From: Bacteroidota bacterium
GTDB lineage: Bacteria; Bacteroidota; Bacteroidia; UKL13-3
Reading direction: 5' to 3'
Assembly (NCBI GenBank): GCA_027482225.1
Contig: JAIXWD010000016.1
Location: 392,050-456,049 of the forward strand
DNA: 64,000 nt
Shown piece by piece: positions 1 to 64,000 of this stretch; position 1 is the stretch's first letter, and each line of letters starts with the position of its first letter. The notes below the pieces were generated by a model. The model was not told where the DNA came from and searched no databases. It saw nothing but the letters and a program-made list of their open reading frames with translations. The position numbers and the translations under genes were made by a program.

Positions 1-1790
1 CAGTATGGGCCTTTGTTGTCATTATTAGCAAAAAACATTTCTTCTGTGGTGCCATACCAACTTTCAATATTAAACATCCCGCAATGTGCCACAAATGTTT
101 TAAAGCGTTTTTGATGGTTACCTGCTAACCAATATACACTGTATCCGCCAAAGCTCGCACCAACAGCCGCACGTTTTTCTTTTGCTACATAATTTTCTTT
201 ACTGATTTCATCAACAGCAGTTAAATAATCGCGCATACATTGCCCACTGTAGTCGCCAATAATTGCATCATTCCATGCACTACCAAAACCAGGTAATCCT
301 CTGCGGTTGGGAGCTATTACAATGTATCCGTTATTTGCCATTAACTGGAAATTCCAACGATAACTAAAGTATTGACTCACCATACTTTGTGGCCCACCTT
401 GGCAATATAATAACGTAGGGTAACGTTTGCGGCTGTCGAAATCAGGAGGGAAGATAATCCAAGTAAGCATTTGTTTTCCATCAGTAGTTGTTATCCAGCG
501 TTTTTCTACTTTACCTTGTTTTACATTGCTCCAAACTGGTTGGGTAATAAACGTAAGCTGTTTCTCTTCACCATTTTTCGCGATGTTAAATAATTCTGTA
601 GGATTGTTCATGTTTTGGCGTGCACCTATGAGCGTAATTCCTTTTTCGTTTCCTGCTAAAGCAATGCCAATGTAATCGTTATCACCCTTAGTAATTTGTT
701 TTACTTCGGTATATTCTGCTCCAGCTTTTTTTGCTTTTTCGGTTGATGTAAATATGTTTCTTGTACCTTGGAACTGCGAAATGAAATATAATTGCGTGCC
801 GTTATTCGTCCAACAAAATGCATCGGTTGTATAATCAAATTCTTCTGTTACATCAACCTCTTGTTTGTTTGCAAAATAATAAACCAGTAAGCGATTTTTG
901 TCTGCTTCGTTTCCAGCTCGTTTCATACTTAACCAAGCAATTTTTTTTCCATCAGGACTAAACTGAGGCTCTCTATCGTAACCACTATTAAGTTCGGTAA
1001 TATTGATTGTTGATTTTGTTTCGATATTATAAATAAAAATATCGGTATTAGTGCTTACAGCACTTGGAGTACCATTAAGTTTTTTACATGAAAATGCCAA
1101 CCGTTTACCATCAGGACTCCAACTCATTTCGTTTTCATCACCAAATGGGGGTTCTGGAGCGTGGTATTTTTCATCACCTAAAATATCTACTGCTGTGCCT
1201 GTTATTACACTATTTTGGTAGCTTACAACAAAAGGATGATTGTATGTATAATCGTTCCAAGAATCCCAATGGCGATAATATAAACCATCAATTATCCTTG
1301 CTTTAACTAAAGGAAGATCTGGGTACATTTCGCTTACTGTTTCATCTAGCTTAACTTTTGCTATGTACATTAAGTTGTTCATGGTAGGTGCATACTTGTA
1401 TCCCTCAATACCACCTTTAACTTGAGTTATTTGTATCATATTACTACCATCTAAATTGGCTTCGTATAATTGCACTTCACCATCTTTAGCCGACATAAAA
1501 GTGATACGTTGTCCATCGGGACGAAAACGTGAACCAAATGCTCCGGTTTCTGGTTTAATAACTGCAACTGGAGTTCCACCTGCTGAAGGAACAATATAAA
1601 CCGTATTAGCACCTTTGTTGGTAGCCACTTCGTAGTTTTTTACTTCAAACAATACTTGTTTGCCATCGATTGAAACCACTGGGTTACCAACACGGCCAAG
1701 CTGCCAAAGGGTTTCTGGAGTGAGTTTTTGTTGCGCGTAAGATTGTTGTAACATACACAGCGATAAAAAGGTGATGAATAATTTTTTCAT
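1..1790 (-). CDS. S9 family peptidase (prolyl oligopeptidase/dipeptidyl aminopeptidase type), 3' end cut by window edge
   Basis: The frame opens at ATG 1788-1790 and stays open to base 1, giving about 596 residues; the C-terminus lies outside the window. The N-terminus (MKKLFITFLSLCMLQQSYAQ) is a signal peptide, so the enzyme is exported. Residues up to about 400 carry WD40/PD40-like propeller blades with repeated SPDGK and RPDGQ motifs, followed by an alpha/beta-hydrolase domain. The nucleophile elbow GASFGGYS at about residue 545 supplies the catalytic serine; the expected Asp and His fall beyond the edge. S9 enzymes of this layout release dipeptides or acylated residues from peptides, so a role in periplasmic peptide use is inferred. 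The gene stands alone, with about 300 bp to lysA. Family assignment is firm; the exact specificity is not visible. Confidence 0.9.
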   Translation of the reverse strand, partial: MKKLFITFLSLCMLQQSYAQQKLTPETLWQLGRVGNPVVSIDGKQVLFEVKNYEVATNKGANTVYIVPSAGGTPVAVIKPETGAFGSRFRPDGQRITFMSAKDGEVQLYEANLDGSNMIQITQVKGGIEGYKYAPTMNNLMYIAKVKLDETVSEMYPDLPLVKARIIDGLYYRHWDSWNDYTYNHPFVVSYQNSVITGTAVDILGDEKYHAPEPPFGDENEMSWSPDGKRLAFSCKKLNGTPSAVSTNTDIFIYNIETKSTINITELNSGYDREPQFSPDGKKIAWLSMKRAGNEADKNRLLVYYFANKQEVDVTEEFDYTTDAFCWTNNGTQLYFISQFQGTRNIFTSTEKAKKAGAEYTEVKQITKGDNDYIGIALAGNEKGITLIGARQNMNNPTELFNIAKNGEEKQLTFITQPVWSNVKQGKVEKRWITTTDGKQMLTWIIFPPDFDSRKRYPTLLYCQGGPQSMVSQYFSYRWNFQLMANNGYIVIAPNRRGLPGFGSAWNDAIIGDYSGQCMRDYLTAVDEISKENYVAKEKRAAVGASFGGYSVYWLAGNHQKRFKTFVAHCGMFNIESWYGTTEEMFFANNDNKGPY

Positions 1791-2089
1791 GATAGGTGAG
1801 TGATGAAATTTGATAGCAATATATAAAAAAGTGTTACTGTTTTGAAGGTAAAATTGAAATACAGAGGAATTGCTTATGGGATAGTATCGGTTATACTTTT
1901 GTTTTGGGCATAAAGAAGGGTAGGTCAAAAGATATTAGCGCATAGTCCAGAAGCAAGTTCGGGATTTTCAACCCGACCCCGAGTTAAGCTCAGCGAAAAC
2001 TTAGGTTAACGCCAAAATGCATTATAACAAAAGCCCTCATTAAGTGTATAACTTTTTAAGGGAATTCGCTTTTTGAGTAGCTTTTGGTT
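1791..2089. other. Intergenic region between the S9 peptidase and lysA
   Basis: No reading frame or RNA gene is supported here. It should contain the promoter of the S9 peptidase at its left end; an imperfect box resembling the Bacteroidota -7 element (ATATATTG, minus) lies near 1815-1824. A locally GC-richer stretch at about 1945-2010 has a small inverted repeat (TCGGG/CCCGA) and is unexplained. An imperfect hairpin with CCCT/AGGG arms at about 2033-2062 lies downstream of lysA on the minus strand and may be its terminator. Confidence 0.4.
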
Positions 2090-3322
2090 TTATAAGTTAA
2101 ATGTTACTTCGTTTAAGATGATGTCGTCTAAAGATTCGCGTTTGCGAATTAGATGTGATTTACCTTGGTAGATGATTACCTCGGCAGGTTTTTGACGTGC
2201 GTTGTAATTACTTGCCATGGTTATGCCATAAGCACCTGCGTTTTTAAAACAGAGAATATCGCCTTCGTGTACTTCATTAAGTTTGCGGTCCCAACCAAAA
2301 GTATCGGTTTCACAAATATTACCTACAATGGTGTAAATACGCTGTTTACCATCGGGGTTGCTGATGTTTACAATTTCGTGGTACGAGTCGTATAACATTG
2401 GGCGTACTAAGTGATTTAATCCACTATCAACACCAACAAAAACAGTAGCAGTAGTTTGTTTTATAACGTTTGCTTTAACCAAGAAATAACCTGCTTCGCT
2501 TACTAAAAACTTGCCAGGTTCAAACCATAATTCTAATTCTCGACCGTACTCTTTACAAAACTCATTAAATCGTGACCCTAATAATTGACCAAGCTCTTCA
2601 ATATCGGTGGTTACATCGCTTTCTTTGTAGGCCACTTTAAATCCGCTGCCAAAATCAATAAAAGCTAGATCTGGAAAATCTTTTGCAGCATCAAATAAAA
2701 TTTCGGCACCTTGTAAAAATACACCTGCATCTAAAATATCGCTTCCGGTGTGCATGTGCAAGCCGTTAATGTGCATATTGTTTGATTTTACAACACGCAC
2801 CACATGGCGTAATTGGTAAATGCTGATACCAAATTTGCTATCAATATGTCCTGTACTTATTTTACTATTACCACCCGCCATAATATGGGGATTTAAACGA
2901 ATGCAGCAAGGAACGGTATTGCCATAAATAGCACCAAATTGTTCTAAAATACTGATATTATCGATGTTGATGTGAACGCCTAATTCTACAGCTTCTTTAA
3001 TTTCATCAATACCTACACAGTTTGGTGTAAAGATGATTTGATCGGGTGTGAAACCTACACGTAAACCTAACTTTACTTCGTTAATAGAAACAGTATCTAA
3101 TCCACTACCTTCGTTTTTTAATAGCTTTAGGATAGCGCTGTTGTTAAGGGCTTTACAAGCGTACTTTATGTTTATATCAATAGGATTAAATGCGTTTTTT
3201 AAACGTTTATACTGCGATATAATTTTATCAGCATTATAAACATAAACTGGAGTGCCATACTCTTTGGCCACATCCGTTAACTTTACGCCTCCAGCGTAAT
3301 AAGCATTGTTATTAAGTTCCAT
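2090..3322 (-). CDS. lysA: Diaminopimelate decarboxylase
   Basis: This is a 410-residue PLP-dependent enzyme of the alanine racemase/ornithine decarboxylase fold III group. It catalyses the last step of lysine synthesis, meso-diaminopimelate to L-lysine plus CO2, in the cytoplasm. The PLP lysine is K57 in YACKAL. The barrel carries GLHMHTGSD, which resembles the family HIGSQ segment, and later EPGKFLVSEAG and CETDTFGWD, which contribute PLP-phosphate and substrate contacts. Length is typical of LysA. Start is ATG at 3320-3322. The gene appears monocistronic; dapD of the same pathway lies about 40 kb away at 43058. A related decarboxylase (carboxynorspermidine or arginine type) is less likely given the CETDTFG-type cysteine motif. 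Confidence 0.9.
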   Translation of the reverse strand: MELNNNAYYAGGVKLTDVAKEYGTPVYVYNADKIISQYKRLKNAFNPIDINIKYACKALNNSAILKLLKNEGSGLDTVSINEVKLGLRVGFTPDQIIFTPNCVGIDEIKEAVELGVHINIDNISILEQFGAIYGNTVPCCIRLNPHIMAGGNSKISTGHIDSKFGISIYQLRHVVRVVKSNNMHINGLHMHTGSDILDAGVFLQGAEILFDAAKDFPDLAFIDFGSGFKVAYKESDVTTDIEELGQLLGSRFNEFCKEYGRELELWFEPGKFLVSEAGYFLVKANVIKQTTATVFVGVDSGLNHLVRPMLYDSYHEIVNISNPDGKQRIYTIVGNICETDTFGWDRKLNEVHEGDILCFKNAGAYGITMASNYNARQKPAEVIIYQGKSHLIRKRESLDDIILNEVTFNL

Positions 3323-3454
3323 TAATGTAATTTAAAAGTGGCGAAAGATAGTGAAATGATGTGGAAGATTGAGGCAGGATTTTGACATGGGAGCTTCTGA
3401 TTATTGGTGTGTTTTAAAGATGATGAATTTCACCACTAGCTAAAACTAACTTAA

Positions 3455-4213
3455 CTAATCTTTTGCAGCTTCCTTCATCATTTGTTTGGCCAGGTCTTTA
3501 CCCAAAAAATTATCAATAACAGCGTGTATGATGTATAACAATGGAGTAAGCGCAATTGCAACTATGAATTTATATAAATAATTTACCACTCCAACTGCAA
3601 GTACAAGTTTTAATGGCCAGTCTCCTCCAATGTAAAATGCAATAATTAATACCACAAAACTATCGATGAACTGAGAAACAAGTGTAGAACCTGTGCTACG
3701 CAGCCAAAGTGCTTTATCTCCTGTTTTGGTTTTTATTAAATGAAAAGTATACACATCAACCAATTGACCAAATAAAAATGCCACCAAAGAACCAATTATA
3801 ATCCATAACCCTTGACCAAAAATACTGCTAAATGCAAGTTGCATGTTTATTGGTCCTTGTGCTGTTTGTTTTGTAATCCAAAACGTAGCAGGCACTGTAT
3901 TTATGGATGCATACACCGCTATAAAAGCGTAAGTAATTAATGCTGCTGCAATGTATGAAAACAAACGAACACCACGTTTTCCAAAGTATTCGTTAATAAT
4001 GTCTGTCATAACAAATACCATAGGCCATAGTAAAACTCCAGCAGTCATGTTAAAAGAATAGGTATCACCCAAAAGGTTTATTTGAAAAGGGGATATACCT
4101 AATGTTTCTTCAACAGAAAAAATCTTTACCCCAACAAACTCTGCAATGATAGCATTGGCTATAAAAAAGGAACCAAGTACTAAAAATAGAATGTTACGTT
4201 TAGATTCTTTCAT
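3455..4213 (-). CDS. Queuosine precursor transporter (YhhQ/VUT, DUF165 family)
   Basis: A 252-residue integral membrane protein with six to seven predicted transmembrane helices and few charged residues outside loops. The segments VMTDIINEYFGKR at about residues 67-79 and STLVSQFIDSFVV at about 175-187 match the conserved parts of the YhhQ family, whose E. coli member imports the queuosine precursors preQ0 and preQ1 for tRNA modification. It ends 241 bases before base 4454 within the same minus-strand run and lies only 30 bp downstream of the beta-CASP gene (4244-5656), so the two may be co-transcribed. No other queuosine gene is nearby, so substrate assignment rests on family membership only. 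Confidence 0.85.
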   Translation of the reverse strand: MKESKRNILFLVLGSFFIANAIIAEFVGVKIFSVEETLGISPFQINLLGDTYSFNMTAGVLLWPMVFVMTDIINEYFGKRGVRLFSYIAAALITYAFIAVYASINTVPATFWITKQTAQGPINMQLAFSSIFGQGLWIIIGSLVAFLFGQLVDVYTFHLIKTKTGDKALWLRSTGSTLVSQFIDSFVVLIIAFYIGGDWPLKLVLAVGVVNYLYKFIVAIALTPLLYIIHAVIDNFLGKDLAKQMMKEAAKD

Positions 4214-4243
4214 TTTAAAGGTTGCTGTGTAGCTGATTTAATG

Positions 4244-5656
4244 TTAAGCAGTGATATCGAATTGTTCGCCCATTTTAGGAATAGTAATATTTGTATAACC
4301 TACTTCTTCCAGTTTTGTTTTAAGCGATTCTTGTGCTACTAATTCTCCGTGTACTAAAAATACTTGCTTAACTTTATTAGCTTTTTGATGTTTAAGGTAT
4401 TGTATGATTTCAACATAATCAGCATGCGCACTGAAGTAATCCATGTTAACCACTTTAGCATTCACCTGATACATTTCTCCAAATATTTTCACTTCTTTAG
4501 CGCCTGCTTTTAATTTTCCGCCTAAACTTTCGGGTGTACAATAACCTACCATTAAAATGGTGTTTTTAGGGTTTTGAATATTGTTGGCTATGTGGTGTTT
4601 AATTCGTCCTGCTTCTGCCATACCTGATGCCGAAATGATGATACAAGGTTCTTTATTTTCGTTAATAGCTTTTGATTGGTTAACATCACTTACATATGTC
4701 AAGGTTTGAAAACCAAATGGGTCAGGGTCTTTGTATATGTATTCTAAAAAACGTTCGTTATAACATTCTTGGTGTTTACGAATAACGGCTGTTGCTTTTA
4801 CCGATAGAGGGCTATCAACAAAAACTTTTATGGTTGGTAATAATCCGGAATTGGCAAACTGATCAAGCATGTAAATTAAGTCTTGTGTTCTATCTACACT
4901 AAAGGCAGGAATAATTAATTTACCTTTTTGCTCGACACATGTCTCGCGAATTACTTTCAATAATTGTAATTCTATATCAGCAGGTTTGGGGTGAAGTCGG
5001 TTTCCATAAGTACTTTCACAAATCAATACATCACATTGCCTAAAAGGCTGAGGAGAGCGAAGTATTTGATCGTTTAACCTGCCAATGTCGCCTGTAAAAG
5101 TAATCTTTGTTTTTTTGCCTTTTTTGCATGTTACATCAACATGAACAGATGCACTACCTAATAAATGCCCTGCATCGGTAAATGTTAGTGTAATATCCGG
5201 ATCAATTTTTATGGTTTCTTCATACTCAACAGGAACCATCAAATCTAAAGTTTTTTCTACATCTAGCACGTCATAAAGCGCTTCAATAGTCTGTTCTCCT
5301 CGTTTAATTTTACGTTTATTTATATAACGTAAATCTTCATTTTGTATAAAGGCAGAATCTAACAACATGATTTCGCATAAAGAAATTGTTGCCGGTGTAG
5401 CGAAAATAATACCTCTGAAACCTTCTTTCACCAAACGAGGTAATAATCCTGAATGGTCGATATGTGCATGAGATAATATGACATAATCTAAATCATGTGG
5501 TGCAAAACCAAAGTGTCGATTCATTTCATCGCGGTTATCTATTCTTCCCTGAAATAATCCACAATCTAAAAGTAATTTTTTCCCATGAGCGGTTGTTATT
5601 AGGTGTTTGCTACCAGTTACAACCTGAGCGGCACCATAAAATTGTATTGTAGCCAT
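4244..5656 (-). CDS. MBL-fold beta-CASP hydrolase, RNA-processing exonuclease type (CPSF73/TTHA0252-like)
   Basis: A 470-residue metallo-beta-lactamase-fold protein. It begins with the family-typical GAAQVVTGS motif, followed by the zinc signature SHAHIDHSG at about residue 63, GHLLGSAS and TGDIG metal-binding segments, then a beta-CASP insertion beginning near ICESTYGNR. SASGMAEAGR and the C-terminal FSAHAD and VHGE motifs complete the RMMBL (RNA-specificity) part. Bacterial relatives such as Thermus TTHA0252 are RNases, so RNA cleavage or decay in the cytoplasm is the expected role. There is no signal peptide. It is upstream of the queuosine transporter with 30 bp between. Specificity (endo- versus exonuclease) cannot be read from sequence. 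Confidence 0.88.
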   Translation of the reverse strand: MATIQFYGAAQVVTGSKHLITTAHGKKLLLDCGLFQGRIDNRDEMNRHFGFAPHDLDYVILSHAHIDHSGLLPRLVKEGFRGIIFATPATISLCEIMLLDSAFIQNEDLRYINKRKIKRGEQTIEALYDVLDVEKTLDLMVPVEYEETIKIDPDITLTFTDAGHLLGSASVHVDVTCKKGKKTKITFTGDIGRLNDQILRSPQPFRQCDVLICESTYGNRLHPKPADIELQLLKVIRETCVEQKGKLIIPAFSVDRTQDLIYMLDQFANSGLLPTIKVFVDSPLSVKATAVIRKHQECYNERFLEYIYKDPDPFGFQTLTYVSDVNQSKAINENKEPCIIISASGMAEAGRIKHHIANNIQNPKNTILMVGYCTPESLGGKLKAGAKEVKIFGEMYQVNAKVVNMDYFSAHADYVEIIQYLKHQKANKVKQVFLVHGELVAQESLKTKLEEVGYTNITIPKMGEQFDITA

Positions 5657-5701
5657 AATTTTGTTTGTGCGCTAATATACTCAAAACTTCACAGGTATTA
5701 A

Positions 5702-5731
5702 ATAAAAAGAGCAGGCCATGGCCTGCTCTTA
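5702..5731 (-). terminator. Rho-independent terminator of the 1984-residue protein gene
   Basis: A perfect 24-base palindrome (arm AAGAGCAGGCCA, 5707-5730) is followed on the minus strand by a run of T residues. It lies just beyond the stop codon at 5753 and before the beta-CASP gene start at 5656, so it should insulate that gene from upstream readthrough. Confidence 0.85.
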
Positions 5732-5752
5732 AGGTATAGTTTCGATGGAATT

Positions 5753-8700
5753 TTATTGAACAATTACTTTGAAGGTTGCGTTTCCTTGTTGAGTAAAAAT
5801 TTTAAGTAAATAAATACCTTGATTTAGTTTTGACACATCAACACTGGTTTGGTTTTTATCTAAACTAATATTTGATGTTAAAACCAATCGTCCAGTTAAA
5901 TCAGTTAAGGTGATTTGACCTTCACCTGTTAAGTTCGATGTGGTAATATTTATCAATTCCGATGAAGGATTCGGATATATATTTACCTTGTTGCTGATGT
6001 CATACTTACCTAATCCTACATTTTTGGTGCGAACAAATCTAACATTAAAGGTTTGATTAGCGAGGATAGAATCTTCTTGTTCGATGGCCCTTACTGTCCA
6101 ACTTAATGATAATGAATCTCCATCCTTAACACCATTGCTAGCAAGCACTGCATCTACAGCACCAGATGTTAAACTTAAGGTGTTTGCAGTACCATTGTTA
6201 TCAGAAACAAGGCTTAATAATGGGTTATTAAAGTTACCTCCTGCAGCTATTGCCAACCATTTATATGTTGTGGCATTAGTTGACGTTGACCAATTAATAT
6301 TAATAGGAGTGTTGTTGTTTGAGTCAACTGCAATTGTTATGTTATTAGCTGGAGCAGTTAAGTTAAAGTTACCTAAAATACGTTTTCTTGCAAGCGTAAT
6401 ATTGAAGGTTTGTGCAGCCTGTAATGAGTCAGTTGTTTCTAAAGCAAAAACTGTCCATTTTAATGTGATAGAATCACCTACTTTTAAACCATTAGATTTT
6501 AGTATAGCATCAATTGCACCACTAGTAAGAGTTAACTTAGTATCTGTTCCATTGATATCAGATGGTAAGTTTAGCAATGGTATGCTGAAATTGCCGGCAG
6601 GTATGGTTGCTTTCCATCTATAGTTAGTTGCCTTGTTTGAGGCTGTCCAATTAATTACAATAGCTTCTGTGCTGTTTTTTGCAACTTCCACACGGGCATT
6701 GTTATTAGGTGCTGTTAAGTTAAAGTTACTTAATACGCGTTTACGAGTTAACGTAATGTTCCAGTCTTGGCCAGCTTTTAATGAGTCACCATCTAAGTAT
6801 GCATAAACTGTCCATTTTAAATTGACTGAGGCATTACGTTTCACACCCAATGAGTTCAACACATTGTCTAACGTTCCACTGGTTAATGTTAATGATGAGT
6901 CAGAACCACTATTATTTGAGTTGATGCGCAATAACGGAGAGGTAAATGTTCCGTTTGATGAAATAACAAACCACCTGTAAAGGTTGCTATTTGCTGATTT
7001 ACCCCAAGTGATGTTTACATCAGTTTGATTGCCTTCTTCCACTTCTAATGAAGTATTGTTGGCTGGCGTTTTTAAACTGAATACACCTAAGCCAGCTTTT
7101 TTGCGGGCAAGGGTTATGTTAAATACTTGTGAAGCTTGCAACGAGTCTGTGCCTTTATAAGCAAAAACAGTCCATTTAGTTTTTACAGAATCACCTTGGC
7201 TAACATTTAAACTTGCTAATATGGCATCAACACCACCTGAAGTTAAGGTAAGGGCTGTATCAGCACCTGAATTATTAGAAGTTACAGATAATAATGGTGA
7301 AGTAAAACTTCCGGCAGCAGTAGCTAAAAACCACTTGTAAGTAACCGCATTGATAGAACGACTCCAGTTAATTTGAATAGGAGTGGTACTCGCAGGTTCA
7401 GAAACCACACGGGTGTTGTTGGCCGGGCTTAATAAATTAAACGTATTTGGAGGTGTAATGATGTCTTTTTTACGCACACCATACAATTGGTATCCTGTTT
7501 CACAACCACTAGTTGGCGATAAGCAGAATTGAGCTAAAATACCTTCAAAAATGAACATACCTTCAGGCACGTTAGTGGCAGGAGCATCATCAATTTCGGT
7601 ATCAGCAGCAGCAATTACCCTTAAAATAGTGGTATCACCAACGGTTGTGCCATCCCAAACGGTATTGTTTGAACTTGCCGCTAAAGTACCAACAGCATTG
7701 GTTCTTAAACCCACTATACGTACCACACGGCTTTCAAACTGTTCGCCATTTTGGTTGATTTGTTTTACACTTACGGTAATAGGTGTTACGGTACGGTTAG
7801 AGGCCAACACCACTATACTATTGGTTACATTGTAAGCACCACTTGCCAATTGCACCTGTGCATAATTGTTAAAATCATTACGTGGGCCAACTACTTCAAC
7901 ACTATCACCTTCCTTCAACCTTCCTGCCGAAATAGAGTCAACCATGGCACCAGCTACTTGACGAATTCCTAAACCTGCATTGCCATCCTGTATATAGATA
8001 AACCTACCCCATGCGCGGGTTACAATACCTCTTGTCCTAACTAAATTTGGAGCAGCTACAGCCCTTGCCTGCGTAATGGTGATGGCTGGGTTTGTTTCAG
8101 GGAATATGTTTTCAAGACGGGCGTTTCTTAACTGAATTCTTCTATCGCCTAATAGTGAAGTATCTCTTGTATTGTATGGGTTTATATTGTGGAAAGTTCC
8201 CATATATTCTGCAAAAGCATCTTGTTCACTACCAATAGCTGCAAATGTAGCAAGACCTGCATTCTTAACAGCGGTGTCAAGATTTACACGGTTAGTTGCG
8301 TTAGTAGGAAAAGGATAGCTATCACCACCTGTGAACAAGAAGTTTAAGGTAACCAATTTGAATGTTCTGCTTGTATCACCTACCAGCATTCCATTTCTTA
8401 CAATGGTATCAATGCGATTTAAAGCTGAATCAGTAATCACCAAGGATACGATTTCGCTTCCTCTTGCTCTGGTGGTATCATAACTAAACTGCATACCACC
8501 TACTTGTGGGAATTGACCAGGAGTAGCACCAGGAACTGTTGCTGAAATACCATGTTCCATTATTCTTTTTAAACCAGCAGCATTAATAGTTCCAATAACT
8601 AAACCGTTGTTAAAACGTAAAGAGTTTTCTATATCCAATTGTGAAATATCGCCACGCACTTTGCCTGCGCTTGGGTTGGCTTGAGTTTGTTCTAAAACCA

Positions 8701-11700
8701 CATTCGATCCTACTGCATTTACAAATCCAATGGCTGAGCGAATACCACCGCCATTTTTAATAGAGATGCGTACTTGCGGATCATATTGGCGTGCATACCA
8801 TAGGTTTGCATCAGAAGTTAAGTTACCAAAGTTAGTTTCTTCTGTTCTTACCAGGTTTCTTCTGCCTTCTAAAAACACATTTGACTTACCAAATTTATTT
8901 CCATCTTTTGCAATAATAACGTTACCAATTGCAGCAGCTAATGTTCTTACATTTGCGCCTTTAGTTCCAGTAACAAATGCAGCTGAGTATGATCCCCAAA
9001 GCGATGTAACCATTGCAGTGTCTGAAACATAAGCGCCATTAACAACAGAATCTAATAAGTTTGGTAACAATACTCCAGCCGTATCAAAATCACACACAAA
9101 ACGGCCAACATATTTCCATTCGCTTGTAGTATTTAAAATAGCCAAAGGTTGACCATTGTTATTAGTAGTCATAATAGGATATTTTTCTGTAGCCACATGG
9201 CCTGTAGTTAGTCTATCGTTACCGTCTGCAGTAAATGCGTGGTTACCTCCTGATATGATAATATCAACATGACGTAAAAGTGGTGCCAATGCTTTTTCAT
9301 TTGCAATTTGTTGCAAGTGCGAAAGCAAAATAATTTTGTTTATTCCTATAGCTCTTAATGAATCAACTACAGGCTGAATAATACTTGCAAGCAAAGGCAT
9401 ATTATCAACAGGACCACCAGTTACCGATGTAGCACCTGGAGAAGAAATAGATGCCAATACTTGTGTAGTAGCGCCAACAATACCTATGCGCTCACCGCTA
9501 CGTTCAATAATTACTGATGGTGCAATTCCTCTTTTTTGAGAATTAGTGGTAATAGCAACTGGGGTGCGGAAAGCGGTATCACTTAATATTTGATTCGTAT
9601 AAAGATAGTTTAAATTTATATCGTTACTAAAGTTTAAATTACACGATACAAAAGGAAACTGAGCTCCAATCCAACGTTTATCTGCTCCATTACTTCTTAT
9701 GTCCACACCTATTTGGCTGTTTAATTCTGAAGTACCTAAATCAAATTCATGGTTACCCATAGCCGAAGCATTATAACCAATAACGTTCATGATGGCAATA
9801 TCTGGGCGACCTATAGCTGCTCTCAATGCCTGCGTTCCAGTATAATAGCTTGAAGCAGTATTACGCAATGGAGTTTGCAATGAAGCATCTTCACCTGATG
9901 ACATAAATGGTCCTGGAAGAATGTTATCACCAGATGATAAAATCAATGTGTTAACATGGCGTTCTTCTAATTCATCAACAACAGCAGCAAAATTAGGCGC
10001 ATCTGTAACAGCAGCTAATCCACTTTCCATATCTGATGAATGCAATACTTGCATTTGGAATGCACTGCGTGAGTTAATTTGGAAAATTGCAACTGTGCCC
10101 GAAACTTCGTTTGATAATAATATTAAATCTTTTCCATTTGGACTTTCGTTTCTTGGAATGAAAACAATTCCTTCTGGACCTAAATCGCCAACGGTAGCTA
10201 AATTAGCTTGGCTAGGAGTTACACTAAAATTACGTGTATTTAAATATTGTACAAAGTAAGGAACATTTGGGTTAGTTATGTTATAAACAAAAAAACCTCC
10301 AATACGCTCAAGGCCTACAAATGCATAAGTACTATCTAATATTTTTCCGATGGTTACACTTTCTGGTTCAGGACCTTTGTTATCACTTCTATCATCTAAT
10401 GCATTCGTGGTATGACCAGCATTAAAATTACTTGGGAACATGGCAGCAGTACGTTGCTCAAAATCATCCTTACTATCCCAAACCAAAGCACCTGTTGCAC
10501 CATTCCAAATAGAAAAAGAACGTGCACCAAAAGTAAATATACTATCAAACTTGCCATCATTGTTAAAATCGCCACAACGGTTACTTACATTTAACCTACC
10601 TAAAATACTATCAGATTTAAGGAAAGCTACATTTGCAGCTCCGCCAAACTTAACCGTATCTAAAACAAAAGCAGCATTATTAACCCTTACTTCTTCGTTA
10701 TTAGCTGCTCCCCAATCTGCCCTTGCATCACCTTCATTTGCGGTAACCAAATAAGTTTGACCACCCACACGGTAACTAGATATTCCATCAGGCTGGTACA
10801 TACCAAAAACAGGTATGTTTCTAATATTAATAACACCAGGAATTGAGCTTGAAAGTCTATCTGACGCATCTAATCCATTTCCAGTTAAGTTGTGGTTTTT
10901 AAAACCTAAAGGCAATAAAGAAGTTACAGTAGCAGTATTAATATTAACAACGGCCAAAGCATTGTTTTCTTGGCAAGTTACCCAAGCTGTTGAGTTATCA
11001 TCCGAGATGGCAATGTATTCAGGTTCTAAATCTTCTGCCACGGTTGAATTTCTTAAAAAAGTTCCGCCTGATTGTATTCTTCCTGTTATTCTAATGTTTG
11101 GATTGATGTTAGCAGGAGAATTGAAAGCTGTAAAACCAGCAGTTTGAACATTAGCTTGTGTTAATGAAGCTGCTCCAACCGAAACATCAATGATTGAAAT
11201 TGAACCTTCTGGGTCGATGGTATAACCAATATTAGGTTCGCCTTCGTTTGCACACAATAATTTTTTCCCGTCTGATGTAAAAATGATGTGATCAGTATTA
11301 GCACCTGCTTTTACTTTGCTAATAAAATTTCCATTCGCATCTAAAAAAACAATACTGCTCAAATTGGTTTTACCATTTGAATCTATAACAGCAATGGCTA
11401 CCAAACCTTTTTTATTTGTTGCAATTGATGTAACATCAATACCATATGGCTTAACAGAAATAGTAGAGATTAGCAACGGATTAGCTGGATTTGCCAGATT
11501 TACAATCCTAAAAGAAGTATCAGGACCATTGACAACATACATCCTTTTTGTGCTTGGATCATAAGCTGAGATTTCGGCAACACCTCCATTTGAATTGTAG
11601 GTGCCTATTGAATAACGCCCAATGAATTGCGCATTAATTTGTGCGCTAACATCACCTATAATGGCTAATGTAACCGCAATAGAAAATAAGAATAATTGTT

Positions 11701-11707
11701 TTTTCAT
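5753..11707 (-). CDS. Secreted multidomain protein: choice-of-anchor I, 5'-nucleotidase-type phosphoesterase, four SusE-like repeats, T9SS sorting domain
   Basis: A 1984-residue extracellular protein. Residues 1-22 form a signal peptide. About 23-550 match the choice-of-anchor I beta-propeller seen in alkaline-phosphatase-like secreted proteins. From about 552 a metallophosphoesterase of the 5'-nucleotidase family follows: HSSDMESG, SSGDNILPG, GNHEFD (about 652), LLSHLQQ and SGGNHAF supply metal ligands. The first motif is DxE rather than DxH, as in one subfamily of these enzymes. A nucleotidase C-terminal domain (NGGGIRS) covers about 900-1190. An OB-like segment of uncertain identity spans about 1200-1410. 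Four near-equal repeats of about 119 residues (1422-1896) each start FNL/FSL-x-x-P-x-NN and contain WTVxA-like strands, like SusE. Residues about 1905-1984 (YPNPSSE) form a type A T9SS sorting domain. Likely role: scavenging phosphate from nucleotides outside the cell while bound to glycan or surface; inferred. Monocistronic. Confidence 0.88.
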   Translation of the reverse strand: MKKQLFLFSIAVTLAIIGDVSAQINAQFIGRYSIGTYNSNGGVAEISAYDPSTKRMYVVNGPDTSFRIVNLANPANPLLISTISVKPYGIDVTSIATNKKGLVAIAVIDSNGKTNLSSIVFLDANGNFISKVKAGANTDHIIFTSDGKKLLCANEGEPNIGYTIDPEGSISIIDVSVGAASLTQANVQTAGFTAFNSPANINPNIRITGRIQSGGTFLRNSTVAEDLEPEYIAISDDNSTAWVTCQENNALAVVNINTATVTSLLPLGFKNHNLTGNGLDASDRLSSSIPGVINIRNIPVFGMYQPDGISSYRVGGQTYLVTANEGDARADWGAANNEEVRVNNAAFVLDTVKFGGAANVAFLKSDSILGRLNVSNRCGDFNNDGKFDSIFTFGARSFSIWNGATGALVWDSKDDFEQRTAAMFPSNFNAGHTTNALDDRSDNKGPEPESVTIGKILDSTYAFVGLERIGGFFVYNITNPNVPYFVQYLNTRNFSVTPSQANLATVGDLGPEGIVFIPRNESPNGKDLILLSNEVSGTVAIFQINSRSAFQMQVLHSSDMESGLAAVTDAPNFAAVVDELEERHVNTLILSSGDNILPGPFMSSGEDASLQTPLRNTASSYYTGTQALRAAIGRPDIAIMNVIGYNASAMGNHEFDLGTSELNSQIGVDIRSNGADKRWIGAQFPFVSCNLNFSNDINLNYLYTNQILSDTAFRTPVAITTNSQKRGIAPSVIIERSGERIGIVGATTQVLASISSPGATSVTGGPVDNMPLLASIIQPVVDSLRAIGINKIILLSHLQQIANEKALAPLLRHVDIIISGGNHAFTADGNDRLTTGHVATEKYPIMTTNNNGQPLAILNTTSEWKYVGRFVCDFDTAGVLLPNLLDSVVNGAYVSDTAMVTSLWGSYSAAFVTGTKGANVRTLAAAIGNVIIAKDGNKFGKSNVFLEGRRNLVRTEETNFGNLTSDANLWYARQYDPQVRISIKNGGGIRSAIGFVNAVGSNVVLEQTQANPSAGKVRGDISQLDIENSLRFNNGLVIGTINAAGLKRIMEHGISATVPGATPGQFPQVGGMQFSYDTTRARGSEIVSLVITDSALNRIDTIVRNGMLVGDTSRTFKLVTLNFLFTGGDSYPFPTNATNRVNLDTAVKNAGLATFAAIGSEQDAFAEYMGTFHNINPYNTRDTSLLGDRRIQLRNARLENIFPETNPAITITQARAVAAPNLVRTRGIVTRAWGRFIYIQDGNAGLGIRQVAGAMVDSISAGRLKEGDSVEVVGPRNDFNNYAQVQLASGAYNVTNSIVVLASNRTVTPITVSVKQINQNGEQFESRVVRIVGLRTNAVGTLAASSNNTVWDGTTVGDTTILRVIAAADTEIDDAPATNVPEGMFIFEGILAQFCLSPTSGCETGYQLYGVRKKDIITPPNTFNLLSPANNTRVVSEPASTTPIQINWSRSINAVTYKWFLATAAGSFTSPLLSVTSNNSGADTALTLTSGGVDAILASLNVSQGDSVKTKWTVFAYKGTDSLQASQVFNITLARKKAGLGVFSLKTPANNTSLEVEEGNQTDVNITWGKSANSNLYRWFVISSNGTFTSPLLRINSNNSGSDSSLTLTSGTLDNVLNSLGVKRNASVNLKWTVYAYLDGDSLKAGQDWNITLTRKRVLSNFNLTAPNNNARVEVAKNSTEAIVINWTASNKATNYRWKATIPAGNFSIPLLNLPSDINGTDTKLTLTSGAIDAILKSNGLKVGDSITLKWTVFALETTDSLQAAQTFNITLARKRILGNFNLTAPANNITIAVDSNNNTPININWSTSTNATTYKWLAIAAGGNFNNPLLSLVSDNNGTANTLSLTSGAVDAVLASNGVKDGDSLSLSWTVRAIEQEDSILANQTFNVRFVRTKNVGLGKYDISNKVNIYPNPSSELINITTSNLTGEGQITLTDLTGRLVLTSNISLDKNQTSVDVSKLNQGIYLLKIFTQQGNATFKVIVQ
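6020..7445 (-). repeat. Four tandem about 356-bp coding repeats (SusE-like modules)
   Basis: Within the 1984-residue gene, unit starts lie at about 7442, 7085, 6729 and 6373, a regular period of 353-357 bp (119 codons). Each unit encodes a domain opening with FNLxxPxNN and closing with QxFNITLxRK. The units are diverged at DNA level but clearly homologous, which indicates old internal duplications rather than a recent minisatellite. Confidence 0.85.
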
Positions 11708-11798
11708 ACCTTATAAATTTGTTAGCAAGTTCGGTATGCAAACTCAAGCAAAAGTTAAGGTCGAATGACTATTACATCAACTTTGGGTTAAAGGAATA

Positions 11799-12605
11799 TT
11801 ATTTAGGTTGTTTTTGTTTCGCTTCATTCCAATATGCATCCATTTCATCCAAAGTCATGTCGGTTAAATTTTTGTTTTGAAGTTTGGCCTGCTCTTCAAT
11901 GTATTGGAAGCGTTCAATAAACTTCTGGTTGGTTTTTTCTAATGCATCATCGGGGTTGATGTTGTATTTGCGAGCTAGGTTAACTAAAGAAAATAAATAG
12001 TCACCAAACTCTTTTTCTGTTTTTTCGGAATCGGGATTAATCTCAAATTCTTCTTTTAACTCGGCTAATTCTTCATCCACCTTAGCCCAAACTTCGATAG
12101 GTGTGGGCCAATCAAAACCAACCTGTGCTGCTTTTTCTTGCATGCGTAGTGCTTTAACAATACTAGGTGTTCCTTTGGCAACTCCGCTCAATACCGATTT
12201 GTTTCCTTCTTTTAATTTTAGTTGTTCCCAGTTTTCTTTTACCTGCTCTGCTGTATCCGCCTTTACAACTTGTCCCAAATTCTCGGGATCTCCATAGATG
12301 TGAGGGTGACGGTAAATCAATTTATCACAAAGGGCATTACATACATCAGCTATATCAAATTGATTTTTCTCGCTACCAATACGTGCATAAAACACCAAAT
12401 GAAGTAACACATCACCTAATTCTTTTTTGATCTCTGTAGCATCGTTTTTTAATATGGCATCACTTAGCTCGTAGGTTTCTTCAATAGTTAAATGGCGCAA
12501 ACTTTCGTTGGTTTGTTTCATATCCCAAGGACATTTTTCGCGGAGCTCATCGATTACATCTAAAAGGCGCGAAAATGCTTCAAGTTTTTGTTGCTTGGTA
12601 TTCAT
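11799..12605 (-). CDS. mazG: Nucleoside triphosphate pyrophosphohydrolase
   Basis: A 268-residue protein with two MazG all-alpha domains. It hydrolyses (d)NTPs to monophosphates plus pyrophosphate in the cytoplasm, cleaning aberrant nucleotides and modulating ppGpp-linked pools in E. coli. The N-terminal domain has CPWDMKQT, the metal-binding EETYEL (about residues 42-47) and ELGDVLLH (about 61-68). The C-terminal half repeats the pattern with KVDEELAELKEE and EFGDYLFSLVN. Length equals typical full-length MazG (about 260-270). Start is ATG at 12603-12605. No partner gene is evident; tRNA-Arg and its terminator lie just upstream, so a separate promoter between them is expected, though space is limited (about 50 bp). 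Confidence 0.93.
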   Translation of the reverse strand: MNTKQQKLEAFSRLLDVIDELREKCPWDMKQTNESLRHLTIEETYELSDAILKNDATEIKKELGDVLLHLVFYARIGSEKNQFDIADVCNALCDKLIYRHPHIYGDPENLGQVVKADTAEQVKENWEQLKLKEGNKSVLSGVAKGTPSIVKALRMQEKAAQVGFDWPTPIEVWAKVDEELAELKEEFEINPDSEKTEKEFGDYLFSLVNLARKYNINPDDALEKTNQKFIERFQYIEEQAKLQNKNLTDMTLDEMDAYWNEAKQKQPK

Positions 12606-12652
12606 GATGAAAAGCTGGTTTTATATAAAGATATTGGTTTGGAGTTAAAAAC

Positions 12653-12686
12653 AAAAAACCACCAACTTTGGTTGGTGGTTTTTTTT
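12653..12686 (-). terminator. Rho-independent terminator of tRNA-Arg
   Basis: An inverted repeat with arms CCACCAAC/GTTGGTGG (about 12659-12678), flanked by an A run on one side and a T run on the other, lies directly 3' of tRNA-Arg on the minus strand. The A/T flanks make it able to work in both directions. Confidence 0.85.
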
Positions 12687-12688
12687 TG

Positions 12689-12762
12689 TGGTCTCGACAG
12701 GATTCAAACCTGTAACCTTCTGATCCGTAGTCAGATGCTCTATTCAATTGAGCTACGAAACC
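12689..12762 (-). tRNA. tRNA-Arg (anticodon ACG)
   Basis: A 74-nt cloverleaf: acceptor GGTTTCG/CGAGACC, D stem GCTC/GAGC, anticodon stem TCTGA/TCAGA with loop CTACGGA, and T stem ACAGG/CCTGT. The ACG anticodon reads CGN codons after A34 deamination to inosine by TadA. CCA is not encoded. The T loop reads TTTGAAT, so position 56 is U rather than the nearly invariant C, and the D loop has G18-A19, so the tertiary pair 19-56 becomes A-U instead of G-C. A perfect promoter lies upstream at 12780-12810. Confidence 0.95.
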
Positions 12763-12779
12763 TATTGTTATTAGTGGTG

Positions 12780-12810
12780 CAAATATAGCTTTACTTGTTG
12801 TATTTGCAAA
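12780..12810 (-). promoter_or_regulatory. Bacteroidota-type promoter of tRNA-Arg
   Basis: On the minus strand TTTG (12807-12810), 19 bases, then TATATTTG (12780-12787) match exactly the known Bacteroidota consensus TTTG-N19-TAnnTTTG. The box ends 18 bases before the tRNA 5' end. Confidence 0.85.
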
Positions 12811-12827
12811 CACAGAAACAAAAAAAA

Positions 12828-13301
12828 TTAATTTAAAGTTGCCAAGGTTGCGTTAATTTCCGCAAAATCAGGTAAATCACCCGGGCTATCCAATACTTGT
12901 GCAAATTGAATAATGCCGTTTTTATCCACTACAAAAGCAGCACGCTTGGCAACACCTTCCATTCCAAATGCAGGGAATACATCATGCAATGCATGGTATG
13001 CAGTTGCAGCTTGGCGATTAAAGTCGCTTAATAAATCAAATTGTAAATTTTGTTCATCTTTGAATTTTCCAAGAGAAAAAATAGAATCAACTGATATTGC
13101 AACTACATCAGCAGCATCATTTTTATACATACTAATGGCATCTCTTACGGTGCAAAGTTGAGTGGTACATACACCTGTAAATGCTAGTGGGAAAAAGTGT
13201 ATAATTAAATTTTTCCCTTTAAAATCCTCTAATGAAACTGCTTTTTTTTCTGTGTTAAACAAATTGAATGCAGGTGCTTTATCTCCTTTTTGTAATGCCA
13301 T
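12828..13301 (-). CDS. Peroxiredoxin (AhpC/TSA superfamily, AhpE/Prx5-like)
   Basis: A 157-residue thioredoxin-fold peroxidase that reduces hydrogen peroxide and organic hydroperoxides in the cytoplasm. The active-site PxxxTxxC motif is PLAFTGVC, with peroxidatic Cys45, Thr42 and Pro38. A second cysteine, Cys50 in TTQLC, is five residues on and could act as a resolving residue, as in some BCP or Prx-Q members; the conserved arginine expected further on lies in the RQAATAYHAL region. No signal peptide. The gene is single, with the NlpC/P60 gene 115 bp upstream and tRNA-Arg downstream. Assignment to peroxiredoxin is firm; the subclass is tentative. Confidence 0.92.
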   Translation of the reverse strand: MALQKGDKAPAFNLFNTEKKAVSLEDFKGKNLIIHFFPLAFTGVCTTQLCTVRDAISMYKNDAADVVAISVDSIFSLGKFKDEQNLQFDLLSDFNRQAATAYHALHDVFPAFGMEGVAKRAAFVVDKNGIIQFAQVLDSPGDLPDFAEINATLATLN

Positions 13302-13416
13302 TTTTTTATTTTTTAATATTCAAATAAACATAAAATTATTAATTTTAGTTTTGCGGGTTCGAATTATTTTCTATTTCTATCATATTATTGCCTTATTAAA
13401 TATGATATGCGAGTGT

Positions 13417-14154
13417 TTATAATATCCGTTTAATGATTCTTAATTTATGAGAGTAGATATTATCATCAGTGTTCAAAATTCCATGATGATCCAAAATATC
13501 TATGCGAACTTTACCTGAAGCATGAATAATTCTCTCGTGATCTAACATTAAACCTACATGCGTAATTTTACCATCTTCATTATCAAAAAAAGCTAAATCG
13601 CCACATTTAGATTCGTGCACAAAATCTAGTGTTTTACCAATATTGGCTTGTTGGTATGCATCACGTGGTAAGTCAATTCCACACTGTTTGTATATCATTT
13701 GCGTATAACCGCTACAATCTATTCCAAAAGGAGTTTTACCGCCCCACATGTATGGCACATTAAGATATTGTAATGCAATTTCGGCCAGATCGCTTGTGTT
13801 TTTTATGGGCGGAATTTTAGTTAGTGTAATTTCCAATCGACCAATATTGGTTTTAGTTTGATTTGGGATTGAACAACCCGCTGGAAGTAAAAGCTTTCCG
13901 TCTTGTGTAGTTGCTTCTAAATAGGGATAGTTAGTATTTACAATCCAGTTTTGGGTATCATTATCAAATACATTGTATTGTTTATCGCTTATATAACCAC
14001 TATAGTTATCATTCAATGTTGTTATGTTTACCCAGCTGTTTTCAATGTGATGAATCAAAAATGTATCACCAAACAATAGCTGAGAAACGATTTCACTTGT
14101 GCTGTCGGGGGCTTTACGAAGTGGTATAACAGATAGATTACAAATACCTTTCAT
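13417..14154 (-). CDS. NlpC/P60 (C40) cell-wall peptidase with N-terminal SH3-like domains
   Basis: A 245-residue protein. Residues about 1-110 form SH3b-like segments (VIPLRKAPDS, SWVNITT). The NlpC/P60 domain covers about 120-245, with catalytic Cys147 in GIDCSGY, His199 in ITHVG and a third polar residue His211 in IIHASG. Such enzymes cut gamma-D-glutamyl-meso-DAP or related bonds in peptidoglycan peptides; the YkfC-like layout (SH3 plus C40) suggests recycling of murein peptides. I see no signal peptide, which also favours a cytoplasmic recycling role over wall cleavage outside. Flanking spacers of 115 and 444 bp suggest a monocistronic gene. Confidence 0.9.
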   Translation of the reverse strand: MKGICNLSVIPLRKAPDSTSEIVSQLLFGDTFLIHHIENSWVNITTLNDNYSGYISDKQYNVFDNDTQNWIVNTNYPYLEATTQDGKLLLPAGCSIPNQTKTNIGRLEITLTKIPPIKNTSDLAEIALQYLNVPYMWGGKTPFGIDCSGYTQMIYKQCGIDLPRDAYQQANIGKTLDFVHESKCGDLAFFDNEDGKITHVGLMLDHERIIHASGKVRIDILDHHGILNTDDNIYSHKLRIIKRIL

Positions 14155-14544
14155 GATTGTACTTAGTTAATGCTTGTATAGTAATGATTGATTAGCGAAT
14201 ATGATTTATTTCGATCAAATAATAACAATAACAGCTGCTTATATTTTGTTAAACTATTTAGGTTCATTGTTGGAGATTTTTATGAATATATTTTCATTGT
14301 CAACTCATATTCTAACATACTTTGGTATGAAACGAAATGTTCTAGACCATTAAATGATAATAATTTCTTTGATATAGACTTTTTCAGAAACCCTATAATT
14401 GATCAGGTTAGGTTTTTATGAATAATAACTACTATATAATATTTAGTTTTGAGTTGATTTTGGTTGATCAATTTTATGAAAACTTTTTCACTGCTTCAAT
14501 AAACTATAACACTATTGATTTGGTAATTAATTTAATGATGTAAT
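14155..14544. other. Intergenic region, AT-rich, no gene supported
   Basis: About 390 bp between the NlpC/P60 gene start and the terminator of the TPR gene. It should hold the NlpC/P60 promoter. A plus-strand frame at 14188-14421 starts with TTG, is rich in Asn, Phe and Ile from AT-biased sequence, and has no recognisable motif, so I do not call it. No repeats or RNA-like structures stand out. Confidence 0.5.
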
Positions 14545-14580
14545 AAAAAACGCCAAGCATTACACTGCTTGGCGTTTATG
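14545..14580 (-). terminator. Rho-independent terminator of the exb/tonB operon
   Basis: Arms AAACGCCAAGCA (14548-14559) and TGCTTGGCGTTT (14566-14577) form a 12-bp stem with a six-base loop, followed on the minus strand by T-rich sequence. It lies 20 bp beyond the stop of the TPR gene, closing the 14599-20400 operon. Confidence 0.9.
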
Positions 14581-14598
14581 TATTCATGTTGCATCGGA

Positions 14599-16218
14599 TT
14601 ATTTACCCCCGATTGATTTTAGATATTCTTTAGCTTGTTTATTATTTGGATCTAAGGCAATAATTTTTTCTAGGTACCCTTTTGCAATCGAATCTTTCTC
14701 TTGTTTTATGTAGTATTTAGCTAAGTAATCATAAGAAATAATAAGATTCTTTTTATACTTTTCTGGTGTAGCTTCAACCATGCTTACATATGTATTATAT
14801 GAACTTAAACCTAATGTATCTTTAGCTTCTGAATCTAAAGAAGCTTGAACATTTCCTCTCCAATAATAACCATCAGCATAATCAGGTTTAACCTCAATTA
14901 ATTTTGCAAAAGCACTATCGGCCTTAGTTAATGATTTTCCAAAATATGAAGCCATGCCAAGTAAATAGTAATCAGCAGGAATGATTTTATCAGCTTTACT
15001 AATATATGTTTCAAAGCAAACTATAGATTTATCAAAACGTTTGATCTTGTTAAATACCATACCTGCTTCCTTTAAAAGCTCTATTTTATCAGGAGCCATT
15101 TCAATTGCTTTGCTCATATTAACCACAGTAAGGCTATCGTTGTTCGGAATACGGCTATATAGTTTACCTAAATATTCGTAGTCACTAGCTAACATTTTAT
15201 CATTAGCAATTTTGCTTAAAAATAATTCAAGTTCTGCAACACCTTGGCGATACATATTTGTATCTTTTTTTAACTCACCTACTTCATAATAGCTGTAACC
15301 CGCCATACGGTGCATATATATATCACTGTCATCTAGTTTAATTACATCCAATATTTTAGGTAATGCATCTTCAAATTCTTTCGAATTGAATAATATTTTA
15401 GCAAATCGTTTTTGGTTAGCTAAACTTGGTTCAGAGTTATTTAAATATTTGGTGTAATAATCTTTAGCTAATTGGTATTTCTTTGATTTATAGTATAACT
15501 CACTCATGAGTTTTAATGCTGGTGCGTAATTTGGATCTATTGCTAAAGCCTTATTTAAATCTGTTAACGTTTGTTCTGAATTTCGCACGCGTAACCATAT
15601 TGCGGCAACCCGAGTAAACGCTTTTGGGTTTTTAGGGTCAACTACTTCAGCTCTTTCATACTGTGTTGCGGCATCTCCACCTTTGTTCATTTCAAGATAA
15701 ACATCTCCAGCAGCTATCAATACATCATAATCTTGAGGTGCAATTTCAAGTGCATTTTTGATATGGTTTAATGCCTCATCAACCACTTTATTTTCTGTGC
15801 TTACTAAAGCACTAGCAACTAACCTTAGTGTTTTAGCATCTTTAATCATGCCATCTCTTCCTCTACTAAAACTTAATGCTTTATTAAATTGAGTTTTGGC
15901 TTCATCTACTTTTTTATTTGCAATAAGTAATTCACCTAATCCAACATAATTAGCTGCAGTTTTTGGAGCTAATTTAACACCTTCGTTATAAGCCCATTCT
16001 GCAGAATCCTCTTTAAATAGATTTAAATACGATTGACCAAGATAATACCAATTTTCTCCATTAACAGGCTCTTTCTGGGTTAATTGAGTGAAAATACCTC
16101 GTGCACTTTCATACTTATCGAAATCAAGGGCTCTCAATCCATCTTGTAATGTTTGTGCCTGCAATGTTGAAACTATTACACTGCTTATTACAATTGTTTT
16201 TATAATTAATCTGTTCAT
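14599..16218 (-). CDS. Exported tetratricopeptide-repeat protein of the exb/tonB operon
   Basis: A 539-residue protein with a signal peptide (MNRLIIKTIVISSVIVSTLQAQ) and TPR motifs along its full length (for example WYYLGQSYLNL, AANYVGLGELLI, YAPALKLMSELYY, YYLLGMASYFG). No enzymatic domain is visible, so it is a periplasmic or outer-membrane-facing scaffold. It is the last gene of an apparent operon, 12 bp after the PstS-like lipoprotein gene and ahead of a strong terminator. The same succession ExbB-ExbD-ExbD-TonB-PstS-like-TPR recurs in Bacteroidota, which implies a role linked to energised outer-membrane transport; the mechanism is unknown. Confidence 0.85.
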   Translation of the reverse strand: MNRLIIKTIVISSVIVSTLQAQTLQDGLRALDFDKYESARGIFTQLTQKEPVNGENWYYLGQSYLNLFKEDSAEWAYNEGVKLAPKTAANYVGLGELLIANKKVDEAKTQFNKALSFSRGRDGMIKDAKTLRLVASALVSTENKVVDEALNHIKNALEIAPQDYDVLIAAGDVYLEMNKGGDAATQYERAEVVDPKNPKAFTRVAAIWLRVRNSEQTLTDLNKALAIDPNYAPALKLMSELYYKSKKYQLAKDYYTKYLNNSEPSLANQKRFAKILFNSKEFEDALPKILDVIKLDDSDIYMHRMAGYSYYEVGELKKDTNMYRQGVAELELFLSKIANDKMLASDYEYLGKLYSRIPNNDSLTVVNMSKAIEMAPDKIELLKEAGMVFNKIKRFDKSIVCFETYISKADKIIPADYYLLGMASYFGKSLTKADSAFAKLIEVKPDYADGYYWRGNVQASLDSEAKDTLGLSSYNTYVSMVEATPEKYKKNLIISYDYLAKYYIKQEKDSIAKGYLEKIIALDPNNKQAKEYLKSIGGK

Positions 16219-16230
16219 GATCTATAGTCG

Positions 16231-17166
16231 TTAATTTATTTTAATAATTCTAACCGGAGCGTTTGCAGGAACTAGTCCACTTTTTAAAATAATTCGCTGT
16301 CCTTTATCACTATTTATGAAGCTTGCAAACCCCGTGCCTAAACCATAACGTCCTTCTGGATTTATGATGTTAATTTTCCTATACAATGGATATTGTTTTA
16401 ATGCTATATAAGCTTGAAAAGGCTTCATAGTTGATGCTTCGGCTGTTTCGGGTGATTTAGGAACTAAGTTTGCAACGATAATTTTATTCAAGAAATCTAT
16501 AGATGTGCTATCATCTCTATCACTTATCCATGCTGTTCCGATGATGCCAATAGTATTTACATCATCCTCAACTTGAGCAATTACATCTGGATTACTATTT
16601 ACCGCATAACAATGTTTCGCTAAAGGGGCACCATTTAATAGTGAATCTTTTAAATGTTTAATAGCTCCACTTTTAGCATGATCAAATACCACACGTAAGG
16701 CAACTGGTTTATTTTTTGGGTTTATATCTTTCCATGTTGTGTACTTACCTGAAAGTATGTTTGTGATTTGTGAGGTAGTAAAGATAGTGTCTTTACGATT
16801 TTTATTTACGATAATCCCAATGGCGTCATAACCAATTAGTAAATTTCTTGGTACAATTTTTCTTTTATCAAACTTTACTTTTTCCTCTTGAAGCAATTCA
16901 CGGGTTACAATAGCTATTCGAGCACTATCATTTGATAACATATTGATAGCATCGTATTCGTTGGTATAAACCATAGTTAACTTAGCATCAGGATATAGCG
17001 CTTCAAAAACTTCCTTTTGTGCCTCTATAATAGGTTTTAAACTTTCATCTACACTCACTGTGATGTGTCCACTTGTACTTGTGTCGTTTTGTTTTTGGGA
17101 GTTTGTGTTATTGCATGAAGCGATAACTAACAATAACGCTAAACCAAATACGTATTTATTCATCAT
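16231..17166 (-). CDS. PstS-like substrate-binding lipoprotein
   Basis: A type 2 periplasmic binding protein (PBP-like domain of the phosphate-binding PstS group), about 311 residues from the chosen start. The N-terminus MMNKYVFGLALLLVIASCNN is a lipoprotein signal with a lipobox ending at Cys. Upstream in-frame codons add an unlikely stretch that runs deep into the preceding gene; ATG at 17164-17166 overlaps the stop region of that gene and gives a clean signal, with ATG 17176-17178 as an alternative. Binding motifs include TVSVDESLKP-like strand 1, DAIGIIVN and GTGFASFIN. No pstC, pstA or pstB lies nearby, and the neighbours are exb/tonB genes, so a sensing or TonB-linked function fits better than classical ABC phosphate import. 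Ligand unknown. Confidence 0.82.
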   Translation of the reverse strand: MMNKYVFGLALLLVIASCNNTNSQKQNDTSTSGHITVSVDESLKPIIEAQKEVFEALYPDAKLTMVYTNEYDAINMLSNDSARIAIVTRELLQEEKVKFDKRKIVPRNLLIGYDAIGIIVNKNRKDTIFTTSQITNILSGKYTTWKDINPKNKPVALRVVFDHAKSGAIKHLKDSLLNGAPLAKHCYAVNSNPDVIAQVEDDVNTIGIIGTAWISDRDDSTSIDFLNKIIVANLVPKSPETAEASTMKPFQAYIALKQYPLYRKINIINPEGRYGLGTGFASFINSDKGQRIILKSGLVPANAPVRIIKIN

Positions 17167-17407
17167 CTTGCTCTTCATGGTTAATATTTTTTGACGGGTT
17201 AAAAAACCTGAATAAACGATAACAGCCATATAGCATTAATAGTATGCTAATACCATACCTATCTAACGGAGGTATGCTGTCAAACAATGGCAAAATTACA
17301 AAAGTTAGGCCCATTACGAAATAAAAAATAGCCATAATTACTCCGAATGATCTTAGTAACCTGGCTATTTTGTTATCGCGATCGGCTCTTGTTTTATTGA
17401 GATTCAC
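17156..17407 (-). CDS. Small two-helix membrane protein in the exb/tonB operon
   Basis: An 83-residue protein starting at GTG (17405-17407), 12 bp after tonB and overlapping the next gene. Two hydrophobic helices lie at about residues 22-42 and 48-66, separated by a short loop with DSIPPLDRYG; both ends are charged (KTRADRDNK and NHEEQDDE). No family that I can name with certainty. Its placement between tonB and the PstS-like gene, with overlap, indicates translational coupling and a possible accessory role in the Exb/TonB assembly. The weak start and short length lower confidence slightly, but coding bias and operon position support it. Confidence 0.75.
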   Translation of the reverse strand: MNLNKTRADRDNKIARLLRSFGVIMAIFYFVMGLTFVILPLFDSIPPLDRYGISILLMLYGCYRLFRFFNPSKNINHEEQDDE

Positions 17408-17419
17408 GCTACAATTATT

Positions 17420-18226
17420 TTAATTTGATAAAGTAAACCTTATTGGCAAACTCATTTGTAGTCTTACAGGTTTACCATTTTGTTTGGCAGGTTTCCAAGG
17501 TGGCATTTTCTTTACAACCTCAACGGCTGCCTCATCAAAGCCCCATCCAGCCTTTTTTACAACCTCTACATTAGTTATTTTACCATCACGTTCAACAACG
17601 AATTGAATAATTACTTTTCCTTCAATGCCATTTTGCTTTGCCATGTCTGGATATTGAATGTTTTTACCAAGCCATTCAAATAATTCACCATTTGCGAATT
17701 CAGCTCCTTGTTCAGCAAAAGTTACAAATTCAGGTTCTGCATCTCCTGTTAAACCATCTCCTTCGGCTAAACTTGCATCTATACCATTAGGGTCTCCTTC
17801 AACAGTTTCTGTTCCCGCATCTTTGTCTTTCATTTCATCTTGAGCTGGTGGTGGTTCATCAGGAACTTGCTCATCAGGTTTAATTTCAGGCGGTGTAAAT
17901 TTAACCGTTGATTTTAAAGGTGGTGGTGGTTCTGCAGGTGGAGGTGGAGGCGTGTTTTTATCTACCGGAGGTGGTTCTTCTAAAGTTTGAACCTCGGTTA
18001 CTTTCACATCTTCAGCTCCTTTGGGAACAATACCTTTAATTATATCTACAATAGCAGGTGCAGATATCACTAATGTGAAAAATACAATAGCATATAAAAT
18101 ACCTTTATTGGTATTTTCATTGCTTTTTTTACGGAGTACGTATGCTCCATACTCATGGTTACGGCCTTTAAATACAAGCTCAACCCAACTGCTATCGAAA
18201 ATATTAATTTTTGAAAGTTTTGACAT
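17420..18226 (-). CDS. tonB: Energy transducer TonB
   Basis: A 268-residue inner-membrane-anchored protein that transmits proton-motive force to outer-membrane TonB-dependent receptors. A cytoplasmic N-terminal segment with FKGRNHEYGAYVLRK, typical of Bacteroidota TonB, is followed by one membrane helix at about residues 42-62, a Pro/Glu-rich periplasmic spacer at about 83-130 (PPPPPAEPPPP) and a C-terminal TonB domain at about 178-268 (YPDMAKQNGIEGKV, FVVERDGKI, PWKPAKQNGKPV). It follows two exbD genes and exbB in the same operon with 13 bp spacing. The extended N-terminal segment before the helix is longer than in E. coli TonB. Assignment is firm. Confidence 0.93.
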   Translation of the reverse strand: MSKLSKINIFDSSWVELVFKGRNHEYGAYVLRKKSNENTNKGILYAIVFFTLVISAPAIVDIIKGIVPKGAEDVKVTEVQTLEEPPPVDKNTPPPPPAEPPPPLKSTVKFTPPEIKPDEQVPDEPPPAQDEMKDKDAGTETVEGDPNGIDASLAEGDGLTGDAEPEFVTFAEQGAEFANGELFEWLGKNIQYPDMAKQNGIEGKVIIQFVVERDGKITNVEVVKKAGWGFDEAAVEVVKKMPPWKPAKQNGKPVRLQMSLPIRFTLSN

Positions 18227-18239
18227 ATGGTTTTCCTTG

Positions 18240-18875
18240 TTATTCTAGGTTAACGGTTTTTAGCATTTCTACTTCTGGTGCAGTTATATCTACAACAGCA
18301 TAACGACCAATATTACAGATCATCATTTCGTCAAGTATATCAACCAAGTTGTTGTAACGCGATTTATCAGAGGCCTTAATAACAACAATTAACGCTTCTT
18401 TGTAACCTCTAATTCCACTTAAGTAACTTTTGTATTGATCTTCATTAATAGATCCTTTGTTTAACATATCCTTGTAAATAGGAATGCTATCCAAACGAGG
18501 GTTACGTTGTTTGTTTTCTTTTAAAAGCGTTGCACGAATTCCTCCAGCACTAAAATTAGTGATTTGTGGTGTTTGTGGTTCACCTGATACGGGATCAATA
18601 AAATAGTAAACTATTTTATCATCTTTAGCCAAAAGTACTGTTACAGCTTGAGATGCTTTAACTTTACTAACATCTTCAACTTTTTCGTCCTTTACAGGCA
18701 TATTTATTTCCATGGTTTGTGGCTTGTTCATGCTAGTGGTTAACATGAAAAAGGTAATTAGCAGGAAGCCCAAATCAACCATCGGAGTGAAATCCACCCT
18801 GGTAGACATTTTTTTGCCTCTTTTTTTACCACCTTTATGTTTGCCACCGCCACCGCCAGCTTCTATTTCTGCCAT
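18240..18875 (-). CDS. exbD: ExbD/TolR biopolymer transport protein (second copy)
   Basis: A 211-residue protein with a Gly/Lys-rich cytoplasmic N-terminus (GGGGKHKGGKKRGKK), one membrane helix at about residues 33-48 preceded by DFTPMVDLGFLL, which carries the conserved membrane aspartate, and a periplasmic ExbD domain. It is about 70 residues longer than E. coli ExbD, with an insertion containing GDPVSGEPQ-like and KDMLNKGSINEDQ sequence. ExbD partners ExbB in the proton-driven motor that energises TonB. Spacing of 13 bp to tonB and 23 bp to the first exbD supports one operon. Two non-identical exbD genes are usual in Bacteroidota. Confidence 0.92.
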   Translation of the reverse strand: MAEIEAGGGGGKHKGGKKRGKKMSTRVDFTPMVDLGFLLITFFMLTTSMNKPQTMEINMPVKDEKVEDVSKVKASQAVTVLLAKDDKIVYYFIDPVSGEPQTPQITNFSAGGIRATLLKENKQRNPRLDSIPIYKDMLNKGSINEDQYKSYLSGIRGYKEALIVVIKASDKSRYNNLVDILDEMMICNIGRYAVVDITAPEVEMLKTVNLE

Positions 18876-18898
18876 GTGTTTTGTTTATTAAAATGTTA

Positions 18899-19498
18899 TT
18901 ATTCGCCAGCTTTTTCCATGCTGGTAATAAAATTAAATCGATTCACTTTTTTCTCTTGCAATATGGCAATTACTCGCTTTACTGTTGGCATATTAGCATC
19001 TCGGTCACCTTTTATGGCTACTCTAATGTCATTATTCGCTAAACGTGCCTGCCAAATCCAATCGCCCAATTCATTATTTAACGAATCAGTTGGAACACCT
19101 GCAGTTTGTATTGCTTTACGTGCTTCTGCATCCATTTTTAAATAACTACTTAGTTGGGACAAAGGCAATCCTATTGTTGATTGAAGCGAGAATTCTTTTA
19201 TTTCTTCAGCAGAAAATTTCATGTTGTATTTTTCTGCCATGCGTTGCAAAACCGTTTCACGTGTTGTTTGTTCGGTTATACCGAAAAACACACGACCCTG
19301 TTTATCAATGGTGATTTGCATAATTCCTGATTCAGGAAGTTTAATCTCACTGATAGATGATGGTGTATCAACGACAACCGGTTCATCAGGTTTGAATTTA
19401 GTTGCAAGCATAAAGAAAGTAAGCAGCAAGAAGGCAACGTCAGTCATTGCCGTCATGTCTACACTTGTGCTCTTACGAGGTACTTTTACTTTAGGCAT
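18899..19498 (-). CDS. exbD: ExbD/TolR biopolymer transport protein (first copy)
   Basis: A 199-residue ExbD-family protein: short basic N-terminus (MPKVKVPRKSTSVD), membrane helix at about residues 17-33 with MTAMTDVAFLLLTFF carrying the conserved aspartate in DVAFLLLTFFML, and a periplasmic domain with RVFFGITEQ and VAIKGDRDANM. The partner second copy shares the helix motif but differs in the periplasmic part, so the two probably form a heteromeric complex with ExbB. It lies 74 bp downstream of exbB and 23 bp upstream of the second exbD. The conserved pairing of two exbD genes is known from this phylum. Confidence 0.92.
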   Translation of the reverse strand: MPKVKVPRKSTSVDMTAMTDVAFLLLTFFMLATKFKPDEPVVVDTPSSISEIKLPESGIMQITIDKQGRVFFGITEQTTRETVLQRMAEKYNMKFSAEEIKEFSLQSTIGLPLSQLSSYLKMDAEARKAIQTAGVPTDSLNNELGDWIWQARLANNDIRVAIKGDRDANMPTVKRVIAILQEKKVNRFNFITSMEKAGE

Positions 19499-19572
19499 TT
19501 TAATTTATTTAAAAGATTGAAAGATTTTGAAATTACGTGATTGAATAAAATTCAATCAAAAACCTCCATCTA

Positions 19573-20400
19573 TTATTTTTTATGCGCTGCAGCAAAAGTC
19601 TGTGTAATACTAAAACCTGCTTCATCAATGGTATAAGTGATTTTGTCGATTTTAGTAGTAAAAACGTTGTACATGATAGTAGCAACTGCAGAGTTACCTA
19701 TACCTAATGCGGTATTGATTAGTGCCTCAGAGATACCATTTGCTAATGCTGTAGAATCAGGTGAACCTGAAGTTGCTAAAGCAGAGAACGCCTTGATCAT
19801 ACCAATTACAGTTCCTAATAAAGCGATTAAGGTAGATACTGAAGCCATGGTAGCAATAATTACCAAATTTTTCTCAAGCATTGGTAATTCTAATGATACA
19901 GACTCTTCAATTTCTTTCTGGATAGCTAATACTTTTTGATCTTTATCCAATTCAGTATTGGCTTCCATTTCTTTGTATTTATGCAAAGCTGATTTTACAA
20001 CGTTAGCTACAGAGCCTTGTTGAACATCACACTCAGCTATGGCAGCATCGATATTTCCGCTTGCCAAGTTAGCTTGAACTTTACGAACAAATGATTCAGC
20101 AGAACCCTTTCCAGCAGCTTTACCGATGGTTAAAAAACGCTCTATAGAGAATGTAATACTCATTAGTACCAATGAAATTAGGATTGGTACGATGAAACCA
20201 CCTTTGTAAATTAATCCAAGTACGTGGTTAATGCCTTCTGGAACTGGGTGTTTTGTTGGATCGTTGCCTTCGAAGTTGGCAGGGTTACCTAAAACAAACA
20301 TGTAAATTAAAATGGCTACTACTACTAGCACCGGGATTGCAAATGATGCGAACATTGCGCTGAATTTGCTTTCTGATTTTTGTGTTTGAACTTTGTTCAT
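19573..20400 (-). CDS. exbB: MotA/TolQ/ExbB proton channel family protein
   Basis: A 275-residue inner-membrane protein starting at ATG 20398-20400; the longer frame starts with TTG and adds three residues only. Membrane helices lie at about residues 15-37, 65-88, 170-195 and 205-235. The C-terminal part (SVSTLIALLGTVIGMIKAF, then ALANGISEALINTALG) is the MotA/TolQ/ExbB proton channel signature. It forms the stator with ExbD and drives TonB. It is the first gene of the operon 20400-14599, with a 284-bp leader region upstream. The long N-terminal part with an extra helix and GNPANFEGND loop is typical for Bacteroidota members. Confidence 0.93.
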   Translation of the reverse strand: MNKVQTQKSESKFSAMFASFAIPVLVVVAILIYMFVLGNPANFEGNDPTKHPVPEGINHVLGLIYKGGFIVPILISLVLMSITFSIERFLTIGKAAGKGSAESFVRKVQANLASGNIDAAIAECDVQQGSVANVVKSALHKYKEMEANTELDKDQKVLAIQKEIEESVSLELPMLEKNLVIIATMASVSTLIALLGTVIGMIKAFSALATSGSPDSTALANGISEALINTALGIGNSAVATIMYNVFTTKIDKITYTIDEAGFSITQTFAAAHKK

Positions 20401-20693
20401 TTTGTACAAATTTTTAGAGGATGCAAAAAAACTAATTTAATTGATAAATGAAAGCATTTGTGGGAAAAATTAAACCGCTTTGGGGGCTTTTATTTTCAGT
20501 GGTTTAACGTGAATTAACTTAAATTTAATACATCACAACAGTAAAATATTAATTACAAATACTCTTTTAAGTCTATTTTTTGTTGATGAATTATTTAAAA
20601 AAAATAATATTTGGTTTATAAAACATTGTTTGTGATACCCTTTTTAAAAAATAGAAATGAGGTAAAACACATATTCTTTAATTGTTTATGGTT
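20401..20693. other. Intergenic region between nuoN and exbB
   Basis: About 290 bp of very AT-rich sequence with no supported gene. It must contain the nuo operon end and the exbB promoter on the minus strand. I find no perfect TTTG-N19-TAnnTTTG match and no clear GC-rich terminator hairpin, only an AT-rich dyad (TTATT/AATAA) around 20590-20612. Confidence 0.45.
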
Positions 20694-22085
20694 TTATTTC
20701 AAGATTTGCATTAGCATGTCGGGTACTAAAGTTAAACCAATTGTTGCGGCAGCACATATTATGGCAACAACCATATATGTTGGGTGAACAACCATAGGTT
20801 TGTCATTAGCCGGTTGACTGTACATAGCTATAATCACTTTCAAATAATAGTAAACTGCTATAATCGAATTGATAACTGCAAACAATGTTAGTGTTACGTA
20901 ACCATTTCTAATGGCTTCGCTAAATATGTAATATTTGCCTAAAAATCCGGCAAATGGCGGTATACCCGCTAGCGAAAGCATAAATATACTAATTAAAGCG
21001 GCTGCCACAGGATTCTTTTTGGCTAATCCGTTAAAGGCATCTACATTTTCGCTGAAGTTGCTTTTAAAAGTCATGATGGCTAAGGCAAACAAACCTACAG
21101 TGGCAATGGCATATGCTGCTGCGTAAAAAAATACCGATGATGCAGCATTGGTTTGTGAACTCAAAACACCTAAAAGCATGTAACCGGCATGTGCAATACC
21201 CGAGTAGGCCAAGATACGTTTAACATTTATTTGACTTAATGCGGTAACGTTACCGACTATAATGGTTGCTCCTGTAACTATTATTAGTAAAGGTTCTACG
21301 TAGTACATTGTACCACCTAAACAATGGCTGAACAAACGGTATAAAGCAGCAAAAGCAGCTACTTTAACTAAGGTGCTCATAAATGCGGTGATTAGTGCTG
21401 GTGCACCTTCGTACACATCAGGGCTCCAGAAATGGAATGGTACAGCAGATACTTTAAATAACATGGCAAACAATAACAAGGTAACGCCTAAATAAAACAT
21501 AGGTGCTACTTCGCCTGCTGCAATGTATTTGGTTATGCCTTCTAATTCAAATGTTCCGCTTGCGCCATAAATAAGTGCAATACCAAACAACAAGAAACCC
21601 GAAGCAAAAGCACCCATCAAAAAGTACTTCATACCCGATTCGTTACTACGTGTATCGAACCTGCGGCTACCTGCCATAATGTATAATGATATAGAAAGAA
21701 TTTCAATACCTAAAAATAACATGGCCATGTTGTTGTAGCTAAACATTACTAATGCTCCGCACAATACAAACACCATGATAGAAAGGTAATCACTAATGTG
21801 GTTTTGATCGTCTTTGTAGTAGTTAGCTGCCAATACAAAAATTAGAATAGAAATAACGATTGCCAATCCGCTAAATGCGATAGCAAAGTTATCCATTTTA
21901 ACCATGTGGCTTAATGATACCGAACCAATAGAAGCAGGAGTAGTAATACCCCATTGTTGCATGTTTACCACAAATATTGCCGATAAACCAAGTATAACAG
22001 CCGGTATTAATAGTTTGCGAAGGTTTAATACCTCAGCAAGCATACAAAATAAACCTAAGCAAGTTGTATAAAGTAAAGTAGTCAT
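20694..22085 (-). CDS. nuoN: NADH-quinone oxidoreductase subunit N
   Basis: A 463-residue membrane subunit of complex I, homologous to Mrp antiporters, with about 14 helices. The proton-pathway segment LFKVSAVPFHFWSPD (about residues 210-225) carries the conserved lysine; YAGASG and SGIAHAGYMLLG are also typical. It is the last gene of the 14-gene nuo operon, 10 bp after nuoM. With nuoL and nuoM it forms the three antiporter-like proton channels in the membrane arm. Length fits the family. Confidence 0.95.
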   Translation of the reverse strand: MTTLLYTTCLGLFCMLAEVLNLRKLLIPAVILGLSAIFVVNMQQWGITTPASIGSVSLSHMVKMDNFAIAFSGLAIVISILIFVLAANYYKDDQNHISDYLSIMVFVLCGALVMFSYNNMAMLFLGIEILSISLYIMAGSRRFDTRSNESGMKYFLMGAFASGFLLFGIALIYGASGTFELEGITKYIAAGEVAPMFYLGVTLLLFAMLFKVSAVPFHFWSPDVYEGAPALITAFMSTLVKVAAFAALYRLFSHCLGGTMYYVEPLLIIVTGATIIVGNVTALSQINVKRILAYSGIAHAGYMLLGVLSSQTNAASSVFFYAAAYAIATVGLFALAIMTFKSNFSENVDAFNGLAKKNPVAAALISIFMLSLAGIPPFAGFLGKYYIFSEAIRNGYVTLTLFAVINSIIAVYYYLKVIIAMYSQPANDKPMVVHPTYMVVAIICAAATIGLTLVPDMLMQILK

Positions 22086-22095
22086 GTTCCGTAAA

Positions 22096-23544
22096 TTATT
22101 TAGCTAAGGCTTTGTTTAAAATGATATCTAGTGATGGTTGAACCAATTCAAATATTGGTTTTGGATACAAACCCATAACCAATATGGTAAATGCAATGAT
22201 ACCTAAAACTAAAGTTTCGCTCCAATTTAGGTCGGCAAATTGCTGGGTGTTTTCGTTGGTGTTTCCTAACATGGTGTTTTGGAACATACGCAACATATAT
22301 ACAGCACCTAAAATAATGGTTAAACCTGCAAATACTGATAACCAAGTATTGTACTTAAATACACCAAATAACAATAAAAATTCACCAATAAAACCGTTGG
22401 TTAATGGTAAGGCCACACTGGCAATAACCACAATCATAAATAATGTATTAAAGCGTGGTGCTATGTTTCGTATACCTCCAAGGTTATTAATGTTAGCTGT
22501 TTGTGTTCTATTTATGATGATATCGGCACAAAAGAATAAACCAACCACATTTACTCCGTGAGCAATCATTTGTACCACACTACCTTGTAAACCTTCTATG
22601 TTTAAAGCAAAAATTCCTGCTGCAATCAAACCTACGTGAGCTACCGATGAATAAGCAAATAATTTCTTTAAATCATTTTGCATGATTGCTATGATTGACG
22701 CATATACAATACCAATTACACATAGGGTAATAGCTAATGGCCCCCACTCGGCAACACCTGCGGGAAGTATAGGTAGCAACCAGCGAATTAAACTATAAGT
22801 ACCCATTTTTAGCATAATACCACTTAACAACATGGTGCCTTGTGTTGGAGACTCGCTGTAGGTATCAGCTTGCCAAGTATGAAATGGTACAATTGGAATT
22901 TTAATGGCAAATGCTAGGAAGAACATCCAGAATAACCAACCTTGGTTACAGCTACATACCGGGTTGTTATATAAATCTGTTATATTAAAGCTTGCATTAG
23001 GGTTGTAGTAATATAACATGATAAAACCGAACAACATCAATAAACTACCTGCTAAAGTGTAAATGAAAAACTTTAGTGTAACTGGTACACGGTTTTTTCC
23101 TCCCCAACCTAATGCAATAAAGTAAATTGGTAATAATGCCAACTCCCAAAATATGTAATACAATAAACCATCATAAGCCATAAATACGCCTATCAATGCA
23201 AATTGCATTAACAACATTAATGAGAAGTACGTTTTAGCGTTTGAGTATTCGCGATTAAATCCGCTTAGCACGATTAAAGGAAGTAAGAAGTTTGTTAAGC
23301 CAATCATTACAAAACTTAACCCATCAACACCTAAGTTAATGCTTATTTTAGGACTGCTTATCCAATCGTGAAAAAATACGAATGCTTCAGGACCTTGTTG
23401 TTTAAAAATGGTGTAAGCATAAACTGTTAAACCAAACTCGGCAACAGTAAATAACAAAGCTACACGCGATGCCATTTTATTGCCACTAAGCAATACGGCT
23501 AAAGCAGCAACTAACGGTAATAATAAAAGTAGTAAGGTCATCAT
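22096..23544 (-). CDS. nuoM: NADH-quinone oxidoreductase subunit M
   Basis: A 482-residue antiporter-like membrane subunit of complex I. GVDGLSFVMIGLTN near residue 73 and YIFWELALLPIYF with the key membrane glutamate are diagnostic; KIPIVPFHTWQADTY carries the conserved lysine of the half-channel, and LSGIMLKMGTYSLIRW follows. ATG directly abuts the stop codon of nuoL (23545-23547), so the two are translationally coupled. Proton pumping across the inner membrane is the role. Confidence 0.96.
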   Translation of the reverse strand: MMTLLLLLLPLVAALAVLLSGNKMASRVALLFTVAEFGLTVYAYTIFKQQGPEAFVFFHDWISSPKISINLGVDGLSFVMIGLTNFLLPLIVLSGFNREYSNAKTYFSLMLLMQFALIGVFMAYDGLLYYIFWELALLPIYFIALGWGGKNRVPVTLKFFIYTLAGSLLMLFGFIMLYYYNPNASFNITDLYNNPVCSCNQGWLFWMFFLAFAIKIPIVPFHTWQADTYSESPTQGTMLLSGIMLKMGTYSLIRWLLPILPAGVAEWGPLAITLCVIGIVYASIIAIMQNDLKKLFAYSSVAHVGLIAAGIFALNIEGLQGSVVQMIAHGVNVVGLFFCADIIINRTQTANINNLGGIRNIAPRFNTLFMIVVIASVALPLTNGFIGEFLLLFGVFKYNTWLSVFAGLTIILGAVYMLRMFQNTMLGNTNENTQQFADLNWSETLVLGIIAFTILVMGLYPKPIFELVQPSLDIILNKALAK

Positions 23545-25473
23545 TTATATAAACAAGCGAATTATCAATAATACCATCATGCCAATAATCATAGCAAACA
23601 CATAAAATCCGGTGTTACCAGTTTGCAATAATCGCATGGTTTTACCTGTTGTGGCCACTATCCAAGCTGTTGCATTCACAGCCAGATCAATAATTAATTT
23701 ATCAACCAATACCAAAAACAAATCGCTTAATACTGTAATTGGTTTAACAAACACAGTTTCATAAATTTCGTCAACATAAAACTTATTGCTGATTACTTTA
23801 TTTAAACCGGTTAATTCAACCTCATCTGCAGGTAATGCATTTTGTTTAACATACTTGTTGTAAGCAAATAGAATTACCACAATAGCTCCAATACCTGCAA
23901 AACTCATTAAGGCAATTTCTGTAGCATGAGAAACTTTTTCGTGATGAACTAAATATTGTGCTGAACCCTCTGTTACTGATGACAAATAAGTACTAAATAC
24001 ATGTTGAACATGGAAAACTTCAGGTAAGCCCAACAAACCACCAACTACTGCCAAAATACAAAGTACAATCAGCGGTAAAGTCATGGTTATTGGTGATTCA
24101 TGAATATGTTTCTTGGTTTCTTCAGTACCTCTAAAGTTACCAAAGAAAGTTAAGAACACTAACCTGAACATATAAAATGCAGTAATGAATGAACTGATAG
24201 ATAAGATTACCCAAATAGTTTTGTTCTGTTCAAAAGCATGTGCTAAAATTTCGTCTTTTGAGAAGAAACCTGATAAAAATGGAAAACCTGAGATGGCTAA
24301 TGATGCTAGTAAAAATGTGATATAAGTTACTTTAATGTATTTTCCTAAACCACCCATTTTACGAATGTCTTGTTCGCCATGTAAGGCATGAATAACACTA
24401 CCAGCTCCTAAAAATAATAATGCTTTAAAAAATGCATGTGTAACTACATGGAACATGCCACTGCTAAATGCTCCTAGGCCTAAGGCCGCAAACATCAAAC
24501 CTAATTGAGAAACGGTAGAGTAAGCGAGTACCTTTTTAATATCATTTTGTAATAAACCAATAACTGCAGCAAATACAGATGTAGCCACGCCTACTATTAA
24601 TATAAACGTTAATGTAGTTGGTGCTAAAGAGAATAAAATATTGCTTCGCACAATCATGTAAATACCAGCTGTTACCATCGTTGCAGCATGTATTAATGCA
24701 GAAACAGGAGTTGGTCCAGCCATTGCATCAGGAAGCCACGTGAATAATGGCAACTGTGCCGATTTTCCCATTGCACCCACAAATAATAACATAGTAATTG
24801 TAATTAATAATGCACTATTTGGTGCTAAAGTTTGAGCTTGATTTGCAACGGTTGAATAATCTATGCTTCCAAAATAAAACAACATAAAAAACATACCCAA
24901 CAAAAAGCCCAAATCGCCTACACGGTTCATTACAAAAGCTTTTTTAGCGGCATTGTTGTATGATTCATTTTTAAACCAAAATCCAATTAATAAATAGGAG
25001 CATAAACCTACACCTTCCCAACCAATAAACATTACTAAATAGTTGTTACCCATTACCAATAACAACATGAAAAAGATAAAAAGATTAAGATAAGTGAAGA
25101 AACGAGTATAGCCTTCATCATCGTGCATGTATCCTATGCTGTATAAGTGAATTAAAAAACCAATACCAGTTACCACTAAAAGCATAGTGATGGTTAGCGG
25201 GTCAATTAAAAAACCGAAAGTGATATTGATGTTGCTGAATGCAATCCAATTAAAAATATCAATATTTAGAGATGAAGTAGAATTTAGCCCGTTAAATAAT
25301 GTTACCGAGCAAATAAAAGAGCCTAAAATAGCGAGTGCAGCTATCCAGCCAGTAACTGATTTTGGAAGAAACTTTCCAAACAATCCGTTAATGAGGAAAC
25401 CAATTAAAGGCAACAACGAAACCAGTAATGCCGGTGTTACCAATAAGGTGTCTTGTATCATGTTATCGTTCAT
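23545..25473 (-). CDS. nuoL: NADH-quinone oxidoreductase subunit L
   Basis: A 642-residue membrane subunit at the distal end of complex I. Diagnostic segments are GWEGVGLCSYLLIGFW at about residues 150-165 and KSAQLPLFTWLPDAM with AGPTPVSALIHAATMVTAG at about 240-275. The C-terminal part carries the long lateral helix that clamps NuoM and NuoN, ending in a final anchor helix (MIIGMMVLLIIRLF). It lies 26 bp downstream of nuoK and abuts nuoM. Length is slightly above the E. coli form (613). Confidence 0.96.
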   Translation of the reverse strand: MNDNMIQDTLLVTPALLVSLLPLIGFLINGLFGKFLPKSVTGWIAALAILGSFICSVTLFNGLNSTSSLNIDIFNWIAFSNINITFGFLIDPLTITMLLVVTGIGFLIHLYSIGYMHDDEGYTRFFTYLNLFIFFMLLLVMGNNYLVMFIGWEGVGLCSYLLIGFWFKNESYNNAAKKAFVMNRVGDLGFLLGMFFMLFYFGSIDYSTVANQAQTLAPNSALLITITMLLFVGAMGKSAQLPLFTWLPDAMAGPTPVSALIHAATMVTAGIYMIVRSNILFSLAPTTLTFILIVGVATSVFAAVIGLLQNDIKKVLAYSTVSQLGLMFAALGLGAFSSGMFHVVTHAFFKALLFLGAGSVIHALHGEQDIRKMGGLGKYIKVTYITFLLASLAISGFPFLSGFFSKDEILAHAFEQNKTIWVILSISSFITAFYMFRLVFLTFFGNFRGTEETKKHIHESPITMTLPLIVLCILAVVGGLLGLPEVFHVQHVFSTYLSSVTEGSAQYLVHHEKVSHATEIALMSFAGIGAIVVILFAYNKYVKQNALPADEVELTGLNKVISNKFYVDEIYETVFVKPITVLSDLFLVLVDKLIIDLAVNATAWIVATTGKTMRLLQTGNTGFYVFAMIIGMMVLLIIRLFI

Positions 25474-25499
25474 GTGTGCGTTACTTTTCTAATTTTGTG

Positions 25500-25820
25500 T
25501 TACCACTTTAATTTATTTAATACATTAATATCTGTACTTGCAGCATTTCTATATATACTCATCATTAGGGCTAAGCCAACAGCTACTTCTGCTGCTGCAA
25601 CTACCATGATAAAAAACACGAATACTTGTCCATCGCTATTACCACTGTATGCCGAGAATGACACCAATAACAAATTAACCGAGTTTAACATCAACTCTAT
25701 ACACATTAAAATAATGATGGCATTTCTGCGAAAAAGTACGCCCATAATACCTATACAAAATAATAAAGTGCTTAATACTAAATACCAATTTTGTGGCACT
25801 GCTTGTAATGTATTTTCCAT
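25500..25820 (-). CDS. nuoK: NADH-quinone oxidoreductase subunit K
   Basis: A 106-residue protein with three membrane helices. [19 protein letters not shown] carries the conserved glutamates of the proton-translocating E-channel, and [12 protein letters not shown] the second conserved glutamate. It sits in canonical order between nuoJ and nuoL, 21 bp after nuoJ. Family length is about 100 residues. Confidence 0.95.
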
Positions 25821-25841
25821 ATTCTTAATCCCTTTAATTGG

Positions 25842-26339
25842 TTATTTTTTCTCTTTTTTCGCCAACAAAACACTACCAATCATTGCAGATAAAAAGAGCA
25901 CTGAAGATATTTCGAATGGCAATAAGAAATCTGTAAATAGTTTTTTACCAACTTCCTCAACAAAACCAATATTTGTTTTATTTGGCAGGTTAAATTCACC
26001 TAATGCTGTGGCACGTATTGATGCAATCAACACTACAAAAAACAACCCAGCTGCTATGGCTGAGGCTATTTTGGATAGATTTGATTTATGTGGTTCGGTA
26101 TCGGCATTTAAATTTAATAACATGACCACAAATAGGAATAGTACCATAATAGCACCAGCATAAACTATTAAATGAACAATTGCCAGGAATTGGGCATTTA
26201 ACAATACATAATGACCTGCTATTGTAAAGAAGCAAACAATAAGCCACAATACACTGTACATTGGGTTTTTAGAAAACACAACAGCTAATGCACTGATTAT
26301 TGTTAAAATAGCTAAAGTTAGGAATAAGTATAAGCTCAT
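25842..26339 (-). CDS. nuoJ: NADH-quinone oxidoreductase subunit J
   Basis: A 165-residue five-helix membrane subunit. The signature helix YAGAIMVLFLFVVML (about residues 61-75) is the TM3 that changes conformation during turnover in complex I structures. It lies 23 bp downstream of nuoI and 21 bp upstream of nuoK. The C-terminus SVLLLAKKEKK is short and basic. Confidence 0.95.
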   Translation of the reverse strand: MSLYLFLTLAILTIISALAVVFSKNPMYSVLWLIVCFFTIAGHYVLLNAQFLAIVHLIVYAGAIMVLFLFVVMLLNLNADTEPHKSNLSKIASAIAAGLFFVVLIASIRATALGEFNLPNKTNIGFVEEVGKKLFTDFLLPFEISSVLFLSAMIGSVLLAKKEKK

Positions 26340-26362
26340 GATTTATTGTTAACTCGTGATGA

Positions 26363-26932
26363 TTATTTGTTAATTAAAGGTTGTTTTGGAGAACCTTCCA
26401 TTTCGTAATTCTTTTTACGCTTGCTTACATCTACGCGTCCTGATGCATCAATTCCCTCTACCAATATATCTTTACCATAAATAAAGTTACCACGTGTAAA
26501 TGCAGTGGGTACAATTCTATCACTCAGGTAAATGGCGTCTTTAGGACAAGCATCTTCGCACAACCCACAGTATATACAGCGTAGCATATTAATTTCATAT
26601 TTAGCAGCATATTTTTCTTCGCGATATAAATTTTCTTCACCCTTTTTACGTTCAGCAGCTTCAATACTTATTGCTTCAGCTGGGCATGCTACAGCGCATA
26701 AGCCACATGCGGTGCAATTTTCACGACCTTTATCATCGCGTTTTAAAACATGTTGTCCGCGATAAACTGAAGCAATTTCACGTTTTTCTTCAGGATACCT
26801 TACGGTTGCTGATTTTTTAAATAAGTGTTTTATTGTTATTGCTAATCCACTAAAAATAGCTGGTAAATATAGTTTTTCTAACCAATTTAGGTCGTGCTTT
26901 ACAACTACTTTTGATCTATTCGTTAATTGCAT
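26363..26932 (-). CDS. nuoI: NADH-quinone oxidoreductase subunit I (2x[4Fe-4S] ferredoxin-like)
   Basis: A 189-residue protein from ATG 26930-26932. An ATG 20 codons further upstream exists but would overlap the end of nuoH and adds an atypical Asn/Thr-rich stretch, so I choose the internal start. Two ferredoxin motifs, CTACGLCAVACP (C73, C76, C79, C83) and CIYCGLCEDACP (C119, C122, C125, C129), bind clusters N6a and N6b that pass electrons to NuoB. It is a peripheral-arm subunit contacting NuoH and NuoB. It lies 34 bp after nuoH. Confidence 0.95.
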   Translation of the reverse strand: MQLTNRSKVVVKHDLNWLEKLYLPAIFSGLAITIKHLFKKSATVRYPEEKREIASVYRGQHVLKRDDKGRENCTACGLCAVACPAEAISIEAAERKKGEENLYREEKYAAKYEINMLRCIYCGLCEDACPKDAIYLSDRIVPTAFTRGNFIYGKDILVEGIDASGRVDVSKRKKNYEMEGSPKQPLINK

Positions 26933-26966
26933 GGTTGATTCTGTTTTCGTGTTTGGTGTATTTAGA

Positions 26967-27998
26967 TTATTTAAAGAAAGTAATCCATGCACCGGTTACT
27001 AATACGTTTACAATTGATAACGGAATTAATATCTTCCATCCTAAATTCATTAATTGATCGTAGCGGAAACGAGGTAATGTCCAACGTACCCACATGAAAA
27101 AGAAAATGAAGAACAATATTTTAGCAAACAATACTGCTATGCTTACAATAGCAGCAATATTTTGAGGTAAATCCAAACTATCTATGCCTGGAAAATGATA
27201 ACCACCAAAATATAAACTTGCAATAATTGCTGATGAGATAAACATATTTATATACTCTGCAAACAAGAATAAGCCTAATTTCATTGAGCTAAATTCTGTG
27301 TGATAACCACCTATTAATTCACTTTCAGATTCAGGTAAATCGAATGGAGCACGATTACACTCAGCAAAAGCACAAATTAAAAAGATTAAAAAACCAATTG
27401 GTTGGCGCACTACATTCCATACATTACCATCTCCAGCTTGTCCATCTACGATTTCGCGAAGGCTCAATGAGTTGTTGATTAGCAACAAAGCAACAATACT
27501 CATACCCATTGCCAATTCGTAGCTAATCATTTGTGAGGCTGCACGTAAAGCACCTAACAAAGCAAACTTATTGTTTGATGCCCATCCACCAATCATAATA
27601 CCATATCCGCCAATTGATACCACTGCGAATAAGTATAACAAGCCCACATTTAAATCTGCAACCTGCAAACCAAACTCATGTCCACCAAAATTAAACGACT
27701 TACCCCATGGTATGATAGCACTGGTCATTAAAGCCGTCATCATAAAAATACATGGACCAACAATGAATAAGAATTTATCAGAAGCATTTGGAATAATCTC
27801 TTCTTTGGTAAACATTTTAACACCATCGGCAATTGGTTGTAACAAACCAAACGGCCCTGCACGATCTGGTCCTAAGCGGTCTTGCAAGAAAGCTGCAATT
27901 TTACGTTCACCATAGGTTGAGTAGGCAGCAATGCCTAAACTCACCGCAAAAATAATTACGATGAGAATTGTTTTATCTAACAGTAATGCCCAATCCAT
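26967..27998 (-). CDS. nuoH: NADH-quinone oxidoreductase subunit H
   Basis: A 343-residue membrane subunit with eight helices that forms the quinone-binding chamber roof. Diagnostic segments are QDRLGPDRAGPFGLLQP (about residues 37-53), the loop APFDLPESESELIGGYHTE (about 217-235) and SYELAMGMS. Its start overlaps the nuoG stop by one base (27998), so they are translationally coupled. The order G-H-I is canonical. Confidence 0.96.
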   Translation of the reverse strand: MDWALLLDKTILIVIIFAVSLGIAAYSTYGERKIAAFLQDRLGPDRAGPFGLLQPIADGVKMFTKEEIIPNASDKFLFIVGPCIFMMTALMTSAIIPWGKSFNFGGHEFGLQVADLNVGLLYLFAVVSIGGYGIMIGGWASNNKFALLGALRAASQMISYELAMGMSIVALLLINNSLSLREIVDGQAGDGNVWNVVRQPIGFLIFLICAFAECNRAPFDLPESESELIGGYHTEFSSMKLGLFLFAEYINMFISSAIIASLYFGGYHFPGIDSLDLPQNIAAIVSIAVLFAKILFFIFFFMWVRWTLPRFRYDQLMNLGWKILIPLSIVNVLVTGAWITFFK

Positions 27999-28969
27999 TA
28001 TTCGGTAATTTGTTTTATTTCGTTCAACTTAAATTCTTTGGGTTTAACCATGTTCATGTAATGGTTAGCCGATATCACCGAATGACGGTTGATTTTCCTG
28101 GGTCCTTCAATTGTCCAATCGCTAGTTTGTTTTTTATCAAAACGGCAAGTGTTACATATAAACTCTTCCACTTCACCCCATTGGTCTTTACGGCCTGTTA
28201 CACGCAATACCTCTTCACCTTGATACCACAATACCACTTTGCCACTGCATTTTTCGTTTTCACAATTGCGATGTGCGTCAACAGGTTTGGTAAACCAAAC
28301 ACGGCTTTTAAATCGGAAAGTTTTATCTGTTAAAGCTCCGACAGGACATACATCAATCACATTTCCAGAAAAATCATTATCAATAGCCTGCTCTATATAG
28401 GTAGATATTTCGGCATGATCACCACGATTTATAACACCATGTACGCGACCATCTGTAATTTGCTCAGCTGTTTTTACGCAACGATAGCATAGGATACAGC
28501 GGGTCATGTGCAATTGAATTTTTTCACCAATATCGATTTTTTCAAACGTCCTGCGTTCAAAATCGGTGCGTGTTTTATAATTGCCGTGGTCGTAGCTTAA
28601 GTCTTGTAAATGACACTCACCTGCTTGGTCGCATACAGGGCAATCCAATGGGTGATTTAATAATAAAAACTCAACCACACCTGCACGGGCATCTTTAACT
28701 TTAGCAGAAGTATTGTTCGCTACTACCATACCATCCATAACTGTGGTTCGGCAACTTGCTACTAACTTTGGCATTGGACGCGGATCTTTTTCACTACCTG
28801 CAGTTACCTCAACCAGACACGTGCGACAATAGCCACCACTTGTTTTTAGTTTGCTGTAATAGCACATGGTAGGAGGGGCCACATCAGGACCAATCATACG
28901 CGCTGCGTTCAAAATGGTTGTGCCATCTGGCACATCAATTTGTATTCCGTCTATGGTTACTTTAGCCAT
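27998..28969 (-). CDS. nuoG: NADH-quinone oxidoreductase subunit G, short form without the molybdopterin-like domain
   Basis: A 323-residue iron-sulfur subunit, against about 900 in E. coli. [2Fe-2S] N1b ligands are C36, C48, C51 and C73; the N5-type site is H106, C110, C113 and C119 (CPVCDQAGEC); the N4 [4Fe-4S] site is C158, C161, C164 and C208. A further cysteine-rich stretch (C236, C241, C272, C275) follows and the protein then ends, so the large C-terminal molybdopterin-oxidoreductase-like domain is absent. The next start (nuoH) overlaps the stop, so this is not a frameshift break inside the window. Short NuoG proteins also occur in other Bacteroidota as far as I know. Electron transfer from NuoF/E to NuoI should be intact. 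Confidence 0.93.
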   Translation of the reverse strand: MAKVTIDGIQIDVPDGTTILNAARMIGPDVAPPTMCYYSKLKTSGGYCRTCLVEVTAGSEKDPRPMPKLVASCRTTVMDGMVVANNTSAKVKDARAGVVEFLLLNHPLDCPVCDQAGECHLQDLSYDHGNYKTRTDFERRTFEKIDIGEKIQLHMTRCILCYRCVKTAEQITDGRVHGVINRGDHAEISTYIEQAIDNDFSGNVIDVCPVGALTDKTFRFKSRVWFTKPVDAHRNCENEKCSGKVVLWYQGEEVLRVTGRKDQWGEVEEFICNTCRFDKKQTSDWTIEGPRKINRHSVISANHYMNMVKPKEFKLNEIKQITE

Positions 28970-29032
28970 AATTTAATTCTCTTCTATAATTGCCACTGAT
29001 CCAAACTTGGTTGGATAAGTCTTTTTTGTTAA

Positions 29033-30394
29033 TTATATACTACTGTATGCAGCAGCTGTATCAATATTGTTACAATGGAAATAATATTTCACTTCGCGTT
29101 GTGCTGATGGGTTTTTAACAAACTCTTCAAATTCATGACGGAAATGACGAATAGCACTTGCTACAGGCCATGCAGCTGCATCACCCAATGGGCAAATGGT
29201 ATTTCCTTCAATTTTGCGTTGGATATCCCATAACAAATCAATGTCTTCCAATGTGCCATGACCATCCAAAATTTTATGAATGATTTTTTCCATCCAACCT
29301 GTTCCTTCACGGCAAGGGCTACATTGTCCGCAACTTTCGTGGTGATAAAAACGAGCAAATGTATGTAGGTTTTGTACAATGCTTGTACTTTCATCCATTA
29401 CAATAAAACCACCTGAACCTAACATAGTTCCAGTAGCAAAACCACCATCAGCAAGGCTTTCATAACTCATTAAACGTTTTTCACCATTTGCTGTAGTTAA
29501 AATTAAATCAGCAGGTAGTATTGGCACAGATGAACCACCTGCTACCACCGCTTTTAATTTTTTATCATTTAATATACCACCGCAATATTCATCACTGTAT
29601 ATGAAATCTTCTACAGTAATACCCATTTCAATTTCGTATACACCAGGTTTTTTAATATGGCCTGATGCAGAAATTAATTTAGTACCTGCACTACGTCCAA
29701 TACCAATTTTAGCATATTCATCACCAGTCATGTTTATAATCGGAACAACAGCAGCAATGGTTTCAACATTATTAACAACTGTTGGACAACCGTACAATCC
29801 AGCGATAGCGGGAAACGGAGGCTTAATTCTGGGATTACCGCGTTTACCTTCCAACGACTCGAGTAATGCAGTTTCTTCACCACAAATATATGCACCTGCA
29901 CCGGGATGAACGTATAGGTCTAAACTATAATTAGTGCCTAAAATATTTTTACCTAACCAACCGTTTGCATAAGCTTCTGAAATGGCTTTTTCCAAAATAC
30001 GAACTAAATAAAAATACTCTCCACGTATATAAATATATGAAGTGTTTGCACCAAGAGCGTAACTGGATGTTATCATACCCTCTATCAATAAATGAGGGAG
30101 GTATTCCATTAAATATCGGTCTTTAAAAGTACCCGGTTCACTTTCATCAGCATTGCAAACCAAGTAACTAGGCACACCTTCAGGCTTAGCCAAGAAACTC
30201 CATTTCATACCTGTTGGAAATCCCGCACCACCACGTCCACGTAAACCTGATTTTTTTACCTCCTCCACAACATCTTGTGGATTCATTGTTTTAAGTGCTT
30301 TCTCTACAGAAGCGTAACCGCCTTTACTGCGGTAAACATCGTAAGTATTAATGCCTGGAACATCTATGTGTTCAAGTAATATTTTTCGTGCCAT
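29033..30394 (-). CDS. nuoF: NADH-quinone oxidoreductase subunit F (NADH/FMN-binding)
   Basis: A 453-residue subunit that oxidises NADH. GLRGRGGAGFPTGMKW (about residues 52-67) binds FMN and NADH, NADESEPGTFKDR (about 94-106) and GAGAYICGEETALLESLEG follow. The [4Fe-4S] N3 ligands lie in ESCGQCSPCREG at about residue 353 and in NTICPLGD about 40 residues later. It is 5 bp downstream of nuoE and 63 bp upstream of nuoG, and pairs with NuoE in the NADH module. Confidence 0.96.
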   Translation of the reverse strand: MARKILLEHIDVPGINTYDVYRSKGGYASVEKALKTMNPQDVVEEVKKSGLRGRGGAGFPTGMKWSFLAKPEGVPSYLVCNADESEPGTFKDRYLMEYLPHLLIEGMITSSYALGANTSYIYIRGEYFYLVRILEKAISEAYANGWLGKNILGTNYSLDLYVHPGAGAYICGEETALLESLEGKRGNPRIKPPFPAIAGLYGCPTVVNNVETIAAVVPIINMTGDEYAKIGIGRSAGTKLISASGHIKKPGVYEIEMGITVEDFIYSDEYCGGILNDKKLKAVVAGGSSVPILPADLILTTANGEKRLMSYESLADGGFATGTMLGSGGFIVMDESTSIVQNLHTFARFYHHESCGQCSPCREGTGWMEKIIHKILDGHGTLEDIDLLWDIQRKIEGNTICPLGDAAAWPVASAIRHFRHEFEEFVKNPSAQREVKYYFHCNNIDTAAAYSSI

Positions 30395-30399
30395 GTAGC

Positions 30400-30945
30400 T
30401 TAGTATTTTCTAAATGTTGAACCATCCAAGTATTTACTGTGTGAGGTTTCAGTTTTGTACTTGTTAATTAACTCATCAACATTTTCAAGAGTAAGGTTTT
30501 CATGGAAATGCTCTCCAATTTGTAGCATTGGGGCCGTACCACAACTGCCTAAACATTCCACTGTTTTAAGTGTGAATTTACCATCAGGGGTAGTTTCACC
30601 ATCTTTAATGCCAAGTCGTTTTTCAATATGTGCAACAACATCGTTTGCACCACGTAACCAGCAACTACTGGTTCTACAAACTTCAATTAAACATTTGCCT
30701 ACGGGATTGAGGTTAAACATAGAGTAGAAACTTGCCACTTCATACACCTCAATTGGTTTGATGTTTAGTATTTCGGCTATCTTATCCATTACAGGTACAC
30801 TTAACCAGCCATCGTATTCGGCTTGAGCAATGTGCAATGCCGGAATAAGTGCTGATTTTTGTTTTCCTTCTGGATAGCGCTTAATCAGATTTTGGATTAA
30901 ATCTTCTGACTCTGCACTGAAACGAACTTCTTTTAATTCACTCAT
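30400..30945 (-). CDS. nuoE: NADH-quinone oxidoreductase subunit E ([2Fe-2S])
   Basis: A 181-residue thioredoxin-like subunit binding cluster N1a. Ligands come from CRTSSC and CLGSCG (about residues 90-95 and 131-135). The N-terminal part contains the helical SALIPALHIAQAEYDGWL segment common to the family. ATG lies at 30943-30945, 70 bp after nuoD; nuoF follows after 5 bp. The C-terminal extension KTETSHSKYLDGSTFRKY is a little longer than usual. Confidence 0.95.
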   Translation of the reverse strand: MSELKEVRFSAESEDLIQNLIKRYPEGKQKSALIPALHIAQAEYDGWLSVPVMDKIAEILNIKPIEVYEVASFYSMFNLNPVGKCLIEVCRTSSCWLRGANDVVAHIEKRLGIKDGETTPDGKFTLKTVECLGSCGTAPMLQIGEHFHENLTLENVDELINKYKTETSHSKYLDGSTFRKY

Positions 30946-31015
30946 TGTATTTGGTTCTATATCTGCGGGCTAAATACTATCCCTAAAATCTAACATCTCA
31001 ATATATCTAAAATTT

Positions 31016-32221
31016 TTAAGCGTCTAATTCTCCAGCAATAACATTTAAACTGCTCATCGTTAAAATGGCATCGCTTAACATGCTTCCTTTAATCATTTCA
31101 GGGTATGCTTGGTAATATATAAATGAAGGTCTACGGAAATGAAGGCGGAAAGGTGCTCTGCCACCATCGCTAATTAAATAAAATCCTAGTTCACCATTAC
31201 CTCCTTCTACGCTGTGATAGATTTCACCTTTAGGCACATCTGTTTCACCCATTACTACTTTGAAGTGGTATATTAAGGCTTCCATTTTTGTGTAAACATC
31301 TACCTTAGGAGGCAAGTAAAACTCAGGAACATCAGCATACCATTTACCTTGAGGCATATTGTCCAAAGCCTGACGAATAATTTTTAAACTCTCCCAAATT
31401 TCGTTTTGGCGAACAATGAAACGATCATAGGTATCACCTTTTTCTCCAATAGGAATAGCAAATTCAAAATCTTGGTAAGAACTGTAAGGTGACATTACCC
31501 TTACATCATAATCAACACCTGCTGCACGAAGATTTGGTCCAGTAAATCCAAAACTTAATGCCCGTTCTGCTGATATTGCACCAGTGTTAGCAACACGATC
31601 TACAAAAATGCGGTTACGCTCTAATAGGTTTGAAAACTCAGTAAAACCTTTTGGAAAGTCATGCAGGAATTCTTTAATTTTTTTATAAACTTCATCGCTA
31701 AAATCGCGCTCTAAACCACCAATACGACCAATGTTAGTAGTTAATCGTGCACCACAAATTTGTTCAAAAATGTCGTAAATTTTTTCACGCCATTGAAATA
31801 AGTATGTAAATCCTGTAAGTGCACCAGAGTCAACACCAACTACAGCATTACAAACCAAATGGTCGGAAATACGGGCCAACTCCATAATGATAACGCGCAT
31901 GTATTGGGCACGTTTTGGAATTTCAACGCCAATAAGTTTTTCAACCGTCATGTGCCATCCCATATTATTAATAGGAGATGAGCAATAATTTAAACGATCG
32001 GTTAATGTTGTGATTTGGTTATATGGCCTGTGTTCTGCAATTTTTTCGAATGCACGATGAATATAGCCTATTGTTTGCACTGCATCTACAATAATCTCTC
32101 CATCCATGGTAAGCACATTTTGAAAAATACCATGTGTTGCAGGGTGCGTAGGACCCAAGTTTAACGTGGTATATTCTTGCTCTTCAATTTGCTCAACGCT
32201 TTTATCGTCAAATTCGTTCAT
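31016..32221 (-). CDS. nuoD: NADH-quinone oxidoreductase subunit D (quinone-binding)
   Basis: A 401-residue 49-kDa-type subunit. LNLGPTHPATHGIF at the N-terminus is the signature of the family, with the histidine and, in DRLNYCSS, the conserved region near the quinone headgroup; RIGGLERDFSD and GVDYDVR also match. Together with NuoB it forms the quinone site close to cluster N2. The gene is separate from nuoC, unlike the nuoCD fusion of E. coli. It lies 17 bp after nuoC. Confidence 0.96.
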   Translation of the reverse strand: MNEFDDKSVEQIEEQEYTTLNLGPTHPATHGIFQNVLTMDGEIIVDAVQTIGYIHRAFEKIAEHRPYNQITTLTDRLNYCSSPINNMGWHMTVEKLIGVEIPKRAQYMRVIIMELARISDHLVCNAVVGVDSGALTGFTYLFQWREKIYDIFEQICGARLTTNIGRIGGLERDFSDEVYKKIKEFLHDFPKGFTEFSNLLERNRIFVDRVANTGAISAERALSFGFTGPNLRAAGVDYDVRVMSPYSSYQDFEFAIPIGEKGDTYDRFIVRQNEIWESLKIIRQALDNMPQGKWYADVPEFYLPPKVDVYTKMEALIYHFKVVMGETDVPKGEIYHSVEGGNGELGFYLISDGGRAPFRLHFRRPSFIYYQAYPEMIKGSMLSDAILTMSSLNVIAGELDA

Positions 32222-32238
32222 GTGTGTATCCGTTAAAA

Positions 32239-32745
32239 TTAACGTCCAAAATATTTATCTTCTTTATCTGTTCGGGTTCCATCTTCAAGAGGAAATTCTT
32301 TACGCAAGGGGAAATAATCCATCTCATCCATATTTAAAATACGGGTAAGATTTGGATGGCCTTCGAAAATAATACCATAGAAGTCGTAGGTTTCGCGCTC
32401 TTGCCAATTGGCACTTTCAAATAAATCAGTAACCGTTGCTATAATTGGGTTTGAAGCTGGTAAGAATGATTTAATCCTGATGCGTATATTGTTGGTAAGG
32501 CTATGTAAATGATAAATCACACAAAACTCTTGACCTTCAATTTCAGGAAACTGAGCACCACATACATCCGTTAAAAATTGAATCTTAATTTCAGCATCGT
32601 TTTTTAACCAATTAATCACACCATGTGCAATAGATGGATTAACTACTAAGGTAAGCATATCATATGGTTCTGAGGCCGATAGGATGGCATCCCCAAATTG
32701 ATTTCTTATTTTTTCAGCTATATATACGTTAGTAAGTTCGGACAT
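32239..32745 (-). CDS. nuoC: NADH-quinone oxidoreductase subunit C
   Basis: A 168-residue 30-kDa-type subunit. The motif ERETYDFYGIIFEGHPNLTRIL (about residues 115-137, given here in part as ETYDFYGI and GHPNLTRI) is the family signature. It stabilises the peripheral arm with NuoD and NuoB. It lies 7 bp downstream of nuoB and 17 bp upstream of nuoD in an uninterrupted operon. Confidence 0.94.
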   Translation of the reverse strand: MSELTNVYIAEKIRNQFGDAILSASEPYDMLTLVVNPSIAHGVINWLKNDAEIKIQFLTDVCGAQFPEIEGQEFCVIYHLHSLTNNIRIRIKSFLPASNPIIATVTDLFESANWQERETYDFYGIIFEGHPNLTRILNMDEMDYFPLRKEFPLEDGTRTDKEDKYFGR

Positions 32746-32752
32746 TTTATTG

Positions 32753-33298
32753 TTATTGAATACCGTATTGTTGCATTAAAGCTTTATACTCTTGAGTGTT
32801 CCTTCTGCGTATGGGCTCATTTCTAACCAGTTCTTGAATTTGCATGATACCATCTATAATTTGTTCTGGGCGAGGAGGGCATCCTGGCACATAAACATCA
32901 ACAGGAATTACTTTATCTATACCTTGTAATACACTGTAAGTATCAAAAATACCACCAGTGCTTGCGCAAGCACCAACTGATATCACCCAGCGAGGTTCTG
33001 CCATTTGTAAATAAACCTGTCTTAAAACGGGACCCATTTTCTTTGCTATTGTACCTGCAACTATCAATAAATCGGCTTGACGTGGCGAAAAGCTCATTCG
33101 CTCTGAACCAAAACGAGCTAAATCATAATTGCTTCCCATGGTAGCCATAAATTCAATACCACAGCATGATGTAGCAAATGGTAAAGGCCAAATTGAGTTA
33201 GATCGGGCTAGGCCGACAACTTTATCAATATTTGTTGCAAAAAAACCAGGACCTTCTAGGCCTGCCGGAGCTTTTGTTATGGTTAATTCTGTTGACAT
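32753..33298 (-). CDS. nuoB: NADH-quinone oxidoreductase subunit B ([4Fe-4S] N2)
   Basis: A 181-residue subunit carrying cluster N2, the electron donor to quinone. The tandem cysteines C45 and C46 in FATSCCGIEF, the cysteine in SVGACASTGG and that in VPGCPPRPEQ are the four ligands. ARFGSERMSFSPRQADLL is also diagnostic. It lies 64 bp after nuoA and 7 bp before nuoC. Confidence 0.96.
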   Translation of the reverse strand: MSTELTITKAPAGLEGPGFFATNIDKVVGLARSNSIWPLPFATSCCGIEFMATMGSNYDLARFGSERMSFSPRQADLLIVAGTIAKKMGPVLRQVYLQMAEPRWVISVGACASTGGIFDTYSVLQGIDKVIPVDVYVPGCPPRPEQIIDGIMQIQELVRNEPIRRRNTQEYKALMQQYGIQ

Positions 33299-33362
33299 TT
33301 TTTTGATTTTAAATACTATCGTTATTTAGTTTGGTTAACCTATTATTTATGTTAAAGTGAGG

Positions 33363-33725
33363 TTAGTGCCATTTTAATGCCCCCTTTTTAAGGATGTATA
33401 AAAATCCTAAAAGTAATGTTCCTGTAAAAAACAACATTTCCATAAAACCGATTTGACCTAACTCGCGAAAGTTAACAGCCCATGGATACATGAAAATAAC
33501 TTCAACATCAAACATTACAAACAGAATGGCAATCAAAAAGTATTTAATTGAAAAGGGGATACGCGCATTGCCTTTTGATTCAATACCACACTCAAAATTT
33601 TCAAGTTTATCGGCTGTTTTTCGCTTAGGGCCAATTAAATGAGTTGCCACCATGGTTGTAACAACGAAGCCCGCTGCTACCATGAATTGCACCGCTAATG
33701 CTAAATAATCTATTGATGTTGACAT
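33363..33725 (-). CDS. nuoA: NADH-quinone oxidoreductase subunit A
   Basis: A 120-residue membrane protein with three helices (about residues 8-30, 60-82 and 88-110). The loop between helices 1 and 2 carries the conserved NFECGIESKG with the cysteine that reports the active/deactive state in complex I. It is the first gene of the nuo operon. A promoter-like sequence lies at 33751-33781. Confidence 0.95.
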   Translation of the reverse strand: MSTSIDYLALAVQFMVAAGFVVTTMVATHLIGPKRKTADKLENFECGIESKGNARIPFSIKYFLIAILFVMFDVEVIFMYPWAVNFRELGQIGFMEMLFFTGTLLLGFLYILKKGALKWH

Positions 33726-34026
33726 TGTTTTACGAGTTATTGGGAACGTGCAATATTACACAATAAATTATTAAATCAATACCTATTTAATAACATGTTT
33801 TGTACTGTAAAATTTAATAACAATTGATAATTGCTAAAGGTTTGATCGGCAGAATCGTAATGCGCATTTTATCTCTTAAAGTAGTTCTTAACTGTTGATA
33901 ATCAATTGATGGTTTTGTATGTGAATTTTGTTAGTTACTAAATTATGTTTTGGAGGTTGAAAAAATGAATTGTTATTTTTAATATTTGCGAATGAATTGT
34001 AATGTACTTTATAATGAAATTTGTGT
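33726..34026. other. Divergent intergenic region nuoA / DUF1801
   Basis: About 300 bp with no gene. It should contain the promoter that drives the whole nuo operon on the minus strand (see 33751-33781) and the promoter of the DUF1801 gene on the plus strand, for which I see only AAATTTG-like partial boxes near 34017-34023. Small dyads such as CAATTGATAATTG near 33822 are compatible with regulator binding but not specific. Confidence 0.45.
33751..33781 (-). promoter_or_regulatory. Putative promoter of the nuo operon
   Basis: Reading the minus strand, TATTG (33777-33781), 18 bases, then TAATATTG (33751-33758) resembles TTTG-N19-TAnnTTTG with one mismatch in each box. It ends 25 bases before the nuoA start codon. 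The match is weaker than at the tRNA genes. Confidence 0.4.
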
Positions 34027-34482
34027 ATGAAAAGTAATGTTGATAACATAGAAAACTACATTAATGAGTTGACTATTGAACGCAGAGAACCAATGCTAAA
34101 ATTGCACCAAACAATTTTCTCCAATTTGCCCAAAGGTTTCGAAGCTCAGATGAGTTATGGAATGATTGGATATGTTGTGCCTCATCATATTTATCCTAAT
34201 GGATATCATTGTAATCCGCAATTACCCCTTCCATTTATGGCCATTGCATCTCAAAAAAATGGGATAAGTTTTTATCACATGGGTTTATATGCCGATGAAA
34301 ACTTATTTGATTGGTTTAAAAACGAATATCTAAAAAACTATAAACCCAAATTGGATATTGGAAAAAGTTGTATTCGATTTAAAAAAACTGAACATATACC
34401 GTTCGATTTATTGGCTAAGTTGGTTAAAAAAATGACAGTAAATGATTGGATTAGCATTTATGAAATTAACCTTAAAAAATAA
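34027..34482 (+). CDS. DUF1801 domain-containing protein
   Basis: A 151-residue cytoplasmic protein from ATG at 34027; a TTG two codons upstream is less likely. It has the DUF1801/YdhG-like fold hallmarks: an N-terminal helix region (NVDNIENYINEL), a central MSYGMIGYVVP stretch, FMAIASQKNGISFYHMG and the late SCIRFKKTEHIPFDLLAKLV segment. Relatives include the Bacillus YdhG/Fra iron chaperone group, but no function can be asserted here. It is divergent from nuoA and alone on the plus strand. Length fits the family. Confidence 0.85.
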   Translation: MKSNVDNIENYINELTIERREPMLKLHQTIFSNLPKGFEAQMSYGMIGYVVPHHIYPNGYHCNPQLPLPFMAIASQKNGISFYHMGLYADENLFDWFKNEYLKNYKPKLDIGKSCIRFKKTEHIPFDLLAKLVKKMTVNDWISIYEINLKK

Positions 34483-34852
34483 TGCTTAACATATAAAAAA
34501 GACTTGTAAAGGCTTGGTTTTATTTATTAAGTATTTAGTTTAATCATGCATTTTAAATCTATATTTTATATGCAATTGGCATACTTAGTTTACATATAAC
34601 CATTTTTTTTAATCTATTTAAAACTAATTAGATTAAAAACACAACTTTTATCTAAGCCTTAATGATTGAAATGGTAATGTAATCTATTTTTAAGTGGATT
34701 ATTGTTATGTATCGAGCTAGAAGCCATATCTAAGTATATACTTTTCCCAATCTATTTAGCTTGAATAAAAAAAAAGCGGCTTTTATTTTCAAAAGTTATT
34801 GTTTTTCAGATTTTAATCCCATCTTCGTGTTGTATTTATTAATTTTTTTTAC
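34483..34852. other. Long AT-rich region upstream of the RRM gene
   Basis: About 370 bp without a gene. It includes the 3' region of the DUF1801 gene and the leader of the RNA-binding protein gene. Poly-A/T tracts are frequent (for example 34768-34776). Bacterial RRM/cold-shock-like genes often have long structured leaders; I see no convincing conserved structure or known riboswitch. No promoter matching the strict consensus was found. Confidence 0.4.
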
Positions 34853-35221
34853 ATGAAAATCTACGTTGGTAATCTCTCATATGATTTGAGCGAGAACGAT
34901 TTAAAAGACGTCTTTACCCCTTACGGTGAAGTTGCATCAGTTAAAATTATGACTGACAAATTTACTGGACGCAGTAAAGGCTTTGCATTTGTTGAAATGC
35001 CTAATGACGCTGAAGCAAACAATGCTATTAACGGCTTGAATGACGTTGAAGTTGCACAACGCAGCATCAAAGTTAACGAAGCTCGCGAGCGTACTTTCGA
35101 TAACAACCGTCCTCGTTCAGGTGGTGGTTTTAATCGTGGTGGCGATCGTGGTGGTTACAACCGTGGTGGTGACCGTGGTGGTTACAACCGTGGTGGTAAT
35201 GATGGTGGAAGCCGTTACTAA
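34853..35221 (+). CDS. RNA-recognition-motif protein with RGG-rich tail
   Basis: A 122-residue protein. Residues 1-82 are a single RRM with RNP2 KIYVGNLSY and RNP1 KGFAFVEM, both aromatic residues present, so it should bind single-stranded RNA. Residues 88-122 are a Gly/Arg/Tyr/Asn-rich tail with repeated RGGDRGGYN units. The layout matches the Bacteroidota and cyanobacterial Rbp proteins that are often cold-induced and act as RNA chaperones. The gene is monocistronic, with a long leader and a strong terminator. Codons are G-richer in the tail due to Gly/Arg content rather than transfer. Confidence 0.93.
   Translation: MKIYVGNLSYDLSENDLKDVFTPYGEVASVKIMTDKFTGRSKGFAFVEMPNDAEANNAINGLNDVEVAQRSIKVNEARERTFDNNRPRSGGGFNRGGDRGGYNRGGDRGGYNRGGNDGGSRY
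35120..35208 (+). repeat. Short tandem coding repeats of the RGG tail
   Basis: A 27-base unit encoding about nine residues (RGGDRGGYN) occurs twice in tandem with a further partial unit, for example CGTGGTGG(C/T)GA(T/C)CGTGG followed by TGGTTACAAC. Such repeats can expand or contract by slippage and vary the tail length. Confidence 0.75.
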
Positions 35222-35241
35222 AAGCTTAACAACATTAAAGC

Positions 35242-35278
35242 AAAACGACCAACTGCATGCAGTTGGTCGTTTTTTTTT
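35242..35278 (+). terminator. Rho-independent terminator of the RRM gene
   Basis: A perfect 32-base palindrome (35242-35273, arm AAAACGACCAACTGCA) runs into a T tract. It lies 20 bp after the stop codon. The A/T flanks could also act for the convergent methyltransferase gene. Confidence 0.92.
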
Positions 35279-35312
35279 GAAATAGAGTTTTTCGAAAAAT
35301 TTTTTGCATAAA

Positions 35313-36152
35313 TTATTGCGGTATAAAAATAACTATGTCTTGATAATTTAAACTCTTCGATTTATCTGACCCTTTCCACCAACCGTGGTTTAGCAACTTT
35401 ATCATTAAAGCTGCAGCTTCCGCCATGTTCTTTATAGCAAAAGATTTAAAAGCAATATTGGCATCTTTTACTTTGTTATCATGCAGGTAGTAGGTGTCAT
35501 ACTCAAACCTAAATTGCATAAGATGAGGGTTTCTATTTAAGATTTCTGGAGTATTTTCTTCTAATATGAAGAATGTTGACAAACAATGCCCACCTGGCTT
35601 TAAAACGCGTTTTATTTCTTTTAAGTAGTTTTGAACCTCAGCGGGCTGCATGTGAGTGAATACAGAAGTTAATACAACTGTATCAAAAGTGTTATCGGGA
35701 TAAGGAAATATAAAATGTGCAGCTTGATGTTTGACATCTAAATTATATAAATCGTTTCTTAGGGGTGTATGAATGAAATTAAAATTAGGATATTTACTGC
35801 TTACTTTTTCTTTACACCAATTAATACCGTCCGCTACAACATCAAAACCTTCATATTTGCCATTTTCATTTAAATATAGTGTTAGTGGAACGGCTAATCT
35901 ACCTATGCCACATCCAATATCTAATATAGAACTATTGGGCTTAAGGTTTGCATAATCAATACACAGTTTAACTAAGTCATTGCCCGACTTTTCAAAGTCT
36001 CCTGATCCTGTAAAAATCAAACCTTTGGGAGGTATCATTGGATTTCGATTGCTGGAAATTAAGTACAATAAATCTATCGGAAGGTAAATTATCCTTCTAG
36101 CCACTCTACGCATTTTCGGAGTTAAACTATAATATAGTTTTCTTGCAATCAT
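35313..36152 (-). CDS. Class I SAM-dependent methyltransferase
   Basis: A 279-residue protein with a Rossmann methyltransferase domain at about residues 75-200: motif I LDIGCGIGRLAVPL (about 95-108), then YEGFDVVADGINW, FPYPDNTFDTVVLTSVFTHM and the post-motif KEIKRVLKPGGHCL. The N-terminus is basic with a hydrophobic stretch (IIYLPIDLLYLIS), which may associate with membrane. The substrate is not predictable; the type is seen with polyketide, quinone and sugar methylation. It is convergent with the RRM gene and monocistronic. The C-terminus (KGSDKSKSLNYQDIVIF) resembles SAM enzymes linked to glycan loci, but that is inference. Confidence 0.88.
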   Translation of the reverse strand: MIARKLYYSLTPKMRRVARRIIYLPIDLLYLISSNRNPMIPPKGLIFTGSGDFEKSGNDLVKLCIDYANLKPNSSILDIGCGIGRLAVPLTLYLNENGKYEGFDVVADGINWCKEKVSSKYPNFNFIHTPLRNDLYNLDVKHQAAHFIFPYPDNTFDTVVLTSVFTHMQPAEVQNYLKEIKRVLKPGGHCLSTFFILEENTPEILNRNPHLMQFRFEYDTYYLHDNKVKDANIAFKSFAIKNMAEAAALMIKLLNHGWWKGSDKSKSLNYQDIVIFIPQ

Positions 36153-36342
36153 TGGGGTGCAATATAACTGTTTAGTTAATTAGATATTTAGATTTCAATG
36201 CTGAATTTACAATTCAATTTCTGACTTTTAATCAATTAATTTTATATTGATCAAGAAGTCATTATTTATTAAATAGTATAATAAAACAGTAGTAATAATC
36301 TGCTAATTGAAAATGAAATGGGAGACTTAATATGATCTTAAA

Positions 36343-36374
36343 TAAAAAAAGTTTCACGGTAAAGTGAAACTTTT
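36343..36374 (-). terminator. Rho-independent terminator of tRNA-His
   Basis: Arms GTTTCAC (36351-36357) and GTGAAAC (36364-36370), extended by A/T pairs, followed on the minus strand by a T run. It lies just 3' of tRNA-His. Confidence 0.88.
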
Positions 36375-36381
36375 AATCTTG

Positions 36382-36456
36382 GGTGGAATATGGGGCTCGA
36401 ACCCACGACCTCCTGAACCACAATCAGGCGCTCTAACCAACTGAGCTAAAACCACC
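36382..36456 (-). tRNA. tRNA-His (anticodon GTG), with two U-U mismatches in the acceptor stem
   Basis: A 75-nt cloverleaf including the extra 5' G-1 opposite C73 that identifies tRNA-His. Anticodon stem CCTGA/TCAGG with loop TTGTGGT, D stem GCTC/GAGC, and T stem GTGGG/CCCAT with loop TTCGAGC are all sound. The acceptor strands are GTGGTTT and ATTCCAC, so pairs 5-68 and 6-67 are both U-U. CCA is not encoded. Upstream promoter and downstream terminator are present, so the gene appears active. This is likely the only tRNA-His gene of the genome, but that cannot be seen here. Confidence 0.92.
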
Positions 36457-36468
36457 ATTAAAGGGTGG

Positions 36469-36499
36469 CAAAATTAAAAATATTTTCTACAATTGCCAA
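36469..36499 (-). promoter_or_regulatory. Bacteroidota-type promoter of tRNA-His
   Basis: On the minus strand TTGG (36496-36499), 19 bases, then TAATTTTG (36469-36476). The -7 box fits TAnnTTTG exactly and the -33 box is shifted or mismatched by one. It ends 13 bases before the tRNA 5' end. Confidence 0.65.
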
Positions 36500-36514
36500 T
36501 CAATTTTTTAAAGT

Positions 36515-37240
36515 TTATGCATCTAGCAGTTGCTCAACCTTTTCCCAATTTAAAACACTCCAAAAAGCTTGGGTATATTCTGCTCTTTTGTTCTGATATT
36601 TTAAATAATAGGCGTGTTCCCAAACATCAAGTCCAATAATTGGATTGCCTTTTAAGGTTGCTATATCCATTAAAGGGTTGTCTTGGTTTGGGGTTGATGT
36701 GACGATTAGTTTATCACCTTGTTTTATTAACCAAGCCCAACCTGAACCGAATTGTCCTAATGCTGCTTTCTCGAATTGTTTTTTAAACTCCTCCATAGAT
36801 CCAAAGTTTTTAGCAATAAGGTTGGTCAATTTTTCACTTGGCTTTGTTCCTGTTTTAAGTAGTTGCCAAAAAAAAGCGTGATTCCAATGCCCACCACCAT
36901 TATTTCTAATAGCATTACGAACGTTTTCAGGTAATTTACCAATAACTGCGATTAGTTCCTCCACACTCTGGCCTTTTAAAGACGCTTCTTTAGCAATAGC
37001 AGTATTTAAGTTGTTAACATATGCCTGATGATGCTTGCTATGGTGTATCTCCATCGTTTGTGCATCTATAAATGGTTCAAGCGCATTATATGTATATGGA
37101 AGCTTTGGCAAAGTAAACATACCATCGTTGGTAAATTGGTTTATCGTATTGATAGCCGCTTTTACAGCAGGTTTATATAAAGTAGCACCTGCAGCTAAAA
37201 TAGCACCTGTTTTTAAAAAGTCTTTTCTGTTTGATTTCAT
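36515..37240 (-). CDS. Superoxide dismutase (Mn/Fe family), exported form
   Basis: A 241-residue enzyme that converts superoxide to peroxide and oxygen. The catalytic domain spans about residues 41-241. Metal ligands by alignment are H66 (MEIHHSKHH), H121 (GGGHWNHAFFW), D205 and H209 (DVWEHAYYL). NQDNPLM (Q186) and the GGGHWNH context are of the Mn type rather than Fe type. Residues 1-30 (NRKDFLKTGAILAAG then VKAAI) form a Tat-like leader with an RK rather than RR pair, so the mature protein is probably periplasmic. Most bacterial Mn/FeSODs lack such leaders. The gene is monocistronic, between tRNA-His and a flippase-like gene. Confidence 0.93.
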   Translation of the reverse strand: MKSNRKDFLKTGAILAAGATLYKPAVKAAINTINQFTNDGMFTLPKLPYTYNALEPFIDAQTMEIHHSKHHQAYVNNLNTAIAKEASLKGQSVEELIAVIGKLPENVRNAIRNNGGGHWNHAFFWQLLKTGTKPSEKLTNLIAKNFGSMEEFKKQFEKAALGQFGSGWAWLIKQGDKLIVTSTPNQDNPLMDIATLKGNPIIGLDVWEHAYYLKYQNKRAEYTQAFWSVLNWEKVEQLLDA

Positions 37241-37387
37241 AACAATACAATTTACTGACGAAGCTACAATACTAATGTTTCATAAAAAAACAATAAACTT
37301 AATATTATGTCAAACTCAACACCACTAACAATAATTTGTTTAAATAAATGTTAAATTAGTTATTTGGAAAATATTTAAACCAAATCT

Positions 37388-38719
37388 GTGACATTTATCT
37401 GGAGTAAGCTTAATAAGTTTAATAGTCTACAAATCTATCATTTTTTGAGGTTTGGAACCATGTTCCTTATTTCAATTTTGCTAGCTAAAATTGCTATTCT
37501 ATACCAGCATGAATATGGTTTACGCTTAATAAGCCAATATGAGAATTTAATGTTGGTTACTTCTAGCTTAACTTTTTTTTGGGTTGCGGCAATCACTAAT
37601 ACCCTTATTCCTTATTACAATAATGCTGAACCAGAACTTAAGAAGAAAGTGCTATTTAGTACATTTTTCTTGTTATTGGTGTTTTCAATTTTGGCATCCA
37701 TCATTGTGGCATCTATGGGTTTTTTGCATGATAAGGATAAAAATCTATTTCAAATGTTTGCCTTAGTGGTGCTCTTAAACACACCAACTTACATTACAGA
37801 TTACATTTTTTATTTGAATGAGAAATATAAGTCATTAATTATCTGGGGTACCATTACATTTTTTGCTCAGATACTGATGTTGTGTTTGCCTTTATACTTT
37901 AAACAATCCTTAAATTTAGCCATAAACTTACTATTGGTGCTTTCGTTGCTCAAGTTTAATTACACCATTATTTTATTAATGAAATATGCAACCATTACGG
38001 TGCAAAAATCATTAACCATTGATTTTATGAAGCGCGTTTTGCCTATTATGTTCTCTATATTATTGGCAGGAAGTATGGAGTACATTAATAGTTATATTAT
38101 TGAGTTTAATTTTACTGATGAAGAGTTCGCCATGTATAGATATGCTGCCAGAGAGTTACCAATATTTTTAATTTTAGCAAACTCTTTAAGTAATGTTTAT
38201 AGTGGTGAAATTGCCAAATCAAATGCAGAAGAAAAACTAGATGAAGGATTATCAAGACTAAAAAAATCATCTCAAAAACTAATGCGTTGGTTATTTCCGT
38301 CAACAATTGCATTAATGTTTTTAAGTCCTTACTTATTTAAATATGCTTATAACGAAGAGCTAATGGCTGGATATAAAATATTTAATATTTACTTATTGCT
38401 CATTATTAGTCGTATGATATACCCGCAAACAGTAATTATGGGAATAATGAAGAACAAAATTTTCTACCTTATATCCTCAAACTATATTGTAATTCATTGC
38501 CTACTTTCTTTCTGGTTTATTTATCTATTTGGTATAACAGGAATTGCATACGCTACTGTGTTATCATACATTATAGAAAAAATAATGTTGGCAATTTACT
38601 GTAAAATGCAAGGAATAGATTATAGGAAATATACTCCTTGGATGGAGCATTTAATTTATTCTTTAGTAACTGTATTGGCATACTACATAACAACAATATT
38701 AGAAATGCCAATGCCTTAA
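37388..38719 (+). CDS. Polysaccharide flippase-like membrane protein (MATE/MOP superfamily)
   Basis: A 443-residue membrane protein with about 12 to 14 hydrophobic helices, lacking signal peptide, starting at GTG (37388). Its layout and length fit the Wzx/MOP flippases of lipid-linked sugars, e.g. the late IYLLLIISRMIYPQTVIMG and YATVLSYIIEKI segments. The sequence motifs are not strongly diagnostic, so assignment is by topology plus similarity to O-antigen/teichoic-type exporters. No other polysaccharide genes lie next to it; a GT4 glycosyltransferase is 6 kb downstream. It is convergent with the M1 peptidase gene, separated by 5 bp. Confidence 0.7.
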   Translation: MTFIWSKLNKFNSLQIYHFLRFGTMFLISILLAKIAILYQHEYGLRLISQYENLMLVTSSLTFFWVAAITNTLIPYYNNAEPELKKKVLFSTFFLLLVFSILASIIVASMGFLHDKDKNLFQMFALVVLLNTPTYITDYIFYLNEKYKSLIIWGTITFFAQILMLCLPLYFKQSLNLAINLLLVLSLLKFNYTIILLMKYATITVQKSLTIDFMKRVLPIMFSILLAGSMEYINSYIIEFNFTDEEFAMYRYAARELPIFLILANSLSNVYSGEIAKSNAEEKLDEGLSRLKKSSQKLMRWLFPSTIALMFLSPYLFKYAYNEELMAGYKIFNIYLLLIISRMIYPQTVIMGIMKNKIFYLISSNYIVIHCLLSFWFIYLFGITGIAYATVLSYIIEKIMLAIYCKMQGIDYRKYTPWMEHLIYSLVTVLAYYITTILEMPMP

Positions 38720-38724
38720 TGCCT

Positions 38725-40377
38725 TTAGTTTACTATTTGTCGGGTTTCAATTAAGTAGTAATCAATTTTAATTTTAAATTCTTTTGGGTCTAAGTAATTT
38801 AAATCAACAACGCGCCATTTTGTTGTAGGTGTTAGCGGCTGATAATCGTTTTTTGAAATTGTGGCCTGAATTGGCATTTCAAATCCTTTTATCACATTAA
38901 CCCATCGGTATTTTAATTCAAGTATTTCATTTTCTCCTGGAGTTAAGCTATATTCTAATACTGGAAGTTGGGCTTGTGTTAAATATTGTTCAAAAATTGG
39001 CGCTAAATTTTTACCAGTTCTGTTTACCCAAAAATCTATACATTGTTTGCTGGTTATGTTAGCGTATTTAAATGTATTACAATAATCAAGTAAACTATTA
39101 AACCATAAGGTGTCATTGTCTATAACATGCCTTATGGTATACAACATCCAACTACCTTTATAATATATGTCATTGTCTTCAAAGTCATGGAAATAAACGT
39201 TAGATGTACCCAATAATGGGTGTTTATTCTCTATGTTCCTTTTTTGCATTTTTAGGTATTTATGTGCTGCCTCTTTATCCATATTACATTCCACAAAAAC
39301 AGCTTCAGCATGTGTAGTGAAACTCTCATGTAACCAAAGTTCTGCAGGGTCAAATGATGTAATGCTATTGCCAAACCATTCGTGTGCACTTTCATGAATG
39401 ATAATAAAATCAAAATCCCAACGTGTATTGCTGTAATCGTTACCATAGCTTACTGCGCTTTGGTGTTCCATTCCCCAATAAGGTGTTTCAACTAGTTTAT
39501 AACCATCATTCCAAAAAGGGTAGGGGCCAAAATATTTTTCATAGCAAGCCATCATGGTTTTAACTTGTTCAAAATGTTTTTGAGCCTTGTTTAAGTTATA
39601 ATCAAGTACATAATAATCTAATGTAAGTGGTTTGTTGATGTTGTTGTACTTTGCAGTGTATTCATCATTAAAATGTTTATAGTTGCCAATATTTACTGTA
39701 ATGTTGTAGTTGTTAATCGGATATCTTACTTGCCATCTAAATTCAGTGTAACCATTGTTTAGGTTTATTGAATCAGTAAGTTTCCCATTGCTTACTCCTG
39801 TTAAATGTGAAGGTACTTGTAAGTTGATGTTTACACTATCTGCTTCATCGCTTAAATGGTCTTTACATGGCAGCCAAGTACTAGCACCTAATCCTTGACA
39901 AGCTAATCCAACCCAGTCGTTACCACTACTGTCTTTTGTAAAAACAAAGCCTCCGTCCCATGGCGCTTTTTTTGCAATTAATGGATTACCACTAAAGTAC
40001 ACAAGTAATTGATGACAGCTGTTTTTTCGTTGATGTGGTATTTTTATAAGTATTATGCTACTATCTCGGGTGTATTTTAATTGCTTTTGATTATATACAA
40101 TACTATCTATTTTAATTAAGCCATGAATGTCTAACTGCATCAAATTTGCAGGTTTAAGCACTTTGTATGATATGATATTATAGCCCTGAATGTATTTTTT
40201 GTTAGGTGTTATTTTTAAAGTAATATTGTACATGGTAACATCAAACCATGTTCGTTTATTGTTTAATTTCCCATGCAAATAATCGTGCTTCTCGAAAGTC
40301 CTTGGTGGATGTCCGATTGAGTTGAGGCTATGTAATAAATAGAATAAAAACAGTAAGTTACGTTTACTTAAAATCAT
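38725..40377 (-). CDS. M1 family aminopeptidase (gluzincin metallopeptidase)
   Basis: A 550-residue zinc peptidase from ATG 40375-40377; the frame is open further upstream but that extension would run into the fabI leader and has no signal character. Residues 1-20 (ILSKRNLLFLFYLLHSLNS) are a signal peptide. An N-terminal beta domain precedes the catalytic domain with HESAHEW (H328, E329, H332) and ELWLHESF with the third zinc ligand E351. The exopeptidase motif GAMEN is replaced by GMEHQSAVSYG (about 302-312), as in one bacterial subfamily. The C-terminal ERAP-like domain is absent. Exported peptide trimming is the probable role. Confidence 0.88.
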   Translation of the reverse strand: MILSKRNLLFLFYLLHSLNSIGHPPRTFEKHDYLHGKLNNKRTWFDVTMYNITLKITPNKKYIQGYNIISYKVLKPANLMQLDIHGLIKIDSIVYNQKQLKYTRDSSIILIKIPHQRKNSCHQLLVYFSGNPLIAKKAPWDGGFVFTKDSSGNDWVGLACQGLGASTWLPCKDHLSDEADSVNINLQVPSHLTGVSNGKLTDSINLNNGYTEFRWQVRYPINNYNITVNIGNYKHFNDEYTAKYNNINKPLTLDYYVLDYNLNKAQKHFEQVKTMMACYEKYFGPYPFWNDGYKLVETPYWGMEHQSAVSYGNDYSNTRWDFDFIIIHESAHEWFGNSITSFDPAELWLHESFTTHAEAVFVECNMDKEAAHKYLKMQKRNIENKHPLLGTSNVYFHDFEDNDIYYKGSWMLYTIRHVIDNDTLWFNSLLDYCNTFKYANITSKQCIDFWVNRTGKNLAPIFEQYLTQAQLPVLEYSLTPGENEILELKYRWVNVIKGFEMPIQATISKNDYQPLTPTTKWRVVDLNYLDPKEFKIKIDYYLIETRQIVN

Positions 40378-40477
40378 TTTACCAAATGTAAGCGGAAAAT
40401 GTATAAAATTGCAAAAGAATAAACATAATAAACCATGTTTGGTCAAATTAATTATCAATCCGAAAACTAATAATATT

Positions 40478-41302
40478 ATGATTTTAAAAGGGAAAAAAGG
40501 CATCATTTTCGGTGCACTAAACGATAAGTCAATTGCATGGCAAGTAGCTTTAAAAGCACATGAACAAGGTGCTGAATTTGTGTTAACCAATGCTCCAATC
40601 GCTATGCGTATGGGCGAAATTAATAATCTTGCTGCTGTTTGTGGTAACGCTCAAGTTATTCCATGCGATGTTTCTAAAACTGAAGATATGGAGAATTTGA
40701 TTGACAAGTCGATGGAGATACTAGGTGGCCAAATAGATTTTGTGCTTCACTCTGTTGGCATGAGCTTAAATATTCGTAAAGGTCGTGATTATGCTGATGT
40801 AGATTATAAGTTTATGCATGATACATTAGATATTTCATCTATTTCATTCCACCGTTTAATGCAAACATTATGGAAAAAAGATGCAATGAAAGATTGGGGT
40901 TCTATTGTAGCATTAACATACATTGGTGCGCAACGCGTTTTTCCTGATTACCATGAAATGGGTGATGCCAAATCTTTATTAGAAAGTTATGCTCGTGGTT
41001 TTGGTTACCGTTTTGGCAAAGAGAAAAAAGTACGTGTAAATACAATTTCTCAAAGCCCAACAAAAACCACAGCAGGTAGTGGTGTTAAAGGTTTTGGCGA
41101 TTTCTTTGATTATGCAGATGCATTATCTCCGTTAGGTAATGCAAGTGCTGACGCTTGTGCTGATTATTGCTTAAGTTTATTTAGTGATTTAACTCGTATG
41201 GTTACCATGCAAAATCTTTTCCATGATGGAGGTTTTAGCAATACAGGTTTTAGCTATGATGTGTTTAAGTTAATTGAAAATAAAAACGAAGGTGGAGCCT
41301 AA
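40478..41302 (+). CDS. fabI: Enoyl-[acyl-carrier-protein] reductase (NADH)
   Basis: A 274-residue short-chain dehydrogenase type enzyme performing the last reduction in each fatty acid elongation cycle. Start is ATG 40478, giving MILKGKKG; the longer frame overlaps the divergent M1 gene leader. The dinucleotide segment GALNDKSIAW is the FabI variant of the Rossmann glycine motif. The catalytic pair is Tyr158 and Lys165 in YHEMGDAK, the Y-x6-K spacing that separates FabI from other reductases (YxxxK). LNVRVNTISQSPTKTTAG-like sequence follows (VNTISQSPTKT). The gene is closed by a bidirectional terminator. Confidence 0.95.
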   Translation: MILKGKKGIIFGALNDKSIAWQVALKAHEQGAEFVLTNAPIAMRMGEINNLAAVCGNAQVIPCDVSKTEDMENLIDKSMEILGGQIDFVLHSVGMSLNIRKGRDYADVDYKFMHDTLDISSISFHRLMQTLWKKDAMKDWGSIVALTYIGAQRVFPDYHEMGDAKSLLESYARGFGYRFGKEKKVRVNTISQSPTKTTAGSGVKGFGDFFDYADALSPLGNASADACADYCLSLFSDLTRMVTMQNLFHDGGFSNTGFSYDVFKLIENKNEGGA

Positions 41303-41327
41303 TAAATATTAACGAGTTTGTACAAAA

Positions 41328-41362
41328 TAAAAAAGAGGCTGTATTTTAATAGCCTCTTTTTT
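41328..41362. terminator. Bidirectional terminator between fabI and the GNAT-nitrilase gene
   Basis: Arms AAAAGAGGCT (41331-41340) and AGCCTCTTTT (41351-41360) with a ten-base loop, flanked by A and T runs on opposite sides. Both genes end here from opposite strands. Confidence 0.9.
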
Positions 41363-41369
41363 GTTAATG

Positions 41370-42902
41370 TTATTTTTCTTGTACTTCGTACATGTCTAAT
41401 CGCCTGTCTTTCCAATTTAATACGGTTCCCGTATTACGCGCACGCTCAATAGCTGCTAAATCTAAGTCTGCAATAACAATTGTTTCAATGTTTGTACTGC
41501 ACTCGCCTGCTATTGCATCTGGTGGAAATGCAAAGTCACTAGGTGTGTAAATTCCTGATTGGGCATAATTAATATCCATATTATCTACAGAAGGTATATT
41601 GCCTATTGTACCTGCAGTGGCAACAAAAATCTGGTTTTCAACAGCACGACTTTGAGCACATATTTTAACTCGCAAATGACCATGTTTTTCATCTGTGCTA
41701 AACGGTACAAATAGAATTTTAGCTCCCTTTTGGCAAGCAATACGTGTCATCTCAGGAAACTCTACATCATAACAAACATTTATAGCCACCTTGCCACAAT
41801 CAGTATTAAAGACCTTAATTTCATTGCCAGGTTTTACTCCCCACCACTTGGCCTCATTACTTGTTATATGAATTTTGTATTGCTTTTCGTATGTGCCATC
41901 TCGTTTAAACAAATAGCTAATATTATATAAGTTGTCATTCTCTACCTGTAAATGAGTGCCAGCAATAATGTTGATGTTGTATTCCATACTTAAGCGTGAA
42001 AATAAGTTGATATAGTCTTCTGTATACTCATCAAGCTTACGTATACTATCTTCTGGACTCATACTTTTATACTCATGTAATGATAAAAGTTGTGTAGTAA
42101 ACAATTCTGGGAACAAGGCAAAGTCACTTTTATAGTTACTTGCTACATCAGTAAAATACTCACACTGTTGAGCAAACTCTTTAAATGATTTTATTTTACG
42201 TAGCTCATACTGTATAGCACAAACGCGTACTTTTTTCATTAATACACTTCGCTCTTTTGTCTCTGGTATATAATCTAGGTTAATCCATTCTAATAAAGTT
42301 GCATAACCTTCACTTTCATGGTCATCGGGTAAATAATCTTTAATTAGTCTTTGTATGGTAAAACCTTGCGAAAGTTGAAAAGTAAGAACGGGATCTTTAA
42401 TTTTTTTCTCTATAACACGTTTTACATATGCTCGAATACCGAACTTAGCGGAGTGTTTGTGGAAATTTGGTAAACGTCCTCCAATTAGAATTGCTTTTAG
42501 GTTTTTGTCTACACATAATTGCCTGCGCATGTCATACAATCGTCTTCCAATTTTCAAACCTTGGTAATCCGGGTGAACCATTACTTCAATACCATAAAGC
42601 GTATCGCCTTCTTCATCGTGGTTGGTAATAAATCCATTATCACAAATTTCTTTCCATGTATGGTCGTCATCATACTCGTCCCAACTCACTATAAGACTTG
42701 CTGCTGAACCCACAATTTCGCCTTCATACTCAATAACCTGCATACCCTCAGCAAATATTTTATACTGACTTTCTAACATTTCTAGTTTCCATGGTTCAGA
42801 ATCGGGGAAACATATTTTAGATAGTTTGATAATGTCATCAAAGTCGCTACGCTCTGCAGCCCGCTCAATTAATTTAGGTTTACGTGGTGAACGAATTTTC
42901 AT
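41370..42902 (-). CDS. GNAT acetyltransferase / carbon-nitrogen hydrolase fusion
   Basis: A 510-residue two-domain protein. The start is ATG 42900-42902; a TTG 15 codons upstream is disfavoured. Residues about 10-175 are a GNAT domain with the acetyl-CoA loop motif in PDYQGLKIGRRLYDM. Residues about 220-495 are a nitrilase-superfamily hydrolase with the Glu-Lys-Cys triad at about E264 (FPELF), K342 (QYKIHIT) and C377 (INVCYDVEFPE). Nitrilases cleave amides or transfer their acyl part. The fusion is known in Bacteroidota and other phyla but its substrate is unsettled; joint handling of an amine and amide is plausible. No signal peptide, no operon partner. Confidence 0.92.
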   Translation of the reverse strand: MKIRSPRKPKLIERAAERSDFDDIIKLSKICFPDSEPWKLEMLESQYKIFAEGMQVIEYEGEIVGSAASLIVSWDEYDDDHTWKEICDNGFITNHDEEGDTLYGIEVMVHPDYQGLKIGRRLYDMRRQLCVDKNLKAILIGGRLPNFHKHSAKFGIRAYVKRVIEKKIKDPVLTFQLSQGFTIQRLIKDYLPDDHESEGYATLLEWINLDYIPETKERSVLMKKVRVCAIQYELRKIKSFKEFAQQCEYFTDVASNYKSDFALFPELFTTQLLSLHEYKSMSPEDSIRKLDEYTEDYINLFSRLSMEYNINIIAGTHLQVENDNLYNISYLFKRDGTYEKQYKIHITSNEAKWWGVKPGNEIKVFNTDCGKVAINVCYDVEFPEMTRIACQKGAKILFVPFSTDEKHGHLRVKICAQSRAVENQIFVATAGTIGNIPSVDNMDINYAQSGIYTPSDFAFPPDAIAGECSTNIETIVIADLDLAAIERARNTGTVLNWKDRRLDMYEVQEK

Positions 42903-43057
42903 GTTTTTAACTTTTTTGGGGGTTGATTTGTTCCTTATTTTGTGCAAACCACACTACAAGTTTAAGGTATAATTTTAATACTTTGTGAAGGCAAAGTTGT
43001 GTAAGTAATTTCTTAGTGGTTATTTCACGACTTTAAAAACTACTAAAGATTCATTAA

Positions 43058-43870
43058 ATGAGTTTACAATACACCATAGAAAAAGCTTGGGAAAATAGAG
43101 AATTATTAAAGAATGCTGATACTCAAAATGCCATTCGTGAGGTAATAGAAATGTTAGACAAAGGCAAGTTGCGCACTGCAGAGCCTATTGCCGAAGGCTG
43201 GAAAGTAAACGATTGGGTAAAAAAAGCTGTAATCATGTATTTCCCAATTCAACAAATGGAAACAATTGAGGTTGGCCCATTTGAGTTTCATGATAAAATG
43301 AAATTGAAATGCAATTATGCTGAACAAGGTGTGCGCGTTGTACCAAATGCAGTAGCTCGTTATGGTGCATTTTTACAAAAAGGAGTAATTATGATGCCGA
43401 GTTATGTAAATATAGGTGCTTATGTAGATGAAGGTACAATGGTAGATACTTGGGCTACCGTTGGTAGTTGTGCACAAATTGGCAAGCATGTTCATTTAAG
43501 TGGTGGTGTAGGTATTGGCGGTGTTTTGGAGCCAGTACAAGCTGCACCTGTAATTATTGAAGACAATTGTTTTATTGGTTCACGTTGTATAGTTGTGGAA
43601 GGTGTTAGGGTTGAAAAAGAAGCTGTACTTGGTGCAGGTGTAATATTAACCATGAGTACCAAAATAATAGATGTAACAGGAAATAATCCCATTGAATACA
43701 AGGGGCTTGTACCAGCCCGTAGTGTGGTTATTCCAGGTAGTTATACTAAGAAATTTCCAGCAGGAGATTACCAAGTACCATGTGCAATTATAATTGGTAA
43801 ACGTAAAGAATCAACCGATAAAAAAACTTCATTAAATGATGCATTGCGCGATCATAGTGTAGCTGTTTAA
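43058..43870 (+). CDS. dapD: 2,3,4,5-tetrahydropyridine-2,6-dicarboxylate N-succinyltransferase
   Basis: A 270-residue trimeric left-handed beta-helix enzyme of the succinylase branch of diaminopimelate and lysine synthesis. It transfers succinyl from succinyl-CoA to tetrahydrodipicolinate. Hexapeptide-repeat sequence (YVNIGAYVDEGTMVDTWATVGSCAQIG) begins near residue 110, followed by VGIGGVLEPVQAAPVIIEDNCFIG (about 150-172), which is diagnostic of DapD. Start ATG at 43058. Lysine-pathway partner lysA is at 2090. The next gene (glycosyltransferase) starts 75 bp downstream, possibly from its own promoter. Confidence 0.95.
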   Translation: MSLQYTIEKAWENRELLKNADTQNAIREVIEMLDKGKLRTAEPIAEGWKVNDWVKKAVIMYFPIQQMETIEVGPFEFHDKMKLKCNYAEQGVRVVPNAVARYGAFLQKGVIMMPSYVNIGAYVDEGTMVDTWATVGSCAQIGKHVHLSGGVGIGGVLEPVQAAPVIIEDNCFIGSRCIVVEGVRVEKEAVLGAGVILTMSTKIIDVTGNNPIEYKGLVPARSVVIPGSYTKKFPAGDYQVPCAIIIGKRKESTDKKTSLNDALRDHSVAV

Positions 43871-43890
43871 TTTAAGGAATTTAAGTATTG

Positions 43891-43898
43891 TAAATTTG
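43891..43898 (+). promoter_or_regulatory. Putative -7 promoter element of the glycosyltransferase gene
   Basis: TAAATTTG matches TAnnTTTG exactly, 47 bases before the TTG start codon at 43946, but no TTTG box is found at the expected 19-base distance (only TTTA-like sequence). Suggestive only. Confidence 0.35.
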
Positions 43899-43945
43899 AT
43901 AAAACTATTAACATAGAATAATAAAAAAAGAATTAATATTTTAAC

Positions 43946-45064
43946 TTGGCAACATCTAACACACAACTTAAGATAGCATTTGATGCAAAACGTGCTTTTA
44001 ATAACCATACTGGATTAGGAAATTATTCTAGGTTTGTGATTAAAGGTATGCTCGATGCATATCCGCAACATGTGTTTTATTTATTTACTCCATCTATTAA
44101 GTTAGAATTTGCCAAGTTGTTTGAAGGATATAACAATGTGCATGTTATTTCGCCCCAAAATATTTTTGGTAAAACCTTCAAAGCTTTATGGCGCACCTAT
44201 AGTATAACTGGTATGCTCAATAAATTAGGGGTTAATGTTTATCATGGCTTAAGTAATGAATTACCTGACAACATAAAAAGTTTTAAAGGGAAATCGATAG
44301 TTACCATTCATGATTTAATTTTTTTGCGTTATCCACAATATTATAAAACAATTGACAGGCTTATTTATAAACGTAAGCTTATTAAAGCTTGTATTGATGC
44401 CCATGTAGTAGTAGCGGCTAGTATGCAAACGGCCTCCGATATTCAGTCGTTTTTAGGAGTTGATTCACAAAAAATAAATGTAGTTTATCAAAATTGTGAT
44501 GAACAATTTGATAAAAAAATATCAAGCCAAGAATTAGATGCTATTAGAAAAAAATACGATTTAAATCCATCATATTTTATTTGTATAGGAACAATAGAGC
44601 CGCGTAAAAAACAGCTTTTGATATTGCAAGCATTCCATCAATCCAACGTAAACAAACATTTGGTATTTGTAGGTAAACAAACTAATTACGCTGAAGATCT
44701 TCATCAATACATCAACCAAAACCAGATAGCTGATAAGGTTCATTTTATTGAAGGTGCCGATTTTGTTGATTTTCCAGCATTGTACCAAAATGCAAGCATG
44801 TGCATATATGCTAGCGAGTTCGAAGGATTTGGAATTCCGGTTTTAGAGGCCATGCGAAGTGATGTAAATGTAGCCGTAGCTAATACCTCAAGTCTAACTG
44901 AAGTAGGAGGCGATGCCGTAAATTATTTTGAAACAAGCGAACAGTTAACAACACTTTTTAAAAATGCGGACTCTTTAACTATAAATCATGATAAGGTACA
45001 TATTCAATTGAATAAGTTTTCGTCCCATCTATTGATAGCACAGTTGATGAAGGTGTATTGCTAG
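43946..45064 (+). CDS. Family 4-type glycosyltransferase (GT-B)
   Basis: A 372-residue GT-B enzyme that adds a sugar from a nucleotide donor to an acceptor at the membrane face. N-terminal domain with AFDAKRAFNNHTGLGNYSRFV; C-terminal Rossmann domain with GTIEPRKKQ (about residue 215) and the EX7E donor-site motif EFEGFGIPVLE (about 291-301). It begins at TTG 43946; the next in-frame ATG would remove much of the N-terminal fold. Acceptor and donor are unknown. The placement upstream of ftsX/uppP suggests envelope glycan synthesis. A 137-bp gap with a promoter separates it from ftsX. Confidence 0.88.
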   Translation: MATSNTQLKIAFDAKRAFNNHTGLGNYSRFVIKGMLDAYPQHVFYLFTPSIKLEFAKLFEGYNNVHVISPQNIFGKTFKALWRTYSITGMLNKLGVNVYHGLSNELPDNIKSFKGKSIVTIHDLIFLRYPQYYKTIDRLIYKRKLIKACIDAHVVVAASMQTASDIQSFLGVDSQKINVVYQNCDEQFDKKISSQELDAIRKKYDLNPSYFICIGTIEPRKKQLLILQAFHQSNVNKHLVFVGKQTNYAEDLHQYINQNQIADKVHFIEGADFVDFPALYQNASMCIYASEFEGFGIPVLEAMRSDVNVAVANTSSLTEVGGDAVNYFETSEQLTTLFKNADSLTINHDKVHIQLNKFSSHLLIAQLMKVYC

Positions 45065-45149
45065 CTTGAATAGATTGGTTAGTTGTTTGGGCTTTTCATC
45101 ATCCATAACCGTTGTGTTTATATCCACGTATAGGTGTGAGTATCGTGGC

Positions 45150-45179
45150 TTTGGGTACAAAGCATAATTGTTACATTTG
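45150..45179 (+). promoter_or_regulatory. Promoter of the ftsX-uppP-truB-ribF gene run
   Basis: TTTG (45150-45153), 18 bases, then TACATTTG (45172-45179), a near-ideal match to TTTG-N19-TAnnTTTG. It ends 22 bases before the GTG start of ftsX. Confidence 0.75.
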
Positions 45180-45201
45180 TATTTAATAAATTATACAACA
45201 A

Positions 45202-46074
45202 GTGAGCGCAACCGAACCAAAAATCAAAAAAAAACGTAAGGTATCATACTTGCCATCAATCATTAGTATTGGCATGGTGCTTTTTATGTTGGGATTATTC
45301 GGCATTATTTTAATTAACGGAAATAAGCTACAACAATATTTAAAGGAAAACTTTCAGCTTACCGTTTTTTTTAAAGATGAAGTAGCCGAGGCTGATATGA
45401 AACGTGTAATGGCTACAATGCAGCAGCAAGAATATACCAAACGTGTTGTTTTTGTTAGCAAAGAACAAGCGGCTCAACAGTTTTCTACCGAAATTGGTCA
45501 AGACTTTGTCGGTTTTCTTGGTTTTAATCCGCTTTTACCAAGTGTGGAGTTATTTTTAAAGTCATCATATACATCTCCTGATAAACTTAAAACAGTTGAT
45601 ATAGAATTGCGCAGGAACCCCGAAGTGCAGGAGGTAGTTTACCAGCAAAACATATTAGACGAAATCAACAAGAATGTAGGTACAATAGGTACTGTACTCA
45701 TTTCATTGAGTATTATTTTCTTAATTATATCTATCACAGTAATTAATAATACCATTCGTTTAAATCTTTATGCTCGCAGGTTTATTATTAAAAGCATGCA
45801 AATGGTAGGTGCTACCCACTGGTTTATTATTAAACCATTTATGTTTAAAAGTATTTTACATGGGTTATATGGTGGCATTATCGCTTGCTTGTTACTTTTA
45901 GGCGTTTTGTCAGCCCTTCCTAACTGGATTGGAGGTATTGAAGCGCTATATGATAATACACAGTTTGCAATCTTGTTTGTTGTTGTTATACTTGTAGGCA
46001 TAATAATAAGTATGATGAGTAGTGCATTTAGCACCAATCATTACTTAAAATTAAAAATTGACGATTTATACTAA
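45202..46074 (+). CDS. ftsX: Cell division protein FtsX (ABC-type permease-like)
   Basis: A 290-residue inner-membrane protein starting at GTG 45202 (MSATEPKIKKKRK); no ATG is better placed. Four helices lie at about residues 20-42, 165-188, 208-235 and 258-282. Between the first two is a large extracytoplasmic loop with KENFQLTVFFKDEV and the C-terminal part carries KSMQMVGATHWFIIKPF, typical of FtsX. With the ATPase FtsE it couples division to peptidoglycan hydrolase activation (EnvC-type M23 proteins); ftsE is not in the window, as in many Bacteroidota. An M23 gene is 2.6 kb downstream. Followed after 10 bp by a DUF3098 gene. Confidence 0.92.
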   Translation: MSATEPKIKKKRKVSYLPSIISIGMVLFMLGLFGIILINGNKLQQYLKENFQLTVFFKDEVAEADMKRVMATMQQQEYTKRVVFVSKEQAAQQFSTEIGQDFVGFLGFNPLLPSVELFLKSSYTSPDKLKTVDIELRRNPEVQEVVYQQNILDEINKNVGTIGTVLISLSIIFLIISITVINNTIRLNLYARRFIIKSMQMVGATHWFIIKPFMFKSILHGLYGGIIACLLLLGVLSALPNWIGGIEALYDNTQFAILFVVVILVGIIISMMSSAFSTNHYLKLKIDDLY

Positions 46075-46084
46075 ACACATTAAT

Positions 46085-46327
46085 ATGCAAAAAGCAACAT
46101 TAAAGAAACCAATAGAGAAGCCACATTTACCTAAGGCTGAAGAGCATTTCATTTTTGGCAAACTAAACTACTTATTAATGATTTTAGGTGTAGTTTTTAT
46201 AGCCATAGGATTTACGTTAATGTCTGGAACAGAAGATATTTTTAGCACGACCAAACTAACTGTGGCTCCAATTTTGGTTATGATTGGCTTTGTGATTGAG
46301 ATTTTTGCTATCATGCGCAAAAACTAA
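46085..46327 (+). CDS. DUF3098 small membrane protein
   Basis: An 80-residue protein with a basic N-terminus ([19 protein letters not shown]) and two membrane helices at about residues 32-54 and 57-76, separated by [12 protein letters not shown]. The motif [12 protein letters not shown] and [17 protein letters not shown] identify the DUF3098 family, which occurs in Bacteroidota between ftsX and uppP. Start is ATG 46085 rather than the TTG-like upstream option. Function unknown; the order ftsX-DUF3098-uppP implies participation in envelope assembly or division. Confidence 0.88.
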
Positions 46328-46341
46328 TACCAGCAAAACGT

Positions 46342-47133
46342 ATGGGTATTTTTGAAGCAGTGGTATTAGCCATTGTTGAAGGATTAACTGAGTTTCTTCC
46401 TGTTTCATCAACTGGTCACATGGTGTTGGCCTCTTCGGCTATGGGCATTGCCAATAACGATTTTGTTAAAATGTTTACTGTAGCCATTCAATTTGGAGCC
46501 ATTTTAAGTGTGTTGGTTTTGTATTGGAAAAGATTTTTTCAGTCCATTGATTTTTATTTTAAATTAGGTTTAGCCTTCATACCTGCAGCCATTTTTGGTT
46601 TTTTACTGAATGATTATATTGATGCCATGCTTGAAAATGCATTAGTTGTAGCCATTACTTTATTGTTAGGAGGTTTGGTCCTGCTTTTTGTAGATAAATG
46701 GTTTGCCAAAACTGAAACATCTGGGGCAAGAGACGTTGAGTATAAAAATGCATTTTTTATTGGTTTGTTTCAGGTTATCGCTATGATACCTGGAGTATCT
46801 CGATCAGCAGCTACAATTATTGGTGGTTTAACCCAGAAATTAAATCGTACAACGGCTGCTGAATTTTCTTTTTTTCTAGCCGTACCAACTATGTTAGCTG
46901 CTACAGGATATAAAATGTTAAAGTACCACCTTAAGATAGGGTTTAATAGCAGTGATATAAGTATATTGCTGATAGGGAATGTTGTAGCTTTTGTGGTTGC
47001 AATTATTGCCATCAAAGCATTTATTGGTTTTTTAACAAAGTATGGATTTAAATTATTTGGATGGTACCGCATTATTGTTGGTGCAGCCATTTTAATCTTA
47101 TATGCAATGGGTTATCAGTTGCAAATAATATAG
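46342..47133 (+). CDS. uppP: Undecaprenyl-diphosphate phosphatase
   Basis: A 263-residue, eight-helix inner-membrane enzyme that dephosphorylates undecaprenyl pyrophosphate, recycling the lipid carrier for peptidoglycan and other glycans; resistance to bacitracin follows. [14 protein letters not shown] (about residues 13-26) and [10 protein letters not shown] (about 150-160) are the two conserved active-site segments, with the catalytic Glu and Arg. It lies 14 bp after the DUF3098 gene and 5 bp before truB, in the same transcription unit. Confidence 0.95.
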
Positions 47134-47138
47134 TCTCC

Positions 47139-47879
47139 ATGTCATATCCTATTTCTATTAATGTTGAACAAGGTTGTGTTTTGTTAATTAACAAACCGCT
47201 TACTTGGACAAGCTTTGATGTAGTAAATAAACTGCGTTATATTTTATTGCGCAGCCTGCATAAGTTTAAAGAAATTAAGGAAGGGGAGAAACGGAAACTA
47301 AAAGTGGGTCATGCAGGAACATTAGATCCTTTAGCAACTGGATTATTGATTGTTTGTATTGGTAAAGAAACCAAAAATATTGACCAATACATGGCCACAG
47401 AAAAAGAATACACGGGTAGTTTTTATATAGGTGCCACACGTCCTTCATACGATAATGAAACAGAGATTGATCAAACTTACCCAACCGAGCATATTACAAC
47501 CGAACTGATTCATCAAACCACCCAACAATTTATAGGTGATATGATGCAATTGCCGCCTCTTTATAGTGCGATAAAAAAAGATGGTGTTCGTTTATATGAA
47601 AGCGCTAGAGCCGGAACAGAAGTAGAACTTACACCACGCCCAGTTACCATAAAAGCCTTTGAAATTACCAAAATAGAAATGCCCATTGTGGAGTTCAGGG
47701 TGGTGTGTAGCAAAGGTACATACATACGTTCTTTAGCTTACGATTTTGGTAAAGCCTTAAACAGTGGTGCACATTTAAATAGTTTGTGTCGCACGCGCAG
47801 CGGTAATTATTTACTAAGTGATGCACACACAGTTGAAGAGGTGGTGAGTTTTATCGAAAATCAACCTGATATACAATAA
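47139..47879 (+). CDS. truB: tRNA pseudouridine(55) synthase
   Basis: A 246-residue enzyme making pseudouridine 55 in the T loop of tRNAs. Start is ATG 47139; upstream in-frame codons overlap uppP in another frame and have no homology. The catalytic segment GHAGTLDPLATGLL (about residues 58-71) contains the nucleophilic Asp; INKPLTWTSFDVV and PPLYSAIKKDGVRLYE are also diagnostic. It is 5 bp downstream of uppP. Shorter C-terminus than E. coli TruB, typical of this phylum. Confidence 0.95.
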   Translation: MSYPISINVEQGCVLLINKPLTWTSFDVVNKLRYILLRSLHKFKEIKEGEKRKLKVGHAGTLDPLATGLLIVCIGKETKNIDQYMATEKEYTGSFYIGATRPSYDNETEIDQTYPTEHITTELIHQTTQQFIGDMMQLPPLYSAIKKDGVRLYESARAGTEVELTPRPVTIKAFEITKIEMPIVEFRVVCSKGTYIRSLAYDFGKALNSGAHLNSLCRTRSGNYLLSDAHTVEEVVSFIENQPDIQ

Positions 47880-47901
47880 CGAGCTACTTCTTTAATTTTA
47901 T

Positions 47902-47909
47902 TACATTTG
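47902..47909 (+). promoter_or_regulatory. -7-like box upstream of ribF
   Basis: TACATTTG matches TAnnTTTG and lies 12 bases before the ribF start codon. A -33 TTTG at N19 is missing, so it may be fortuitous or a weak internal promoter giving a very short leader. Confidence 0.3.
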
Positions 47910-47920
47910 CGTTATTACGC

Positions 47921-48865
47921 ATGAAAGTATACCGCAGTTTAGACGAGTTACCTAAAATTAATAACGCCATTGTTACCCAAGGAACATTTGATGGGGTGCA
48001 TGCTGCGCATAAAGTTATTTTAAACAGACTGAAGCAAATTGCACTAGAAAAAAATGGCGAAACAGTTGTAATGACTTTTGATCCTCATCCACGCATGGTG
48101 CTTTTCCCAGATGATCATGGACTAAAATTATTACATACATTAGAAGAAAAAATTGAGGCACTGGAAAGTGAAGGGGTAGATCATTTAATCATTATACCAT
48201 TTACTAAAGAGTTTTCACGTTTAACATCCATGCAGTTTATTCGCGATATCATGGTGAATAAAATCGGCACTAAGGTTCTTGTTATTGGATATAACCATAG
48301 GTTTGGTAAAAACAGAGAAGGCTCGTTCGAGCACTTAAAAGAATACAGTAGTTTATATGGGTTTGAAGTAGAGGAAATTCCTGAGCATGACATTGATGAA
48401 ATTTCAGTTAGTTCAACGCGCATTCGTAAAGCATTAAATGAGGGTGATGTGAAACAAGCTGCTAAATATTTGGGCAAATATTATGTTATCTCGGGCACGG
48501 TTATTAAAGGTAGGCAATTGGGAAGAACCATTGGTTTTCCCACGGCTAACATAAAGGTTGATAACATAAATAAACAAATTCCTGCTGATGGAGTTTATGC
48601 AGTAAAAGTTTTTATCAACAGCCGTACAATTTTGGGTATGCTTAATATTGGTGTTAGACCAACTGTTGATGGACTCACGCATGCCGTTGAAGTTCATTTG
48701 TTTGATTTTAACGAAGACTTATATAACACAACATTAAGTGTTGCATTTGTTGATAAACTGCGTAATGAAATGAAGTTCGAAAACCTGCAGGCACTCACAA
48801 ATCAACTCGAAAGCGATAAATTGCATGCGTTAGCAATTCTTAGCAAAGCGCATAATGACAATTAA
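47921..48865 (+). CDS. ribF: Bifunctional riboflavin kinase / FAD synthetase
   Basis: A 314-residue enzyme that makes FMN from riboflavin and FAD from FMN. The N-terminal nucleotidyltransferase domain (about residues 15-170) has GTFDGVHAAHK, DPHPR and SSTRIRKALNEG; the C-terminal kinase domain (about 185-310) has GRTIGFPTANI and GMLNIGVRPT. In GTFDGVHAAH the usual GH is replaced by AH. Complex I flavin and PLP/flavin enzymes in the window depend on such cofactors, though the link is not regulatory. The next gene overlaps its end by 11 bases, so translation may be coupled. Confidence 0.94.
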   Translation: MKVYRSLDELPKINNAIVTQGTFDGVHAAHKVILNRLKQIALEKNGETVVMTFDPHPRMVLFPDDHGLKLLHTLEEKIEALESEGVDHLIIIPFTKEFSRLTSMQFIRDIMVNKIGTKVLVIGYNHRFGKNREGSFEHLKEYSSLYGFEVEEIPEHDIDEISVSSTRIRKALNEGDVKQAAKYLGKYYVISGTVIKGRQLGRTIGFPTANIKVDNINKQIPADGVYAVKVFINSRTILGMLNIGVRPTVDGLTHAVEVHLFDFNEDLYNTTLSVAFVDKLRNEMKFENLQALTNQLESDKLHALAILSKAHNDN

Positions 48866-50288
48866 GTTTCCGTACATCTATATATTTTTACTTGTTATAC
48901 TTTCATTTTTTGCATTTCCAGTTTGGGCGCAAGTTCCTGTAAATGTGCCTGTGGTTCCTATTCCGTTAGTAAATGTTTCTAAATTCGATTCTGCTGCTGT
49001 TTTACAAGCTAAATATGACAGTTTGGTAAAATACATGGAGTCGGTTTACGAATTAGATTCAACAACAGATAATGAACTGAGTATTAATGATTCGTTTTTA
49101 GTCGTTGTAGATACTTCTGCCGGTATGCGCATGTCGACTTCTGTTATTATTGATTCATCAGATGGAGTAATAGCAAACAACCAAACATCCGCTTTCAGTA
49201 ATCCTGTTTTAAATGCTTCCTCAATAAATATTGATACCACAAATACAGTTGCTATTCCTACATCAACATTAACCATTAATAATTCTTTACAAGATACACC
49301 AAGGCAAAAAGTAACAACACCAAAGCTAAACATAGAGATTAAACAAGACAGTTTATTTTTGGATGATGAGTTTGATTCGGAAGAGCTTTTAGTTGATACT
49401 GTTGTTGCGGATTCTATGACAGATATGAGTGACGGTGATGATGCCGATTCTGAAGGTGAGGCAGAAGGTGAATTTGATAACTTATTTACAGGATATAGTG
49501 ATGTTACCTATTGGGATATGCTAAGGGATCCGAATTTCAAATTCGATCCAGCTATGATTCCTGCAAATACTCATTATCCCTTTGAATGGGATACCGTAGT
49601 GATTAATCCTTACAAAGTTTCATTACGTGAAATGAATGATACCATTTTATTGAAATTACGCGATAGTATGGATTGTTCTTTTCATCCACCAGCAATAGGT
49701 GACGTAACTTCAGGTTTCGGATACAGAAGTTGGGGCAGAAGACCAAAATTTCATTATGGAATTGATGTACGCATGGAAGTTGGCGATCCTGTATATTCTA
49801 TTTTTGATGGGATAGTTAGAGTGGCTAAACGTAGTTCTGATTATGGGTATGTTGTTGTTATAAGGCATTATAACGGGTTAGAAACGTTGTACGCACATTT
49901 TGATCAATTACTTGCTTATCCGGGGAAACCTGTGCGGAGTGGCGAAATCATTGGATTGTCCGGTAATACAGGCAGAAGCACTGGGCCACATTTGCATTTT
50001 GAGGTTCGTTTTAAAGGTGAAAAAATTGATCCAAGTAAGGTGATTTATTTTCCATCAGGATCATTATTAAGCGATACTTTGCAAATAGATAAACAATGCT
50101 TTACACACGTTAAACTATACAAAGAACAACAAACCAAACTTCGCTCTCGTTACTACATCGTTAAGCGTGGTGATACATTAGGTAAAATTGCGTATAAAAA
50201 TGGAGTTTCCGTTAAACAAATAGGCCGCTTAAATAAAATATCAACCAAAACAAAACTAAAAGCTGGGCGTAGGTTGCGCATCCGCTAG
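48855..50288 (+). CDS. M23 peptidoglycan endopeptidase with LysM domain
   Basis: A 477-residue exported wall hydrolase. Signal peptide residues 1-26 (FLLVILSFFAFPVWAQ). Residues about 30-230 are a low-complexity Ser/Asp/Thr-rich linker. The LytM/M23 domain lies at about 285-390 with zinc ligands in FHYGIDV (about 298-303) and HLHFE (about 378-382), both intact, so it should be active. A C-terminal LysM at about 432-477 (YYIVKRGDTLGKIAYKNG) binds glycan. It overlaps ribF by 11 bp. FtsX in the same run is known elsewhere to activate M23 proteins, so a division-linked role is a reasonable inference. Confidence 0.92.
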   Translation: MTIKFPYIYIFLLVILSFFAFPVWAQVPVNVPVVPIPLVNVSKFDSAAVLQAKYDSLVKYMESVYELDSTTDNELSINDSFLVVVDTSAGMRMSTSVIIDSSDGVIANNQTSAFSNPVLNASSINIDTTNTVAIPTSTLTINNSLQDTPRQKVTTPKLNIEIKQDSLFLDDEFDSEELLVDTVVADSMTDMSDGDDADSEGEAEGEFDNLFTGYSDVTYWDMLRDPNFKFDPAMIPANTHYPFEWDTVVINPYKVSLREMNDTILLKLRDSMDCSFHPPAIGDVTSGFGYRSWGRRPKFHYGIDVRMEVGDPVYSIFDGIVRVAKRSSDYGYVVVIRHYNGLETLYAHFDQLLAYPGKPVRSGEIIGLSGNTGRSTGPHLHFEVRFKGEKIDPSKVIYFPSGSLLSDTLQIDKQCFTHVKLYKEQQTKLRSRYYIVKRGDTLGKIAYKNGVSVKQIGRLNKISTKTKLKAGRRLRIR

Positions 50289-50309
50289 TTTTGAATTTTA
50301 AATTGTTAT

Positions 50310-51647
50310 ATGTCAGCTAATATTCTACTTTCCATAACACATCAAACTCCCGCAACTTGGTTGATTTTACCATTTGTCAGTTTGTTGTTATTAATTGCAA
50401 TTGGGCCATTATTTTTTGCTCACTTTTGGCATAAGTATTATAAGGCTATATCTGTAATATTTGGTGCATTGGTTGGTGGATATTATTTGATAGTTAAACA
50501 GCAGCCCATTATAGTTGCAGAAACCTTTGCTGAATACACTTCCTTTATTTGTTTGCTTTTTTCATTATACGTGGCAGCTGGTGGCATTTTCGTTTTTGCC
50601 GATTTCGAATCTAAGGCTAAGATAAATATTGTGTTTTTGCTGATTGGTGCTATACTCACTAATTTTATAGGTACAACAGGTGCTTCGGTTTTGTTAATAC
50701 GCCCATTTATGCGTGTTAACCGTTACCGTTTAAAGCCATATCACATTGTTTTCTTTATATTTTTTGTATCAAACCTAGGTGGTTTGTTAACACCAATTGG
50801 TGATCCACCATTGTTTATGGGTTTTTTAAAGGGTGTGCCTTTCTTTTGGACATTGCAACATTTAATCTCGCCTTGGTTAGTGGCTATGTTTTTATTATGT
50901 GTTATTTTTTATTTTTTCGAAAAAAGCAATTCGCAATTAGATGATATTGATGTGAGTTCAAATTACACTCAAAAAATAATAATAAATGGAAAGCAAAATT
51001 TTATTTGGTTGGCCTTAATTATCGGATCTGTTTTTATCGATCCCAACGTAATTGATGGTATTCCTTTTATTGATATGCATGGTAAAAAGGTTTCATTTAT
51101 AAGAGAAATTTTGCAATTAGCGATTGCTTTTATTGCATACAAAAAAGCCAACAAGCATGCGCTTCAAAGCAATGGGTTCGATTTTGAACCGATAAAAGAA
51201 GTTGCCTTTTTATTTTTTGGTATTTTTTTATCTATGATTCCAGCATTGCAATTATTGGAAAGTGCTGGAAGCAGTATTGCTGAGCCATTATCACATTCGG
51301 TACTTTATTGGGCATCTGGTTTGTTTAGCAGTGTGTTAGATAATGCACCAACTTATGTTAATTTTTTAGCTTTATCACTTAGTATGTTTGGTTTGAGTGT
51401 AAATAACATAAATGACATTCATGCTTTTATTGCTAGTAACAATGTAATTTATCTGGAAGCCATATCTGTTGGTTCAGTTTTTTTTGGGGCACTTACATAT
51501 ATTGGTAATGGACCTAATTTTATGGTTAAAGCCATAGCAGAACAACAGGGGGTTAAAATGCCTAGTTTTTTTCAATACATAGCAAAATATAGCATACCAA
51601 TTCTGCTTCCAGTTTTATTAGTGGTTTGGCTCTTGTTTTTTATGTAG
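50310..51647 (+). CDS. NhaD-type sodium:proton antiporter
   Basis: A 445-residue membrane protein with about 11-12 helices. GGLLTPIGDPPLFMGFLKGVPF (given in part: LTPIGDPPLFMG) at about residues 158-175, GTTGASVLLIRPFMR and YIGNGPNFMVKAI are typical of the NhaD/CitMHS ion-transporter superfamily. It exchanges Na+ or Li+ for H+ at the inner membrane. It lies 21 bp after the M23 gene. The same genomic run includes complex I 17 kb away, but no direct link is implied. Alternative annotation: arsenite/anion permease type; NhaD fits the motif set better. Confidence 0.85.
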   Translation: MSANILLSITHQTPATWLILPFVSLLLLIAIGPLFFAHFWHKYYKAISVIFGALVGGYYLIVKQQPIIVAETFAEYTSFICLLFSLYVAAGGIFVFADFESKAKINIVFLLIGAILTNFIGTTGASVLLIRPFMRVNRYRLKPYHIVFFIFFVSNLGGLLTPIGDPPLFMGFLKGVPFFWTLQHLISPWLVAMFLLCVIFYFFEKSNSQLDDIDVSSNYTQKIIINGKQNFIWLALIIGSVFIDPNVIDGIPFIDMHGKKVSFIREILQLAIAFIAYKKANKHALQSNGFDFEPIKEVAFLFFGIFLSMIPALQLLESAGSSIAEPLSHSVLYWASGLFSSVLDNAPTYVNFLALSLSMFGLSVNNINDIHAFIASNNVIYLEAISVGSVFFGALTYIGNGPNFMVKAIAEQQGVKMPSFFQYIAKYSIPILLPVLLVVWLLFFM

Positions 51648-51766
51648 TTTTTTTTGAAAAAATACTTAAAAAACAGCAGTTTAAATACATCTAAATTAAC
51701 AGTAAATTAGTTTTAAGGTTTGCGCATTATTACTTATTTTGCCACATACAAAAGGCTTTTTATTAA

Positions 51767-52510
51767 ATGAAATTTATAAAAACATTTAGTGTACACATTA
51801 TTGTAATTTTAGTAACACTGCTTATCATATTTACTATGGTGTCATTATTTTTAAATAGTTACACCCGTCATGGCGAGTCGTTAAGCGTGCCCGATATTAG
51901 AGGGTTAAAAATTGAAGACGCAATCCATGTGTTAGAGCAAAAAAAACTACGTTATATCATTAGCGATTCATTATACTTTGATGACAAACCCAAGTTAAGT
52001 ATTTTAGAGCAAAACCCTGCTCCACAAAGTAAAGTAAAGGAGGGGCGTTTTGTTTATATTACCATCAATAGTAACAAAGCTCCCCAAGTAAATTTGCCAA
52101 ATTTGTTGGATGTGTCTTTACGTCAAGCTGAAGCTATGTTAGCTAGTACCGGCCTAAAAGTTGGTAAGTTTATTTACAAACCCGATATAGCAAAAGATGT
52201 TGTACTTGATGTGCAATACATGGGAGCGAGTTTACAATTTGGTGTTAAAATTGGAAAAGGAACTGCTGTTGATTTGGTTTTAGGTGATGGCTTGGGTGGA
52301 GAAAGTATTGATATGCCAGATTTAACTGGTTTAACTCTTGAAGAGGCTAATAATTTAATACAAAGTTCTTCGTTAACATTAGGTTCGGTGGTTTATATGG
52401 GCAGCATAAGCGACTCTGCATCTGCTAAAGTTGTTAGGCAAAACCCACCATATACTGAAGGTGCTACCATAAACGGTGGTCTACCTATTGATTTATTTAT
52501 TAGGCAATAA
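51767..52510 (+). CDS. Membrane-anchored protein with three PASTA domains
   Basis: A 247-residue protein with an N-terminal helix (about residues 6-30) and three PASTA repeats of about 65-70 residues (about 38-106, 110-178, 182-247). Each starts with a Pro-D/N-hydrophobic pattern: VPDIRGL, LPNLLDVSL, MPDLTGL. PASTA domains bind muropeptides or the lipid II stem and usually belong to Ser/Thr kinases or PBPs; neither domain is present here. Bacteroidota carry such stand-alone PASTA proteins. Its stop codon overlaps the start of the next gene (TAATG), a translational coupling. Confidence 0.9.
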   Translation: MKFIKTFSVHIIVILVTLLIIFTMVSLFLNSYTRHGESLSVPDIRGLKIEDAIHVLEQKKLRYIISDSLYFDDKPKLSILEQNPAPQSKVKEGRFVYITINSNKAPQVNLPNLLDVSLRQAEAMLASTGLKVGKFIYKPDIAKDVVLDVQYMGASLQFGVKIGKGTAVDLVLGDGLGGESIDMPDLTGLTLEEANNLIQSSSLTLGSVVYMGSISDSASAKVVRQNPPYTEGATINGGLPIDLFIRQ

Positions 52511-55311
52511 TGAAGAAACTATTAACCTTTTTGTCGGCTGCGTTAACCAGCATTACTATATTTGCCCAATACGAAACCCGTTTGCCATTAAATGGTAATT
52601 TGTTGTTGCAAAATTTATCCGTTAATCAAACCAAAAGTTATTTAACTAAAACGCAAGCCATATTTCCAAAGCACTTTCCAATAGTTGAACATTTTACTAA
52701 AACAAAACCCGATACACTTTTTTGGGAAGTTGGTGGTGTTACAACAGCCAACAACATTGCTTTATTTAATGCCCAAAATAATGCAGGAGCAACTTACAAT
52801 AATGGTGATGGTACTTTGGGTGTTACGGATGAACTTATATCAAACAGCATAAATCTGATTGCCATACCTGATAAATGTTACATTGGCTTTGAGTATGAAA
52901 TGGGTGATACATGGCAATCGGGAGATTCTTTAATATTGCAAGCATTAAATGCAGCTGGAAATTGGGATAATATTTGGCGCTCTGCACCAATAAGTATTAA
53001 GCGCAGAAACATTCAGTTTAATTTTCCTTTAGGTTTATTATACCAACATGCAGGATTTAAATTAAGGTGGCAAAATTACTCGAGCAGAAGCGCATCAAAT
53101 ACCAATACTTTTAGGTTGTTTAATTTTGTGTTCGCATTAAAACAAAACATTCCGTTTTACGAAAATATTTTTTGGAACAACACGCAATCATACCGTAACA
53201 CATGGCGCTTAATGCAGGGAGAGCAGCGTAGTGGTTTCGGAATACGTTGGGGTAATTTAATAAAGTTAGATGCACAAGATGTAAACGGTAATAATTATGG
53301 TAATGGTTTTAATGATACCATTGAGTCGCATGTGGTAGATTTATCAAAACTTAACGCAAGAGATTCAGTTTATTTCAGGTTTTATTACCGTGGGTTGTCA
53401 AACCAAAACAACGACTCTTTAATTTTACAATTTAAAAATAATGGAGGCCTTTGGATAACACAGTTTACCATTAGTGCAGCACAAGCAGGAGCTTGGAATT
53501 CTTTTACTGCACATGTTAATGGTAACCGATTTAACCATGCAAATTTCGGATATAGGGTTATTGCTAGAGGTGTTTCTAACGATACGTTGAAATGGGTTGT
53601 AAGCGGTTTTCATATTGGAGAAAAAGCGCTTATTCCATTTGTGGATGATTTTTCTACAAACCAAATTTACCCCGATAATAATAAATGGCTAGATAAGTTA
53701 GTATTTGTAAACAACCGTTTCCCAATTGCACCGCCAAGTTTAAATGTGGCCACTTTTGATGGCTTAAATAGGATAGGAGTACCTTACGGTTTTGGTCGTG
53801 GTTATTGCGATACATTAACATCATTACCCATTAAACTTAATGGATTAACAGCAGCCGATTCTGTTTACTTAAGTTTTTTTGTGCAACCCCAAGGTTTGGG
53901 AATGGAACCCGATTTTGGCGATAGTTTAATGTTGTTTGGAAGATACACTGCTGCATCGCCCGATTCGTTTAATTTATTATGGAAAGGTGCACCTCGCGAT
54001 TTTTTAACTGATTCTTTTTTACAGGTTCGTATTGCTTTACCTACTTTGTATTTGCATGATGAGTTTCAAATGCGCTTTATTAATATTGGTAGTAGAACTG
54101 GTAACTTAAGCCATTGGCATTTAGATTATGTATACCTTAATAAAGGCCGTACATTAACCGATGCTATTACCGATATTGCTATTCAAGAAAACCCATCACC
54201 AATTTTAAAAAAATACAGTGCTATGCCGTTTAGCCATTTTAAAGTTGCTTCGGCTACTTATACTAACGATACACAATATTTTGGGGTGAGTAATAATAGT
54301 AACCAGAGTTATGCTATTGATTATGGACGAGAAATATTCGACCAAAACTTTTCACGTTTAGATACTTTTGGAAGTATTATTAGTGTATTACCATCTCGAA
54401 GCTCACGTACTGCAAGCATAAAAAAAACAATAAATATTGAAGGAAATTTTAATGATGATTCTGTAGTAGTTTGGAGTAAATTTTATACTCGATTAGGAAC
54501 CTCAGTTGATAACATTCGTTCGAACGATACATTATGGTTACCTACTTATTTTGTTAACTATTATGCCTATGATGATGGAACAGCAGAGGGAGGATATGGA
54601 ATAAAAAATGCGGTGGGTAAAGTGGCTTTAAGGTATGAGTTTGCTAAACCTGATACTTTATACGGTATAGCGGTACATTTTAACAGAAGTGTGAATGATG
54701 TAAGTACTTTGCCATTTAATATCATGGTATGGAGAAGCGTTTCATTAACAGCTGAAGAACCTATTTTAAGTATACCCGCAAATGCAGTTTATTATAATGT
54801 ACGAAATGGGTTTTATTATGTAAAGTTTAATCAACCAATATATGTTACCAAAGAAGTTTTTATCGGTTGGGAACAAAATCAGCAGTTTGAACTAAACGTA
54901 GGGTTAGATTTTAACTTTAAGGTTGATTATAAATATGCGCCTAACCCTGAAATGTTTTACAACGTGCAAGGCTTGTGGCAATCAACAGATCTGCCAGGTG
55001 CTTTGATGATGCGCCCTATTGTTGGTAAGTGGATTGACCCATTGCCGGTAGGTTACAAAGAATTTGAAAAAGAAAAACTACAAGTAACTTGTTACCCAAA
55101 TCCCAATACCGGAACCTTGTTTTTAAATGGGCTGAAATCATCTTCGTATACCGTAAATATTGTTGATGTGATGGGTAGGGAAGTGCTCAGGCAAAAAGAT
55201 GTAAAGCAACAAATAAGTTTGTTTGATTTAACAGACGGTTTGTACATGGTACATATTACAGACGAAAAGAACGCAACAACCACGGTACAAAAAATAATAT
55301 TACAACGATAA
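52510..55311 (+). CDS. Large secreted protein with T9SS C-terminal sorting domain
   Basis: A 933-residue protein with signal peptide (MKKLLTFLSAALTSITIFAQ). The central part contains no domain I can name; it has repeated beta-rich segments with DSVYFRFYYRG and DSVYLSFFVQPQG (about 285-300 and 455-470) suggesting two jelly-roll-like modules, and LEFR-like strands. Residues about 855-933 form a T9SS type A sorting domain (CYPNPNTGTLFLNG, LTDGLYMV). It is predicted to be exported across the outer membrane and attached. Start ATG overlaps the PASTA stop by one base. Function unknown; conserved pairing with the PASTA gene in other genomes would be informative. Confidence 0.85.
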   Translation: MKKLLTFLSAALTSITIFAQYETRLPLNGNLLLQNLSVNQTKSYLTKTQAIFPKHFPIVEHFTKTKPDTLFWEVGGVTTANNIALFNAQNNAGATYNNGDGTLGVTDELISNSINLIAIPDKCYIGFEYEMGDTWQSGDSLILQALNAAGNWDNIWRSAPISIKRRNIQFNFPLGLLYQHAGFKLRWQNYSSRSASNTNTFRLFNFVFALKQNIPFYENIFWNNTQSYRNTWRLMQGEQRSGFGIRWGNLIKLDAQDVNGNNYGNGFNDTIESHVVDLSKLNARDSVYFRFYYRGLSNQNNDSLILQFKNNGGLWITQFTISAAQAGAWNSFTAHVNGNRFNHANFGYRVIARGVSNDTLKWVVSGFHIGEKALIPFVDDFSTNQIYPDNNKWLDKLVFVNNRFPIAPPSLNVATFDGLNRIGVPYGFGRGYCDTLTSLPIKLNGLTAADSVYLSFFVQPQGLGMEPDFGDSLMLFGRYTAASPDSFNLLWKGAPRDFLTDSFLQVRIALPTLYLHDEFQMRFINIGSRTGNLSHWHLDYVYLNKGRTLTDAITDIAIQENPSPILKKYSAMPFSHFKVASATYTNDTQYFGVSNNSNQSYAIDYGREIFDQNFSRLDTFGSIISVLPSRSSRTASIKKTINIEGNFNDDSVVVWSKFYTRLGTSVDNIRSNDTLWLPTYFVNYYAYDDGTAEGGYGIKNAVGKVALRYEFAKPDTLYGIAVHFNRSVNDVSTLPFNIMVWRSVSLTAEEPILSIPANAVYYNVRNGFYYVKFNQPIYVTKEVFIGWEQNQQFELNVGLDFNFKVDYKYAPNPEMFYNVQGLWQSTDLPGALMMRPIVGKWIDPLPVGYKEFEKEKLQVTCYPNPNTGTLFLNGLKSSSYTVNIVDVMGREVLRQKDVKQQISLFDLTDGLYMVHITDEKNATTTVQKIILQR

Positions 55312-55324
55312 TTTTTAATTACAT

Positions 55325-55630
55325 ATGGCTGATATAACTACACAAGAGCTAAAAGAGCGCATGGACGCTGGTGAAAAACTAAATTTGTTTGATGTACGAG
55401 AGGTACACGAGTACGAAGTATTTAATATAGGAGCAACACTTATTCCGTTAGGCGAATTACCCGGAAGAATAAGTGAGTTGAAGCACCTAGAAAATGAAGA
55501 AGTAATAATTCATTGCCGAAGTGGAGCGCGTAGCGGTCAAGCAAAAATGTTTTTAGAAGACGCAGGCTTTACCAATGTAAGAAATGTTTTGGGTGGTATG
55601 TTAGATTGGCAAGCACGTTTTGAGGGGTAA
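55325..55630 (+). CDS. Rhodanese-like sulfurtransferase domain protein
   Basis: A 101-residue single-domain rhodanese with active-site Cys64 in IIHCRSGARS and the conserved substrate/CH2A region NLFDVREVHEYEVFNIGAT. It moves sulfane sulfur in the cytoplasm; the partner is unknown. It lies 13 bp after the secreted-protein gene, so it could be read through from it, and it ends at a bidirectional terminator. Single-domain members of this length are common and often linked to sulfur or molybdopterin metabolism, but nothing here supports a specific pathway. Confidence 0.9.
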   Translation: MADITTQELKERMDAGEKLNLFDVREVHEYEVFNIGATLIPLGELPGRISELKHLENEEVIIHCRSGARSGQAKMFLEDAGFTNVRNVLGGMLDWQARFEG

Positions 55631-55632
55631 AT

Positions 55633-55666
55633 AAAAAGCCGCAATACATATGTATTGCGGCTTTTT
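55633..55666. terminator. Bidirectional terminator, perfect 34-bp palindrome
   Basis: Arms AAAAAGCCGCAATACAT and its exact complement (17+17 bases) with A/T tails on opposite sides. It sits between convergent genes ending at 55630 (+) and 55680 (-). Confidence 0.92.
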
Positions 55667-55679
55667 ATTGATGTTTTGA

Positions 55680-56315
55680 TTAGTTAGCAAATGTCAACAT
55701 TCCACTTAACAAAGCGTATTCTTCCTTTGATAGTTTGTCTGCATATTCTCTACTAATTTCTCTAGCTTCAGGATTTTTGAAGAATAAAATTAGTGGAACA
55801 AATAATTCCCTAATTTCTATGTTTTCAGGTAAACGTTTTGCAACTTCAACAATGCTATTTACGTTTTCATCAACTAAATCAACATTAGCAATAAGTTCTT
55901 CGTAAATGCGATGTTCATCTTGAAATTCATCTTCATCAACCAATAAAAACTCATATAAAAAGTCTTCAACTTCAATTGGGGCTTCTGCATCTTGCACTTC
56001 TGTTATATACAATAACATGTTTAACAATTCAGTACCTCTATCTAAAGTTTTCTCTTCAATATCTTCCCACTCCTTACTTTCAAAATAGTCTTCATCATCA
56101 TTATTCGATTCTAAATGGTGAGCCATCATCATATCAAAGGCGTACTCCTGAATTGTTTCATGCGATGGGTGCTTTGAAAAATGATTATCGAAGTTTTTTA
56201 ACTTAAATAAATAGGTCTCATTACTCTCGAAAACAGTAGTTATCGCAGATGCTAACTCTTGGTTTTGTTCGAAACTGTTAATTAAAGCTTCAACTGCTTT
56301 TATTCCATTGCTCAT
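55680..56315 (-). CDS. Uncharacterised acidic cytoplasmic protein
   Basis: A 211-residue protein very rich in Asp and Glu (for example NNDDEDYFES and EVEDFLYEFLLVDEDE), predicted almost all alpha-helical, with no signal peptide, membrane helix or recognisable motif. Two clusters of acidic residues surround a central hydrophobic helical core (ELLNMLLYITEV). I do not recognise the family. It begins 9 bp after the dihydroorotase-like gene, so the two are probably co-transcribed and may function together. Coding potential is clear from length, the ATG start and consistent codon use. Confidence 0.7.
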   Translation of the reverse strand: MSNGIKAVEALINSFEQNQELASAITTVFESNETYLFKLKNFDNHFSKHPSHETIQEYAFDMMMAHHLESNNDDEDYFESKEWEDIEEKTLDRGTELLNMLLYITEVQDAEAPIEVEDFLYEFLLVDEDEFQDEHRIYEELIANVDLVDENVNSIVEVAKRLPENIEIRELFVPLILFFKNPEAREISREYADKLSKEEYALLSGMLTFAN

Positions 56316-56324
56316 ATATAAAAT

Positions 56325-57608
56325 TTAATATTTGTAAAGGTTGTTTTTGGTAACTGTTGCAATAACTTTTCCAGTAAGTGTTTGTCCTAATACTGGACTA
56401 TTACCACTCTTAGATAAATTATTTTTTGCATTGTATAACCAAGTTTTTTTAGGGTTAAATAAGCACAAATCAGCATTCGATCCTGCACTAATACTTACGG
56501 ATACCTGTTTTAAAATTTGTCTAGGTTTTTGAGTAAGTGCTTTTATTATAACCTCTGTATTTATTTGTTGTGGTTTGTGCATGAGCAATAAGCTTAATGC
56601 TGTTTGAAACATGATCATGCCTTTTGATGCATATTCAAACTCTACCACTTTATGTTCGGTATCCTCTGGGCAATGGTCGGTAACAATACAATCTATTGTA
56701 CCATCTAATAAACCATCCCATAGTACTTTTTGGTCGGCCTTACTCCGCAAAGGAGGATTCAGTTTAAAATTGCTATCAAAGTTAACTAAAGCCTCTTCAG
56801 TATAAATTAAATTGGCAATTGCCACATCACATGTAACTGCTACACCTTGTTTTTTAGCTTTCTTTATAATATCAATACTGGCTTTACTGCTAACATGAGA
56901 AAAATGAATTGGAGCATTGGTGTATTTTGCCAATTCAATATCGCGCAAAATCATTACTTCTTCGGCCATATTAGGTATTCCTTTTAGGCCTAAATTTACA
57001 CTATTAATTCCTTCGTGCATCTGTCCTCCTGCACTTAAATTAGTATCTTCAGCATGGGTAATAACCAAACCGTTAAAAATTTTACTGTATTGTAATGCGC
57101 GCATCATCACACCTGAGTGCATTATACTTTTATTAGCATCGGTAAATGCAACTGCACCTGCAAGATGCATGTCGTAAAGTTCATTCATTTCAAGCCCTTG
57201 GCAGTTTTTTGTGATAGCACCGTATGGCAAAATATGCACTGCAAGGTTATGTGATTTAGCAGCTATAAAGGCTAAATCAGCTTTGTGTTGTATTACGGGC
57301 AACGTATTTGGTAATGCTGTAATATGTGTGTAACCACCAGCTGATGCAGCGTTTGCAGCACTTATTAAATCTTCCTTAAACTCATATCCAGGTTCTCTTA
57401 ATGCAGCACGCATATCAACTAATCCCGGACTTAAATAAGCACCTTGAGCATCGAGGGTTTTATTTGATGATTTTGCTGTTATGGATTGTTTAGTTGATAC
57501 GGTTTGAATTGTATCAATAATACCGTTAACGATTAATACATCACATTTTTTGCCGTGATAAGCTGATTGAAGATCGCAAATAATTGCGTTTGTAATGAGA
57601 AGCTTCAT
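56325..57608 (-). CDS. Dihydroorotase-like protein lacking the HxH zinc motif
   Basis: A 427-residue amidohydrolase of the class I dihydroorotase (PyrC, multifunctional type) family, which closes carbamoyl-aspartate to dihydroorotate in pyrimidine synthesis. Conserved parts: GLVDMRAALREPG (residues 62-74), HAED (H185), HFSHVSS (H235, H238) and TDH (D311). The canonical DxHxHxREPG is here D65-M-R67-A-A69-L-REPG, so both zinc histidines of the HxH motif are replaced, and TDHAPH is TDHCPE. The other ligands remain. A non-catalytic partner of aspartate carbamoyltransferase, as known for pseudo-DHOases, or an altered metal site are possible. Start ATG 57606-57608. Confidence 0.88.
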   Translation of the reverse strand: MKLLITNAIICDLQSAYHGKKCDVLIVNGIIDTIQTVSTKQSITAKSSNKTLDAQGAYLSPGLVDMRAALREPGYEFKEDLISAANAASAGGYTHITALPNTLPVIQHKADLAFIAAKSHNLAVHILPYGAITKNCQGLEMNELYDMHLAGAVAFTDANKSIMHSGVMMRALQYSKIFNGLVITHAEDTNLSAGGQMHEGINSVNLGLKGIPNMAEEVMILRDIELAKYTNAPIHFSHVSSKASIDIIKKAKKQGVAVTCDVAIANLIYTEEALVNFDSNFKLNPPLRSKADQKVLWDGLLDGTIDCIVTDHCPEDTEHKVVEFEYASKGMIMFQTALSLLLMHKPQQINTEVIIKALTQKPRQILKQVSVSISAGSNADLCLFNPKKTWLYNAKNNLSKSGNSPVLGQTLTGKVIATVTKNNLYKY

Positions 57609-57615
57609 TAAAAAG

Positions 57616-57623
57616 CAAATATA
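57616..57623 (-). promoter_or_regulatory. -7-like box upstream of the dihydroorotase-like gene
   Basis: The minus strand reads TATATTTG, matching TAnnTTTG exactly, eight bases before the start codon. The expected TTTG box 19 bases upstream is absent. If used, the transcript would be nearly leaderless. Confidence 0.35.
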
Positions 57624-57670
57624 AAGACTTTTTTGGTAATTGATGTATCGAGGTTCTTTTAAACATAAAT

Positions 57671-57702
57671 TGCCCCATTAAGGATATAACTTTATGGGGC
57701 TA
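57671..57702 (-). terminator. Possible terminator of tRNA-Leu
   Basis: Arms GCCCCAT (57672-57678) and ATGGGGC (57694-57700) with a 15-base loop lie 19 bases 3' of tRNA-Leu on the minus strand. The T tract after it on that strand is weak, so confidence is moderate. Confidence 0.5.
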
Positions 57703-57720
57703 TTTTTTGGATTGGTTTTG

Positions 57721-57804
57721 TGCTGCGGAAGAGACTCGAACTCTCACACCACTGAAGGCACCACCCCCTCAAGATGGCGTGTCTACCAATTCCACCACCG
57801 CAGC
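57721..57804 (-). tRNA. tRNA-Leu (anticodon GAG)
   Basis: An 84-nt class II tRNA with long variable arm. Acceptor GCTGCGG/CCGCAGC, anticodon stem CCATC/GGTGG with loop TTGAGGG (anticodon GAG, reading CUC and CUU), T stem GAGAG/CTCTT with loop TTCGAGT. Discriminator A73 as required for LeuRS. CCA is not encoded. It has its own promoter at 57821-57851. Confidence 0.95.
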
Positions 57805-57820
57805 ATCTGGTAATGTTTGG

Positions 57821-57851
57821 CAAATATATTAAAACAGTGACAGTATGCAAA
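57821..57851 (-). promoter_or_regulatory. Bacteroidota-type promoter of tRNA-Leu
   Basis: On the minus strand TTTG (57848-57851), 19 bases, then TATATTTG (57821-57828), an exact consensus match identical in both boxes to the tRNA-Arg promoter. It ends 17 bases before the tRNA. Confidence 0.87.
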
Positions 57852-57864
57852 TTCATTAAGTTAC

Positions 57865-57898
57865 AAAAAAAAAGCGCCCTAATTAGAGGGCGCTTTTG
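57865..57898 (-). terminator. Rho-independent terminator of the M13 peptidase gene
   Basis: Arms AAAGCGCCCT (57871-57880) and AGGGCGCTTT (57887-57896) with a six-base loop, followed on the minus strand by a run of nine or more T residues. It lies just beyond the stop at 57916. Confidence 0.92.
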
Positions 57899-57915
57899 GA
57901 TTTAAAAATTTTATT

Positions 57916-59940
57916 TTACCAAATTTTGGCTCTTGCGCTTTCATCACGCCACATGCCATCACCCTTTTTAACACCAAAGGCATTGTAAAATTGAGGCATG
58001 TTGCTTAATGGGCCTAACACGCGGAATTTGGCAGGGGAGTGAGGGTCAGTAACTACCTGCTGGCGTAAAAACTCAGGACGTGCATGCCCTCGCCATACTT
58101 GACCAAAACCAATAAAGAAACGTTGCTCTGGTGTGTAGCCATCAATATTTGTGCGTTGTTTTCCTGCCAAAGAACGCATATATGCATCATAAGAAACAGT
58201 TAAACCTGCAAGATCTGCAATGTTTTCACCTAATGTTAATTCGCCATTTACAAACACACTATCTAACACTTCAAATTGGTTAAATTGGTTTACCAATACC
58301 TTTGTTCGCTCGTCAAATAATTTTCGGTCTTCGGCAGTCCACCAATCATTAAGGTTGCCTTGTGCATCATATTTACTGCCTTGGTCATCAAAGCCATGGC
58401 TAAATTCGTGGCCAATTACTGCCCCAATAGCCCCATAATTTACTGCATCATCAGCCTTCGCATCAAAGAAAGGTGGTTGCATAATGGCCGCAGGGAATAC
58501 GATTTCATTATTCACTGGATTATAATAGGCATTTACGGTCTGTGGTAACATTTCCCACTCATCTTTATCAACTGGATTGCCAAGTTTATTAAGGTTGTAC
58601 TTAAACCAAAATTCACTGCTGTTAAAGTAATTGGCAATATAACTTTCGCGGGATACTTTTAATTGAGTCAAATCTGTCCATTTATCAGGATAACCAAGCT
58701 TGCGTGTAAATGAGTTCAGTTTTTCAATAGCTTTCGCTTTAGTTGGATCGCTCATCCAATCTAACTTATTAATGCGGTCTCTAAAACTTTCACGAAGGTT
58801 ATCAACCATTTCGTTTACACGTTTTTTACTTTCTGGTGTAAATGCGATTTTAACATATTCTTGCGCTACTAATTCGCCAATCATATTATTTGCATGACCA
58901 ATAACTGTTTTCCAACGTGGTTTTTGTTCTTTTGTTCCTGTTAATTTGGTTCCGTAAAATGCAAAATTGGCATTAACCGCTTTGCTATGTAAGTATGGGG
59001 AACTTGTATTTATCACTTTCCATTTTAGGTATGTTTTCCAAACATCTAAATTTGAAAGCATACTTGAATTTAAATGTAAAAAGTAGTCGGGTTGCATTAT
59101 TATAAAATGTGTTACCTTATTAGTATTTAATCCAATTCGCTCAAAATATTGAACCCATGCAATGTTTGAATATTTGTTGTACAACTCCTCTGGTGTTACT
59201 GGATTATACTGCTTTTCCATGTTTCTGCGTTCGGTTCTACTCATGCAGTTTTGCGCCATCTCTGTTTCAAATTGCAAAATATTTTTTCCTATGTTAGCGT
59301 CATTTTGTCCTGTTGCCATTGTAAACATTTCGTTTACGTAATTCACATAAGCTTTTCTAATATCTTGACTGCGGTTGTCAGATTTTAAGTAATAATCTTT
59401 ATCTGGCAAGCCCAAACCACTTTGCGCTAAATAAGAGGTATAAATATTACTGTTTTTAACATCCTGACTGATATCGAAACCAAATGCTGCTGGTATTCCC
59501 ATCATGTGCAATTGTGCAATACGTTCGGCAATTTCTGTAGGATTTGTAATTTGATCAATTTGTTTCAGTATTGGAATAATTGAATTAAAGCCTTGGTTAT
59601 TTAACTGATTGGTATCCATAGCCACGCGGTAAAATATTCCTACTTTACCTTGAGCACTTTCAGGATCTGCATTTTTAGTTTGTGCAGCTGTTTCTAAAAT
59701 TTGTTTGAGTAGTATGTTGTTTCTCTCCGCTACGATATTAAATGCAGTCCATCTTCCTTCTGAAGCAGGTATTGGATTGTTTTTTATCCAATTACCATTA
59801 GAGAATTGAAAAAAGTCATTTACTGGGGGCGTTTTTTTGTCGATAGAGTTTATCTCAACACCTTTATTTACAGTATTATAAATAAAAGCAGATGTTGTTA
59901 ATGCAACAATTGCACTTCCTATTATAAGTTTATTTTTCAT
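57916..59940 (-). CDS. M13 family metallopeptidase (neprilysin-like)
   Basis: A 674-residue zinc endopeptidase with an N-terminal export signal (IIGSAIVALTTSAFIYN). N-terminal M13 domain covers about residues 40-420; the catalytic domain has VIGHEFSHGFDDQGS (HExxH at about residue 528) and GENIADLAGL (about 590) with the third zinc ligand Glu. NAYYNPVNNEIVFPAAIMQPPFF (here NAYYNP and PAAIMQPPFF) and the late CxxW-like end KGDGMWRDE(S) also match, but with RAKIW as the C-terminus. Such enzymes cleave peptides outside the cytoplasm, probably in the periplasm. Monocistronic with own terminator; length is normal for bacterial PepO. Confidence 0.93.
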   Translation of the reverse strand: MKNKLIIGSAIVALTTSAFIYNTVNKGVEINSIDKKTPPVNDFFQFSNGNWIKNNPIPASEGRWTAFNIVAERNNILLKQILETAAQTKNADPESAQGKVGIFYRVAMDTNQLNNQGFNSIIPILKQIDQITNPTEIAERIAQLHMMGIPAAFGFDISQDVKNSNIYTSYLAQSGLGLPDKDYYLKSDNRSQDIRKAYVNYVNEMFTMATGQNDANIGKNILQFETEMAQNCMSRTERRNMEKQYNPVTPEELYNKYSNIAWVQYFERIGLNTNKVTHFIIMQPDYFLHLNSSMLSNLDVWKTYLKWKVINTSSPYLHSKAVNANFAFYGTKLTGTKEQKPRWKTVIGHANNMIGELVAQEYVKIAFTPESKKRVNEMVDNLRESFRDRINKLDWMSDPTKAKAIEKLNSFTRKLGYPDKWTDLTQLKVSRESYIANYFNSSEFWFKYNLNKLGNPVDKDEWEMLPQTVNAYYNPVNNEIVFPAAIMQPPFFDAKADDAVNYGAIGAVIGHEFSHGFDDQGSKYDAQGNLNDWWTAEDRKLFDERTKVLVNQFNQFEVLDSVFVNGELTLGENIADLAGLTVSYDAYMRSLAGKQRTNIDGYTPEQRFFIGFGQVWRGHARPEFLRQQVVTDPHSPAKFRVLGPLSNMPQFYNAFGVKKGDGMWRDESARAKIW

Positions 59941-60099
59941 TTGTTTTGATTTTCTGTTTTGCCTTCAATTATAAACAATAATATGCAAAGTATAAAAGTT
60001 GAGCACAAGGTCCGGAGATATTAGGAATTACACCAATGAAAATAAAGTCCTACAACATAAAGAACGATGAACTCTTATGCTCAATCTTTTATACCAATA

Positions 60100-60930
60100 T
60101 CAATTCACCAATATCTTAGTGCTTAATTTTTCTTTATCAGTTTTAATAATAAGAAAGTAAATTCCTGCATCAACCTCACTTAAATCTGCAACCCACTGTT
60201 CTCCGTTATTTAATTCTTCTATCTGTTTATGTTGAGCTTTACTATTAATTAAAGTTAGTTTAACGAGTTTACTTTCTTTCGGAATATTTAAGTTAATACC
60301 ACCGTTTGTTGGGTTAGGAAAAATCTGATGAGATTGCATATTCAATTCATTTAAGCCAACTGGGTCTAGTTCGGAAACATCAACAGAAATAGTCGTGTCT
60401 TTACTTGATTTACAATTGTTATTATTTGCAACATCTAGTTTGATGGTGTATTTGCCATTTCGCGTAAAACTGATATCCATTTTGTTTGTCCGACAGATGG
60501 TGTCGTTACCCATTAACCAATGCTGGTAAAGTAAACTATCGGCATGGTGTTGCGATTTGCTTATTAGTTCAATCTTGAAAGGTTCGCTAGGTTTTCTGGT
60601 GATGTTAAAATTGGCTTCAGGTTTGCTTAAGATGGTAATAAAGTTCTGTTTAATTACTGTGTCGCAAATATTGTTTTTAGTAATAAATAATTTAACGGTG
60701 TAAACTCCCGGATTAATGTAATAATGAACAGGATTAATTAGCATGGATGTATCCCCATCTCCAAAATCCCACGGTATTAAATCGGGGGTTACGGCTTTGT
60801 TGTAAACAAAATAAACATTGTTGGCACCACACGATATGATATTTTTATTGGGTGAAAAATCATGCTGAATTTTTGCATGAACCTGCTTGCAAAATACAAT
60901 AGATAAGGCAATCAAAAAGAGCGTTTTCAT
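60100..60930 (-). CDS. Secreted PKD-domain protein with T9SS sorting domain
   Basis: A 276-residue exported protein. Signal peptide about residues 1-19 (LFLIALSIVFCKQVHA). One clear PKD domain near residue 55 (PWDFGDGDTSM, then YYINPGVYTVKLFI) and a second, degenerate PKD-like module around 110-180 (FTRNGKYTIKLDV). Residues about 203-276 are a type A T9SS sorting domain (IFPNPTNGGINLNI, VDAGIYFLIIKTD). PKD folds mediate surface protein interactions; no enzyme is fused. Monocistronic with a near-consensus promoter upstream. Confidence 0.9.
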   Translation of the reverse strand: MKTLFLIALSIVFCKQVHAKIQHDFSPNKNIISCGANNVYFVYNKAVTPDLIPWDFGDGDTSMLINPVHYYINPGVYTVKLFITKNNICDTVIKQNFITILSKPEANFNITRKPSEPFKIELISKSQHHADSLLYQHWLMGNDTICRTNKMDISFTRNGKYTIKLDVANNNNCKSSKDTTISVDVSELDPVGLNELNMQSHQIFPNPTNGGINLNIPKESKLVKLTLINSKAQHKQIEELNNGEQWVADLSEVDAGIYFLIIKTDKEKLSTKILVN

Positions 60931-60951
60931 TGATTTATGACTTTAGTGAAA

Positions 60952-60982
60952 CAAACCTATAACGAGTATGCTGCTTAATAAA
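60952..60982 (-). promoter_or_regulatory. Promoter of the PKD/T9SS protein gene
   Basis: On the minus strand TTTA (60979-60982), 19 bases, then TAGGTTTG (60952-60959): exact -7 box, one mismatch in the -33 box, spacing 19. It ends 21 bases before the start codon. Confidence 0.6.
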
Positions 60983-61442
60983 ATTTCTTTACATTAGTGG
61001 ATGTATAAATTTACATAGGGTTACCACTTATCAAAAAAAGTTAATAGATTCTGATGAGCGGTAAATTAAAGTTTCAAGTGTTTGTAAAGAGTCATTTGGC
61101 TATGAAGTTTTTTACATATTTCAATTATGGTTTTTAAACCATTATTGATTTTTAAATCTTGCCTTAGTTATCAGATAGTATGATATTATCTAATGCTCCT
61201 CTTTTTGTTTGCCTCAAGTTTCATTTAATTTTAATATAGTAGCAACTGTTTTTCCTTCTTTAATGTAGTTTGAACTTTATCTTTTACTTATATAAATATT
61301 TTTTCTATATTAAACTTTAATATGGATTGTCTTTTAAAAACTAACCAAAGAATTGCTATCTTAAAAGCAAAACCGCCACAAAAACTAATACACCTAGTTT
61401 ATGAAGCGGATTGCAGTGGTTTTAATTTTTACAGGCTAATTG

Positions 61443-61487
61443 TAGTATATTGTTTAAACTACATATACTAAACTTAACTTTATACTA
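61443..61487 (+). repeat. TAGTATA / TATACTA repeats upstream of the ECF sigma gene
   Basis: TAGTATA at 61443-61449 is an inverted copy of TATACTA at 61464-61470 and 61481-61487. The spacing (14 and 10 bases between copies) and position 26 bases before the start codon are compatible with a regulator site or an ECF-type promoter. AT richness makes a chance origin possible. Confidence 0.4.
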
Positions 61488-61513
61488 TACGACTGAAATC
61501 TTAATTTGTACTA

Positions 61514-62128
61514 TTGAAAAAAAAATATATTTTCACACTATTGGATACATTAAAAATAAATAAATACATAGAAGACTATATTACTGGTGATAATAAGGCA
61601 TTAGGCTACATATATGATTTATATGCGGTGAGGTTGTCTATGGTGGCTTATCGTTTTTTGCAAAATGTTCAAGAATCTAAAGATGTGGTAATGGACGTTT
61701 TTGAAAAACTTATTCATATGAACAATGACAAACGTAAAGTACTTGTACCTAAAAATCCAGAAGGCTTTACAGGATGGATTATTACTGTTACAAAGAACCA
61801 CACCCTTGATTTAATAAAGCATAAAAAAATTGTTGAGCTTTATCATGTTGATCGAGTTCATCAAGAAGTATATAGTAAATCAGAAGTTGAACGTGTGTGG
61901 GATAAACAAATGTTTGATAAAGTAATTAGCCAGTTACATGATTGTGAGCAAAAGGTAACCCGTCTGCATTTTGAAGGTTATTCACATGATGAAATTGCCC
62001 AAAAATTAAATGTGAGTTACAATACTGTTAGAAACCAACTTTCTTCTGCTAAAAAGAAAATTCGTAAGTACATTTCAATACCCTTAATCGTTTTACTATT
62101 AAACTTGTATAATCATGCAGCCTTATAA
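61514..62128 (+). CDS. ECF-family RNA polymerase sigma factor with hydrophobic C-terminal tail
   Basis: A 204-residue sigma-70 family protein with the two-domain ECF layout. Region 2 spans about residues 28-95 (YIYDLYAVRLSMVAYRFL to TKNHTLDLIKHKK), region 4 about 135-190 (CEQKVTRLHFEGYSHDEIAQKL and a NVSYNTVRNQLSSAKKKIRK recognition helix). Regions 1.1 and 3 are missing, as expected. The start is TTG 61514, since no ATG precedes region 2. The last 16 residues (IPLIVLLLNLYN) are hydrophobic and could bind membrane or the partner. The next gene overlaps by 14 bp and encodes a protein with anti-sigma topology. Target promoters unknown, possibly the CHAT gene opposite. Confidence 0.9.
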   Translation: MKKKYIFTLLDTLKINKYIEDYITGDNKALGYIYDLYAVRLSMVAYRFLQNVQESKDVVMDVFEKLIHMNNDKRKVLVPKNPEGFTGWIITVTKNHTLDLIKHKKIVELYHVDRVHQEVYSKSEVERVWDKQMFDKVISQLHDCEQKVTRLHFEGYSHDEIAQKLNVSYNTVRNQLSSAKKKIRKYISIPLIVLLLNLYNHAAL

Positions 62129-62807
62129 TATTAATGAAATAGTAAAAATCGCTCAAAATGGCTCTTCTGAAGATTGGGAGCGGATATTACAGTTTATCCA
62201 AAACTATCAAAGTGATGATGATGAAATAAAAGGACTTAAACTCTTTTTAAATAATCATCATGATAATAATCCTCGTGAGGCACTACTTTCTTTTGTTTTA
62301 GATATTAACATACAAAAACCTAAAGAAATTATGTTTAATAGGTTGCTTCGTTTCCCGATTTGGGCAATGGCAGCAGCAGCAACTTTGCTCTTGGTATCAG
62401 GATTTTTAATTAACCATTACGCATACAAGGTTTCTATACACCTAGCAGATGATGCCTTACCTGTTTATTTATCAAATGAAGATGTTTGGCTTAATAAGGG
62501 TATGGCGCAGTATAAAAAAGGTGATTATAATGCTGCTTTAGTTAATTTTGAAAAACTGAATTCAGATACAGGTACATACTATGCTGCTATTTGTAATGAG
62601 CTTACAGAGAATTATCCTGAAAGTTTAAAAAAATTAAAAAAGGTGCCCATTAATTCAGTTTTTTATAACAAAGCACAGATACGACTTGCAGCAGTATATT
62701 TTGAGTTAGGTAAATTAGATGAGGCAAAGGACGTCTTAAGTCATATTAAACCTGAAGATGTGCAAGATGCTGAACGAATAAAATCAATTAAAATTCACCT
62801 TTATTAA
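62115..62807 (+). CDS. Single-pass membrane protein with TPR-like extracytoplasmic domain (anti-sigma-like topology)
   Basis: A 230-residue protein overlapping the sigma factor gene by 14 bp, hence translationally coupled. Residues 1-84 are cytoplasmic and Asn/Asp-rich; a membrane helix lies at about 87-105 (WAMAAAATLLLVSGFLI); residues about 120-230 are helical with two TPR-like hairpins (WLNKGMAQYKKGDYNAALVNFEKL and AAVYFELGKLDEAKDVL). Topology matches anti-sigma factors encoded beside ECF genes, but I see no ZAS zinc motif or FecR domain. Whether it inhibits the sigma factor is an inference. Its last 24 bp overlap the CHAT gene on the other strand. Confidence 0.8.
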   Translation: MQPYNINEIVKIAQNGSSEDWERILQFIQNYQSDDDEIKGLKLFLNNHHDNNPREALLSFVLDINIQKPKEIMFNRLLRFPIWAMAAAATLLLVSGFLINHYAYKVSIHLADDALPVYLSNEDVWLNKGMAQYKKGDYNAALVNFEKLNSDTGTYYAAICNELTENYPESLKKLKKVPINSVFYNKAQIRLAAVYFELGKLDEAKDVLSHIKPEDVQDAERIKSIKIHLY

Positions 62808-64000
62808 TAACCTCAAACAAACAGCAAAAAACAAGGCAAAGAAAATTGGATACCAATCTTTAATGCCTGCTTTTTCACTAATGAAATTTTGATTGGCTCC
62901 CGTGTAAATAAATGATTGCCATACTTTAGGATTGCTATCAAATCTCTTAATTTCTTTTTTAGCTAGGTATAGCGCATCAGAAGCCGATTTTCCCGAAGCC
63001 AAATTTTTATAAAATATACCTAGAAGTGTAGTTGTAATACTTTCTTCCACATTTCTTATTGCACAAACAGTTCCTGCACCACCTGCTGATAACGTGGCAC
63101 GAGTAAATCCGTCAATTGTTCCATTATGCTGCATAACACCTAGATTGCTTTTACAAGCTGCAAATACAGCTAAAGAATTTATTGATTTTAGTTGTTCAAA
63201 GTCAATATCGTATAAAACACTATCTTGGTTATTAAGAGCGGTATATATTATTGGACGTTCTAAATAATCATAGTTAGCATGTGCATGTGCCGATATTTGT
63301 AATATTTTACTATTTAATAAATACTTAGCTAGTTCTTTCTTTGATGTATAATCTTCAATAATTTTTGTGTTAAAAAATCTTGCAATATTGTTGTTTATTT
63401 TACCAACCTCTGTAATTTCAGCTAATTCTGTTTTAGTGTAATCAGGGTTCCAAATTGTAACCTTGTCAATTATAACAGCCTTCTTTTTATAAGTTACAAA
63501 ATGGGTTAATGATGTTGCATAACTGATATTGATTTGATTAAAAATGTAATTAAGATGAGCATAGTTGGCACCTGATTTGTTAATTAAAAAGCCCTCAAAA
63601 TGAATCGGTTTGCTAAAGTATGCTGGTGGTATAATAATCAATTTTTTAATCTCAGGATTTAATCTTTGAAGAATAGATTTTAGTAAAAGTAAATATCCTT
63701 TGTGGGCTTTGTTTTTATAATCCTCTATGTTGTTATTTTCAATGCTGTTAAATATATCATCGGGCAGATTTCCAAGTTGGGCTTTTCCCACTTTTAAAAT
63801 TATATTTTGTTGTTTTTGTGGCTCAATACATTGCACCAAAAAAGTTAGCGAATCGCTTTCTGCATTATTGTAGCAAAAGTAGGAAACCAATGCCTCGTTT
63901 TTACTTAAAAACTGTGCCACATATTCTGGTTGTGTAATCAATTTACTAAAATAATCGGGTGATTGGTTTAAGCTAAGTTTATTTCCTTGTTCAATTTTCA
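62784..64000 (-). CDS. CHAT-domain (caspase-like) protease with C-terminal membrane anchor, 5' end outside window
   Basis: The frame is open through base 64000, so at least 405 residues are encoded and the N-terminus (in this family usually TPR repeats) lies outside; an internal TTG at 63941 is not the true start. The CHAT domain carries the His of ISAHAHANYD (about 63281-63292) and the Cys of FAACKSN (63153-63155), the caspase-type dyad, followed by TIDGFTRATLSAGGAGTV and KLSASDALYLAKKEI-like sequence (ASDALYLAKKEI). A C-terminal helix (FFALFFAVCLRLLI) would anchor it in the membrane. TPR-CHAT proteases are cleavers of specific protein partners in bacterial defence systems. The gene converges on and overlaps the sigma-associated gene. 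Confidence 0.87.
   Translation of the reverse strand, partial: KIEQGNKLSLNQSPDYFSKLITQPEYVAQFLSKNEALVSYFCYNNAESDSLTFLVQCIEPQKQQNIILKVGKAQLGNLPDDIFNSIENNNIEDYKNKAHKGYLLLLKSILQRLNPEIKKLIIIPPAYFSKPIHFEGFLINKSGANYAHLNYIFNQINISYATSLTHFVTYKKKAVIIDKVTIWNPDYTKTELAEITEVGKINNNIARFFNTKIIEDYTSKKELAKYLLNSKILQISAHAHANYDYLERPIIYTALNNQDSVLYDIDFEQLKSINSLAVFAACKSNLGVMQHNGTIDGFTRATLSAGGAGTVCAIRNVEESITTTLLGIFYKNLASGKSASDALYLAKKEIKRFDSNPKVWQSFIYTGANQNFISEKAGIKDWYPIFFALFFAVCLRLLIKVNFN

Follow-up and report, generated by a model that had tools for sequence, protein, structure and literature searches.

TonB-dependent uptake is central to the Bacteroidota of guts, oceans and soils. The Tol-Pal genes follow the order tolQ-tolR-tolA-tolB-pal-cpoB, and a lipoprotein anchor is found in many PstS proteins. 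Among described Ton operons, that of Vibrio TonB2 (ttpB2-ttpC2 ... tonB2-ttpD2) likewise carries accessory genes and has a TPR gene in the last position; the TPR protein, TtpD2, is needed for TonB2 siderophore uptake (PMC6957404).

The exbB-exbD-exbD-tonB2 operon of Riemerella anatipestifer is most likely the same operon as the one described here, in a cultured relative. In that study (PMC4446302), iron and hemin depend more on tonB2 than on tonB1, mutation of tonB2 causes defects with iron and hemin, and tonB3 could not be deleted, while the Discussion mentions early single tonB mutants without a strong growth defect. When expressed in E. coli, ExbBDD-TonB2 alone failed and the TonB1 complex worked. 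The proteins are stated to be produced (S4 Fig), and the authors' own explanation is receptor specificity; the TonB1 side of the contrast is, in their words, 'not understood at this time'. The TonB2 system is treated there as four genes, and the downstream gene serves as an RT-PCR target for the polarity control; we found no mention there of SM or TPR genes. Apart from a one-line mention of adjacency in that paper, we found no description, in the accessible portions of the open-licence PMC literature, of a Ton operon extended by a small membrane protein (SM), a PstS-like protein and a TPR protein; nor did a search of that literature yield any experiment on the three proteins.

The seven-gene Ton row

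In the window, the whole 64-kb stretch of DNA analysed, seven ORFs on the minus strand form a single gene row with the order exbB-exbD-exbD-tonB-SM-PstS-like-TPR (Table 1). ExbB, ExbD and TonB_C domains are encoded together (Pfam, NCBIfam), as expected of a Ton system, and TonB has a single hydrophobic segment by hydropathy (residues 42-60). The intergenic distances, in gene order, are 74, 23, 13, 12, -23 (an overlap) and 12 bp, with the start of the PstS-like gene placed by its lipobox (the earliest ATG in frame is at 17229). Coordinates, Pfam matches and the terminator mark the TPR gene as the last of the presumed tonB operon. The original prediction that exbB-exbD-exbD-tonB runs with tight spacing or overlap into three added genes, up to a strong terminator, is borne out by the ORFs, their gaps, the Pfam matches and the fold z-score.

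Table 1. Coordinates of the Ton row and of the adjoining features in the window.
Feature	Position	Strand	Basis
Intrinsic operon terminator	14548..14577	-	12-pair stem + T run; fold z -4.86
TPR protein, 539 aa, start resembling a signal peptide	14599..16218	-	Pfam TPR families
PstS-fold lipoprotein, 315 aa, lipobox Cys22	16231..17178	-	PF12849 (PBP_like_2) 116.4 bits
SM, small membrane protein, 83 aa, GTG start	17156..17407	-	Hydropathy, alignment
TonB transducer, 268 aa	17420..18226	-	PF03544 86.3 bits; TIGR01352 59.3, cut-off 27.1
ExbD/TolR-type protein 2, 211 aa	18240..18875	-	PF02472 70 bits
ExbD/TolR-type protein 1, 199 aa	18899..19498	-	PF02472 67.6 bits
ExbB/TolQ-type proton channel subunit, 275 aa	19573..20400	-	PF01618 102 bits
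nuoA-nuoN gene row (complex I)	20694..33725	-	ORF list + matches to rows in other genomes

The 66 nt around the terminator fold at -22 kcal/mol, a value equalled in 0 of 200 shuffles; a loose terminator pattern alone is not discriminating, with 5 sites found and 4.6 expected in shuffles. Fewer sigma-70-like sites were found by a simple scan than in shuffles (21, shuffle mean 34.5), and the 293-bp gap between nuoN and exbB contains no strict TAnnTTTG box, the -7 promoter element of Bacteroidota.

SM matches no Pfam family over its cut-off. It has one strong hydrophobic segment, the only one found by the hydropathy scan, and a weaker second one seen by eye; an alignment of 18 sequences shows a conserved YG..R motif with A4, Y60 and R64 invariant. 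The predicted model of the TPR protein has a pLDDT of 94.3, and its C-terminal half matches PDB 3u4t (E 1.5e-24), the only informative result of a fold search that returned mostly eukaryotic TPR superhelices. This protein is probably periplasmic.

Compared with Vibrio TonB2, the window operon has two ExbDs, SM and a PstS-fold lipoprotein, and none of its other genes is a candidate for TtpB or TtpC. The likeness to Tol-Pal lies in a single operon holding a motor, a transducer, a lipoprotein and a TPR protein, an order that resembles tolQ-tolR-tolA-tolB-pal-cpoB. The motor might pull on an outer-membrane lipoprotein and the TPR protein so as to tether or constrict the envelope, in the way that TolQRA works with TolB, Pal and CpoB. 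Among NCBIfam models, ExbB scores higher with tolQ (90.7 bits, cut-off 221) than with exbB (56.1 bits), and ExbD1 scores best with tolR rather than with ExbD models (40.1 bits, cut-off 127.3), all under cut-off, and the genome has no TolB over cut-off (best 63.1 vs 343.15 bits). However, a TonB_C domain is clearly present in the transducer, the operon encodes no TolB or Pal domain, the tonB2 phenotypes of R. anatipestifer concern iron and hemin (PMC4446302), and another protein, PorE, has been proposed as the Bacteroidetes tether (PMC12204202). We therefore consider a Tol-Pal-like role quite unlikely.

Recurrence across Bacteroidota

Homologous loci were searched for with a profile built from an alignment (A2) of closer homologues. 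Of 296 genomes of the phylum, 217 had a match to the PstS-like protein and 79 had none; regions were taken from 80, and the module was absent in 11 of these 80 (L088, L093, L094, L095, L096, L105, L106, L108, L116, L117 and L121). The 160 loci (L046-L205) were picked by similarity to the PstS-like protein and are not a random sample. The PstS-like/TPR gene pair is present in 147 of them, with a median gap of 21 bp (147 pairs), and exbB, exbD and tonB accompany it in 112 of the 130 loci with enough upstream DNA; since neighbouring sequences are related, these counts are not independent events. SM overlaps the PstS-like gene in 94 of 125 pairs, a proportion that is overestimated because each ORF was extended to its earliest possible start. 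SM is missing from operons of the Bacteroides type and is hence dispensable in some lineages.

The same gene order recurs across the phylum, which agrees with the expectation that the arrangement is conserved in Bacteroidota and, judged by comparison of the loci, is beyond chance. Eleven loci with upstream room have no exb or tonB adjoining PstS-TPR within the fetched stretch (L046, L048, L050, L056, L061, L066, L067, L074, L076, L090 and L144); the genomes of the first ten were checked, and each encodes a strong ExbB elsewhere. In six further regions tonB is present with no exb alongside (L057, L068, L079, L082, L086 and L089).

For residue comparisons we used 147 Ton-linked sequences, namely the window protein and those of 146 loci. 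The 16 excluded sequences comprise 13 from outside the operon and three (L110, L115 and L120) removed by the rule requiring a close TPR gene on the same strand, although these three carry most of the operon.

The PstS fold and phosphate transport genes

The predicted model of the PstS-like protein (pLDDT 89.2) matches 4gd5 and 4omb with Z 27.6; against 4gd5 the TM-score is 0.88 to the target, with an rmsd of 2.2 over 241 residues, which places the protein in the PBP type II fold, and its nearest solved folds are phosphate-binding proteins. With PstS it has in common the fold, the lipid anchor and, by alignment, the position of the cleft. It differs from PstS in the residues of the phosphate site and in its partners, since neither PstC nor PstB scores over cut-off in this genome. 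The phosphate-coordinating residues of E. coli PstS are S38, R135, S139, G140 and T141. The window protein carries E74 at the S38 position and D166 at the R135 position, the equivalence being based on the alignment and the overall fold match. At the R135 position, arginine occurs in 0 of 147 Ton-linked sequences, aspartate in 119 and a gap in 2, whereas 11 of 12 canonical PstS have the arginine; glutamate replaces S38 in 119 of the 147, and S139 is kept in the window protein and in 132 of them. By this alignment, the phosphate-coordinating residues of PstS are replaced in the Ton-linked protein.

The genome is 99.9% complete and encodes a single PBP_like_2 protein. No PstC was found in it over cut-off (the strongest match, at E 0.048, falls within a frame of 1244 aa) and no PstB (best 146.5 vs 343.2 bits), while a PiT transporter is present; for these reasons the lipoprotein is not a Pst component. 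The absence of phosphate ABC transporter genes, first noted near the operon, thus holds genome-wide, and with the phosphate ligands replaced as well, the view that the protein cannot act here as a classical PstS stands. A pstCAB operon elsewhere using this lipoprotein would have spoken for the contrary, and none turned up in this genome. The possibility that the genome conceals a Pst system outside this locus was rejected after the PBP_like_2, PstC and PstB searches. It is highly improbable that the lipoprotein still binds phosphate, capturing it for PiT or for phosphate sensing: the nearest solved folds and the presence of PiT fit such a role, but the exchanges of Arg for Asp and Ser for Glu, and a TIGR02136 score (93.7 bits) far under the NCBIfam cut-off of 206.6, argue against it.

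Of 69 genomes bearing the operon, 24 have no PstC over cut-off. Where it is found, the PstC model also gives a weaker neighbouring second match, probably PstA, and in eight genomes inspected a separate canonical PstS adjoins the permease genes. In genome G180 (locus L089), pstC, pstA and pstB-like genes lie upstream of tonB-SM-PstS-TPR, with PstC confirmed by profile and the other two assigned by eye, an apparent counterexample. This genome also encodes a separate strong PstS on another contig (162.5 bits, with the motifs 'GAGATF' and 'IGSGGG'), which makes the Ton-linked protein an improbable partner of its pstCAB. A 'phosphate ABC transporter substrate-binding' annotation beside tonB in Bacteroidota probably does not denote a phosphate protein, and such annotations can mislead reconstructions of phosphate metabolism.

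Role of the accessory proteins

We favour, with a probability of about 0.62, the reading that the three extra proteins serve the motor encoded by the seven-gene Ton operon as dedicated accessory factors, in a role that we infer to be like that of TtpD2 in Vibrio. By family membership, ExbB, the two ExbD paralogues and TonB form a proton-driven motor, which by analogy with R. anatipestifer TonB2 may energise TonB-dependent receptors; this genome has 21 Plug-domain matches. SM would be an inner-membrane protein, the PstS-fold protein a lipid-anchored one facing the periplasm, and the TPR protein a soluble periplasmic scaffold, all three being required for TonB assembly or for engagement of outer-membrane receptors. 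The PstS fold has been removed from phosphate uptake, because it has no partner ABC transporter here and has lost the phosphate ligands, and may now act via protein contacts or via another, probably positively charged, ligand. A conserved neighbourhood falls short of proving interaction.

The lipoprotein could instead bind a substrate imported by TonB-dependent receptors, and signal to the Ton complex or pass the substrate beyond it. The PBP fold is intact in the predicted model and its fold matches, and positions aligned with the phosphate site are still conserved, as expected of a binding site: in a set thinned to 93 sequences at a 60% identity threshold, conservation reaches 92% for D44, 96% for R93 and 84% for S170, and 65 of the 93 retain E74 together with D166. 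Yet 29 of the 147 Ton-linked sequences lack the acidic pair although their PstS-TPR genes are still there, and one protein serving many receptors argues against a single specific cargo. The suggestion that the protein senses or delivers ligand to the TonB system is not supported, and we regard such a role as unlikely; the loss of the pair while PstS-TPR persists is more easily reconciled with protein contacts than with the delivery of a single conserved ligand.

A bolder version of the accessory-factor reading, which we hold to be doubtful, would make the charge-reversed PstS a structural part of a main Bacteroidota Ton motor; together with SM and TPR it would build a coupling complex in the periplasm on which TonB depends. 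This six- or seven-part Ton would stand between Ton and Tol-Pal, and its nuo linkage would reflect coupling of the motor to complex I. 

On the favoured accessory-factor reading, if the motor needs the three further parts, ExbB, ExbD and TonB should not suffice for reconstitution, and the missing accessories might explain the failure of Riemerella ExbBDD-TonB2 in E. coli. This gives a testable reason for the contrast in R. anatipestifer, where TonB2 carries most iron uptake in the bacterium itself but only the TonB1 system worked in E. coli.

The nuo row, whose gene names were assigned by eye from order and sequence, lies directly upstream of exbB on the same strand, 293 bp away, a neighbour that the original prediction does not mention. 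No nuo-Ton linkage is described in the open-licence PMC literature searched, and a description may exist elsewhere. Ton genes and the nuo operon are also linked in other genomes, in several permuted orders.

The seven-gene Ton operon and its distribution

The seven minus-strand ORFs of the operon are separated by successive spacings of 74, 23, 13, 12, −23 and 12 bp, and a hairpin with a stem of 12 pairs and a run of T lies 21 bp past the last stop codon. The neighbourhood of this terminator folded with z −4.86, and none of 200 shuffles folded equally well. A Pfam search with the 83-aa small membrane protein (SM) returned no family. The 1984-aa ORF in the same window probably encodes a large exported protein.

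Features of the window and their annotation
Feature	Position	Strand	Annotation
exbB-exbD-exbD-tonB-SM-PstS-like-TPR	20400 to 14599	minus	Pfam in gene order: MotA_ExbB, ExbD, ExbD, TonB_C, none, PBP_like_2, TPR
nuoA to nuoN row (complex I), 14 ORFs	20694-33725, directly upstream of exbB, gap 293 bp	minus	names assigned by eye
1984-aa ORF	5753-11707	minus	signal-peptide-like start

The extension of this operon is a real, phylum-wide and little-studied addition to the Ton system. A PstS-like match was obtained in 217 of 296 sampled genomes of the phylum, and 160 loci were assembled from 80 neighbourhoods (one per genome, from the 217 matching genomes) and 80 named loci from one reference-genome scan. 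The PstS-like gene was followed by the TPR gene in 147 of these 160 loci and adjoined by SM in 125, fractions that characterise the family rather than the phylum since the loci were selected by similarity. The genes exbB, exbD and tonB were also present in 112 of the 130 loci with at least 4.5 kb upstream. All 80 named loci contained the PstS-TPR pair, their taxa including Bacteroides, Parabacteroides, Pontibacter, Hymenobacter, Rufibacter, Solitalea and Ignavibacteria; SM is absent from the loci of Bacteroides, Phocaeicola and Parabacteroides. The PstS-like gene comes immediately after tonB in 22 loci of all kinds, with a gap of 2–21 bp in 16 of them. The 69 fetched genomes carrying the module, or most of it, span 53 genera according to automatic genus labels.

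Two tandem tonB genes precede SM within the same operon at L127, L130, L132 to L136, L139, L140 and other Pontibacter and Hymenobacter loci. A record titled as a Bifidobacterium breve MAG (L172) bears a complete Bacteroidota-type Ton operon, and this contig is therefore probably mis-binned or mislabelled.

Linkage to the complex I genes takes several forms. In the window, as at L126 and L137 (where nuoL-M-N were seen), nuoA-N precede the whole Ton operon; at L055, L059, L062, L078, L085 and L161, the Ton operon comes first. In a third order (L256/L257, L258/L259 and L260/L261), tonB-SM-PstS-TPR is followed by nuoA-N and then, within a few kb, by exbB-exbD-exbD-tonB, L260 being a variant that starts with SM-PstS-TPR. 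At L151, nuo lies on the strand opposite to the Ton genes. Of 137 loci with room for it, 19 have a same-strand NuoB motif downstream, so within reach most loci show no nuo linkage. The linkage may reflect either inherited gene order or functional coupling.

The PstS-like protein and phosphate transport

The predicted structure of the PstS-like protein (pLDDT 89.2) is a clear PstS fold, with Z 27.6 to both 4omb and 4gd5. We aligned 147 Ton-linked PstS-like proteins (the window and 146 loci) with 16 others and with a canonical set of 12 PstS, from E. coli, L116, L117 and L221 to L229, and compared the positions of the E. coli residues that bind phosphate. The S38 position is Glu in 119 of 147 Ton-linked sequences and Ser or Thr in all 12 canonical ones, while R135 is replaced by Asp in 119 and is Arg in none (two gaps), against Arg in 11 of 12 canonical PstS. 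Window position 44 is Asp in 139 of 147, where canonical PstS have Ser or Ala. The T10 position (Glu in 128 of 147) is little informative, because canonical Bacteroidota PstS frequently carry Asp there (8/12). E74 and D166 occur jointly in 118 of 147 Ton-linked sequences (65/93 after reduction at 60% identity), and the 29 exceptions all belong to genomes with the label 'same phylum', which marks genomes beyond the class of the window genome. Pairwise alignment to 4gd5, a solved phosphate-binding protein, gave the same residue pairing as the multiple alignment. Given the counts for S38, R135 and E74/D166, the arginine of the phosphate site is lost throughout, and the site has turned acidic in most sequences.

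The original prediction that this protein does not act in a classical Pst system was borne out in the window genome, which is 99.92% complete and has a single PF12849 match. Neither PstC (best match only E 0.048, within a long frame) nor PstB (39 model matches, none near the cut-off) exceeded the cut-off there, and a PiT-type transporter was found. PstC was over the cut-off in 45 of the 69 module-bearing genomes and not in the other 24. Among ten regions fetched around PstC or second-PstS matches (L221 to L230), eight (L222 to L229) had permease-type ORFs next to an ORF of canonical PstS type; L221, the separate PstS of genome G180, had no permease within the fetched stretch, and L230 had no PstS within its own. 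All 25 genomes searched (the 24 without PstC, and G180) encode such a PBP_like_2 protein in the operon, the top match being the operon's own protein in the 24 without PstC, and the separate PstS outscoring the operon protein in G180.

At L089, also from G180, tonB-SM-PstS-TPR is preceded by pstC-pstA-pstB-like genes, with the separate canonical PstS on another contig. More distant PstS-like genes without Ton neighbours (L088, L093, L094, L105, L106, L108 and L121) adjoin a ~430-aa protein and permeases of LolC/LolE type (an assignment by eye), possibly a second repurposing of the PstS fold.

Cellular location and role in Ton transport

A Cys aligns with the lipobox cysteine of the window protein in 145 of 147 Ton-linked sequences. 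Two acidic residues at +2 to +5, as in the known Bacteroidota-type surface-export signal, occur in only 9 of the 145, so a signal of this type is unlikely in most PstS-like proteins, which would instead face the periplasm. The TPR orthologues resemble substrates of signal peptidase I: simple pattern tests gave an AxA-Q-like site in 119 of 147 and a lipobox-like motif in 3. PDB 3u4t, a solved TPR fragment from Cytophaga hutchinsonii, matched the window's TPR protein over its C-terminal half (E 1.5e-24, 264 query residues) and appears to be the same half of an orthologue; a structure of a probable TPR orthologue thus already exists.

In Vibrio vulnificus, TtpD2, a TPR protein encoded by the final gene of the tonB2 operon, is reported to be needed for TonB2-dependent siderophore uptake (PMC6957404). 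One report on R. anatipestifer describes hemin and iron use as lowered more by disruption of tonB2 than of tonB1, a tonB3 deletion as not obtainable and, in its Discussion, an early set of single mutants as having no strong defect (PMC4446302). In an E. coli reporter with an R. anatipestifer hemin receptor, the four-gene TonB2 complex was inactive, whereas the ExbB1-ExbD1-TonB1 complex was active; for this receptor, the authors prefer receptor specificity as the explanation (PMC4446302). We infer that the missing downstream genes are a likely reason for the failure of the TonB2 complex.

In its two-system Ton layout, the window genome resembles R. anatipestifer. Its only other MotA_ExbB protein is followed by ExbD-like and TonB-like ORFs (both named by eye), the latter without a PF03544 match. 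Further TonB_C matches in this genome (C16:43696-44376, C7:355919 and C7:459260, two of them within one 310-aa frame) are at neither MotA_ExbB locus.

A Tol-Pal-like role for the operon is attractive given its gene order, the account that tol-pal loci are unrecognised in Bacteroidetes (PMC12204202) and the lack of any TolB match over the cut-off in the window genome. However, Ton is favoured by the TonB_C domain and by the phenotype described in R. anatipestifer (PMC4446302), and PorE has been proposed as a tether (PMC12204202). Ligand binding by the PstS-like protein is possible, its pocket site being conserved in most sequences. The predicted sensing of a ligand or its delivery to the TonB system may also hold, yet an accessory or scaffold role is more likely.
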